Below the pieces are notes generated by a model. That model saw only the letters and a list, made by a program, of their open reading frames with translations, did no database searches and was not told where the DNA came from. Both the position numbers and the translations under genes were made by a program. A stretch of DNA of 38,731 nucleotides from NCBI RefSeq assembly GCF_000336875.1, contig NZ_AOJK01000067.1, positions 24,189-62,919 of the forward strand, read 5' to 3'. This document shows positions 1-38,731 of the stretch, one piece after another. The stretch is from Halorubrum californiense DSM 19288 (lineage in GTDB: Archaea > Halobacteriota > Halobacteria > Halobacteriales > Haloferacaceae). Position 1 is the first letter of the stretch. The number at the start of each line of letters is the position of its first letter.

Positions 1-2590
1 CCAGCCGGTCGGTGTCGGGGAACAGTGGCTCGCATGCAGCGAGCTTCTCTATCGTGTCGTCGTCGCCGGGGTAGACGGGAACGGAGACCTGCCAATCCCC
101 GGTCGACTCGACGAGGTCGTCCAGGTCGTCCCACCGATACTCGTCGAACGCTCGCCGGATCTCTTCGACGGTCTCGCGCTCATCGGCCGTTCTCGTCACT
201 ATCACGTCGACGGCGGGCCGCTCGTCGATGAGCGAGAGTCGCCCGAGCTGTTCGGCTTCTGCCCGCTCGAGGTATTCCACGTACTCGTCGGCACCGACGT
301 CACGCCCATCGAGCAGGTCGAAGTAGTGTTCGACGGCGTTTCGAGTAACGTCTGGCTCGGGCATCGGGTCACCGTCGTAGACCGTTGCCAGCGCTTGGCC
401 AGTCAATTTGGTGAGACTCTCTCCTCGACCGTAGACCGCGCTTGCGGGCGTTGTCTCGCGGTTCGGCGGCGGCGCGAGCTGCCAGACCGTCACGCGCCCA
501 CGGTTGCGGCCGTATGACCGGTTACACCGACCCGCAGCCTGCACGAGGCTGTCCATCGGCGCGAAATCGCGGATCACTTCGTCGAAGCTCACGTCGACGC
601 CTGCTTCGACCAGTTGTGTCGAGACAAACAACACTGGCTCACCCGCTTCGGCGAGGTCGGACGCCACGTCGATGAGGTGGCGTCGGTCACACGGCCGGTG
701 GCGTGTCGTGAGGTGGACCAACAGCGGTTGCCCCGAGCGTCGTCGACGGACCGCGTCAGCGAGCGTCCGCTCGGGTCGTATCGACTCGGTCGATCGGTCC
801 GCGTCGGTGAGTAGTTCGTCGTACACCTCGTTGACGTCCAGCGGTTCCGTCCTGTCATCCACCGATTCGGCGAGTTCGCGCGCACTGTCAATCGTGTTGC
901 AGATCGCCAACACCGAGTCGCCATTGTCGGCCCGGTTCGCGACGAGTTCACCGGCTCGGTCGTAAGGGAGTGCTGCTGACTCTGCGTCGTCACTCGTCTC
1001 ACTTCCTGTTTCGTTCTCCCCGGGAAGCATCGCGACCGCGGAGGGGTGTAGCACGAAGTCGAGCCGGTCCAGCTCAGCGTAGTACGGATCGGGATCCGAG
1101 ACGAGAGAGAACGGTTCTCGGTCTCCAGCAGAGAGGAGCTCGGGCTGTGTGGCCGTCATTGCGATCACCGATGCGCCGTACTCGTCGGTCAACAGTTCGA
1201 CCAGCCGGTCCACAAGCGGCCACCACTCGAGCGGCAGCGCCTGCGGTTCGTCAAGAACTACCACGCTCCCGTACAGCGAGGGGAGCTTCATCGAGCGGGC
1301 GTTTGTCGGCCCGGCCAAACTCTCGAACACCTGGACGAACGTCGTCACGACCATTCCCGACCGCCAGCTCTCGCCGAGGAGGGCGCCGACGTTCTCGACG
1401 GCGTCGTCGGCGACTGATTCGGGCTCGTCCGGCGGCGAGACGAGGGTATCCGCAAGGTGGTGATCGACGGTGAGCCGTTCGCCTCTCTCACCGGTCCCGA
1501 ACAGTTCGCGGCTCTGTTCAGCCACCTGATCGATAATGGAGGTGTACGGCAGTGCATAGACAAGACGCCCCTCGTTAGGGTTCGACGCCATCTCACTCCC
1601 CTCGAGCACTGTTAGGGCGGCGTCCAGTCCAGTGAGTGTCTTCCCCATGCCCGTCGGGAGCGTCAGCGTCGCGACGTTCCGATCGTCATCGACGAACTCT
1701 TTGGCGCGAGCGTGAACCTCCTGTCGAGCGTCCTCGCGCCGCTCGTTCATCTGTTCCGTGCGCGGGTCCAGCTCTGTCTCAGCGTTCTCAGTCTGGAGTT
1801 CGTCGATGTACGCGTCGATTTCTAGCCGCCCAGGGGTCGGCGACCGGTAGGCCTTCCGGCCGATTTCGATTCCGGTCGATAGGTACGCCGCGCTCGCCTT
1901 GTCGGCGAAAACGAGCGCACTCCAGACCTGTAGCACTGACTCGTAGAAGCTGGGAGGAAGTTTCTCCGGTGCGGGGCGAAGTCGCCGGCCGCTACAGACG
2001 GCTTCCGCGACCCACGGGAGCTCGATGGCTGCATCGGAATCGGCGAGCCGTTCGTGGAACGTTTCCCAGTCTCCAGCACCGCCCGTCGCTCGGTCCACGA
2101 GTGCCTCAGCGAGTTCAGGAACCGTTTCGTCGATGTGTGCTGCCTGTTCGAGCGCGTCGGACCGGTAGAGTGTCTGTATCCGTCCGGACTGCTCGACGCT
2201 CGCTCGGTGCACGTAGTCGGCGGTATCGGGGAGGCGTCCGTGGTGTCTCGCGACGGCCAGAAAGCCGACGAGCTGATCGGCGCCGTCGAACCCGCGTGCC
2301 TCCAACGCGTAGTGGGCGAGTAGCGCCGATATCGGGGCGTGGTGTTTCGGTCCAGCTGGCTGTGCGTCGTCCGAAAGGAGATGATCGCGGAACCACGCGG
2401 TCAATTTTCCGAAATCGTGGACTCGTGTCACCACCTCCGCCAACTCGGAGAGTGAGTTCCCCTCCGGCGTCTTGGCGTCGTCGGGGACGAGCCATCCGAC
2501 CCGCTCGCGGACGTCGTCGAGATGTTCTTCGAGTGGGATCTGTTCCCCGTCTGGTCCGATGTGTGACGGTCGGTCGGTGAAATCGACCAT
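1..2590 (-). CDS. cas3: CRISPR-associated helicase/nuclease Cas3 (type I-B), 3' end cut by window edge
   Basis: Cas3 is the nuclease-helicase that Cascade recruits to shred invading DNA. Reading from ATG at 2590, the frame stays open to base 1, giving 863 residues, so only the C-terminus is missing. The N-terminal HD nuclease domain shows HDFGK at about residues 58-62, followed by KHHAP and ARHHG histidine motifs. The SF2 helicase core shows PTGMGKT (Walker A, about residue 314), LDEPQ (Walker B box, about 447), MTATQ (motif III) and QAAGRCNR (motif VI). The start is preceded by a purine-rich GAGGGGG, a plausible ribosome binding site, and lies 20 bases after the cas5 stop. It is last of the five cas genes visible. 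In haloarchaeal I-B loci cas4, cas1 and cas2 usually follow, which here would lie beyond the left edge. HD and helicase are fused in one chain as is usual. Confidence 0.95.
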   Translation of the reverse strand, partial: MVDFTDRPSHIGPDGEQIPLEEHLDDVRERVGWLVPDDAKTPEGNSLSELAEVVTRVHDFGKLTAWFRDHLLSDDAQPAGPKHHAPISALLAHYALEARGFDGADQLVGFLAVARHHGRLPDTADYVHRASVEQSGRIQTLYRSDALEQAAHIDETVPELAEALVDRATGGAGDWETFHERLADSDAAIELPWVAEAVCSGRRLRPAPEKLPPSFYESVLQVWSALVFADKASAAYLSTGIEIGRKAYRSPTPGRLEIDAYIDELQTENAETELDPRTEQMNERREDARQEVHARAKEFVDDDRNVATLTLPTGMGKTLTGLDAALTVLEGSEMASNPNEGRLVYALPYTSIIDQVAEQSRELFGTGERGERLTVDHHLADTLVSPPDEPESVADDAVENVGALLGESWRSGMVVTTFVQVFESLAGPTNARSMKLPSLYGSVVVLDEPQALPLEWWPLVDRLVELLTDEYGASVIAMTATQPELLSAGDREPFSLVSDPDPYYAELDRLDFVLHPSAVAMLPGENETGSETSDDAESAALPYDRAGELVANRADNGDSVLAICNTIDSARELAESVDDRTEPLDVNEVYDELLTDADRSTESIRPERTLADAVRRRRSGQPLLVHLTTRHRPCDRRHLIDVASDLAEAGEPVLFVSTQLVEAGVDVSFDEVIRDFAPMDSLVQAAGRCNRSYGRNRGRVTVWQLAPPPNRETTPASAVYGRGESLTKLTGQALATVYDGDPMPEPDVTRNAVEHYFDLLDGRDVGADEYVEYLERAEAEQLGRLSLIDERPAVDVIVTRTADERETVEEIRRAFDEYRWDDLDDLVESTGDWQVSVPVYPGDDDTIEKLAACEPLFPDTDRL

Positions 2591-2609
2591 GACTACGCCC
2601 CCTCGCGGC

Positions 2610-3401
2610 TCACGAGAACATCCCCCGTCGACCGTCGACCTCGTGAGTCTTGACATCATGTGCTCGGAGTGGCTCCGCTCCAGTTGCGTACGCAATCGAC
2701 TGGAACGCTGTCGTCGTCCGACCACCTTCGTCGGCCGCCATAAACGCCGGTGACCGTTCGACTTTGACCTCCGTTTCAGGGGTAAGTTCGACGCTATCGA
2801 CGGCTTCGAGTACCGCCGAATCGACATTGGTAGTCTCGCTCTCGTGTGGCGTTACCTCGAACTCGCCGAGATACGTGACCTCTGCAAGATGCTCCGAGAG
2901 GCCGAGACTCGGCGGGTAGTAGGACGTCCCATCGCAGAGTCGGTCCTGCAGTCGGCCTCGGAGATCGTCGTTCGCGAGCTGAAGGTCGACACGGTAGGCC
3001 GGTTCGACCAGCACCTCGTAGTTGTGTTGCTGGCGGAGTTCCGACGGGTCCGGCATCGAGATCCGTGCATGCCCGCGGCTGGGCATCGTCGTCATGTGCT
3101 CTTTGGCCGTCGAGAGCGTGTTCATCGGCATATTGATCGCTCGGAGCTCGTCGATCGGCTCCACCGCGACAGCCGACACGTTCTGGCTGAACGCCTCGTA
3201 GTAACTGTCTCGGTCCAGTCCGAGCATCGCGGCGACGAGGCCGGCGACGGTCGTCCGGGGAATGATCCGGTACGTCTGTTTGACGATGTTCCCCTCAACC
3301 CGTCGAAAGTGACCCCACTCTCCGCGGAGTTCGAACGAGAGACACGTCTCTGGGAGCCCGTCGCCCTCGTCGGTCCAGCTCTCAAGTGACTCTTGGGCCA
3401 T
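2610..3401 (-). CDS. cas5: Type I-B Cascade subunit Cas5
   Basis: Cas5 is the RAMP-fold subunit that caps the 5' handle of the crRNA in the I-B Cascade complex. The 263-residue product begins MAQESLESW and has the usual N-terminal strand region (CLSFELRGEWGHFRRVEGN) and a following helix (TTVAGLVAAMLGLDR), as in Cas5h proteins. Length is normal for the family. The ATG at 3401 overlaps the cas7 stop (TGATG arrangement); an in-frame GTG one codon earlier (3404) is possible but less likely. It is sandwiched between cas7 and cas3, which fixes the assignment even though Cas5 sequences diverge strongly. Confidence 0.92.
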   Translation of the reverse strand: MAQESLESWTDEGDGLPETCLSFELRGEWGHFRRVEGNIVKQTYRIIPRTTVAGLVAAMLGLDRDSYYEAFSQNVSAVAVEPIDELRAINMPMNTLSTAKEHMTTMPSRGHARISMPDPSELRQQHNYEVLVEPAYRVDLQLANDDLRGRLQDRLCDGTSYYPPSLGLSEHLAEVTYLGEFEVTPHESETTNVDSAVLEAVDSVELTPETEVKVERSPAFMAADEGGRTTTAFQSIAYATGAEPLRAHDVKTHEVDGRRGMFS

Positions 3402-4519
3402 CACTTGGGCATCGTCGCGGCAGCCTCGTCGTAGACGTCGACGACCTCGACCGCGTCGCCGACAGCCTCGCGGAGCGCATCATAGAAGCCATGCTCGCTG
3501 GGCTTGTCGCCCGCAGTGTAGACCTCATCGCCGACGGTCACGTCGAGCACGTCGCTGGCGACGACACGAACGCGGGCGATACGGTCGGCATGGCGGCCCA
3601 ACCGGGAGACGAGCTCAGTCCCATCGAGCGTGAACTCTCGGACGTTTCGGAGTTCGTCCACAGGGGCCGAGCGCTCTTCGTCGATGTCGAGATCGCGAGT
3701 GAGCCCGCCGAGGTGGAAGCTCTCGTCCTCGTACTCTACACGGAGGTAGAGTCGTGGCTCTTGGCCGACCTTGCTCCGGCTGATGGTCTGGTTCTTGATC
3801 GCGCGCCACGGCAGGGTGTCCAGTCGCTCGACGTCCGCCTCGGAGAGCTTCGTGTCAGCGGCACCATTCTCGTCGACCAACCCATGAAACGCGATGAAGC
3901 CGTACTGAATGCGGTGGTCGTCGAGGTCGAACCCACCTTGTTCCTTCCCTTCTCCAGTCGCGATGACGCTAGTGAGGCTGTTGTACTCCTCGTTCTCGGT
4001 TACGGGGTGGAGCGTCTTCGCGGGCGAGAACTGGACAGGGCCGGTAAAGTGGTCTGGGAGGTAGTCCTCGAACCCCTCGTAATTCCCCTTCATGTCGACG
4101 CTCATCGTCGCGCCGAAATACCGTACGTCGGCGCTGGCGTCGAGGAAGGTGCCAAACACCTCTTCGCGGAGTTCGGCGGCCTCGTCGTCGTCCAGATCGT
4201 CGAGATCCCAGTCGTCGGGATCCAGTTCGCGCATCCGATCGGCGAGCAGGTCTTCACGCGAGGACTGCTTGCCCGCCTCGTTTTTGACGTTCCGCACGTA
4301 GACGCCGTGGCCGTCGTCGTCTAGCTGGTCGCGGAGGTAGCGCTTCAGCCGGACGTCCGTCACGATCGCCTGCTGGGTCTCGGGATCGATCCGCGGTCGA
4401 TTTGCCCCGCTCAGGGGGTTTCCATTCGGGTTGGCGTCGACAGCGTCGTAGCCGAAGACGATCTCGGAGCGGTTCGTTACGGGGTCGTAGCTGTCGTCGG
4501 CGTATGTATCGTCAGTCAT
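3401..4519 (-). CDS. cas7: Type I-B Cascade backbone subunit Cas7 (Csh2-like)
   Basis: Cas7 forms the helical backbone of Cascade along the crRNA spacer. The 372-residue protein starts MTDDTYADDSYDPVTNRSEI, then has the family's early core strand and loop with NPNGNPLSGANRPRIDPETQ, a DVRLKRYLRDQL helix and a FGATMSVD strand near residue 140. These are typical of Csh2/DevR-type Cas7. Length is normal. Its ATG overlaps the cas8b stop by 4 bases (ATGA), so the two are translationally coupled, which suits subunits of one complex. No catalytic activity is expected. Confidence 0.95.
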   Translation of the reverse strand: MTDDTYADDSYDPVTNRSEIVFGYDAVDANPNGNPLSGANRPRIDPETQQAIVTDVRLKRYLRDQLDDDGHGVYVRNVKNEAGKQSSREDLLADRMRELDPDDWDLDDLDDDEAAELREEVFGTFLDASADVRYFGATMSVDMKGNYEGFEDYLPDHFTGPVQFSPAKTLHPVTENEEYNSLTSVIATGEGKEQGGFDLDDHRIQYGFIAFHGLVDENGAADTKLSEADVERLDTLPWRAIKNQTISRSKVGQEPRLYLRVEYEDESFHLGGLTRDLDIDEERSAPVDELRNVREFTLDGTELVSRLGRHADRIARVRVVASDVLDVTVGDEVYTAGDKPSEHGFYDALREAVGDAVEVVDVYDEAAATMPK

Positions 4520-6666
4520 GCTTCTTCCTCCTCGGTTTCGGGCTGGTCGTCGGCCTGTTCATCGTCGCTACTCGCCCAGTTGTTCATCCCATAGGCGACC
4601 CCCAGCGAGTAGTAGAACCGGAGGTCTGTCGTGTCGAGTTCCCAATCGCCGTCGATGTCGATCTGGGGAAGCGTCGTTACCAGTCGGTCGACGACTTCAC
4701 GGTACATCGTCCCGGCCATGTTGTTCTCCCGGGAGTAGACGACGTTCTTGTCGAGCACGTCGCTCGCGAGGCGTTTCAGCTTCGACTCCGTGACGGCCTT
4801 GATCGGATACTGGTCGATCAACGTCGTCGAGCGCCCCTCGCTCACTTGCTGGTAGCCGGTTACTTGACCGACCAGTGCGCCGAGGAGGAAACTGCCACGC
4901 CGTTCAGGCTGATCCTCCGCGAGCGCCGGCGTCTGTTCAAGAAACTTTTCGAGTTTCGTCTCCCGAGCCGCGGCGACGTTCCCGCCGTCAGCTCGGGCTG
5001 GTGTGTCCTGTCGCATATCTTCTGTATGGTTGTGTGTCAACTGCCGCGGCTCTGAAACCGGTTCGTACGCGTCGCGTCCAGTGAGAAGCCCCGCTTCGGC
5101 GAGCGCACAGAGCTGTGCGTACTGTGCGGAGACACGGAAGCTCGGGAACTCCTCGCCCTCGTCCTCGAGCAGTCGTTCCACGTACTCTGTGAGCACCATC
5201 TCGACATCAAGCGGTTCGTCCGAGAGCACAGCCACGAGCGCACGGATCCGGTAGTCGTCGGCGCTGGCGTCGTCGTCATCGGCCGGCGCGAACGTCTGTT
5301 CGAAGTACCAACCGGTTGCGAGGATGCTCAGCAATGCCGACTCCTCCGGAACGAAGATATCCCAGTTGTCCGGTGTCGGGAACGCGGCTCGAAGCCCCGG
5401 ACCGGGGTGGTCGGCGTCACCCTCCGCGTCGTACAGCCACGACTGGAGTACCCGCTGGTGAGCTCTAGTGAGCTCGACGGGCGAGAATAGCGTCCCGTCC
5501 ATGCTGTCGCCGAACACGTCGAAGCGCTTCGTCTGGTGTTCCATCACCGCGGCGACGTAGAACCGGAAGCGTTCTCCCACTTCCTGTAGTCGCGGGGTGT
5601 CCTGATAGCTTCGGTAGGCGCTCTCTAGCGGGCTCATCTCTCCGGCGTGTACTAGGTCGTAGAGGAGTCCGTAGAGGTCCCTCGCGTCTGCCGGACCGAC
5701 CCGCCCGAAGAAGTACGGGAGGTAGTAGACGTTCGCTCCCATCGTGTAGTAGTCGCAGGCGTCGACGAACGTACTCGCGTTCATCAGCGTCACTGCAACG
5801 TCTTCCGAGACTGGGTGCGTCCGCCACGCCTCGTCTGGATCGAACCCGGGGAACTTCTCAAGCTGCTTGCCAAGGAAGTAGTTCAGCGGATCCTCTGCTG
5901 TCCCGACAGTCGGGCCTCGATTTCCGGTCACGAGATCGGTTGCCTCACCGATGGAGTCCGTAGCCTCTCCCTTCGAGACGAGCTTCGATCGCTTGCGCGC
6001 TCGCATTGCTTCGTTGAATACGGAACTCGCCTCACCCGGAAGGAGATACTCGCCGTCAGGCTCGAGTTTGACTGCGACGGTCGTGAGCGCCGTCGTCTTG
6101 CCGTCGAGCTGTTCGTCGACGGCTGTCTCGATGCGCTCTCTAAGTCCCTCACTCTCGCCGAGTTCGGCGAGCGCGTCGACGATCCATCCGTCTTCGTGAT
6201 CGGCGACAGCCTCTTGGATCACGTCGTCAGCTGCCCACGCGGTGAGTCGTTCGTGGAGATACTCCGCGACCTTCTCTGGCTCTTTGTTCTTGCCCGTTCG
6301 GTGGGTGACACTGTGGTCAAATCCTTTTGCGGCGTTATACCACGAGTGGGCGACTGCCTTGACTTTCTCCTCGCCGTAGCTCTCGACACCGATCGGTTGG
6401 TCGGGGTCGAGGCGGGGCTTGTCTCCACTCAGATCGACGCGGAGATAGAGTAGGCTCTCGGGCTCGTCGAACAGGTCGGTCGATTTTTCCGGCGTCAGGT
6501 AGGCTGCGTACTCGCCACCTCCGGCGGTTGCAAGCGTGTATAGACGCCCGTAGACGTACTGGAGATCGCGGAGCGAGGTGATCGGTCGATCAGGCAGCTC
6601 GCTCGCCAGCTTCTCGTCGTCGCTGTAACGCTTCTCGAACGTCGACGGCTCGGGGAGCAGACTCAT
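4516..6666 (-). CDS. cas8b: Type I-B Cascade large subunit Cas8b (Csh1-like)
   Basis: Cas8b is the large subunit of I-B Cascade, needed for PAM recognition and for recruiting Cas3. The product is 716 residues, close to the usual length for haloarchaeal Cas8b, and begins MSLLPEPSTFEKRYSDDEKL. Cas8b proteins are poorly conserved and I see no catalytic motif; the call rests on size, on the N-terminal LYTLATAGGGEYAAYLTPE-type region, on the tyrosine-rich central block (VYYLPYFFGRVG) and above all on position between cas6 and cas7. It overlaps both neighbours by 4 bases (ATGA). The C-terminus is acidic (ending EEEEA), a normal halophile feature. The small subunit (Cas11) of I-B is often made from an internal start in cas8b; I could not test that here. 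Confidence 0.93.
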   Translation of the reverse strand: MSLLPEPSTFEKRYSDDEKLASELPDRPITSLRDLQYVYGRLYTLATAGGGEYAAYLTPEKSTDLFDEPESLLYLRVDLSGDKPRLDPDQPIGVESYGEEKVKAVAHSWYNAAKGFDHSVTHRTGKNKEPEKVAEYLHERLTAWAADDVIQEAVADHEDGWIVDALAELGESEGLRERIETAVDEQLDGKTTALTTVAVKLEPDGEYLLPGEASSVFNEAMRARKRSKLVSKGEATDSIGEATDLVTGNRGPTVGTAEDPLNYFLGKQLEKFPGFDPDEAWRTHPVSEDVAVTLMNASTFVDACDYYTMGANVYYLPYFFGRVGPADARDLYGLLYDLVHAGEMSPLESAYRSYQDTPRLQEVGERFRFYVAAVMEHQTKRFDVFGDSMDGTLFSPVELTRAHQRVLQSWLYDAEGDADHPGPGLRAAFPTPDNWDIFVPEESALLSILATGWYFEQTFAPADDDDASADDYRIRALVAVLSDEPLDVEMVLTEYVERLLEDEGEEFPSFRVSAQYAQLCALAEAGLLTGRDAYEPVSEPRQLTHNHTEDMRQDTPARADGGNVAAARETKLEKFLEQTPALAEDQPERRGSFLLGALVGQVTGYQQVSEGRSTTLIDQYPIKAVTESKLKRLASDVLDKNVVYSRENNMAGTMYREVVDRLVTTLPQIDIDGDWELDTTDLRFYYSLGVAYGMNNWASSDDEQADDQPETEEEEA

Positions 6667-7469
6667 CCGTGGACCTCCGCCGCGGGTTCGCCGTACGGGT
6701 TGCGCTTCTCGACCAAGTTACAGAAGCCCAATCCCAGCGCATTTCGTTCCCCAAGCCCGCAGTCCAGCGCGAGGTTGAGGTGGCGTCGATGGTCATCGTC
6801 TCGGACGGTGTAGTTGAACTGCCACTTCGAGAGCACGAAGGTTAGCTCCTGGTCTGCGGTTACCTGGAGCGGGACGGCGAACGTCTTCAGTAGCTCGTAT
6901 CCCTCGAAGAGATCGCCCTCAGTGTCGCTTGGGCCGGGAAGGTATTCCGGGCTGAACAGATCGTGTTTCTGGTCGAGATTCGCTTCGACCTGCTCGCGCA
7001 GTGGCTCGATTGTGTGTTCTGGCTGCCAATACACCGCCTCTTCGCCGGGGTTCTCAATTCCATAATCATCACAACGCCATGGTGGGATGCGCACGAGGAG
7101 TCCAGTGCCAGTTTCGATCGTTCCGCTGCTCCCCGGTTCGCCGACATCCGGTGACAGTGACGTGAGTTCGTCGATATGGAACGGCATCTGGCCGATATTG
7201 AGCTCGCGATCGGCGGTCAGGTCTTCTGCAACATCGGCCAGTAGTTGCTCTTGGGGGGCCGAAATTAGCAGAGTTCGCTCGTCCCCTTCCTGCATATCTC
7301 CCGGCGGGAAGGGGTTACTGTAATTGAATCCTGGTGGGCGGTTTTCGTCATGACACTGTTCGTACTCCGTGTCTTGTAACGCTCGCCAGATCCGACCTCG
7401 GAGCTTGTGGTGATACGCGTTGTCGTATGCGGCATCAGCCCGCGCGTGTAACCGTGCTAGTAGTCTCAC
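6663..7469 (-). CDS. cas6: CRISPR RNA endonuclease Cas6
   Basis: Cas6 cuts the repeat part of pre-crRNA and, in I-B systems, releases mature crRNA for Cascade. The 268-residue product starts from GTG with MRLLARLHARADAAYDNAYH; the His pair at residues 20-21 in a YHHKLRGR segment is a candidate catalytic histidine by analogy with other haloarchaeal Cas6 proteins. Near the C-terminus is the glycine-rich RNA-binding loop, GLGERNALGLGFC, expected of the family. It is the first gene of the five-gene minus-strand operon and lies only 29 bases from the divergent start of the restriction gene at 7499. The GTG start is chosen because the N-terminal ferredoxin-like strand begins right there. Confidence 0.93.
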   Translation of the reverse strand: MRLLARLHARADAAYDNAYHHKLRGRIWRALQDTEYEQCHDENRPPGFNYSNPFPPGDMQEGDERTLLISAPQEQLLADVAEDLTADRELNIGQMPFHIDELTSLSPDVGEPGSSGTIETGTGLLVRIPPWRCDDYGIENPGEEAVYWQPEHTIEPLREQVEANLDQKHDLFSPEYLPGPSDTEGDLFEGYELLKTFAVPLQVTADQELTFVLSKWQFNYTVRDDDHRRHLNLALDCGLGERNALGLGFCNLVEKRNPYGEPAAEVHG

Positions 7470-7510
7470 AGTGTTATGTCGATTTACCCACTTATCCTAT
7501 GGTAATTATT
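7470..7510. promoter_or_regulatory. Head-to-head start region of cas6 and the Mrr-like gene
   Basis: Only 29 bases separate the GTG of cas6 and the ATG of the Mrr-like gene. On the minus strand an AT-rich ATAATTACC lies about 32-40 bases before cas6, inside the first codons of the other gene, and could be its TATA element. On the plus strand GTTATGTCG is a weak candidate for the other direction. Any promoters here must overlap the opposite coding region. Confidence 0.35.
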
Positions 7511-8539
7511 CTTTTCGCTGAGTTCATCCGAGATGGGCACCCAATTGCGGATATTGAGTCCTACCTCAATGACGAGGATCTCGAACTGTTTCGGACAACA
7601 TCCGACGACGATCTCGTCCACGTCTGGGGGACCTCAGTAGATGGGACGTGGCGGAACGTCGAGCGCAACGACATCGCGCTCGTCTACCACGATGGTGCGT
7701 TCGTCGCCAGGGGGCAAGTCCTCCAACTCCGACACGACCCCGACCTTGCGGAGTATCTCTGGAGAGAGAACGTTGAACACGGTCGCTGGAACGAAGAAAG
7801 TCCGTGGGAGTACATGACCTTCCTCACCGATATTGAGGAAGTCGACGTCGACATTGAGGAATTCAACGAACTCGTTGGCTATGACAAGACCTACCGCCCA
7901 CAGGGATTCACCCGGGTCGCTGACAAGCGCCTCAACCAACTCTCTGGCGAGGAGTCAGTCGAGACCGCCATTGCCGACCTGACCGATGCCGGCGAACGTG
8001 TTCACCCCGTCGACGATGAAGACGACGGACCAACTCCCGACCTCGCCGACCAGCTCCAGGCGGCCAGCACAGATGGGGACGCCCACGAGGAGTTTGAGAA
8101 ACTCGTTGCGAAGGCCTTCTCCCGGCTGGGCTGTGCCGCCGACTGGATCGAAGGAGGGGGTGACACCGACGTGGAGATCCGATCTCCCGAACACGTCGTT
8201 GTCGAAGTGAAGGCCCGAGGGAACGGACGAGTCAATTCGTTGGAAGTCACCAACGTAGACAAACACCGACGACAGCGTGGAGCCGATCACGCCATCGTGG
8301 TTGCTCCAGGCTTCGCCCCGAAAGTGATCGATAATGCCGAGACGACCGAGCTGACAACAATCGCCGTCGACGATCTCGTTGAGCTCCTCGATCGCCGGGA
8401 CGAGTATGCCGTCCCACCTGAGGAGATACTAGCCCTCTTGACACGCTCTGGGGCCTTCCAAGACGACAGACTCGATCTCCTCGATGAGTACATCCAGGAC
8501 CGGATCGATGCTGGAGAAACCCTGCTTGCGGTCATCTGA
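7499..8539 (+). CDS. EVE-like/Mrr-like restriction endonuclease, likely modification-dependent
   Basis: The C-terminal half (about residues 195-300) is an Mrr-like PD-(D/E)xK nuclease domain: EEFEKLVAKAFSRLG, then GGGDTDVEI, then VVVEVKARG, which supplies the D...ExK catalytic set, followed by RQRGADHAIVVAPG. The N-terminal half (about 1-150) looks like a PUA/EVE-type fold, with VHVWGT, NDIALVYHDGAFVARGQV and YRPQGFTRV. EVE-type domains bind modified bases, so a modification-dependent restriction enzyme is the best guess. The start is ATG at 7499; upstream in-frame codons lie opposite cas6 and are rejected. The gene is 346 codons, next to CRISPR-Cas, fitting a defence role. The nuclease call is solid; the EVE call is inference from pattern only. 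Confidence 0.75.
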   Translation: MVIILFAEFIRDGHPIADIESYLNDEDLELFRTTSDDDLVHVWGTSVDGTWRNVERNDIALVYHDGAFVARGQVLQLRHDPDLAEYLWRENVEHGRWNEESPWEYMTFLTDIEEVDVDIEEFNELVGYDKTYRPQGFTRVADKRLNQLSGEESVETAIADLTDAGERVHPVDDEDDGPTPDLADQLQAASTDGDAHEEFEKLVAKAFSRLGCAADWIEGGGDTDVEIRSPEHVVVEVKARGNGRVNSLEVTNVDKHRRQRGADHAIVVAPGFAPKVIDNAETTELTTIAVDDLVELLDRRDEYAVPPEEILALLTRSGAFQDDRLDLLDEYIQDRIDAGETLLAVI

Positions 8540-8563
8540 GCTCTCGAGTGTCCCGACGGAGCC

Positions 8564-8791
8564 GTGGAGACAGCGAAGGACGTCCGGTGGATCGTCGTGG
8601 GCATTGAGGACTCAAACGATATCCCAACCACCGAAGAGGTTCGATCCGCTCTCCAACTGCTCGCCCATCCAAGCGTAGGGGCCGTTGAGCAGGATGAAGA
8701 AGGGTATCGGGTGACGACTGACTACGAGAACGGGATCCAATTGGTTCGATCCCTCGGAGATATCGTTCAACCACCGAGAAGAGGGGAGTAG
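8564..8791 (+). CDS. Small hypothetical protein (75 aa)
   Basis: I do not recognise this family. The frame starts at GTG, 24 bases after the stop of the Mrr-like gene, and a short GGAG lies just before the start. The product (KDVRWIVVGIEDSNDIPTTE at the N-terminus) has an alternating strand/helix look and an acidic, haloarchaeal composition. It has no Cys and no membrane segment. It could be a co-expressed partner of the nuclease, or a remnant. Nothing supports a function. Confidence 0.4.
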   Translation: METAKDVRWIVVGIEDSNDIPTTEEVRSALQLLAHPSVGAVEQDEEGYRVTTDYENGIQLVRSLGDIVQPPRRGE

Positions 8792-9252
8792 ACCACCGGC
8801 CTCCGCGACGGTACCTCGCTTGTCTCTGTCTTCACCCTCCGGTGCTTCGAGTGTTTCGAGCTGTACGCCGACAGCGATCGACGCTGAAGTCCCAGCCGAT
8901 CTCACACACACACCACGTCTTCAAGTGTCTCCGATGACCAGACAGCCGTTCTAATTGTCGACCTCACACACCGCCGTACAAGTGTTCAAGTATAACCACC
9001 GATGCGATTCCGTACAATCTACTGTCGGACCTCTCGAGGCTAGTTCGTCGTCAGAACAGTGCGTCCAACAAACAAGACGCCAGTCGGGACCACCCACACT
9101 CCACTTTGAGCGAGCAATTCTCCGAGAGGTCTGCTGGAACTGAAGATACCCTCCGATATTTCCGGAGCAATCCCCGGTTAGATCGGCTGAATCAGGTGAT
9201 TATCGGGTGTTGAGAGCAGCGGAAAGAGGGGATTTGACTTTTGATTCACCCC
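8792..9252. other. Gene-free stretch left of the origin
   Basis: No convincing gene is seen on either strand. The short open frames have no start signal and no protein-like pattern. At 9153-9168 there is a degenerate copy of the origin repeat (ATTTCCGGAGC core), so the origin's outer boundary may lie here. Confidence 0.5.
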
Positions 9253-9253
9253 T

Positions 9254-9453
9254 CCACCGTTTCCGGAGCTATACGTGATACGTGATTCGTGTTGATATGG
9301 AACGGGCGTCGTTGACGAGAGTTACGTTGCGAGTTCGACGTAGTCTCTCCCACGCAAAGACCAGCTCGAAGACGGGAGTATACACACCATCGTTTCCGGA
9401 GCTTTTCTTGGCGGGAGAAGAAGGTGAACCCTCACACCACCATTTCCGAAGCT
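9254..9453 (+). repeat. Left origin repeats (3 copies)
   Basis: Copies are at 9254-9270 (CCACCGTTTCCGGAGCT), 9387-9403 (one mismatch, CCATCG...) and 9437-9453 (two mismatches, CATTTCCGAAG). All point the same way. Spacing is uneven (133 and 50 bases start to start), unlike tandem iterons and more like ORB sites. Confidence 0.85.
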
Positions 9454-9499
9454 ATCCACGAGAGAAGAAGGGGACCACGAAAGAAACGGCAACATTAAC

Positions 9500-9645
9500 C
9501 AAGACTATCGTCGATCAATAGACTTCTGTTTCCTTCAATAAAACACATACCTAATCTGTGAATTTATATTAACCCCAGTGCGGGTACTATTCTAAGGAAA
9601 CTGTCTTAACTTTTTGGTTGCTAATAATGGTATTTCTGGATCGGG
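9500..9645. other. AT-rich candidate duplex-unwinding element
   Basis: This stretch sits between the two inverted repeat groups and is clearly richer in A and T than its surroundings, including AATAAAACACA, AATTTATATTAA and CTTAACTTTTTGG. That position is where origin melting would be expected. No gene is present. Confidence 0.6.
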
Positions 9646-9663
9646 TTCGGAGGAGCTATCGAT

Positions 9664-9783
9664 AGCTTCGGAAACAGTGGAGTGACTGCGTTATATAAAG
9701 GATCGTAGCTCCGGAAATGGTGGTGTGTGTATTGCTTATAAGTAGGTGAGCTTCGGACGCTTCGGAAGCTACGGAAACGGTGG
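9664..9783 (-). repeat. Right origin repeats (3 copies), overlapping the orc promoter
   Basis: Copies in the AGCTCCGGAAACGGTGG orientation are at 9664-9680 (AGCTTCGGAAACAGTGG), 9707-9723 (AGCTCCGGAAATGGTGG) and 9767-9783 (AGCTACGGAAACGGTGG). Half-copies (AGCTTCGGA) lie at about 9749-9768. They interleave with TATA-like elements, so the Orc protein may control its own gene. Confidence 0.85.
9691..9744 (+). promoter_or_regulatory. Candidate promoters of orc1/cdc6
   Basis: Two archaeal TATA-like elements are visible, TTATATAAAG at 9691-9700 and CTTATAAGTA at 9735-9744. They are 115 and 71 bases before the chosen ATG at 9815. Both are bracketed by origin repeats, suggesting autoregulation by repeat binding. 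Confidence 0.5.
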
Positions 9784-9814
9784 TTTTATCATATCTCCCG
9801 TGTGGCAGACTATC

Positions 9815-11071
9815 ATGGGAATGTTCCAACGGGATCGCCAGGTGTTCGCTGACGCCGAACCCCTCGACGATTCCTACGAGCCCGAGGATATCCGTGAACG
9901 GGACGAGGAACTCGAAAAATATCAGCGTGCTCTCCAGCCGATCATCGATAACCGCCCGACGTCGAACATCTTCTTGTACGGGAAGACAGGAACGGGAAAG
10001 ACCGTCGCGACGAAGTATATGCTGTCGCACTTGGAGAACGATACTGCCGAATACGACGATGTCCATCTCTCGACGGTTTGGGTCAGCTGCGAGAACCTCT
10101 CCTCGTCCTACCAAGTTGCTGTCGCCTTAGTCAACGAACTCCGTAACAGCCAGGATAAAGACCGTATCAGTGCTACCGGCTACTCCCAGCAACGAGTGTT
10201 CGATATTCTCTATGAAGAACTCGATGCGCTGGGTGGTACTGTTGTGATCGTTCTTGACGAGATCGACAATATCGGCAACTCCGACGACATCCTCTACGGG
10301 CTCCCTCGTGCACGATCGAACGGCTACGTCGACGATGTTCGCCCAGTGATCGTCGGCATCAGTAACGACTTCCAGTTCAGGGACAATCTCTCGCCAAAAG
10401 TCAAGGACACGCTCGCGGAAAAAGAGATCCTCTTCCCACCATACGACGCGAATCAGCTCCGCTCGATCCTCAACCCACGTGCCGAGAAAGCGTTCCACGA
10501 TGATGTGTTATCCGATGATGCTGTCCCGCTCTGTGCGGCATTTGCTGCTCAAGATACTGGATCAGCTCGACAGGCAATCCGACTACTTCGTGAAGCTGGC
10601 GAGCTTGCCCAAGCGGCTGATTCCGACACGGTAACTGAGGAGCACGTCCGTGAGGCGCAAGACGAACTCGAAAAGAACCAACTCTACGAGGGGATGCAGG
10701 AACTCACGACCCAAGGGCATGCTGTCCTCTGTGCGCTTGCGTACCACCAGGCGCTCGATGAAGTTCCTGTTCGGTCCCGTGATCTCTACGAGCGATACGT
10801 GAAAATCTGTAGCCATCTCGACGCTGATAGCGTGAGTGAACGTCGTGTCCGTGACCACCTCTCGGATATGAATATGCTCGGACTGATCAACCTCTTTGAA
10901 CGGAACGAGGGGCTCTCAGCTGGTCGGTATCACGAATACGAGCTTGATGTCCCGTTGAAATCAGTACTTGAAGTCCTCCTCGATACGACACGTTTCGAAG
11001 AACTCGCGAACATCATCCAGTCGACAGCTGACGATAACAATCTGCTTCAGTCGGATATCTCCGACTATTGA
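9815..11071 (+). CDS. orc: Orc1/Cdc6-family replication initiator
   Basis: This AAA+ initiator binds the origin repeats and loads the replicative helicase. The 418-residue product has Walker A YGKTGTGKT (about residue 60), Walker B VVIVLDEIDN (about 145), sensor-type region IVGISND, and a C-terminal winged helix (about 310-400: LCALAYHQAL, then VSERRVRDHLSDMNMLGLI). The frame is open from a GTG at 9746, but that would place two origin repeats inside the gene and add an unlikely N-terminus; ATG 9815 (MGMFQRDRQVF) gives the usual Orc start. Length is typical. Repeats on both sides mark it as the initiator for this element. A second Orc or RepH is not seen. Confidence 0.93.
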   Translation: MGMFQRDRQVFADAEPLDDSYEPEDIRERDEELEKYQRALQPIIDNRPTSNIFLYGKTGTGKTVATKYMLSHLENDTAEYDDVHLSTVWVSCENLSSSYQVAVALVNELRNSQDKDRISATGYSQQRVFDILYEELDALGGTVVIVLDEIDNIGNSDDILYGLPRARSNGYVDDVRPVIVGISNDFQFRDNLSPKVKDTLAEKEILFPPYDANQLRSILNPRAEKAFHDDVLSDDAVPLCAAFAAQDTGSARQAIRLLREAGELAQAADSDTVTEEHVREAQDELEKNQLYEGMQELTTQGHAVLCALAYHQALDEVPVRSRDLYERYVKICSHLDADSVSERRVRDHLSDMNMLGLINLFERNEGLSAGRYHEYELDVPLKSVLEVLLDTTRFEELANIIQSTADDNNLLQSDISDY

Positions 11072-11116
11072 ACGAGCTTTTCTGCGAGGCTAAATAGAAC
11101 CATATCTCGTTGCCGA

Positions 11117-11287
11117 AAAGCTCCGGAAACGGTGGAGGGTCTAAGTACCCCCAGACCTCCGACAATCGCAGAAAGAGAGCGAATGCGCCTACTCTAGCCT
11201 TCCCCAACAACGCGGTATTTTTGTTCTGATTTGTTAGCTAAGGCCGATCGATTCTTCCACTGAAAGCTCCGGAAACGGTGGAGGGTC
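11117..11287 (-). repeat. Two near-identical origin-type repeats downstream of orc
   Basis: AGCTCCGGAAACGGTGG occurs exactly at 11119-11135 and 11265-11281, with identity extending over 25 bases in each (11117-11141 and 11263-11287, including a shared AGGGTC). They are cleaner than those at the main origin. They may be extra Orc sites, a spare origin arm or regulatory sites. A degenerate copy (CTCCGAAAGTGGTGAG) lies at 12000-12015. Confidence 0.8.
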
Positions 11288-11320
11288 CTCTGCTGATTTA
11301 CACGACATAGCGTGGCACAA

Positions 11321-11835
11321 ATTGACATTCTCCTCCGCGTTAACGCGGAGGATTCCCGAGCGGTGGGAGTTTCAGGTTTGCAACCATGGACGCCGCCACT
11401 TCACGGGAGTCCGCGTCTAACCCAGCCATCGTGGTCGGTGGCTGACTGACGGTGCCAAACCGCCGTTACTCCTATCCTCGGCGTCGTTGACTCCCATCTG
11501 TTGTTTTTGCCAGCAGAGAGTCGTTGACGCTTTGACGGATTCGGAGGTATCGTCGGGCTTGCTCAAGCCGACGGGCACAGGCGAACCCTTCAAGCATTCG
11601 TGTTCACCGCGCCGGCGTTTCGGATACTGTCTCATTGAGTTGGCGGCGTGGCCGCCTCCGAAGGTCGTTCGGAATCTGCTCCGTTCCGACCTGACCTTAC
11701 TACTGTGTAGTGATTCTTGGAAATTGAACGTTTGGATTGGAAACTCGGACTATACAGGTGTCGATGAAAAGTGTCGTCGAGTGACGGCGCGTATCCACGG
11801 CCTGAAGGCCGTGGTATTGCGCCTGTTCAGCGTGT
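11321..11835. mobile_element. PATE-like non-autonomous IS200/IS605-family element
   Basis: The left end carries a perfect 22-bp palindrome at 11331-11352 (TCCTCCGCGTT and its complement), followed by GATTCCCGAGCG and the G-rich text commonly seen at haloarchaeal IS1341/IS605 ends. The right end carries a hairpin, CCACGGCC-TGAA-GGCCGTGG (11795-11814), then TATTGCGCC. No tnpA or tnpB is present in the roughly 500 bases between. Subterminal palindromes without inverted terminal repeats or target duplications fit peel-and-paste elements moved in trans by TnpA. An internal hairpin GGCGGCGTGGCCGCC lies near 11641-11655. Exact ends are not provable here, since such elements leave no target repeat. 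Confidence 0.65.
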
Positions 11836-12227
11836 AAGGACTGACGCTCATGTGTAGCACATTGTTGATGAATAGCCATCTTGCGATCCTGCGGTGCGTT
11901 GAGTAGATTGAGAATATACGACTTAGCAGCTCTGACGGCTAACTACTGAATGAGGTCCACCCCCGGAGACTGTATCAACAATCTCCTACCGAAGAGCGTC
12001 TCCGAAAGTGGTGAGCATATTACCATCTCAATCAGGCAGACGGAACTCGCGAAACGACCACTGTCACCCCACACCTAGGCAGTACTGGGGACCTTGGAAA
12101 GATCCTCTGAGGATAGGCTCAGAAATTAACCAACAAGCTGGCGCTTTCGTTGTTTCTGTTGGTTAATCACGCAGAGAGCTATCACGCACGCCCGTATGCT
12201 TTTGTCCCGCAGTACTGAATCGCCAGT
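11836..12227. other. Gene-free stretch before the 12228 gene
   Basis: No gene seen. It holds a degenerate origin repeat at 12000-12015 and the inverted repeat at 12125-12167. The stretch TATGCTTTTG at 12194-12203, about 25-34 bases before the next ATG, may be a weak TATA element. Confidence 0.45.
12125..12167. promoter_or_regulatory. Operator-like inverted repeat ATTAACCAACA-N21-TGTTGGTTAAT
   Basis: The arms (12125-12135 and 12157-12167) are 11 bp and perfectly complementary, with 21 bases between them. The same arms, 10 of 11 bases, occur at 35737-35778 with a 22-base spacer. Arm centres are 32 bases apart, about three helical turns, suiting a dimeric DNA-binding protein. The site ends 60 bases before the ATG at 12228. 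Confidence 0.6.
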
Positions 12228-13211
12228 ATGTCGTTTCGAGTGACGTGGGACAACCTCCTCGACAACGTGGAGGAACTTCCAGCAGACGCTACACTCCTCA
12301 CTCCGCTCTCTCAGAAGCCGTTTCACATCACCGACGTCCAGCAACACCGAGTGCTGATCGAGTATCAGGCTGACAGTGAGACCGTCCCGCTCCAGCGAGA
12401 GCAGTTTGAGACGCTGTTCCAGCGCGTTGACCATGCGGCTGGAGCGTTCGATCTCGATCGCCTCCCACCCGGAGCTGAACCGTATGCCACCGTCATGAGT
12501 CTTCATGCGCGATTTACGATCGACGACCGGGACGGCACCCTCTCTGAAAGCGAGACGCCAACAGCGTCGCCACTCGTCGATGCGCACACGGTCGAACACG
12601 ACGATAGCCCACGAGAAGAGCCCGACATCTCGGTGTACGCAGACGCGCTCCTGTTGATCGATACACTCGAGCGACATGATGTGACATCTCTCACCGAACT
12701 AGACGTGCCGACGCTTGTGAACCTCTACACATTGCTTTCTGATGTCCAGCGCAACGCCAACGATCTTCGACAAGACGTCCGTGGCGTCTTGCTTGACCGT
12801 CTCCATCACGACCAACCTGTAAGTGGGCAATACGGGTCCGTTCAACGGACTGTCCGCCAAAACCGGACACTCAAAAATGACGAAGAAGTCCTTGAGCTAC
12901 TGGAATCAGAAGGAATCGACCCCGAGCAAGTGATGAGTGTTGATACAAGCAAACTCGATGACGCGTTGGAGGTAACGTCACTCTCTGAATCTGATGTATA
13001 TGACATCGAGGAGAGTGAGTATGTTCGGAAAGCAGACGTCGATGACGAGATGAAGGAAAGCCGTCTCCAAGGGCTCAAAGACCAGTTGGCTGGAGCCGAC
13101 GAAGACACAACCGAGCTCCAAGCCGAGATCGAAGAACTGGAGCAGCGTATCACTGAACTCACCAGTTTTGACCCCGGCACATCATTCCATACTCGTTCAA
13201 CTGGTGGATAG
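12228..13211 (+). CDS. Hypothetical haloarchaeal plasmid protein (327 aa)
   Basis: I do not recognise a named family. The N-terminal region (about 1-110) reads like a compact beta-rich domain, MSFRVTWDNLLDNVEELPAD then PLSQKPFHITDVQQHRVLIEYQ. A variable acidic linker follows (about 105-135). The middle (about 135-195) is helical with DLRQDVRGVLLDRL, and the C-terminal part (about 215-310) is rich in Glu/Asp and ends in a likely coiled coil (AEIEELEQRITELTSF). No Cys, membrane segment or enzyme motif is visible. It lies alone, downstream of the origin and of an inverted-repeat operator, and is followed by hairpins, so it is probably its own transcript. A role in plasmid replication or maintenance is only a guess. 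Confidence 0.75.
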   Translation: MSFRVTWDNLLDNVEELPADATLLTPLSQKPFHITDVQQHRVLIEYQADSETVPLQREQFETLFQRVDHAAGAFDLDRLPPGAEPYATVMSLHARFTIDDRDGTLSESETPTASPLVDAHTVEHDDSPREEPDISVYADALLLIDTLERHDVTSLTELDVPTLVNLYTLLSDVQRNANDLRQDVRGVLLDRLHHDQPVSGQYGSVQRTVRQNRTLKNDEEVLELLESEGIDPEQVMSVDTSKLDDALEVTSLSESDVYDIEESEYVRKADVDDEMKESRLQGLKDQLAGADEDTTELQAEIEELEQRITELTSFDPGTSFHTRSTGG

Positions 13212-13227
13212 CCAGAGTTTGGAAGAA

Positions 13228-13308
13228 TACTGTCACAGCTGAAACTGAGAGAAAACTCTCTGACAGTACCTAATGGGAAAGGAGAGACTAGCCACGAGAA
13301 CTGGCTAG
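13228..13308 (+). terminator. Two hairpins after the 12228 gene
   Basis: TACTGTCA (13228-13235) pairs with TGACAGTA (13261-13268) and encloses an inner GAGAG-AAAA-CTCTC hairpin (13247-13260). A second hairpin, CTAGCCA-N7-TGGCTAG, is at 13288-13308. They begin 17 bases after the stop. Haloarchaeal terminators are usually T-tracts, absent here, so these may be processing or regulatory structures instead. Confidence 0.45.
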
Positions 13309-13476
13309 ATAGTGTATCCGGACAGGGCGCCGTAGAAGAGTTGCCGCGACGTTTATTTCGTGTATCTACAGCCGAATTAGCCGATAGAACGCGCTTGCGT
13401 ATTTTGTGGTGGTTGAATTTCCAGATACGATTGGTATCTGTACTGGTATGTAAATCGTGAGAAACACGGTAAACGT

Positions 13477-13486
13477 CATATATTCT
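13477..13486 (+). promoter_or_regulatory. TATA box of the small gene at 13505
   Basis: TCATATATTC lies 19-28 bases before ATG 13505, the right distance for a leaderless archaeal transcript. This decides the start of the following gene. Confidence 0.55.
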
Positions 13487-13504
13487 CCCCTAAAATATCC
13501 AAAT

Positions 13505-13717
13505 ATGGGAGTGAATACCTATGAGCATATAGACACGATGCTTAAAAACGCTCAACAAGACTTGACGGATTCAGAGATAAGATTCAAATTACGCACCGCC
13601 CGTCAGTTGTGCGACGCAATGAAAAGACAATATACTGAGGGACAACAAGTAATTGAAAGAGCCGACATAGATGAAGAAACGATTGAATCGCTCCGTGACT
13701 TAGGATATCTTGACTGA
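13505..13717 (+). CDS. Small AT-rich hypothetical protein (70 aa)
   Basis: The product begins MGVNTYEHIDTMLKNAQQDL and appears entirely helical, ending SLRDLGYLD. The frame is open from a GTG at 13457, but a TATA element at 13477-13486 places transcription start at about 13505, so the ATG is preferred. Codon use is AT-rich (AAA, ATA, AGA codons) unlike neighbouring genes, suggesting recent transfer from a different source. The DLGYL ending recalls tails of haloarchaeal sulfatases, but nothing else of such an enzyme is present. Function unknown. Confidence 0.6.
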   Translation: MGVNTYEHIDTMLKNAQQDLTDSEIRFKLRTARQLCDAMKRQYTEGQQVIERADIDEETIESLRDLGYLD

Positions 13718-13956
13718 GTAAAGTGCTGTACAAGATCTGCGCTGTGTATCTTGTGCGGTACTTGTGACGAGTATCTGGTAAGATGTGCTCCCTACTGATC
13801 ACTACTTGACCTGTATTGAGCGATCTGGCCTGCTAGCCTTTCGAGGAGCTTCTGTTCGGGATTTTCGTGTTCTCTTCAGCATACACTAGGTTACCACCTC
13901 AGAGTGCGCAAAACGCGAGATTTAGATACGTTGACTAGCTACACTCGTGATACCTG

Positions 13957-14388
13957 ATGATCGAAATTTCTGATTCGCTTCGCTCTGTGTTTAGTGCTCA
14001 AATCGAAGAACGCGACGGGTCATATATTGTGGACGTCCCCGTGAGTGAAATCGAACACGACGCGCTTGCTGCCGACGAAACTTATCGCGTCGCGATCTTG
14101 GCATCAGCATCCTCGACCAGCCAGGAGACTCAGGAAGAGCAATCCCAGTCGACTGCTCAAGAACCAACTCCGACCTCGGACGGTCCTCCCGTAGACGAAG
14201 GTGAAGTCCGCGACGTGACGATCGAGACAACTGGTGATCAAGGTGACGGTATTGCGAAGGTTGAACGCGGCTACGTCGTGATCGTCCCCGGCGGACAACC
14301 AGGTGATGAGCCGTCGGTCGAGATCGAGCAAGTCCAAGCAAACGTCGCGTTTGCCAGCATCGTCGACCCCGACTCACGGGCGCTGTAA
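13957..14388 (+). CDS. TRAM-domain protein
   Basis: The C-terminal part (about residues 75-143) is a TRAM domain, a small beta-barrel that binds RNA: PPVDEGEVRDVTIETTGDQG, then DGIAKVERGYVVIVPG and the closing VEIEQVQANVAFASIV. TRAM proteins of this kind are abundant in haloarchaea and are proposed RNA chaperones. The N-terminal 50 residues (MIEISDSLRSVFSAQIEERD) form a small conserved strand-helix segment, joined by a Gln/Ser-rich linker. ATG 13957 lies about 27-36 bases after a TTTAGATACG TATA-like element. It stands alone between two unrelated small genes. Confidence 0.85.
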   Translation: MIEISDSLRSVFSAQIEERDGSYIVDVPVSEIEHDALAADETYRVAILASASSTSQETQEEQSQSTAQEPTPTSDGPPVDEGEVRDVTIETTGDQGDGIAKVERGYVVIVPGGQPGDEPSVEIEQVQANVAFASIVDPDSRAL

Positions 14389-14453
14389 CGTCGTTTTAGT
14401 AGCAACTTTCTATTTGACTGGGTTCGTTGGAACCACGACTATCCTGATCCACC

Positions 14454-14801
14454 CTACTCGCTTCCTGGCTTCCCGATGTACTCCGATTTCATCGTCCCGT
14501 TTTCACGATAGTAACGATAGAGATACGGGCCGTGTATATCCGCGGGATCTCCGCTAGCGCACTTACAGCTATCGTCGCCACAGGTGACTTTCTCTTTGAT
14601 GACGGTCCCGCTTCCTGCGCTATCGGACTCTTCGACGGGTTCGGCAGTCTCGGGAAGCTCGTCGGTGTCAACCGACTGGTCGCGATACTCGATGAGCGCC
14701 TCGACGTAGTTCCGTATCTCATGGAGTGTTTCCGTGTCCTGTTTGGGGAGCCCCTCCGCGAGATACTTCGGGAGCGAGGTGGGTGGTGACGGCTGCTCCA
14801 T
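14454..14801 (-). CDS. DUF6788-like small protein with Cys motif
   Basis: The 115-residue product has an N-terminal helical half (MEQPSPPTSLPKYLAEGLPK) and a C-terminal half with VTCGDDSCKCASGDP, then HGPYLYRYYRENG and YIGKPGSE. The Cys-x4-Cys-x-Cys plus HGPY pattern is that of small DUF6788-type proteins often carried on haloarchaeal mobile elements, probably metal-binding. Function is unknown. It is transcribed away from the transfer operon and its start is flanked by a 9-bp inverted repeat (14803-14850). Confidence 0.72.
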   Translation of the reverse strand: MEQPSPPTSLPKYLAEGLPKQDTETLHEIRNYVEALIEYRDQSVDTDELPETAEPVEESDSAGSGTVIKEKVTCGDDSCKCASGDPADIHGPYLYRYYRENGTMKSEYIGKPGSE

Positions 14802-14802
14802 A

Positions 14803-14850
14803 CCTTATGTAACAATCGGAGCCGCGTTAGCGTTCGGGTGCTACATAAGG
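14803..14850. promoter_or_regulatory. Inverted repeat CCTTATGTA-N30-TACATAAGG at the DUF6788-like start
   Basis: The two 9-bp arms are at 14803-14811 and 14842-14850, directly before the ATG at 14801 on the minus strand. The near arm nearly touches the start codon. It could be an operator for the minus-strand gene. A mobile-element end is also possible. Confidence 0.5.
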
Positions 14851-14880
14851 AATTGAACCTTCTCTACTAACCGTGACCAG

Positions 14881-14919
14881 TTTAAATTGGGATTATCTCG
14901 GATTAATCCTAGTTAACTA
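14881..14919 (+). promoter_or_regulatory. Candidate promoter and operator of the transfer operon
   Basis: TTTAAATTGG at 14881-14890 is a TATA-like element. About 20-30 bases on, at the expected transcription start, two perfect 10-bp palindromes sit back to back: GGATTAATCC (14900-14909) and TAGTTAACTA (14910-14919). A repressor there would block the start of the whole 14-kb operon. The leader to ATG 14998 would be about 90 bases. Confidence 0.5.
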
Positions 14920-14997
14920 ACGATTTTCACTTAATTCCTCAGAAGTATCGACCACCGTGCGCCAACACACAGTGTCGGTGGCCAAATCCACACAAAT

Positions 14998-15276
14998 ATG
15001 ATTACCAGATCGGTGACCATCGAAGAGATTGACGACCTATACTTGATGTGGAATGACCACATCAACGCTTCAGCCCTCTATCGTCGTGCCCTGCGCGAAG
15101 AGATGGACGTTCGTGGCGTAGATCCCGACGAATTCCGAGACCTCCTCGAGCGGGCCCGCGAGCAGGGCTACTCACTCGAAGAGATCGCTGAAACCACCAA
15201 CCGCTTCGCTGATCTCCAGTCGCTCGTGGAAGATCAGGATCGCAAGCCGCCGGCTGGAGATACCAAAAGCGAATAA
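14998..15276 (+). CDS. Small hypothetical protein, first gene of transfer operon
   Basis: The 92-residue product begins MITRSVTIEEIDDLYLMWND and continues SALYRRALREEMDVRGVD, then LLERAREQGYSLEEIAET. It looks all-helical and charged, without Cys or membrane segments. The helical repeats resemble small DNA-binding or accessory proteins, but no family is recognised. It is six bases before the next gene and clearly in the operon. An operon regulator or a transfer accessory protein are both possible. Confidence 0.7.
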   Translation: MITRSVTIEEIDDLYLMWNDHINASALYRRALREEMDVRGVDPDEFRDLLERAREQGYSLEEIAETTNRFADLQSLVEDQDRKPPAGDTKSE

Positions 15277-15282
15277 TTCGCG

Positions 15283-15702
15283 ATGTCAGAGAACAAGACT
15301 CCCTCCGACTCTGAGCAAAGCGCTGAAAATCAGTCACTGTTGAACAAAAGTATCGCTCGGCAAGCGGGGCTCACGATCGTTTTCTTCAGCCTCGTCGCTG
15401 TGGAACCAGTAGCCGCCCAGGACAACGCGGTCTGTAGTGCAGATAACCTTCCGAGTATGATTGAGGGATTCTTCCAGCTAACTACTGCGCTGGGGATCGT
15501 TGGCCTCGCCATCGTTTGGCAGGCTGACTCCCTCATCGAGATGTTCACTCTCAATCCCGAGCAGAAGAAGGGTCTCAAGCGGCACAAGCGCTCCGCGATG
15601 AAGTCCGCGGTCGTCCTCGTCGTCCTCGGCCCGCTGTACACCGTCGCCGGGTCGATAATGGGTCTCCCGCTGGCAGAGTGCGTGGACCTCGTCCCCTGGT
15701 GA
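15283..15702 (+). CDS. Small two-TM secreted protein, VirB2/pilin-like candidate
   Basis: The 139-residue product has an N-terminal export segment (about 26-46: ARQAGLTIVFFSLVAVEPVA) ending AAQ, a likely signal-peptidase site, then a short polar part with two Cys (VCSADN and LAECVD) and two hydrophobic helices (about 62-85 and 106-126). Small size, cleavable signal and two TM helices are the plan of VirB2/TrbC pilins, and its place near the front of a VirB4-containing operon fits. The sequence itself is too diverged for certainty. A lysine-rich loop (EQKKGLKRHKRSAMK) separates the helices. Confidence 0.6.
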   Translation: MSENKTPSDSEQSAENQSLLNKSIARQAGLTIVFFSLVAVEPVAAQDNAVCSADNLPSMIEGFFQLTTALGIVGLAIVWQADSLIEMFTLNPEQKKGLKRHKRSAMKSAVVLVVLGPLYTVAGSIMGLPLAECVDLVPW

Positions 15703-15729
15703 CTACCCAGTTCCCACAACACACCCCTA

Positions 15730-17463
15730 ATGATACGAGGAAAGCTCCCTGTATTCATCGCCGGCTTGCTGGCGACGAGCCTAATCACGGGTATCGTCGC
15801 CGCTGATCCGCCACGACCTGGTACGGAAGGGAATGGGCTCACCGAGAATGAGTCGGCAACGCTCTGGTCACGTGATGCAGACAACTACATCAGCCAGGAG
15901 GAGTACCGCCAACGCTACGGCGAGAACCGCTCCGCTGTCCATCAGGTCGCCAACGGGACGGACGTTACGTTCAAACGGCCGCCCGCGACCGCGGCAACGT
16001 GGACACGGAACAACTTCGAGGACCTCGACGCCGGCGGGGCAGATACGTCCGTGCATCCGCCGCACGCGGACCTTGAGGACGGCATCTTCATCGAAGATGC
16101 TCACGCAACGATCTTCGCACTCCAACCCTCTACCCGAGGGCACCTGGAGTCCGGTGAGACCCCACTCTACATCGCGCCGAATGGGACGATGCGCGGGTTC
16201 GTTGATTACCGCGTTCGCGTGCCCAACGAGAGTTCCTCCGGCAACACGACTATCTCGTGGTCGCTCACGGAGCACGAGATCGAGGAAGTCCGGTTGAAGA
16301 AGGACGGCGAGACCATCGCCGAGCGTGACGGGGCCTATGCGCCTGCCCTCGACTACCAAATCGAGGATGACTGGAGTGCGAATCTCACGCTGGAGGCGGA
16401 GATTAGCGTTCGGCTGAAGAAGACTGTCAGGACCGACCATGGTGACCGGACGGACGTTGACGTCACCTATCGGACGGAATCACGCAACGTCTCCGATTCG
16501 ATCGCCGTCGAGATCTATGACCTTTCAGCGTACCCCTACTACGCGGAGTACCCCAACGGCGACGCCGGCGTGGCCATCTTCCAGTCCCGGCCGTGGCAGG
16601 GATATACGCTCACGGAGGACGGTGAGGCACGGATCCGTGGCATCTGGCGGTTCTACACCGCTCGGAACACCAACTGGGACACGCTCGTTCGGTCGAACCG
16701 GACGGAGAGCGCCACCGTCGAGTCAGACGCAATTCCGGTGTACGTCCACGCCTATCCCTCGCGGATCGGGCCGCGTGCCGAGCCGGTTCGAGACGGACCG
16801 GAACTCATCGAGACGTGGGGGACTGACCGCCCGTCGCCCGTCGGCACTATCGGCGAGAACATCAACATCGACATCGTCAATCAGTCGTACACGACGACGT
16901 ACGGCGTCGCCGTTCGGGCGGAGACCATCGACCGCGAAGCGCTCCACGTTGCGGGGATAGTCCGTGGCGTGAACGCCTCGATTGTCGAACCGGATGGGGG
17001 CTCCGAGCGCCAGCTCCGGCACAGCAACCTCACGGTCAAGGTCCTCGAACAGAACCAATCACAGGCGACCCTCCGTATCGAGCTACGGGATAATCAGACC
17101 GGCGCTCCAATCACGCTCGACGATAGCCGTCAGTACCCGATTGGCGGAACCACCCGGAACGGGTACATCACCGTCGCAGATCAGCGCGTCGAGACCAACG
17201 AATCCGGCGTTGCAATCGTGACGATCGACGAGCCGGGGATCTACACGGCTCGGTACCATCCGGGTTCGTGGCTTGGCCATAATCCCGCGTACGTAAGCGA
17301 TTCCGCGACGGCGCGCTGGCATCCACTGGGGACAATCGACGGCTGGTTTGCGCTGGTGTTCGAGGTCGGCTGGCAGCTGCTGCCGTTCTTCGTGATGTTC
17401 TACGCCGGCAAGCGACTCCTGCGGATGCTCGGCCCAGAAGACATCTTCCAGAAAAACCCATGA
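15730..17463 (+). CDS. Large sequon-rich surface protein of the transfer apparatus
   Basis: The 577-residue product has a Sec signal peptide (KLPVFIAGLLATSLITGIVA), an extracellular region of about 500 residues with beta-sandwich-like repeats, and one C-terminal TM helix (about 540-562, ALVFEVGWQLLPFFVMFYAG) followed by a short basic tail. I count 15 N-x-S/T sequons, so it is probably heavily N-glycosylated. No Cys in the exposed part, normal for halophiles. Late motifs such as NESGVAIVTIDEPGIYTARY resemble Ig-like domains. A role in recipient contact or as the outer part of the channel is inference from the operon. Confidence 0.75.
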   Translation: MIRGKLPVFIAGLLATSLITGIVAADPPRPGTEGNGLTENESATLWSRDADNYISQEEYRQRYGENRSAVHQVANGTDVTFKRPPATAATWTRNNFEDLDAGGADTSVHPPHADLEDGIFIEDAHATIFALQPSTRGHLESGETPLYIAPNGTMRGFVDYRVRVPNESSSGNTTISWSLTEHEIEEVRLKKDGETIAERDGAYAPALDYQIEDDWSANLTLEAEISVRLKKTVRTDHGDRTDVDVTYRTESRNVSDSIAVEIYDLSAYPYYAEYPNGDAGVAIFQSRPWQGYTLTEDGEARIRGIWRFYTARNTNWDTLVRSNRTESATVESDAIPVYVHAYPSRIGPRAEPVRDGPELIETWGTDRPSPVGTIGENINIDIVNQSYTTTYGVAVRAETIDREALHVAGIVRGVNASIVEPDGGSERQLRHSNLTVKVLEQNQSQATLRIELRDNQTGAPITLDDSRQYPIGGTTRNGYITVADQRVETNESGVAIVTIDEPGIYTARYHPGSWLGHNPAYVSDSATARWHPLGTIDGWFALVFEVGWQLLPFFVMFYAGKRLLRMLGPEDIFQKNP

Positions 17464-18317
17464 CTCGAAACAATCCCCACATCAGTAGACGGACCGCCCT
17501 CCGAACAGTCGCCTGTGCCGCTCTGGCGAGCGTGGCCGGGTGTATGGATGGCAACGGAAGCACCGGTCCTAACGGTAGTTCAAGTCCAGAAGGTGAATCC
17601 GGTGTGTTCCGGCAGGTGACTGTCGAAGGAACAGAACTCATAGTCCAGTTCGATTCGGATTCGGAGTTCGACCAGATCAACCTCATCCAACCGAACGGCG
17701 AACTTTTCGGACAGCGGGAGGTCGCCGCTGGTTCCCAACAAGTCTCATTTGATATCGGCACAACGTACGCTCCAGGCGAGTACGAACTAGTAGCACTCAG
17801 CGGTGAGGAAACAGTTGGTGAAAGCTCGCTTTCTGTCCAGCCAAACCTCGGGATCGTCGAGATGGGCATCGGTAGAAACCAGCCCGAAGAGATGTGGGAT
17901 GGATCAGTAAGCGAAATCGATGAGGAGGCCTACGTCACACTCGAAAACCAGGGAACGGGCCCCGATGCGGTTACAAAATTACTCTTTATCGGTGATGTCC
18001 CCTATCCATCCGACGAAGAGGGAACGAACTATGTCGATGATGAAGACGTAAGCGGGATTTACGACCCGAAATCCGACTCCGAGGTCGAGCAGGTCATAAT
18101 CGCGCCCGGGGAGCAATTTACGCTCTATAGTTCACGCTCGCCATTTGCTTTCGTTCCTGGAGCAGGCACGTCCTGTTCGGAGGAGTCGAAGACCGGTGAG
18201 TTTGAACTAATACTCGAGACGCGGGTTGGCGGGGACCGAATCACCAAAACGTACAGTATCCAGTATTCAGGCGCCCAAGAAACCGATAGTTGTGAAATTT
18301 CTATCAGTGAGGCTTAA
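17460..18317 (+). CDS. Tat-exported lipoprotein of the transfer operon
   Basis: The N-terminus has the twin-arginine motif SRRTALRT followed by a hydrophobic stretch and the lipobox VAGC (Cys23), so the mature protein is likely lipid-anchored outside the cell. The remaining 260 residues include a beta-rich domain (about 45-125) and a second domain (about 125-285) with one Cys pair possible (TSCSEES and TDSCEIS). It overlaps the upstream surface protein by 4 bases (ATGA), so the two probably act together. No enzyme motif is seen. Confidence 0.75.
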   Translation: MTRNNPHISRRTALRTVACAALASVAGCMDGNGSTGPNGSSSPEGESGVFRQVTVEGTELIVQFDSDSEFDQINLIQPNGELFGQREVAAGSQQVSFDIGTTYAPGEYELVALSGEETVGESSLSVQPNLGIVEMGIGRNQPEEMWDGSVSEIDEEAYVTLENQGTGPDAVTKLLFIGDVPYPSDEEGTNYVDDEDVSGIYDPKSDSEVEQVIIAPGEQFTLYSSRSPFAFVPGAGTSCSEESKTGEFELILETRVGGDRITKTYSIQYSGAQETDSCEISISEA

Positions 18318-18319
18318 CC

Positions 18320-19435
18320 ATGGTTGATCTAATCGACGTCGTCCTTGAGGGTTTCAAAGAGGTAGTCGATTGGATTGTCGGCCTCTTCATGGACGGCCTG
18401 CGTTCCGGCTATGAGACCCTCACCGAGGAGATGTTCGGGACACCAACGCCGGAGACGGACGGTGCATTCGTCTTCGGAGAGCCCAGTAATGCTCCGTGGC
18501 CGTCGATTCAGGACGCGCTTGTCGGTGGTGAGATCATGTTGATCTCGCTGCTCCTCCTCGTGATGTGCGTTCAGGGCCGTCACACGATCCGTATATTCAA
18601 TATTGGAAGTGCATACGAGGCCAGGCGCACCAAGAAAACTGCTTGGGTCGGCGCGTTTCTGATTATCAGCTGGTACTGGGTCAGTATTCTTGGACTCTAC
18701 ATTGTGGACGGGTTCACTATTGCGCTGATGCCGAGTCTGGGTTCTCTGGGCGATGCGATGCTCAATTTGCTCGAAGTCTCAATCACAAACCCTGGGCTTT
18801 CACTCGTATTCGCACTTATAGGAGGACTCTCGATGTGGGCTTTGGAGGCCCTCTACTACATTCGCGAAGTCCTGCTCTACGTCTACGTGTATGGAATGCC
18901 GATTGCGTTCGCGCTGGCCTACGGAAACATCCCCGTCCTCTCGGATATCGCGATGGGCTTCAGCAAAAAATTCGTCCCGTTAGCGGTCCTGCCCCTGCCT
19001 GCAGCAGTGGTGTTCAAAGGATACGACTTGCTGTACTCTCAGAACGCCATCGCTCCGAGTAGTCCGTTTTTGCGGTATCTAGTCGCGGCATCGCTCCCAC
19101 TGATCGCACTTTACCTGACTTGGAAGACGTTCAAATTCGCGACTCCACTGACCGCGAAGGTTCTCGGTGGTGCGACGAAGGGAGCGGCACTCATCGGCGG
19201 TGTCGCCGCTGGGGCCTACATCGGCGGCGCCGGCGTCGCGACGACTGCTGCCCGGTGGGGACCGAAGGCCGCAGCCGGCCATGCCGTCGCACAGAAAGCT
19301 GCTTCTCGAGGCGGTCATGGAGAGAGTGGCGATAGTATGCCTTCGTACCGACGCACCGAGAACGACCCCGGTGGTACTACGTCGGATACAGCGGGCGAGG
19401 AACGCGGAATGAACTTTGATAGAGGGATCCACTAA
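18320..19435 (+). CDS. Polytopic membrane protein, VirB6/TrbL-like
   Basis: The 371-residue product has about six or seven hydrophobic helices, for example IMLISLLLLVMCV, TAWVGAFLIISWYWVSILGL, LVFALIGGLSMWALEALYYI, LLYVYVYGMPIAFALAYG, FVPLAVLPLPAAVVF and LVAASLPLIALYLTW. A Gly/Ala-rich hydrophobic stretch (GGATKGAALIGGVAAGAYIG) precedes a polar tail. Several TM helices plus a Gly/Ala-rich tail, two bases before a VirB3/VirB4-type gene, is the pattern of VirB6/TrbL channel proteins. The family cannot be proved by eye. Confidence 0.68.
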   Translation: MVDLIDVVLEGFKEVVDWIVGLFMDGLRSGYETLTEEMFGTPTPETDGAFVFGEPSNAPWPSIQDALVGGEIMLISLLLLVMCVQGRHTIRIFNIGSAYEARRTKKTAWVGAFLIISWYWVSILGLYIVDGFTIALMPSLGSLGDAMLNLLEVSITNPGLSLVFALIGGLSMWALEALYYIREVLLYVYVYGMPIAFALAYGNIPVLSDIAMGFSKKFVPLAVLPLPAAVVFKGYDLLYSQNAIAPSSPFLRYLVAASLPLIALYLTWKTFKFATPLTAKVLGGATKGAALIGGVAAGAYIGGAGVATTAARWGPKAAAGHAVAQKAASRGGHGESGDSMPSYRRTENDPGGTTSDTAGEERGMNFDRGIH

Positions 19436-19437
19436 CA

Positions 19438-20559
19438 ATGTCCACCGATCAAGACGCAGCCGCACGGCGCATCATGGACCAGTTCGGTGAGGAGAGCCGC
19501 ATTCCCTACCTCAACATCGAGGAAGGCGACGTTGGCGTCCTCATCGCCTTCCCGATCGTCGGCCTGTTCATTGCCGGCCTCACCGGCATCGAATCACTCG
19601 CCCTCCCGTTTGTCGCAGGGGGCTTCGGGTTCGGCGTCGCGATCGTCTACGTCTCGCCCGACCACCTCAACGCGTGGACGTGGACGAAAGACGTCTATCG
19701 CTACGTCAAACGCCCCCAGATCACGTTCAGTTCCCCAGAGGAGGCCAACAGTAGTACGAACGAGACAGAGCGCAACGAGGGCGGGCTCGCGAACTACACG
19801 CCGTTCAAGCCCGACGAACGAACGCAGGACCTTACGAACATCGAACGGGCGTGGCCGGGGGCTGGCGCGATCCAGCGCGCCGACGGCACGATGGAGGCGT
19901 TCATCGAGATCGACCCGGACAACATGGACTTCGCGATGTCCGACGACTGGGCCCAGCTCCAAGACGCCGGCGAGGAGTTCGCCAACAAGGAACTCGACTC
20001 CAAGCTCAAACTCCACGCGACAACCCGCTCATTTCCGGTGGAGCAGATTACCGAGAACATCGAAGACCGCCTGAACGACGAGGACGTCAAAGAAAACCCG
20101 ATCTTCCGGGAACTCCTCGAGGAGTATCGGGAGACGCGGCCGAAAGAGATGCGCGACCGTGGAATCCAGCAGGTGCGGTACTACATCGGCGTCCAAGTCA
20201 CCCAGTTGGAGGTCTATGACCGCTTCCGAGACGAGGGGACACCGGCCGAGAAGCTGACGCAGTTCCCCGTCATCGGGTTCCTCTTCAACCCGTTCGTGAC
20301 CCGCCGAGAGGACCTCACCGACGTCGAGCGCCGCGCACAGATGTTCGAGAAGCTGGATAGCCGAGTCAACGACGTGCGGTCGGAGTTCATCCAGCAGGCC
20401 TCGGGCTGGTCCGCCCGCCGGCTCAGCACGGTCGAACTCTTCGTGTTGAATATGGACTTCTGGAACGGCCGCGAACACGACTACGACAACGCGGAGAGCG
20501 TCGTTCGCGAACAACCGATCATCGGCCACTCGCGCCGGGAGGATGCCCACGATGCGTAA
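19438..20559 (+). CDS. VirB3-like membrane protein with VirB4-N-like soluble domain
   Basis: Residues about 28-70 hold two close TM helices (VGVLIAFPIVGLFIAG and ALPFVAGGFGFGVAIVYVS) followed by WTWTKDVYRYVKRP, like VirB3/PrgI-type proteins. The remaining 280 residues are soluble and look like the N-terminal domain of VirB4: a substrate-neutral alpha/beta region with GTMEAFIEIDPDNMDFAMSD and RYYIGVQVTQ. Overlap of 17 bases with the VirB4 ATPase gene fits a split of functions that are one protein elsewhere. A fusion of VirB3 with part of VirB4 is the best reading. Confidence 0.65.
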   Translation: MSTDQDAAARRIMDQFGEESRIPYLNIEEGDVGVLIAFPIVGLFIAGLTGIESLALPFVAGGFGFGVAIVYVSPDHLNAWTWTKDVYRYVKRPQITFSSPEEANSSTNETERNEGGLANYTPFKPDERTQDLTNIERAWPGAGAIQRADGTMEAFIEIDPDNMDFAMSDDWAQLQDAGEEFANKELDSKLKLHATTRSFPVEQITENIEDRLNDEDVKENPIFRELLEEYRETRPKEMRDRGIQQVRYYIGVQVTQLEVYDRFRDEGTPAEKLTQFPVIGFLFNPFVTRREDLTDVERRAQMFEKLDSRVNDVRSEFIQQASGWSARRLSTVELFVLNMDFWNGREHDYDNAESVVREQPIIGHSRREDAHDA

Positions 20560-22777
20560 CCCCGTCCTCCAGACGGGCAGCGGAGCCTTCGCCCAGCTTA
20601 CGGAGTGGCTCACGAATCCGACCTCAGCCGAGGGTGCGGCCCTCTACATCCTGCTCGCGGTACTGGTGGGAATCAGCGGGAAATTCCTCTGGGACCGGTA
20701 CACCGAAGACGACGAGGAAGAGGTCGAGTTCTCGGACCTGCTCGACGAGGAGACCATCGAACAGGGCGCGGCCGAACGCCAACTCCTCGACGACATTGCC
20801 GAGTCGCATAAAACGGTGACCGCGCCGGCGGCGATCGAGTGGGAAACGCGTGCGGCACGGGTCGGCGAACAGTGGACGACGACACTGTACATCGCTGACT
20901 ACCCGGACTACCCCAACGACGGCTATCTCTCCGAGCTCTTCGAGATGACCGACGTACAGTTCGACCTGACGGCCCACATCACGCCAAAGAATCAGGAGCG
21001 GGCCCGGAACGAACTGCAGGACATCGCTGACGACCTCCAGGTCGACGCTGACCTCGAACAGAGTGTGCGGAGTGCCTACTTGCAGGAACGTGCTAACGAG
21101 GCCGCCGCGACGTACAAGGCCGTCGAGAACGGCGCGAACGTCTTCGACCAAGGGATGTTCATCACGGTCAGAGCCGACGAGAAGGACGACCTCCAGGACG
21201 CTGTCCAGAAGGTCAAGAGCGCGCTCCGTGACGACCCCGCGAACCTCACCCCGAAGACGGCGATCTGTCGGCAGGACCTCGCCCTTCAGTCCGCCGCGCC
21301 CATCGGCGACAACGAGTTCGGCCGGACGTCGATTGCGCTTGGCGGCGCCGTCGGCGCGTTGCTCTCCTCGCCGCACAACGCGACAATCCTCGAAGAGGGC
21401 GGCGTCGAGTTCGGGATTCACAAGGACAACCAGAGCCCGGTCGTCATCGACCCGTTCGCTCGGGACAACGGGTACGCGATGTTCACCGTCGGCGATACCG
21501 GGTCGGGGAAGTCGTTCAGTTCGAAGCAGAACTTCATCCGCTCCATCGAACAGAGCAAAGACCGCATCGGCATCATCCTCGAACCGCTGAACAACTGGGC
21601 CGGCGTCTCGGAGGCGCTCGATGCCAAACGGATCACGGTCGGCGGGACCCTCGGCCTGAATCCGCTGGAGATCCGGGAGACGCCTGAGCACGTCCAACGG
21701 GCGATGGGTGAGGACGCCAGCCCGTTCAACGAGAAGCTTGACGACGCGATGAGCTTCCTCACGAATTTCTTCGCGCTCCGGGGCATCTCGCTTGGCGACC
21801 GCCGGACGACACTGGAACTCGGGCTCAAGCGGGCGTACAAGCGCAACGGGATCACCGACGACATCTCGACGCACGACAACCCGAGCCCGACGATTCGGGA
21901 TATGATGGACGTCTTCGAGGATATGGTCAACGACCCCGAGGAGTTCGTCGTCCGGTCCGATGAGGAGGCTGGGAAGATCAAGGAGGACGCGACGTGGCTC
22001 CTCGACCAGCTCCGTCCATTCGAGGCGGACGGCCGCCACGGGAATCTCGGCCAAGAGTCGGATTTCGACATCCGAGACGAGAAAGTCATCTACCTCGATC
22101 TCGCCCAGCAGGAGGGTAGCGTCGACAGCAGCACGGCGCTGACGATGCAGTTGCTCATCTCGCTGGTGTACGAGCGAGCGAAGGTCTCGGACAAGGAGGT
22201 CGTGTTCTACATCGACGAGGCCCGCTACATCATGCAGGACGCCGCGAGCCTGGCGTTCCTCGAGACGGTGTTCCGCCACCACCGGCATCACGACCTCTCG
22301 ATCCGGCTGGTCACCCAGACGGTTGACGAGTTCTTCGAGCACGCCGAATCTGAGGCGATCCTTGACCAGTGTGCGGTCAAGCAGTTCCATCGCCTCGACG
22401 GGATGGACGAGGAGTGGGCCGACGAGTTCGGCTTGAACTACGCGCAGATGCGGTTCGTTCAGGACGCTGTCCCCGGCAACGAGGACGCCGGCTTCTCCGA
22501 GGCGCTGGTGGGCGTCGACGGCGAGTGGCGCGGCATCCAGGTCAAACCGATGCCCAAAGAGAAGCAGGTCATCGACTTCGACCCGACCTCCCAAGTTCGG
22601 TCCTCGCTGCCCGGCGCCGGCGATGAGGCCGTCGATACCGAGATGCAGGATTTCCAGGAGGAGCTCAACCATCGAGCAACGAACGGAACGAACGAAACGA
22701 GCGAACTGAACGAGGAATCAGACGCCGTCGAAGCTGAGCCAGACGGCGGGTCTACGGAGGGGACCAACGATGGCTGA
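20543..22777 (+). CDS. virB4: VirB4/TraC-family conjugation ATPase
   Basis: This is the secretion ATPase that powers assembly of the transfer machine. The 744-residue protein has an N-terminal TM helix (about 31-50, AALYILLAVLVGISGKFLW), a linking domain, then a HerA/FtsK-type core: Walker A VGDTGSGKS (about residue 317), Walker B VVFYIDEARY (about 553), a following RHHRHHDLSIRLVTQTVDEF sensor region, and an acidic tail. An alternative ATG nine bases downstream (20552) is possible. It overlaps the upstream gene by 17 bases and the next by 8. Strongly GC-rich with no sign of damage. Confidence 0.9.
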   Translation: MPTMRNPVLQTGSGAFAQLTEWLTNPTSAEGAALYILLAVLVGISGKFLWDRYTEDDEEEVEFSDLLDEETIEQGAAERQLLDDIAESHKTVTAPAAIEWETRAARVGEQWTTTLYIADYPDYPNDGYLSELFEMTDVQFDLTAHITPKNQERARNELQDIADDLQVDADLEQSVRSAYLQERANEAAATYKAVENGANVFDQGMFITVRADEKDDLQDAVQKVKSALRDDPANLTPKTAICRQDLALQSAAPIGDNEFGRTSIALGGAVGALLSSPHNATILEEGGVEFGIHKDNQSPVVIDPFARDNGYAMFTVGDTGSGKSFSSKQNFIRSIEQSKDRIGIILEPLNNWAGVSEALDAKRITVGGTLGLNPLEIRETPEHVQRAMGEDASPFNEKLDDAMSFLTNFFALRGISLGDRRTTLELGLKRAYKRNGITDDISTHDNPSPTIRDMMDVFEDMVNDPEEFVVRSDEEAGKIKEDATWLLDQLRPFEADGRHGNLGQESDFDIRDEKVIYLDLAQQEGSVDSSTALTMQLLISLVYERAKVSDKEVVFYIDEARYIMQDAASLAFLETVFRHHRHHDLSIRLVTQTVDEFFEHAESEAILDQCAVKQFHRLDGMDEEWADEFGLNYAQMRFVQDAVPGNEDAGFSEALVGVDGEWRGIQVKPMPKEKQVIDFDPTSQVRSSLPGAGDEAVDTEMQDFQEELNHRATNGTNETSELNEESDAVEAEPDGGSTEGTNDG

Positions 22778-25700
22778 GTACCTGCGCGTCACGCCGACAT
22801 CCGAACGACTCGATCCGGAGAGTATCCCCCGAGTTCTCGACAGCCTCCACAAACTGACCATGCCTGGCTCGTCGGGCCTCGGGGCGAAGCTGAACCCGCT
22901 CCACAGTGAGACACCACCTCGATTCGAGTTCCTCGCGATCAGCGATGGTCCGGACGACCCGGTGGAGTTCTTCTACGGGGCCGACGCGCACCTCGATACG
23001 CTTGAGAAACGCCTCCGCTCCATCTATCCGGCCACGTTTGACATCGAGCGCATCGACGTCGACGTTGCCGCCCGGCTTATCCAGCCAGTCGAGTTCACAC
23101 CGCAGGAATTCGTCGAACACTACGAGGCCGGGCGGCTGCAGTACGAGTTTGGCCCGGCAGAACAGTACGACATCGTCGACGAGGAATCAGTGGGGGCCGA
23201 GACAGCCGAAGCAGACCCCGTCGTCGACGGCGGTACGGCATCCACGAGAGTCCCCGATCATCATGTTACTATCGGGGACTCAGCCCTCGAACTAGCGCCG
23301 TCCGATGCACTGCCGGACGACGACGAAGAGCGACGAGCCATCGAGAAGCCAACGATGACACCGGCAGGAACGATTCTAGCTCGCCCGGCCCAAGACGCTG
23401 TCTCGCCGCTCGGTGTCCGGTGGTGTGGCTCCGCGTCACGGAAGCAGGACTGGATGACCTCGCTGACGCCGTTCACGGCAGAGGAAACGAACGGCGACCT
23501 CTCGTCCGTCGACGAACCGGGCGCAGCGCTGGCGTCGCTGATCGACCATCTGATGGAGGCGACAGCGCCGACCGCGTTCCAGGTCGTCTTCCAGCGGCGT
23601 GCCAGCTGGCAGTCCGACGCGGAGGTGCGGAAAGAGGACCTCGTCGACGGCCGCGACACGTTCTTCCAAGAAGTCGTCGGGTCGTTGCTCGAAGTCGAGG
23701 AGCAGCGGAGCGATCAGGACGACCGGCAGCTCAGCGAGTCCGTCGAGAAGCGGATCGAGTACATCGACGCGAAGAACGCCAAACGGTCGTTCACGGTCAA
23801 CGTTCGGGCAGTCGGCGTCCCCATCGACGATACTCACGACGACCTCGATGGCCGGATGGACTCGCTCCTCCCGGTCTTCGACCCGCTTGATGGACCGTTC
23901 TACGAGGTCGAGGGGCAACGCCTCCGGGACAGCGGCTTCCGTGAGAAAACGAAGGAGAAGAAGGCACGGGCCGCGCTTCAACGCCTCCTCAATCGCGAGT
24001 TGACGACGGGTCGGGGGAAGACCCGCCCCGAGTTGGTCCTCTGTGGGACGGAGCTCGCGAACTTCGTCCTCGTCCCCTCTTCCGAACAGTTGACCGTCGA
24101 AGGGACGCGGGGAACCAGAGCCGAACAGCAGAGCCGCAATCCGCTTCCGTGGCCGAATCCCGACCTGATCCAGCAGTTCCAGGACGGGATGGAGATCGGG
24201 TACGCCCTCGACGAGAACGGTGAGCCACGGCCGGACCCGATCAGGATCCCGCCGGACCTGTTGCCGACGCATTACGGGCGGTTCGCGTCGACTGGTGGCG
24301 GGAAGTCGAAGGCCATCATCAACGACGCGCTCTCGCTCCGCGAGTCGACTGGTGGCCCCGTGGTCCTCGTCGACCCGAAGGGGGACGGAATGTGTGAGAA
24401 CTACCTGCGCTGCCACTACGATCGGTTCGACGGTCTCGACGACGTCTACCACTTCCGCGTGCCGGAGACCATCCCCGCCTTCTCCTTCTTCGACATCCGT
24501 CCCGCGCTCGAGGCCGGTCGCAACCGGGAGGACGCGATTCAGGACAAGGTCGACCACTTCCACGACATCCTCCGGATGATTATGGGCCGCGAACAGTACG
24601 GTCAGGCGTTCGTCGCGAACGAAATTCTGAGCTACCTGATCAAGGCGCTGTTCGACGAGGAGTATGGGAGTGACGTGTTCGGGCTGGATGACCTCTTTGC
24701 CGCCGCGCTTCGGATGCAACGCGAGCAGACGATTCCCCCGGTCTCAGCGGACAACCAGAACATCGAGGAATCGCTGACGCGCCACTTCGCGAAGGACAAC
24801 CACCAGTTCCAGGTATCGATGGACGCGGTCGGGAACCGCCTCGACAAGCTCAAAGAGGACGCGCACCTCCGGCGGATCTTCAGCCACGTCCCTGAGCAAA
24901 ACGACGCCGGCGAGTACGTCGACAACCGCTTCGACTTCCGCGAGTTCCTCGATGAAGATGCCACCATCATCTTCGATCTGGGCGACCTTCGCCCGGAGGC
25001 ACAGCGAGCGATTACGCTGCTCCTGTTGAGTAACCTCTGGGACGCCGTCCAGGTGCGCCGACGCGACGGCCAAACCGATTACGAGAAGCTCACGAACCTC
25101 ATCATCGAGGAGGCCGCACCGGTGGCGTCGACGAAGCTCGTCTCCGAGCAGCTACTGCCGCAGGGCCGGTCGTTCGGCCTGAGTATGGGGCTCGTGATGC
25201 AGTTCCCAGAGCAGGTGCGGAACCGGAACGAGCGAGCCTACGACGAGGTGTTGAACAACATCAAGACGAAGCTCATCGGCAACATCTCGATCGAGCGCGA
25301 CCTCGCAGAGTCGCTTGCCCACGAGGACCTCAGCCCGACCGAACTCCGTAACCGAATCAACACGCTTCCGAGCGGTGAATGGATCGCCCAGCTCCCGAGT
25401 CCCTCGTTCGGAGAGACTGGGCCGCCGCCGTTTTCACTGAAACCGCTCCCGATTGCGCCGGGGCATCCAGAAAGCGACCAGCCGCTCACAGAGCCCCAGG
25501 AAGACCATTTCAAGTCCGTGTCCAGGCCACGGATGGTCGAGCAGACACAAGCCCAGTATGGGCTAGCAGAGGCGACTGAGTCGAACACTGCTCCGGAGGA
25601 GACTGGCTGGGGTAGTACGGGAGCCGACACGACAGGCTCGACTGCCGACGGCGATACAGCGACCGACCCGACGCAATCCGCGTTCATCAGTGAATCGACA

Positions 25701-26594
25701 ACTGAGGACGCATCGACGTCGACTACGCAGCCCGAGACGGACAGCGCCCCAGATGCAGACGAGTCAGAGATGAGCCCCCTGTTCGGGCAGGCTACCGAGA
25801 CGGACGGGGAATCAGCTGGTGACCAAGCAGTGGAGCCGGAGAACGGGGCAACGCCCGTTCAGGAAAGCAGTGTGCCAGTCCCCGATGACGAACTCCGACA
25901 ACGCGGGCTTAGTCGCGACGACGTCCGGTTCCTGAATCGTGTCCTCGACGTGATGAACCGGGACGCCAGCGAGTACACCCTCCTGGACTCGATGCGTCCG
26001 CTCCAAGACGAGTACGAGGAGCTCAACCTCCAGCGGCTCATCGACCGGAACCTCGTCGAGGAAGCCTCAGTCTGTGGTCGGAAATACTACACCGTCCTTC
26101 CAGCGGGGCGCGAGCTTCTCGGCGAAAAGCTACAGGTGGGTCCGGGACTGGGGGATATTGGAGAGAAAACGCCGCACAAAGTTGGAGTTCGCCTCCTCGA
26201 GCTGTGGCTTCAGCAGCAGGACGATGTCGCCCGCGTGGAACCGTACTACGAACACGATGCTGACACCGTGTTCGACGTCGCCGGGTTCGACACGGAGGGT
26301 AAACTCGTCTGGGTCGGGGAGGCAGAACTCCCGAGCAACAACACCCACGCGCCGGTCGACGATTACGATAAACTCAGCGCAGTGGACGCCGACGCAATCT
26401 GGGCTTTCAACAACCGTGAGACTGCCGTCGAAGTTCTGGACAAGCTGTCTGACGCGGATCGGATCGAGGAGAGCGTCAGCGGACGTGACGCACGGTCGTT
26501 CTCGACGATCCAAAACGCTGTGGCGGACTTCGATACAGCAGGGATGACCACCGTTCGAGGGTTCAAGAATCTCGATCAGGAGGTCAGCCAATGA
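22770..26594 (+). CDS. VirD4/TraG-like coupling ATPase with C-terminal winged-helix and nuclease-like extension
   Basis: This 1274-residue protein is the likely coupling factor that feeds DNA to the channel. About residues 1-480 form a diverged N-terminal region. The ATPase core has Walker A STGGGKSK (about 507), VVLVDPKGDG, and later DATIIFDLGDL and LIIEEAAPV, as in VirD4/TraG/HerA proteins. A long acidic, Ser/Thr-rich linker (about 920-1035) leads to a winged-helix-like segment (about 1050-1120, YTLLDSMRPLQDEYEELNL through GRKYYTVLPAGRELLG) and a final domain with FDVAGFD...LVWVGEAEL (about 1169-1186), which resembles the D...ExE/K core of PD-(D/E)xK nucleases. Coupling proteins are usually 500-700 residues, so the extension is unusual. 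The ATPase is well supported; the nuclease idea is inference. No relaxase is seen nearby. Confidence 0.82.
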   Translation: MAEYLRVTPTSERLDPESIPRVLDSLHKLTMPGSSGLGAKLNPLHSETPPRFEFLAISDGPDDPVEFFYGADAHLDTLEKRLRSIYPATFDIERIDVDVAARLIQPVEFTPQEFVEHYEAGRLQYEFGPAEQYDIVDEESVGAETAEADPVVDGGTASTRVPDHHVTIGDSALELAPSDALPDDDEERRAIEKPTMTPAGTILARPAQDAVSPLGVRWCGSASRKQDWMTSLTPFTAEETNGDLSSVDEPGAALASLIDHLMEATAPTAFQVVFQRRASWQSDAEVRKEDLVDGRDTFFQEVVGSLLEVEEQRSDQDDRQLSESVEKRIEYIDAKNAKRSFTVNVRAVGVPIDDTHDDLDGRMDSLLPVFDPLDGPFYEVEGQRLRDSGFREKTKEKKARAALQRLLNRELTTGRGKTRPELVLCGTELANFVLVPSSEQLTVEGTRGTRAEQQSRNPLPWPNPDLIQQFQDGMEIGYALDENGEPRPDPIRIPPDLLPTHYGRFASTGGGKSKAIINDALSLRESTGGPVVLVDPKGDGMCENYLRCHYDRFDGLDDVYHFRVPETIPAFSFFDIRPALEAGRNREDAIQDKVDHFHDILRMIMGREQYGQAFVANEILSYLIKALFDEEYGSDVFGLDDLFAAALRMQREQTIPPVSADNQNIEESLTRHFAKDNHQFQVSMDAVGNRLDKLKEDAHLRRIFSHVPEQNDAGEYVDNRFDFREFLDEDATIIFDLGDLRPEAQRAITLLLLSNLWDAVQVRRRDGQTDYEKLTNLIIEEAAPVASTKLVSEQLLPQGRSFGLSMGLVMQFPEQVRNRNERAYDEVLNNIKTKLIGNISIERDLAESLAHEDLSPTELRNRINTLPSGEWIAQLPSPSFGETGPPPFSLKPLPIAPGHPESDQPLTEPQEDHFKSVSRPRMVEQTQAQYGLAEATESNTAPEETGWGSTGADTTGSTADGDTATDPTQSAFISESTTEDASTSTTQPETDSAPDADESEMSPLFGQATETDGESAGDQAVEPENGATPVQESSVPVPDDELRQRGLSRDDVRFLNRVLDVMNRDASEYTLLDSMRPLQDEYEELNLQRLIDRNLVEEASVCGRKYYTVLPAGRELLGEKLQVGPGLGDIGEKTPHKVGVRLLELWLQQQDDVARVEPYYEHDADTVFDVAGFDTEGKLVWVGEAELPSNNTHAPVDDYDKLSAVDADAIWAFNNRETAVEVLDKLSDADRIEESVSGRDARSFSTIQNAVADFDTAGMTTVRGFKNLDQEVSQ

Positions 26595-27475
26595 CGTGGC
26601 GACAGGCTACTCGTGAGGAGATCTACGCCTACTACGTCAAGGAGTTCCCGCGCTACATCGGCGACCTCCCCGAGTTCATCACGGCTGATGGGCCAAAGCA
26701 GTACGCCGTCGGCTTTCGAGACCCCCATCCGGTTCGTAAAGACGAGGTACCGGACAAGGACTTCATCCGGCGGGATACGTGGCAGACAAATAGATCCGGG
26801 GAACGAACGACACCCGAGTTCGACGACTTCGAGGACGTTGTGGAGTTCATTCGCCACCCCGCCAAGAACGACCCGCTTGGGCGCAGCGAATTCGCACTCG
26901 CAGACCCGGAGGTGCTGGAGCAACCTGATCCACGGCCCGACGCCGTCTACTACGCGCTGGATCACTGGGAACGACCGTGGGTCCTCTTGGTCGACATCGA
27001 TGCGAAAGAGATCGCTCGCGACCGAGCGGACGAGTTGGTTTCGGCGAGCGTTGACGACCGGGATGACGATGCGCTCCTCAACGACGCAGAAATCCTTGAC
27101 GCCCCTCCAGAGGGGTATCCGTACGCCTTCGAAGACGTCGACCGTGCCATCGAGTACGGGTTCGAAGTGCGCGATATCTTCGAAGACGATTTCGATGCCG
27201 AGGAGACGATGGTCGTGTACAGCGGGCAGGGGGTCCACGTCTACCTCCTCGATACGGACCCGGCGCACCGGTACGATGAGCAGAGTCGCGAAGTGTTGAA
27301 CGACCTCCTTCTCGAGACGTACGACATCCCCATCGACCCCGTCGTGACGGCCGACCGTCGGCGGGTCGCCCGGCTGCCCTATTCACTTCACGCCGACGTC
27401 TGTAGCATCGTTCAACCCATCGAGAGCCCGGCATTCGACGTTCGTTCGGCGACACCCGAGGTGATCGACGAATGA
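26591..27475 (+). CDS. Archaeal-type primase small subunit (PriS-like)
   Basis: PriS is the catalytic subunit of the archaeo-eukaryotic primase. The 294-residue protein has the family's three marks: LLVDIDAK (metal-binding Asp-x-Asp, about residues 135-137), YSGQGVHVYLLD (the SG.G.H motif, about 211-222) and PVVTADRRRVARLPYSLHAD (about 248-268, with the third catalytic Asp and the R-x-P-x-SLH motif). It is shorter than chromosomal PriS and lacks any visible zinc-knuckle. It overlaps the coupling gene and the PriL-like gene by 4 bases each (ATGA), so it is made together with the transfer machine. A role in priming the complementary strand after transfer is inference. Confidence 0.85.
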   Translation: MTWRQATREEIYAYYVKEFPRYIGDLPEFITADGPKQYAVGFRDPHPVRKDEVPDKDFIRRDTWQTNRSGERTTPEFDDFEDVVEFIRHPAKNDPLGRSEFALADPEVLEQPDPRPDAVYYALDHWERPWVLLVDIDAKEIARDRADELVSASVDDRDDDALLNDAEILDAPPEGYPYAFEDVDRAIEYGFEVRDIFEDDFDAEETMVVYSGQGVHVYLLDTDPAHRYDEQSREVLNDLLLETYDIPIDPVVTADRRRVARLPYSLHADVCSIVQPIESPAFDVRSATPEVIDE

Positions 27476-28995
27476 GTCCGAGTACGCCCACCGACGACGA
27501 GGACATGGCGTATCGAGTTGCGGCACTCCCGCTGGAGTACGGTGAAACCCGCATCAACCAGCTGTTTACGCGTGGCTACAATCGATACGTCGTCGACGGC
27601 GAGGACCAGCCTGAGGATCTCGTGAACGACGTCGAGCGGTTCGGCACGGCGGCGTTCAAAGAGCAGGTTCGTGCCGATGCCGCTGAGGAGCCGTTCGTCG
27701 ACGAGCCGGGAACGCTCGCAGTGCTCGCGACGCTGAGTGCGATCTGTGTGAAAGAGCACCCGAAATTCGAGCACGCGTCGCCACGGAACATCCAGGTCCT
27801 CTACGACATCCGGGAGCTGTACGTCAACAATCTCGCCTCACTCATCCGCGCCCACGGTGATGGATCGCTCCAACAGGACATCGCCGACGTGCTGTACAGC
27901 AAGGAGCCCGGTGAGGATGGCCCACACCCAGGTCGGGTCTGTACGGGCATCACGGAGATGCCGGAGTTCGGGAATTGTCTCTACCTCGAAATCCCGATGG
28001 CGGCGGCGTCACGCAAATGTCTCGTTCGGGAGGACGAGGCGTCGACGGGGAGTGACGATGGCCGGGAGATACTGACGCGAGTGAAAGACAACAAGCTGTA
28101 CGTCCCGGTCGGTGATTTCGACAGCAAGTATCGGGACTATGCTGAGCGGGCGTTCAAGAAGCTCCTGCGGGTACAAGAAGACGGGCTCTCCGACGATCAG
28201 CTGACGTGGCTAACTGCGAACGAGTCGGCGATTACGGAGCGGATCGGTCGCTTCCTCGAGACCGGCCATCACGAGCGGATCTGGCGGAACTGGGATCGTG
28301 GGGAGCGGACGATCCGCGTCCTCCGCCGGGCCCTAACTGACGCCCCCGACGAGGTCGCACAAAAGGGCGAGTTCCACACGGCGAAAGAACTCTATCGAGC
28401 GGTTGCGGCGTACGACGCTGAAGATGACTGGGAATCCTCTGTAACGGACTGGATCTCGAGCCCGAGCAGTCTCGCGAAGACGCTAGCCGACCATGAGTCC
28501 CACTCGGCCGTCACGATCGACCGCGATGGGCGCGTCAATACGTACCGAATCGGGCGAGCCGGGACTGGCGCCGAACAGATCGAGATGCGAGAGATCGAGG
28601 ACCTCTTCGAACTCCCCTGTATGGCGAATATGGAGGAACGGCTACACGAGAAGAAGCCCGTCCGGAAGGACCTCTACAACTTTGCGCGGATGGTGATGTG
28701 GCTCCCGCAGTATCAGGACAGCAGCCTCGACGAGATCGCCGCGGACCTCAAGGACGTCTTCTCTCGGTGGCCGTGGTACGACGAGCAGGAGACCGAGTAC
28801 CAGGTTCGCTACGAATTCTCGAACACCATCGGCGGCGACACGCCGTTGCCGATGAACTGCGATAACGACGACCTACAGCGCTACTGTATCGGCCAAGACC
28901 AGTGTCCCTACTCAATCTGGGGTAGTCTCCCGTTCCCGGACGAGATGTACGAGCAGGTTGAGGAGGGATCAGCTGGTCCCACTGAGCAATTCTGA
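27472..28995 (+). CDS. Archaeal-type primase large subunit (PriL-like)
   Basis: PriL joins PriS and holds a 4Fe-4S cluster needed for primer start. The C-terminal part (about 375-490) shows LPCMANMEERL with Cys383, RKDLYNFARMVMWL, and then MNC, RYC and DQCPYS with Cys463, Cys472 and Cys478, the four expected cluster cysteines. The N-terminal 180 residues have a helical PriL-like segment (YRVAALPLEYGETRINQLFT). Between them (about 180-370) is a region including RVKDNKLYVPVGDFDSKYRD and a winged-helix-like block that I cannot match to PriL; the 507-residue length is above the usual 350-400. Last gene of the transfer operon. Confidence 0.82.
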   Translation: MSPSTPTDDEDMAYRVAALPLEYGETRINQLFTRGYNRYVVDGEDQPEDLVNDVERFGTAAFKEQVRADAAEEPFVDEPGTLAVLATLSAICVKEHPKFEHASPRNIQVLYDIRELYVNNLASLIRAHGDGSLQQDIADVLYSKEPGEDGPHPGRVCTGITEMPEFGNCLYLEIPMAAASRKCLVREDEASTGSDDGREILTRVKDNKLYVPVGDFDSKYRDYAERAFKKLLRVQEDGLSDDQLTWLTANESAITERIGRFLETGHHERIWRNWDRGERTIRVLRRALTDAPDEVAQKGEFHTAKELYRAVAAYDAEDDWESSVTDWISSPSSLAKTLADHESHSAVTIDRDGRVNTYRIGRAGTGAEQIEMREIEDLFELPCMANMEERLHEKKPVRKDLYNFARMVMWLPQYQDSSLDEIAADLKDVFSRWPWYDEQETEYQVRYEFSNTIGGDTPLPMNCDNDDLQRYCIGQDQCPYSIWGSLPFPDEMYEQVEEGSAGPTEQF

Positions 28996-29278
28996 ACTAC
29001 AGCTATCCGATTCTATTTGAAATCCTAAAAGACGGCTTCGAGTGCGGTGGCGTTCCCGTGGATATCCCCAAACACAACCGCTTGCGATGGCCGAGTCTCT
29101 TCCATGCTACGTCTATGCATAACGGCCATAATCCCTCCCGCTATGAGTCATATATATCTCAGTACGCGAATTCGGCTCCGTCGGGCTCGAACGACACTGA
29201 TCTGTCGCACCTGTACTCGTGGACAGCGTGGACAACAGAGGGAGCGGGCGGACAGCGACGTGCGACCGATTCGGCCGG
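28996..29278. other. Convergent intergenic region between primase and arsM
   Basis: No gene is supported. A TATA-like CATATATATC lies near 29147-29156 but has no gene at a sensible distance on either strand. The two neighbouring genes converge here. This marks the junction between the transfer operon and the arsenic island. Confidence 0.4.
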
Positions 29279-30124
29279 TCAGTCGTCGCGGGCTGGTTTT
29301 CGGGCTTCGATGGTAGCGGAAACGAGGTACTCGCCGAGGTCGCGGTCGGCGTCCCAGTCGCTGATGAACTCGGTGCTCTCGTCCTTCGGCGCGATCTCGA
29401 CCGCCTCGAAGCCCGCCTCGTCAAGCATAGCGTTGAGATCGTCGATGGTGGATGCGCCGGCGACGCAGCCCGTCAGGGAGTCCGGGTCCATCTGGACGTC
29501 ATCGGGGAACGGTGCGGTCTGGACAACGTCGGAGATTGCAACGCGACCTCCGGGTCGCAGCACGCGATAGGTGTCGTCGAAGACGCGTTGTTTCTCGGGG
29601 GCGAGGTTGACAACGCAGTTCGAGATGACGACGTTGACGGATTCGTCGGCGACAGGGAGGTGACCGATCTCGCCGAGTCGGAACTCGACGTTCTCGGCGT
29701 CGTTCTTCGCGACGTTCTCTCGGGCCTTCGAGATCATCTCGGGCGTCATATCGACACCGATGACGTGGCCGTCCGGTCCGACCTCTTGGGCGGCGAGGAA
29801 GCAGTCGAAGCCAGCGCCGGAGCCCAGGTCGAGAACGGTCTCGCCGGGAGCCATCGCGGCAAACGCCTTCGGGTTCCCGCAGCCGAGACCGAGGTCCGCG
29901 CCATCGGCGACCGACGCGACATCGTCGGCGTCGTACCCGAGGCGTTCGCTCCCGGATGCCTCCGTTTCGTCGCTACAGCAACCACCGTCGCCAGAGACAT
30001 CCAAACCGACGTCACCACAGCAGTCCTGGCTGCTCGTGGCGATTCCCGCGTAGCGTTCCCGCACCATCTCGCGAGTCTCCTCGGGATCGCGATCGGCGAC
30101 CATCGTCTCGTTGTCATTACTCAT
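29279..30124 (-). CDS. arsM: Arsenite S-adenosylmethionine methyltransferase ArsM
   Basis: ArsM methylates arsenite to methylated arsenicals, partly volatile, in the cytoplasm. The 281-residue protein has the SAM motif VLDLGSGAGFDC and VIGVDMTPEMI, and the conserved Cys positions: GLGCGNP (about residue 82), VVISNCVVNL and SLTGCVAGAS. Extra N-terminal Cys pairs (DCCGD and GGCC) may bind arsenite too. The chosen start is ATG 30124 (MSNDNETM); the frame is open much further upstream but that overlaps arsR2. It overlaps arsR2 by 8 bases, so one transcript. The same arsR2-arsM pair is known from Halobacterium pNRC100. Confidence 0.95.
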   Translation of the reverse strand: MSNDNETMVADRDPEETREMVRERYAGIATSSQDCCGDVGLDVSGDGGCCSDETEASGSERLGYDADDVASVADGADLGLGCGNPKAFAAMAPGETVLDLGSGAGFDCFLAAQEVGPDGHVIGVDMTPEMISKARENVAKNDAENVEFRLGEIGHLPVADESVNVVISNCVVNLAPEKQRVFDDTYRVLRPGGRVAISDVVQTAPFPDDVQMDPDSLTGCVAGASTIDDLNAMLDEAGFEAVEIAPKDESTEFISDWDADRDLGEYLVSATIEARKPARDD

Positions 30125-30476
30125 GGTTGCCTCGCAGGTCGTCGAGCGTTTCGAGCAGAACTTCGGTCGTCTCGGTCGGTTCGTAGTAGCGCCACGATCC
30201 TTCCTTGCGCCGCGTGACCAGGCCCGCGGTGTACAGTCGGGAGAGCGCCTGACTGACCGCGCTCTGGCTGACGCCGACTGTGGCTTCGAGGTCGCAGACG
30301 CAGACGCCGTCGTCGGCGTTCGCGATGCGTCGGAGGAGTTCGTACCGGGTGTCGTTGCCCATGGCTGAGAGCGTCTGGAGGTCCGTCGCCATCGCGTCCG
30401 AGTCGACGTTGCCAGGCGGGGCGCAGCAGGCGTCGGATGCGTCCATAACTCCATCAGCGGTTGCGTCCTGAATCAT
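30117..30476 (-). CDS. arsR2: ArsR-family metalloregulator of arsM
   Basis: This winged-helix repressor senses arsenite and controls arsM. The HTH core is LEATVGVSQSAVSQALSRLYTAGLV with the wing RRKEGSWRYYEP, and the CVCD motif (DGVCVCDLE) at the start of that region is the usual As(III)-binding site of ArsR. An extra Cys pair lies near the N-terminus (DACCAPPG). The first ATG is at 30476, but a TATA-like element lies only 11-20 bases upstream, so the ATG at 30446 may be the real start. It overlaps arsM by 8 bases. Confidence 0.93.
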   Translation of the reverse strand: MIQDATADGVMDASDACCAPPGNVDSDAMATDLQTLSAMGNDTRYELLRRIANADDGVCVCDLEATVGVSQSAVSQALSRLYTAGLVTRRKEGSWRYYEPTETTEVLLETLDDLRGNHE

Positions 30477-30486
30477 ATCAGCTCTA

Positions 30487-30496
30487 GCTTATACAA
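30487..30496 (-). promoter_or_regulatory. TATA-like element of arsR2-arsM
   Basis: On the minus strand this reads TTGTATAAGC and is within GCTT-GATTGTAT-AAGC, a short inverted repeat that could be the ArsR operator. A closely similar GTATAAGC is found before arsD (near 33571-33578). Confidence 0.45.
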
Positions 30497-30662
30497 TCAA
30501 GCACTAATACGTTGCCCTCGAAAAAGACACTTCCTCCGATGTTCACAGACACTCCTCAATGACCCTCAAGCTCTGACGAACCACCGCGAGGAAACAAAGA
30601 AAGCCGAGTCCGTGATCTGTTTTGCTGGTCGAGAAGCCTTGATCGGAGAGCGTGTGCCTGGT

Positions 30663-30851
30663 CTAGCAGCAGTCGCTACCAGCGTCACAGGCGTCGCCGT
30701 AGTCGACGCCGGTCACCTCAGTGATCGTCTCCGTACAGTCATCGAGCAAGGCTTCGAAGTCGTCCCGGTCGCGTTCCGATTTCGCCTCTGCGAGCGCCCC
30801 ACCGAGGGATTCGGCAGCGGTCAGAACGTCGTCAACGTCGCTCAACAGCAC
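30663..30851 (-). CDS. Small Cys-tailed protein at the end of the arsDA operon
   Basis: The 62-residue product (GTG start) is helical and acidic, MLLSDVDDVLTAAESLGGAL and ending GDACDAGSDCC. The three Cys near the C-terminus resemble an arsenite-type binding site. It overlaps the upstream YlbF-like gene by 10 bases, so it is probably translated with it. No family is recognised. An accessory thiol protein for arsenic handling is a reasonable but untested idea. It could be a shortened YlbF-like paralogue. Confidence 0.6.
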   Translation of the reverse strand: MLLSDVDDVLTAAESLGGALAEAKSERDRDDFEALLDDCTETITEVTGVDYGDACDAGSDCC

Positions 30852-31210
30852 CCACCTCCGAGCGACTGCGCGAACTCCTGGCCGATTCGCTCGCTGACGA
30901 CGTCGTTCGTCTCCGCGAGTAGCTCCTCGAACGCCTCCCGGGCCTCGCGATGGCGCGTGACCGACTCGATTTCCGAGAGGTCATCTTGGATGTCCCGGAG
31001 GTCGCTCATGAGCGACGCGTCGAACTCGCTGTCCTGGAGTTCGCGCTCGGTCTCCCGGTATGTATCCAGCAACTCCTGTGCCTCGGCGTCTGCCTCGAGT
31101 GCCTCACGTGCGTCGACCAACGCCTGGTACGTCTCACACGCCAGGAGTTCGTCGACGAACGCTTCGAGCTCGGCCTCAACGTCCCTCGTCTCGACAGGGG
31201 ATTCGCTCAT
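30842..31210 (-). CDS. YlbF/YmcA-family protein
   Basis: The 122-residue product is all-helical with ALVDAREALEADAEAQELLD and TYRETERELQDSE, matching YlbF/YmcA-type proteins, which in Bacillus act with YmcA and YaaT in RNA-processing control and carry Cys-bound iron-sulfur clusters. Here it ends in GGGCC, a Cys tail. The start overlaps arsA by 4 bases (ATGA), so it belongs to the arsDA operon. Its role in arsenic resistance is not known to me; the Cys pair may hold metalloid or a cluster. Confidence 0.78.
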   Translation of the reverse strand: MSESPVETRDVEAELEAFVDELLACETYQALVDAREALEADAEAQELLDTYRETERELQDSEFDASLMSDLRDIQDDLSEIESVTRHREAREAFEELLAETNDVVSERIGQEFAQSLGGGCC

Positions 31211-33141
31211 GACACCGTCACCTCCTCGCGGTCGTCCTCGCCCACGCCATCCAAGCCCGTGACGTCCGCGCCGAACTCGCAGAGGTCGTCGAGACCGACG
31301 GGCTCCTCCTGGCGCAGCGGCGCGAGCATCATCGGCACGTCGAAGCGCTCACTGATCTCCTCGAGGTACTCCGCTTGCTGCGCGCGCCGATTCTCGAAGA
31401 ACGCGTTATCGCCATAATCCTCGGGGAGCAGATAGTTCGCGACCACGAGCGACGTCTCGATGCCGACCTGATCCTGGAGGTCCATCGCAGCACGATAGGC
31501 CTCCATCATCGGCGTGAACTCGGGATACATCACGAACGCGAACGAACTCCGACTCGGATCCTGCATCGTCTCGATGACCTCGTCGTACTTCCCGCCGTTC
31601 GCCGGGGCAGCTCCCTTCGTGAGCGACCCAAGGTCCATGAATCCCTTCCAGTCCGACGGCAGTTCCAGCAACCGAAGCGTGTGTCCCGTCGGTGCGGTGT
31701 CGAACACCACGATGTCGTAGCCGTCCTCCTCGAAGTAACTCACGAACTTCTCGAGCGCCGCCATCTCCTCGGCACAGGGCGACTCCAACTCCTCCTCGAC
31801 GTTCGCGACCGCCGCCTCCACGTCGATCTGCGTGTCGTCCTTCTCCGCGTACATCTCGCGGACGTGATCGAGGACCTGCGTCCGGTACTCCTCGAGTGCG
31901 CGCTCTTGGTCGATGCGGGCGGCGTCGAGATTCGCCTGTCCGACCGACGTCGGTTCGTGACCGACAGGTTGCTCGAAGATGTCCGCCAAGTGCGCAGCCG
32001 GGTCCGTCGTCACGACGAGCGTCTCGTAGCCGGCCTCCGCGAGCGAGACCGCCGTCGTGGACGCAATCGTGCTCTTCCCGACACCACCCTTGCCCGTGAA
32101 GAACAGGTACCGCGTCTCCTCGACGGGGACGAGTTCCTCGGCGACCGCGTCGCCATCGGTAAACGAGTCGAAGTCCACGGTATCTTCGTTGGTCGCCCGT
32201 CGCGTCGCCGCATCCACGTCGACGGTCGCCTCCTCGCCGTCGTAGAGGACGCCACCGACGTCCGAGAGCAGCTCGAGGCCCGCGATCTCACCGGGCTGAA
32301 GTGGGTACGTCGCGAGCGCCTGCTGATCGAAGGTCGACTGCACACGGTCGATGACCGCCTGTTCGTCTGCACGCTTGCCCTCGAAAAACGGGTCTTCGCA
32401 GACCGACTCCGGTAGGTAGCCGTTGACGACGAGGAGCTGCGAGCTGATACCGAGCTCGGCGAGGTCGCTCGCGCTACGTTCGATCTCGTCGATCGACGAT
32501 GACTCCGGTTTCCCGACGAACGCGAACGACGTCCGGGACTCGTCCGAGAGCGTGTCGATGGCGCGCTCGTAGTCCGCCTTCTTGTCGTCCATCGACGCCG
32601 CGGGCCCGATGCACGTCGACCCACCCTTCTCGAGTTCGGCGTTCCAATCTGACGGGAGCTCCATCAAGCGGATGGTGTGTCCGGTGGGGGCGGTGTCGAA
32701 GACGACGACATCGTACTCGGGGCTGTCCATGAAGTCGACGAAGTTGTCGAACGCGGCGATCTCCTCGACGCACGGACTGTTGAGTTGCTCTTCGACGGTC
32801 TGGATCTCCTCGTCGCCGAGGAGCGCCCGCATCGGCTCGATGGTCTCCTGGCGGTACTCTTCGGCGGCGACGTCGGGATCGATCTCGATGGCCGAGAGGT
32901 TCGGGACGTCGTCGATGGCGGTGACCTCGTGGCCGATGTCCTGGTTGAAGATGTCGGAGAGGTTCGGCGCCGGGTCGGTCGTCACCAACAGTGTATCATA
33001 GTCGTTGTCGGCCAGCCACGTTGCCGTGGCACAGCTGACAGTACTCTTACCGACACCGCCCTTCCCGCTGAAGAAGACGAACTCTGTATCTTCGCTGTTC
33101 GGTTCAACAACTTCTTTCGCTGGCGTTTGTGTAGCAGTCAT
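31207..33141 (-). CDS. arsA: Arsenite efflux ATPase ArsA (two-domain)
   Basis: ArsA is the soluble ATPase that drives arsenite export through an ArsB-type pump. The 644-residue protein has two homologous halves, each with a P-loop GKGGVGKST (about residues 25-33 and 350-358) and the signature DTAPTGHT (about 150 and 477). Metalloid-binding Cys positions are seen in SPCVEE and STCIGP in the first half and SPCAEE in the second. The start directly follows arsD (no gap). No arsB or acr3 gene is present in the window. The Halobacterium pNRC100 arsADRC cluster has the same order. Confidence 0.96.
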   Translation of the reverse strand: MTATQTPAKEVVEPNSEDTEFVFFSGKGGVGKSTVSCATATWLADNDYDTLLVTTDPAPNLSDIFNQDIGHEVTAIDDVPNLSAIEIDPDVAAEEYRQETIEPMRALLGDEEIQTVEEQLNSPCVEEIAAFDNFVDFMDSPEYDVVVFDTAPTGHTIRLMELPSDWNAELEKGGSTCIGPAASMDDKKADYERAIDTLSDESRTSFAFVGKPESSSIDEIERSASDLAELGISSQLLVVNGYLPESVCEDPFFEGKRADEQAVIDRVQSTFDQQALATYPLQPGEIAGLELLSDVGGVLYDGEEATVDVDAATRRATNEDTVDFDSFTDGDAVAEELVPVEETRYLFFTGKGGVGKSTIASTTAVSLAEAGYETLVVTTDPAAHLADIFEQPVGHEPTSVGQANLDAARIDQERALEEYRTQVLDHVREMYAEKDDTQIDVEAAVANVEEELESPCAEEMAALEKFVSYFEEDGYDIVVFDTAPTGHTLRLLELPSDWKGFMDLGSLTKGAAPANGGKYDEVIETMQDPSRSSFAFVMYPEFTPMMEAYRAAMDLQDQVGIETSLVVANYLLPEDYGDNAFFENRRAQQAEYLEEISERFDVPMMLAPLRQEEPVGLDDLCEFGADVTGLDGVGEDDREEVTVS

Positions 33142-33468
33142 TTACGCTTCCTGTGGGTCTGGGGAATCCTCGAGAGTCGATGCGAGTTCGTCGTACGAGA
33201 GATACGCTTCTCTGGCGACGATCTCGTCGTCGACGACGGTAATCGGGAGAATTGACGGGCCGTGCTCCTCGACCAGATCGGCGATTTGCTGGGTTTCGAG
33301 GAACTCCTCGATGTTGTGTTGCATATTCGCTCGCGACACGTCGACATCAAATTCGTTTTCGAGTTGGTCGAGGGCGGCACTGACTTCGACGAGTTCATCG
33401 TCCGGGTCTGGGCCACAGACGCCGGTGGAACAGCACATCGCTTCTTCGTACAGGGTGAGTTGAGTCAT
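33142..33468 (-). CDS. arsD: Arsenite metallochaperone ArsD
   Basis: ArsD delivers As(III) to ArsA. The 108-residue protein has the conserved Cys12-Cys13...Cys18 set in MCCSTGVCGP, the thioredoxin-like body (LENEFDVDVSRANMQHN, ILPITVVDDEIV) and normal length. It begins the arsD-arsA-ylbF operon, with its stop touching the arsA start. Later Cys pairs that some ArsD proteins have are missing, as is common. Confidence 0.95.
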   Translation of the reverse strand: MTQLTLYEEAMCCSTGVCGPDPDDELVEVSAALDQLENEFDVDVSRANMQHNIEEFLETQQIADLVEEHGPSILPITVVDDEIVAREAYLSYDELASTLEDSPDPQEA

Positions 33469-33808
33469 TCGTGGATCGGAAGGGGTTGTTCAATTGAGTA
33501 GGCGATACACCGAATCATCTCCAGCACTGAGGAGATTCGATTTGGCTCATTTTACTGTTTGTTCATATGTGTATAAGCGCTTTGGTCAGTATCTTCGAGA
33601 CGGAGGATCAGGAGAAACGGCTTTTGTGACAGTGTGGTAAGACCAAAGGCGTCAAGACACCGTACTAAGCTTCTGCTTCCCTCGAACAAACGGTTGTCCA
33701 TTCGTTAAGATGGTCGACGGTGTACTAAGCAGCCAAATGTACAATATCAATTAGAAACCCGTGGCTCCGTACACAACACTTACTTTATTATATGCTAAAA
33801 TCAGAGCC
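33469..33808. promoter_or_regulatory. Divergent control region of arsDA and arsR
   Basis: No gene is seen. On the minus strand GCGCTTATACACATATG (near 33565-33581) is a candidate promoter and operator for arsD. On the plus strand TTTATTATATGC at 33784-33795 lies about 14-25 bases before ATG 33809, fit for a leaderless arsR. The text GTACTAAGC occurs twice (about 33661-33669 and 33722-33730), preceded by ACACC and by CGGTG respectively, and may be another protein site. Confidence 0.5.
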
Positions 33809-34198
33809 ATGTCATCGACCGAGCGGTTACAACGATATCTTACAGACGAACGCGGTGGCTGTGGTGATGAAGAGGTGGCACAACGACTGGATGAACTTGA
33901 AGAGCTTGACGCCGCAGCTGGTGGGCCTGCGCTTGAGGCGGACGTAGGTGTATTATCAGCCCTTGCCAACGAGACGCGATACAAGATTATCCGCATCCTC
34001 CACATAGCCGGTGAAGAGCTCTGTGTCTGTGAGTTTTCACCGCTTCTTGATGTCAGTGACAGCGCGATTAGTCATTCACTCTCTCAACTCACTGAGGCTG
34101 GACTCGTGACTCGCCGGAAAGACGGGAAATGGCGAAAGTACCAGACTACCATGCGGGGCGACGCGCTCCTTGTCGCACTTAATGGATCCCGCAGATGA
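33809..34198 (+). CDS. arsR: ArsR-family metalloregulator of the ars cluster
   Basis: The 129-residue repressor has an N-terminal extension (MSSTERLQRYLTDERGGCGD) and then the ArsR core: LSALANETRYKIIRIL, the As(III)-binding ELCVCEFS, the recognition helix SDSAISHSLSQLTEAGLV and wing RRKDGKWRKYQ. The frame is open from 33761, but the leaderless promoter and protein alignment favour ATG 33809. It is divergent from arsD and upstream of arsC, and probably controls both. Confidence 0.92.
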   Translation: MSSTERLQRYLTDERGGCGDEEVAQRLDELEELDAAAGGPALEADVGVLSALANETRYKIIRILHIAGEELCVCEFSPLLDVSDSAISHSLSQLTEAGLVTRRKDGKWRKYQTTMRGDALLVALNGSRR

Positions 34199-34246
34199 GA
34201 CAACGCCGCACGAGGACACTTGGCAAGTCTATTGAGGAATTTGGTG

Positions 34247-34257
34247 GTATATATAGT
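34247..34257 (+). promoter_or_regulatory. TATA box of arsC
   Basis: GTATATATAG, one of the clearest TATA elements in the window, lies about 44-54 bases before the arsC ATG. This suggests that arsC can be transcribed separately from arsR, with a leader of about 25-30 bases. Confidence 0.55.
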
Positions 34258-34300
34258 ACTCATACGAGGCCTAAAGACCGCGACAAAGAATCGAATAAGT

Positions 34301-34729
34301 ATGTCTGCTGATTCGACGACGAAATTCGGATTCGTGTGCGTACAGAACGCTGGGCGCAGCCAGATGTCGACAGCGTTTGCGGAACGAGAGCGAGAACGAC
34401 GTGATCTCGAAGATAGCGTCGAAATTCTTACTGGAGGGACCCATCCGGCCGACCACGTTCACGAGGAAGTCGTCGAAGTAATGGGTGAGGAGGGATTCGA
34501 CCTCTCCGAGCGAACGCCGCGAGAAGTCTCAACTGATGAACTGGAATCGTGCGACATCGTCGCGACTATGGGGTGCTCGACGCTCGAACTCGATGCAGAA
34601 ACGGTCGATGTCCGTGACTGGGCGCTTGACGATCCCGATGGTCAAGAGATGGAACAGGTTCGGGAGATTCGGGACGATATCGAACAGCGCGTTGTAGACC
34701 TGTTCGACGAGTTCAATCCCGACGACTAA
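34301..34729 (+). CDS. arsC: Arsenate reductase, low-molecular-weight phosphatase type
   Basis: ArsC reduces arsenate to arsenite, which ArsA or ArsM then handles. The 142-residue protein has the C-x5-R loop near the N-terminus (CVQNAGRS, Cys13 to Arg19), the family's catalytic P-loop, and a late WALDDPDG segment with the general-acid Asp. A second redox Cys is likely in SCDIVATMGCS. The frame is open from 34220, but ATG 34301 (MSADSTTKFGF) gives the normal LMW-PTP N-terminus. Divergent neighbours and order match the Halobacterium arsADRC cluster. Confidence 0.93.
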   Translation: MSADSTTKFGFVCVQNAGRSQMSTAFAERERERRDLEDSVEILTGGTHPADHVHEEVVEVMGEEGFDLSERTPREVSTDELESCDIVATMGCSTLELDAETVDVRDWALDDPDGQEMEQVREIRDDIEQRVVDLFDEFNPDD

Positions 34730-35286
34730 CAGCTAATCACGAATATTCAAAGAGTCACACCTCAGTTTTTCGAGGCTTAGATTGTAGAACAGAACCAGAT
34801 TGTTTAGAATCCTCGTCGAGCAATTTTAGCGGCTAACACGACCAGTATCGAGAGAATCGGGGTTTTCTCGATTCGAAGTGCCTCGCTGGGAGACCTCGAG
34901 GATCTCAGAACAGGTGACCTATCGAACCGGAGAAATCCAGATACGCCCGATATTGCCATCGTTACCCTGTCGTCGAGCAATTTTAGAGATCACGGGATTA
35001 TTCCTGAACTCGTCGAGGTATTTTCTACGGCCTCAAATCGGCCCGACGGGGTTCTTCTGCGATTTGAAACCGTCATATCCTCTTGCATATCGCGGATTTC
35101 GTCCAAAGGAAGAGGCGATATGCAATGTGCGAAGGCCGCCGGCTCTCTCAGGCCGAGGGGCCGTCATTGGGATCTTGGATTCAGAAACGTATCAGATTTA
35201 TCGCATAGATTGAGCGGGTGTGTTCAGGTGGAGTCTATTGCCCCCGCGAGGGGGTGGCGGGGCGCATCCCGTGCCCCCGATAGACG
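34730..35286. other. Gene-free region between arsC and the plasmid gene block
   Basis: No gene seen; the open frames lack protein-like pattern. CGTCGAGCAATTTTAG occurs twice exactly (34814-34829 and 34971-34986), with a weaker third (CGTCGAGGTATTTTC, near 35013). A hairpin GAATCG-N9-CGATTC lies at about 34855-34876. The 11-bp inverted repeat at 35083-35125 is listed separately. This may be a decayed element or a control region. Confidence 0.45.
35083..35125. promoter_or_regulatory. Inverted repeat TTGCATATCGC-N21-GCGATATGCAA
   Basis: Perfect 11-bp arms (35083-35093 and 35115-35125) with a 21-base spacer, the same geometry as the 12125 repeat but a different sequence. It lies 162 bases before ATG 35287. 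Confidence 0.5.
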
Positions 35287-35727
35287 ATGGCTTCGGAACG
35301 ACGCAGCGAGACACGATCTGCGCATCAAGCGGCAAGTACCCCGGACGACCAGGCGCCGTGGGCAGACCTTGAGGTAGTGGTCCCGACTGACCGAGATCAA
35401 ACGTCGGTCGTTGCCCTCGTGGAGTGTGCTCTCGTCGAACTCACGCACGAGGCCGTGGGCGCCGTCTTCGTCTCCCGGCAGGTCGGGCGGTCGACGCGGA
35501 CGCAGTACGTCGCCAGCGACGACGTCGACGAGCAGTTCCAGAAACGGCACTTCGACGACCGGCTGGGCTGGCACGAGACCACCGTCCCTCGACGGATCGT
35601 TCGCGACGAGCTCATCGCCCAGCTCACAGGGTCGCCCTCGACGACGGCGGAACAATCAGGTGAGGGAGCAGCCAGCGAGCCAGACACCTTCGTCGTGAAG
35701 CCAGTTCGAGATCTTCGAACCCCGTAG
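35287..35727 (+). CDS. Hypothetical haloarchaeal plasmid protein (146 aa)
   Basis: I do not recognise this family. The 146-residue product begins MASERRSETRSAHQAASTPD, has a beta-like middle (DLEVVVPTDRDQTSVVALVECALVELT, VGAVFVSRQVG) and an acidic Ser/Thr-rich tail. No Cys motif or membrane segment. An inverted repeat follows 10 bases after its stop. It is in the same orientation as the next four genes. Confidence 0.65.
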   Translation: MASERRSETRSAHQAASTPDDQAPWADLEVVVPTDRDQTSVVALVECALVELTHEAVGAVFVSRQVGRSTRTQYVASDDVDEQFQKRHFDDRLGWHETTVPRRIVRDELIAQLTGSPSTTAEQSGEGAASEPDTFVVKPVRDLRTP

Positions 35728-35736
35728 CGGCTAGCC

Positions 35737-35778
35737 TTAACCAACATTCTCAGCTGAAACCGACACAGTGTTGGTTAA
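35737..35778. promoter_or_regulatory. Second copy of inverted repeat TTAACCAACA-N22-TGTTGGTTAA
   Basis: Arms at 35737-35746 and 35769-35778 match the 12125 repeat in sequence and geometry (spacer 22 instead of 21). It lies after the stop of the 35287 gene and 166 bases before ATG 35945. A protein that binds both sites is likely; possible regulators encoded nearby include the winged-helix protein at 36620. Confidence 0.6.
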
Positions 35779-35944
35779 CGCTGAGGTTGGACTCCTTTCC
35801 TTGCCCCCACCCTCCGCCCGACTCCTCGAATGAGTGTATCCTGGCGGACGGGCGATCCGAGGGGTACCGAATCTGTACGCCATGAGTTGTTTGTCGGCGC
35901 CGGGAGGCGTGCAGCGCGCGACAGCGTGCGCGACGTGACTCACC

Positions 35945-36235
35945 ATGCCTGGTCCCGATCCTCACGACGACACGAGTGCCGACTACGAACAGTTCGAGAA
36001 AGAACAGCTCGCCCAGGACCGCGACGCCGCCAGCGTCGACACCGCGGACGTCGACGACACGACTGCCCAGAACCTAGTCAACGACCTCGGCTACGCGGAC
36101 GTCGTCACTCCGGTTCCTGAGGACCAAGTATTGATCCACGAGCCGAGCGGCACCGCATTCGACTCATCGACGCAGCTAGCCGTCTTCCACCGTGGCTGGA
36201 CGGCCGGCCGCGACGCCGACGCGGAGGTCGAGTGA
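35945..36235 (+). CDS. Hypothetical haloarchaeal plasmid protein (96 aa)
   Basis: The 96-residue acidic product starts MPGPDPHDDTSADYEQFEKE and has a compact C-terminal half (LGYADVVTPVPEDQVLIHEP, then FHRGWTAGRDAD). Similar small proteins are common on haloarchaeal plasmids, beside the same zinc-ribbon gene. It overlaps that gene by 4 bases (ATGA). No function is known to me. Confidence 0.72.
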   Translation: MPGPDPHDDTSADYEQFEKEQLAQDRDAASVDTADVDDTTAQNLVNDLGYADVVTPVPEDQVLIHEPSGTAFDSSTQLAVFHRGWTAGRDADAEVE

Positions 36236-36570
36236 TGCAGCAGACACTCGTCGGCTGCGCGTTCTGCGACGCGCCGCCCGGAACCGAGACTGGCGAGGCC
36301 CACACCTGGGGGCAGGACGACCGGGTTACCCACCCGATCTGTGTCGACTGTGCGATTCAGACGGAGCCGGATCCCGACGAGCGCGATCACGTCGCCTGTG
36401 ACGGCTGTGGGCTGGTCGTCGACACGCTAGCTGCGCTCACGCGGTTCCGCGTGGAACTCGGGCACCTCGAAGGCCCGTTGCAACTGTGCGAGCACTGTAG
36501 TCCAGGCGGGCTCGCTACCTACTGGACGCGTGACCTTGAGGAACACCTCGTCACGAGGCCGGCGGAGTGA
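36232..36570 (+). CDS. Small zinc-ribbon-like protein
   Basis: The 112-residue protein has four CxxC-type pairs: GCAFCDAPPG, HPICVDCAIQ, ACDGCGLVV and LCEHCSPGG. These should hold two zinc ions. It belongs to a haloarchaeal plasmid family (DUF7558-like). The AHTWGQDD and THPIC text is distinctive. Possibly DNA- or protein-binding, no enzyme motif. Confidence 0.75.
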   Translation: MMQQTLVGCAFCDAPPGTETGEAHTWGQDDRVTHPICVDCAIQTEPDPDERDHVACDGCGLVVDTLAALTRFRVELGHLEGPLQLCEHCSPGGLATYWTRDLEEHLVTRPAE

Positions 36571-36619
36571 CCCAAACACTCTTTACTGATTCGCTGTAAA
36601 CTGTAATCAAGAACGATCC

Positions 36620-37210
36620 GTGTCACGCACCTCAAATCGCGCCGACGGCGACATCGTCCAGGACTTCCTCTCGGTCGCGGACCTCCTCGAGGAGCCACAG
36701 CTGGCTCAGCTGTATGCGTACCTTACTCGGGAGGGCGAGGCGACCGTCCAAGACGTGATGGACGACTTGGATCTCGCCCAGGGGACGGCCTACAGCTACG
36801 TGAACCGGCTCGTCGACGCCGGCGTCGTCGACGTTACCAACGACGAGCAACCCCGTCGGTACGCCGCCCGCCAGATCGACCTGACCGTGACGACGGCCGC
36901 CGGTGACCGCGAGTACACGATTACGCCGGCGCTCATCGACGCCGTCGGGCGCCGCGAGACGGACGCCGACATCGACACCTACATCGACCGCCACGGCGTC
37001 GCCGGCCTCGCGACCGCGCTCACCTATGCCGTCGCTCGGGGGCGCGGCGAGGTGACCCACCGCCTGATGGCCGAGGACCTCGATATTTCGCCGCTGGCCG
37101 CGGAGATGATTCTGCAGGCGCTCCGCCCTGTCGTCCACGAGCACTACGACATCGAGGAAGCAGGGGCGGGACTCGACGAGCTGGACATCGACGACACTGA
37201 CGACGCGTGA
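36620..37210 (+). CDS. Winged-helix protein, likely antitoxin of the PIN pair (DUF7437-like)
   Basis: The 196-residue protein (GTG start) has an N-terminal MarR/ArsR-like winged helix (about 15-75: EEPQLAQLYAYLTREGEATV, QDVMDDLDLAQGTAYSYVNRL, VDVTNDEQPRRYAARQ) and a second helical domain (about 105-185). It overlaps the PIN-like gene by 4 bases, so the two are made together as DNA-binding antitoxin and toxin, a known arrangement. A TGTAAACTGTAAT near 36595 may be a promoter element. It could be the protein binding the TTAACCAACA repeats, but that is a guess. Confidence 0.75.
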   Translation: MSRTSNRADGDIVQDFLSVADLLEEPQLAQLYAYLTREGEATVQDVMDDLDLAQGTAYSYVNRLVDAGVVDVTNDEQPRRYAARQIDLTVTTAAGDREYTITPALIDAVGRRETDADIDTYIDRHGVAGLATALTYAVARGRGEVTHRLMAEDLDISPLAAEMILQALRPVVHEHYDIEEAGAGLDELDIDDTDDA

Positions 37211-37716
37211 GCCGGGTCCACATCGCCGACACCGGCCTGTTCGTCGCGATGGGGCAGCCCTCGAACAGTCGGTACCAAGCCGTTCGGCGGTTCGCCCGCC
37301 GGAACGACATCACCTTGGTCCTTCCCGAACGGGTGTACGAGGAGCTGACCGTCGACGATCCGGACGTCGAGGACGTGCCAGTTGACACCGCGATCGACGA
37401 GGGCTGGGCGACGGTTGCGGCGCCACTCGAGTTCGCCGAGCCTGTCGTCTCACGGGTGATGGACGGGATCCAGCGGTACATCGCGAACGCCGACGACCGG
37501 CCCGCCGACGAAGTAGAGCGTGCCGACGCCGCCCTCGCCGCCCTGGCTGCCCAGCATCTCAGTGCGGGAACCGCGACTGAGGTCTACATCTACACGACGG
37601 ATATCGCGGCCGGCGAGGGGGCCGAAACCGTGCTCGCGAGCGAGGGCTACGGGGATTCAGTGACGTTCGTCAACGGCTTCCGGTTCATCGAGGACCTGGT
37701 CGTCGGCGACAGCTGA
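37207..37716 (+). CDS. PIN-like domain protein, likely ribonuclease toxin
   Basis: The 169-residue product (GTG start) begins MSRVHIADTGLFVAMG, where Asp8 is the first PIN catalytic position. Glu in LPERVYEEL, Asp in EVERADAALAAL, and the VYIYTTDIAAGEG segment complete the set. Length is normal for a VapC-like toxin. Four-base overlap with the upstream winged-helix gene supports a toxin-antitoxin pair, though the partner is not a classic VapB. Confidence 0.72.
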   Translation: MSRVHIADTGLFVAMGQPSNSRYQAVRRFARRNDITLVLPERVYEELTVDDPDVEDVPVDTAIDEGWATVAAPLEFAEPVVSRVMDGIQRYIANADDRPADEVERADAALAALAAQHLSAGTATEVYIYTTDIAAGEGAETVLASEGYGDSVTFVNGFRFIEDLVVGDS

Positions 37717-38085
37717 CTGATTGCTAGTCTGATTCGGTGGGAGAGGACATTTGAAAGCCCTCGGCCGCTCGACGTCCCGCGACCGCCGCTGCGCGCCTCG
37801 TCCCTGCGGTGCTTGCGGGGTCGGGGGACGACCGAGGCGGCCTCGCCCTTTCTGAGTCCGCCAGGACCGTGGCTGACTGGCCGAGCGACGTGACCGGCTG
37901 GACAGGTGTGTACGTACCGGCCCGCCCCGCTCGCCGCTGCCGCCCTCCGCGTCGCTCGCCGGCTATTTGACTGATGACAAACGTTGTATGTGCCAAAGCC
38001 GACAGTTGGGAACATATCCACACAAACCGTGTTATTTTCCCAACAATAACAGACATTCAGTTTAACGCGGAGAACGACTGTCTGA
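37717..38085. other. Gene-free stretch with a GC-rich structured segment
   Basis: 37731-37970 is GC-rich with strong hairpin potential (TCGTCCC at 37798-37804 pairs with GGGACGA at 37825-37831) and no real gene. The ATTTGAAAGCCCTCGGCCGC text is of a type I have seen repeated in haloarchaeal plasmids. GTTGGGAA (38005-38012) and TTCCCAAC (38037-38044) form an inverted repeat. Composition turns sharply AT-rich after about 37970. Confidence 0.4.
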
Positions 38086-38095
38086 GTATATAAGC
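38086..38095 (+). promoter_or_regulatory. TATA box of the 38148 gene and ApeA-like gene
   Basis: GTATATAAGC lies 53-62 bases before ATG 38148. It is the clearest promoter in this patch. An inverted repeat (38005-38044) lies 41 bases upstream and may control it. Confidence 0.55.
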
Positions 38096-38147
38096 GAACA
38101 TCATACTTTCAAGTCACCCCACATCATAGCCCGCTGTATAGAGATTG

Positions 38148-38507
38148 ATGATAGACTCTCTGCGGAAGGTGTTTAATGAGTCTGAATTAGACACCTTGAT
38201 AGCCAAACTTCTCTTCCTATTGGTTGCTCTATTTTCTTTGTATAATGCAGTCACAACCGGAGTGTGGTGGCACTCAATGCTGTTTTTTATGCTAGTTTTG
38301 TTATGTGGGTTACTTATCAGTGGAGGTTATGAGGATATAAAATTCACAGTTATGAAGTTCGTTGGAATGGAGGTCAGTAATTCACAAGAAAGCCGTACTG
38401 CGAAAGAAGTGCAGGACCTATTAAGCGATAGTGACGCAAGTGACTTGGAAGAAGTAGATGTGAATGAAACTGAGGGAAGATACCAACTACAGTTCGACCG
38501 AGAGTGA
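38148..38507 (+). CDS. Small two-TM membrane protein (119 aa)
   Basis: The product has two hydrophobic helices (about 20-38, LIAKLLFLLVALFSLYNAV, and 45-60, SMLFFMLVLLCGLLIS), a short loop and a soluble acidic tail (TAKEVQDLLSDSDASDLEEV). ATG 38148 is preferred over a TTG one codon before it. Codon use is AT-rich compared with the rest of the window. It is 28 bases before the ApeA-like gene, likely co-transcribed, and may be part of the same defence island. Family unknown. Confidence 0.65.
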   Translation: MIDSLRKVFNESELDTLIAKLLFLLVALFSLYNAVTTGVWWHSMLFFMLVLLCGLLISGGYEDIKFTVMKFVGMEVSNSQESRTAKEVQDLLSDSDASDLEEVDVNETEGRYQLQFDRE

Positions 38508-38535
38508 AATATGATACAAGACACAATCCAGAATC

Positions 38536-38731
38536 ATGATTGAGGAAAGAGAGTACCGAGGCTATTGGTGGCTCCCTGAGAGTCCTGATGAAAAAGTCGG
38601 CGGAATAGCCTCGTTCTCGCCCTCTGAAGGTGTATCCTTAGAATTGTTTTCCTCTCTAAATGAGGATCCCGAATATCTGGGCAGCGATACTGTTTTTCGC
38701 CCGGAATTTATTCACGGGATTACAACGGAAG
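38536..38731 (+). CDS. ApeA-like anti-phage protein, 5' part only
   Basis: The frame is open to the edge and gives 65 residues. The N-terminus, REYRGYWWLPESPDEKVGGI, followed by LELFSSL and FIHGITTE, fits the N-terminal domain of ApeA proteins, in which a G-x-W-W-x-P segment precedes a glycine-rich strand. ApeA proteins carry a C-terminal HEPN ribonuclease domain and give abortive infection; that part lies outside the window. AT-rich composition agrees with its upstream neighbour and suggests recent transfer. The call is from a short piece only. Confidence 0.55.
   Translation, partial: MIEEREYRGYWWLPESPDEKVGGIASFSPSEGVSLELFSSLNEDPEYLGSDTVFRPEFIHGITTE

Follow-up and report, generated by a model that had tools for sequence, protein, structure and literature searches.

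In the MatP/matS, Noc/NBS, and SlmA/SBS systems, a single protein organizes DNA through palindromes that are dispersed over a large region. The arrangement that we describe here is alike in that one protein, predicted to be of the DUF6788 family, would serve palindromes dispersed over a large region. It differs in that the proteins are unrelated, that it is plasmid- or virus-borne, and that its sites are bipartite, with a 21 to 24 bp spacer and a promoter-bracketing copy that probably mediates self-repression.

ParB-parS and the small centromere-binding proteins of the ParG and Omega type likewise rely on a small, autoregulated, site-specific DNA binder (a prediction in the case of DUF6788) that is carried by the replicon near replication genes and has repeated cognate palindromes outside promoters. 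However, DUF6788 proteins do not match ParB or RHH in sequence, their sites are replicon-wide instead of clustered, coupling to ParA is inconsistent, and a role in maintenance is here a proposed one. Of the features that mark plasmid partition (ParABS/CBP), we found neither a constant ParA partner nor a ParB, RHH, or HTH fold.

The ORB repeats bound by Orc1/Cdc6 are, like the present sites, Orc-linked repeats in haloarchaeal replicons. ORBs cluster at origins and are tied to an Orc paralogue, whereas DUF6788 sites lie replicon-wide over tens to hundreds of kb, have a class that follows the DUF6788 clade, and also occur in a cyanobacterium, which is not known to have Orc. It is distribution and class, rather than a base-by-base comparison, that set the two kinds of repeat apart.

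Among viruses, the homologue is ChaoS9_240/phiH1_250, an entry given as uncharacterized within the region that also has parA and repH (PMC6471424, PMC6210493). ChaoS9_240 (clade A, below) and phiH1_250 share the lysogeny/plasmid (L) region of related viruses with the RepR repressor of phiH1/phiCh1, but RepR is another gene, phiH1_270 (PMC6471424, PMC6210493), and identity with it was rejected. We found no paper on DUF6788 or this motif in haloarchaea in the open-access literature, where absence proves no novelty.

A near-invariant palindrome is scattered over haloarchaeal plasmids and viruses

The stretch of DNA under analysis (the window) comprises 38,731 nt of Halorubrum californiense DSM 19288, contig NZ_AOJK01000067.1, positions 24,189 to 62,919. 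It contains the following sites and neighboring genes:

12126 to 12166, unstranded: dispersed site 1, TTAACCAACA-N21-TGTTGGTTAA, 61 bp 5′ of the 12228 gene
12228 to 13211, + strand: conserved plasmid/virus gene 3′ of site 1 (phrog_35116, no assigned function); a neighbor and at most a candidate target
35287 to 35727, + strand: hypothetical gene, its end 9 bp short of site 2
35737 to 35778, unstranded: dispersed site 2, TTAACCAACA-N22-TGTTGGTTAA, 9 bp past the 35287 stop, with the 35945 gene 166 bp farther on
35945 to 36235, + strand: small hypothetical gene 3′ of site 2

A preliminary description of the window had reported the same arms with nearly equal spacers at two places, and both are exact, with spacers of 21 and 22 bp; the coordinates it gave for the first, 12125 to 12167, comprise exact site 1 plus one extra A/T pair. 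Its view that chance recurrence is very improbable agrees with our finding of no match to the arm-pair pattern in 100 dinucleotide shuffles. The two sites, 23.6 kb apart, are indeed both present, but they do not form a complete set: the assembly holds 15 exact sites on 9 contigs, or 22 when arm position 10 (the last base) may be A or G. Eight of these 22 lie on the 118-kb contig of the window, two of them within the window. Sites also occur in 62 of 97 genomes of haloarchaeal relatives (1–29 copies each; a reversed-pattern control gave 0 everywhere). The proposed plasmid-wide spread holds, with sites across the whole replicon. When 84,980 prokaryote genomes were scanned, the matches listed were almost only Halobacteria, often plasmids, and a search of IMG/VR returned 53 stretches with the pattern. 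Site density was 14 to 69 per Mb on four secondary replicons that were counted, and main chromosomes were nearly without sites (1 in 2.96 Mb in one genome, G016; 0 among the matches listed in another, G030).

We then asked what is conserved. The spacer measured 20 to 23 bp in 211 of 230 unique sites (loci fetched from public collections), while no conservation of spacer sequence was seen across 210 unique sites and flanks were likewise unconserved between unrelated sites. Arms with imperfections were rare, the main change being A to G at position 10. Because spacers and flanks are unconserved, spacer length is held at 20 to 23 bp, and imperfect arms are rare, the conserved feature is the arms plus their distance, centre to centre three helical turns. 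The preliminary description had reasoned that many copies unrelated to promoters would mean a mobile repeat. The copies are indeed numerous, intergenic, and on mobile replicons, as a MITE or att site copied around plasmids would be, but spacers and flanks are unrelated between sites and only arms and spacing are kept. Because the spacers are unrelated, a copied repeat is a most improbable source of the sites. The pair in the window consists instead of copies of a near-invariant sequence scattered over haloarchaeal plasmids and viruses and is not a two-site operator.

Around the window sites, the position of site 1 at 61 bp 5′ of 12228-family homologues is repeated in two further loci (L019 and L128), and homologues of the 35945 gene in other genomes have a site at 166 to 221 bp in most cases. 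Within the same genome, a relative of site 2 lies at C52:12825-12866; its spacer is similar, and another site abuts it. Neither window site covers a core promoter position. As a separate observation, the two abutting sites on that contig (G000:C52:12778-12866; one G-armed, one A-armed) lie 5′ of a block resembling the 35945 region of the window.

The window also carries the following genes:

3401 to 4519: Type I-B CRISPR effector Cas7b
4516 to 6666: Type I-B CRISPR effector Cas8b
7334 to 8539: Mrr-type nuclease gene
9746 to 11071, + strand: Orc1/Cdc6-type initiator gene (Cdc6_lid 1.8e-25, Cdc6_C 1.3e-20)
18320 to 19435: TrbL/VirB6, in a conjugation-like module (18320 to 28995)
20543 to 22777: VirB4-like ATPase (weak match), same module
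22770 to 26594: large protein, same module
26591 to 27475: primase-like gene, same module
31207 to 33141: ArsA ATPase (Pfam-confirmed), within an arsenic-resistance block (29279 to 34729)

The Cas7b/Cas8b, Mrr-type nuclease, and orc1/cdc6 genes lie close together. ArsD-, ArsR-, methyltransferase-, and phosphatase-like genes of the arsenic-resistance block were identified by eye. At 36620 to 37716 (+), a winged-helix (TrmB/DUF7437) gene overlaps a gene for a small PIN-domain-like protein without Pfam match, which is a possible toxin-antitoxin or regulator pair.

The arms bracket the putative promoter of a DUF6788-like gene

The commonest gene adjoining the sites encodes a DUF6788-like protein of ∼107 aa (consensus ...KATITIKEINDNRYYYWQWREG...), with the site mostly 14 bp before the ATG. 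This gene, referred to as clade A herein, accounts for 53 of 271 unique sites, and the distance from site to ATG was 14 or 16 bp at 41 of the 53 promoters. Directly inside the left arm, the core element CTAW of AAACTATGG was present at 46 of the 53 clade-A promoters versus 10 of 402 spacer readings elsewhere; AAACTATGG is a putative promoter element. Sites occur in each of the 50 genomes that have clade A, as compared to 12 of 47 without it, those 12 with 1 to 4 copies each (Fisher P 2e-16). The same co-occurrence was found inside the genus (39 of 39 with clade A versus 5 of 13 without).

We use the term DUF6788-like for clade A because none of 12 members matched Pfam PF20586. Alignment of clade A to clades B to G by hhalign nonetheless gave a probability of 98.6% (E 6e-16, 98 columns), and by this profile comparison clade A is a diverged, Pfam-invisible DUF6788 clade. 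Two AlphaFold models (mean pLDDT 74 and 64) both have two helices and, after them, a sheet of three strands, at moderate confidence. Foldseek with the first model returned no significant PDB match and no DNA-binding fold, a sequence search of the PDB gave no significant match for the DUF6788-like protein, and a Pfam search revealed no DNA-binding domain in window or clade-A DUF6788 proteins.

Clade A alone is present in 232 plasmid records. An orc/cdc6 gene lies near the clade-A gene in 41 of 51 cases and adjoins it directly in 35, and pNRC200 likewise has the two side by side; the initiator gene of the window (9746 to 11071) is of this same type. The clade-A gene of the window's contig lies ∼36 kb past the right end of the window (C67:98976-99296), with its own site at 98919-98959. 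A ParA-like gene occurs in 5 of the 51 neighborhoods, and ParA is also found near DUF6788 in virus ChaoS9, on plasmid 1 of Halalkalicoccus jeotgali, and on a plasmid of Leptolyngbya. Bacterial DUF6788 relatives adjoin RepA, RepL, or ParA genes. In Halobacterium salinarum pNRC200 (L294, 2458 and 3977), the clade-A operator seems to be split, with arms 1.5 kb apart, as would follow from insertion of an element between the arm and the promoter element. In G030:C3, a self-type site lies ∼1.1 kb away from its gene.

Since both arms bracket the core promoter of the protein's own gene, DUF6788 is likely, to judge from this anatomy, to repress itself. Two protein copies, or two dimers, would occupy the arms, which lie three helical turns from centre to centre.

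Other DUF6788 clades have arm classes of their own

The window itself encodes a DUF6788 protein of a different clade, B, with a palindrome at its start:

14454 to 14801, − strand: DUF6788 protein, clade B (CxxxCxC...HGPYLYRYYRENG), 115 aa (PF20586 E 4.6e-9)
14803 to 14850, unstranded: clade-B palindrome CCTTATGTAACA-N24-TGCTACATAAGG, reaching to 1 bp before the start codon of that gene

This protein scored 36.8 bits against PF20586 (cut-off 27.2), and the profile was matched by 10 of 11 diverse clade B to G members with E up to 0.01. The clade-B palindromes, including that of the 14454-14801 gene, form the class TTATGTAACA-N24. Further classes at the same place and in the same frame are TTACCAAACA-N22, TTACCCCACA-N21, and TTGTGCAACA-N23, and cyanobacterial plasmids have the class CTTGTGTAAC. 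As read from these sequences, the DUF6788 clades have the common arm frame TTANNNAACA, each clade with its own arm sequence. The palindrome went beyond single-base shuffles in 16 of 21 non-redundant members outside clade A. Protein similarity correlated with arm identity (Mantel r 0.53, P 0.0002, with arm classes assigned by hand).

We searched for dispersed copies of the other arm classes using a generic pattern that did not demand symmetry. One genome (G070) has 24 dispersed sites, all of the TTGTGCAACA class (one-base variants allowed), a single one of them outside secondary replicons, and another (G094) has 33 dispersed sites of this class. In G061, the contig that carries the clade-C gene has 3 TTACCAAACA sites, and G014 has the TTAACCAACA class only. 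A separate search gave 3 TTATGTAACA sites in G060. On the Haloquadratum plasmid PL100, 3 TTATGTAACA sites accompany the clade-B gene, and the rest of that genome is without any. Leptolyngbya plasmid2 bears 3 CTTGTGTAAC palindromes, one at the DUF6788 promoter and two in convergent gaps, and the Leptolyngbya boryana DUF6788 gene follows the same plan as clade A, with TACAAT between the arms. Our searches found only the promoter palindrome for clade B in the window's genus, for clade D, and for clade C in G082. No CTTGTGTAAC copies were found in about half of Leptolyngbya plasmid3 or in 2.5 kb around the DUF6788 gene of plasmid1, which has a different, longer-spaced repeat that failed the shuffle test. 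The regions upstream of DUF6788 in Rhodothermus, Tunicatimonas, and Methanothermobacter had no clear palindrome, that of Rhodothermus containing a single CTTACACAAGG. The TTGTGCAACA spacers of G070 and G094 share recurring CGCCTTTGTGAGAAAGG-like and TCGCTTCTTGGATGCGA-like stretches, unlike clade-A spacers.

The computation establishes the sites, their distribution, and their link to DUF6788 clades. Because clade A co-occurs with its palindrome and other clades have their own, likewise dispersed palindromes, DUF6788 is very probably the cognate binder. The main evidence is that the arm class switches with the clade independently in G070, G094, G061, PL100, and Leptolyngbya plasmid2. As counterpoints, the 12 genomes with 1 to 4 sites lack clade A, and the protein models are only moderate, with no significant DNA-binding fold by Foldseek. 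Another regulator could bind the sites and control DUF6788 merely among other genes, and a MarR-like gene is indeed divergent beside ∼20 of 51 clade-A genes. Most clade-A genes are without one, however, the arm class switches with the DUF6788 clade in different genera, and the same arrangement exists in a cyanobacterium, all of which makes such a regulator highly improbable. The preliminary description had named the winged-helix protein at 36620 among the regulators to test for binding; this candidate is unsupported and almost certainly wrong because the arm class switches with the DUF6788 clade.

Dispersed sites avoid core promoters

A trained gene caller, which recovered 44 of 46 annotated stops, allowed us to place 201 non-self sites, 96.5% of which are intergenic (29% expected). 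Convergent gaps hold 19.6% of them (16.2% expected), as in random intergenic DNA, and divergent gaps 14.9% (21.1% expected); on viral contigs, 27% are in convergent gaps (9% expected). The last 40 bp before start codons are avoided (6 observed versus 41 expected), whereas 61 sites lie 40 to 100 bp 5′ of starts as compared to 41 in random gap positions. Within their own gaps, sites are enriched 40 to 200 bp 5′ of starts. Among annotated replicons, 3 of 7 non-self sites on the H. jeotgali plasmid are in convergent gaps, sites on plasmids NZ_CP098416 and pHAR02 mostly follow a stop codon and lie 5′ of the gene that comes after, and one site of virus ChaoS9 is in the convergent gap where orc1 ends. 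Promoter proximity is present at DUF6788's own gene; elsewhere core promoters are avoided, orientation is random, and the 40 to 100 bp upstream interval is enriched.

Positions just past stop codons are also favored (55 versus 29 expected), as they would be if the palindrome were a 10-bp RNA stem that terminates transcription past genes. Such a hairpin would have a 21-nt loop, though, the arms are near-invariant, compensatory pairs are few among the imperfect sites (3 of 27), and the same sequence brackets the promoter element at DUF6788 genes, leaving this explanation very little room. Separately, of 198 genes that end toward a TTAACCAACA site, 23 take the TAA of their stop codon from the TTAA of the arm.

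The preliminary description had proposed one regulator linking both window sites in a regulon of neighboring genes. Its first part, a single sequence-specific protein, is very probable; away from the DUF6788 gene itself, however, the sites do not look like promoter operators. A reading in which DUF6788 uses the dispersed sites as operators to activate or repress adjacent genes is favored by the autoregulatory geometry at its own gene, the excess at 40 to 100 bp, and the constant 61 bp of the 12228 family in three loci. Against this, the core promoter is avoided, convergent gaps are undepleted, divergent gaps are unenriched, and among the 402 spacer readings away from the DUF6788 promoters only 10 have the promoter element. 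Intergenic placement (96%), avoidance of core promoters, and lack of orientation bias make a classical regulon unlikely. Sites kept clear of transcription fit these data better than operators, but the 40 to 100 bp excess gives room for a partial transcriptional role.

Proposed role of DUF6788 and its sites

Taken together, we favor, with reasonable though not strong confidence, an explanation in which the palindrome is the site of the ∼107-aa DUF6788 protein, which represses its own gene and whose other sites serve replicon upkeep. Genes for the predicted binder are carried on plasmids and secondary chromosomes of haloarchaea and by some viruses. The remaining sites, both window sites included, are intergenic, replicon-wide, and away from core promoters, and would serve partition, DNA organization, or copy-number sensing by titration instead of switching neighboring genes. 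A maintenance role is suggested because sites are dense on secondary replicons, clade-A genes adjoin orc/cdc6, and bacterial relatives lie by RepA, RepL, or ParA; between maintenance and a regulon, we judge the balance to be about even. Partition, DNA organization, and dosage sensing are inseparable on these data.

One specific version has the dispersed sites act as decoys that soak up the self-repressor, such that DUF6788 output reports replicon dosage to the adjacent orc/cdc6. The self-repression geometry, the orc adjacency, and an intergenic placement free of promoter bias agree with this, and there is a parallel in Haloarcula hispanica, where an ORB-rich region is reported to exert negative control on oriC2, likely through titration of Cdc6E (PMC3936714). 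We saw no sign of DUF6788 acting on Orc or an origin, however, and the near-invariance of the arms exceeds what decoys need, so that titration alone seems rather improbable.

With DUF6788 as the probable binder, the family gains a testable function, namely sequence-specific, self-repressing DNA binding, with recognition sequences named for several clades. More tentatively, DUF6788 and its dispersed palindromes might constitute an undescribed replicon-maintenance system of archaeal megaplasmids and proviruses and of some bacterial plasmids, in which the code TTA-NNN-AACA separates co-resident replicons; if so, the system would be centromere-like, DNA-organizing, or dosage-sensing. Clade-specific arms would then be a marker for replicons sharing a maintenance system. 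If the sites do maintain the replicon, they would give a way into the segregation or organization of megaplasmids and secondary chromosomes in haloarchaea.
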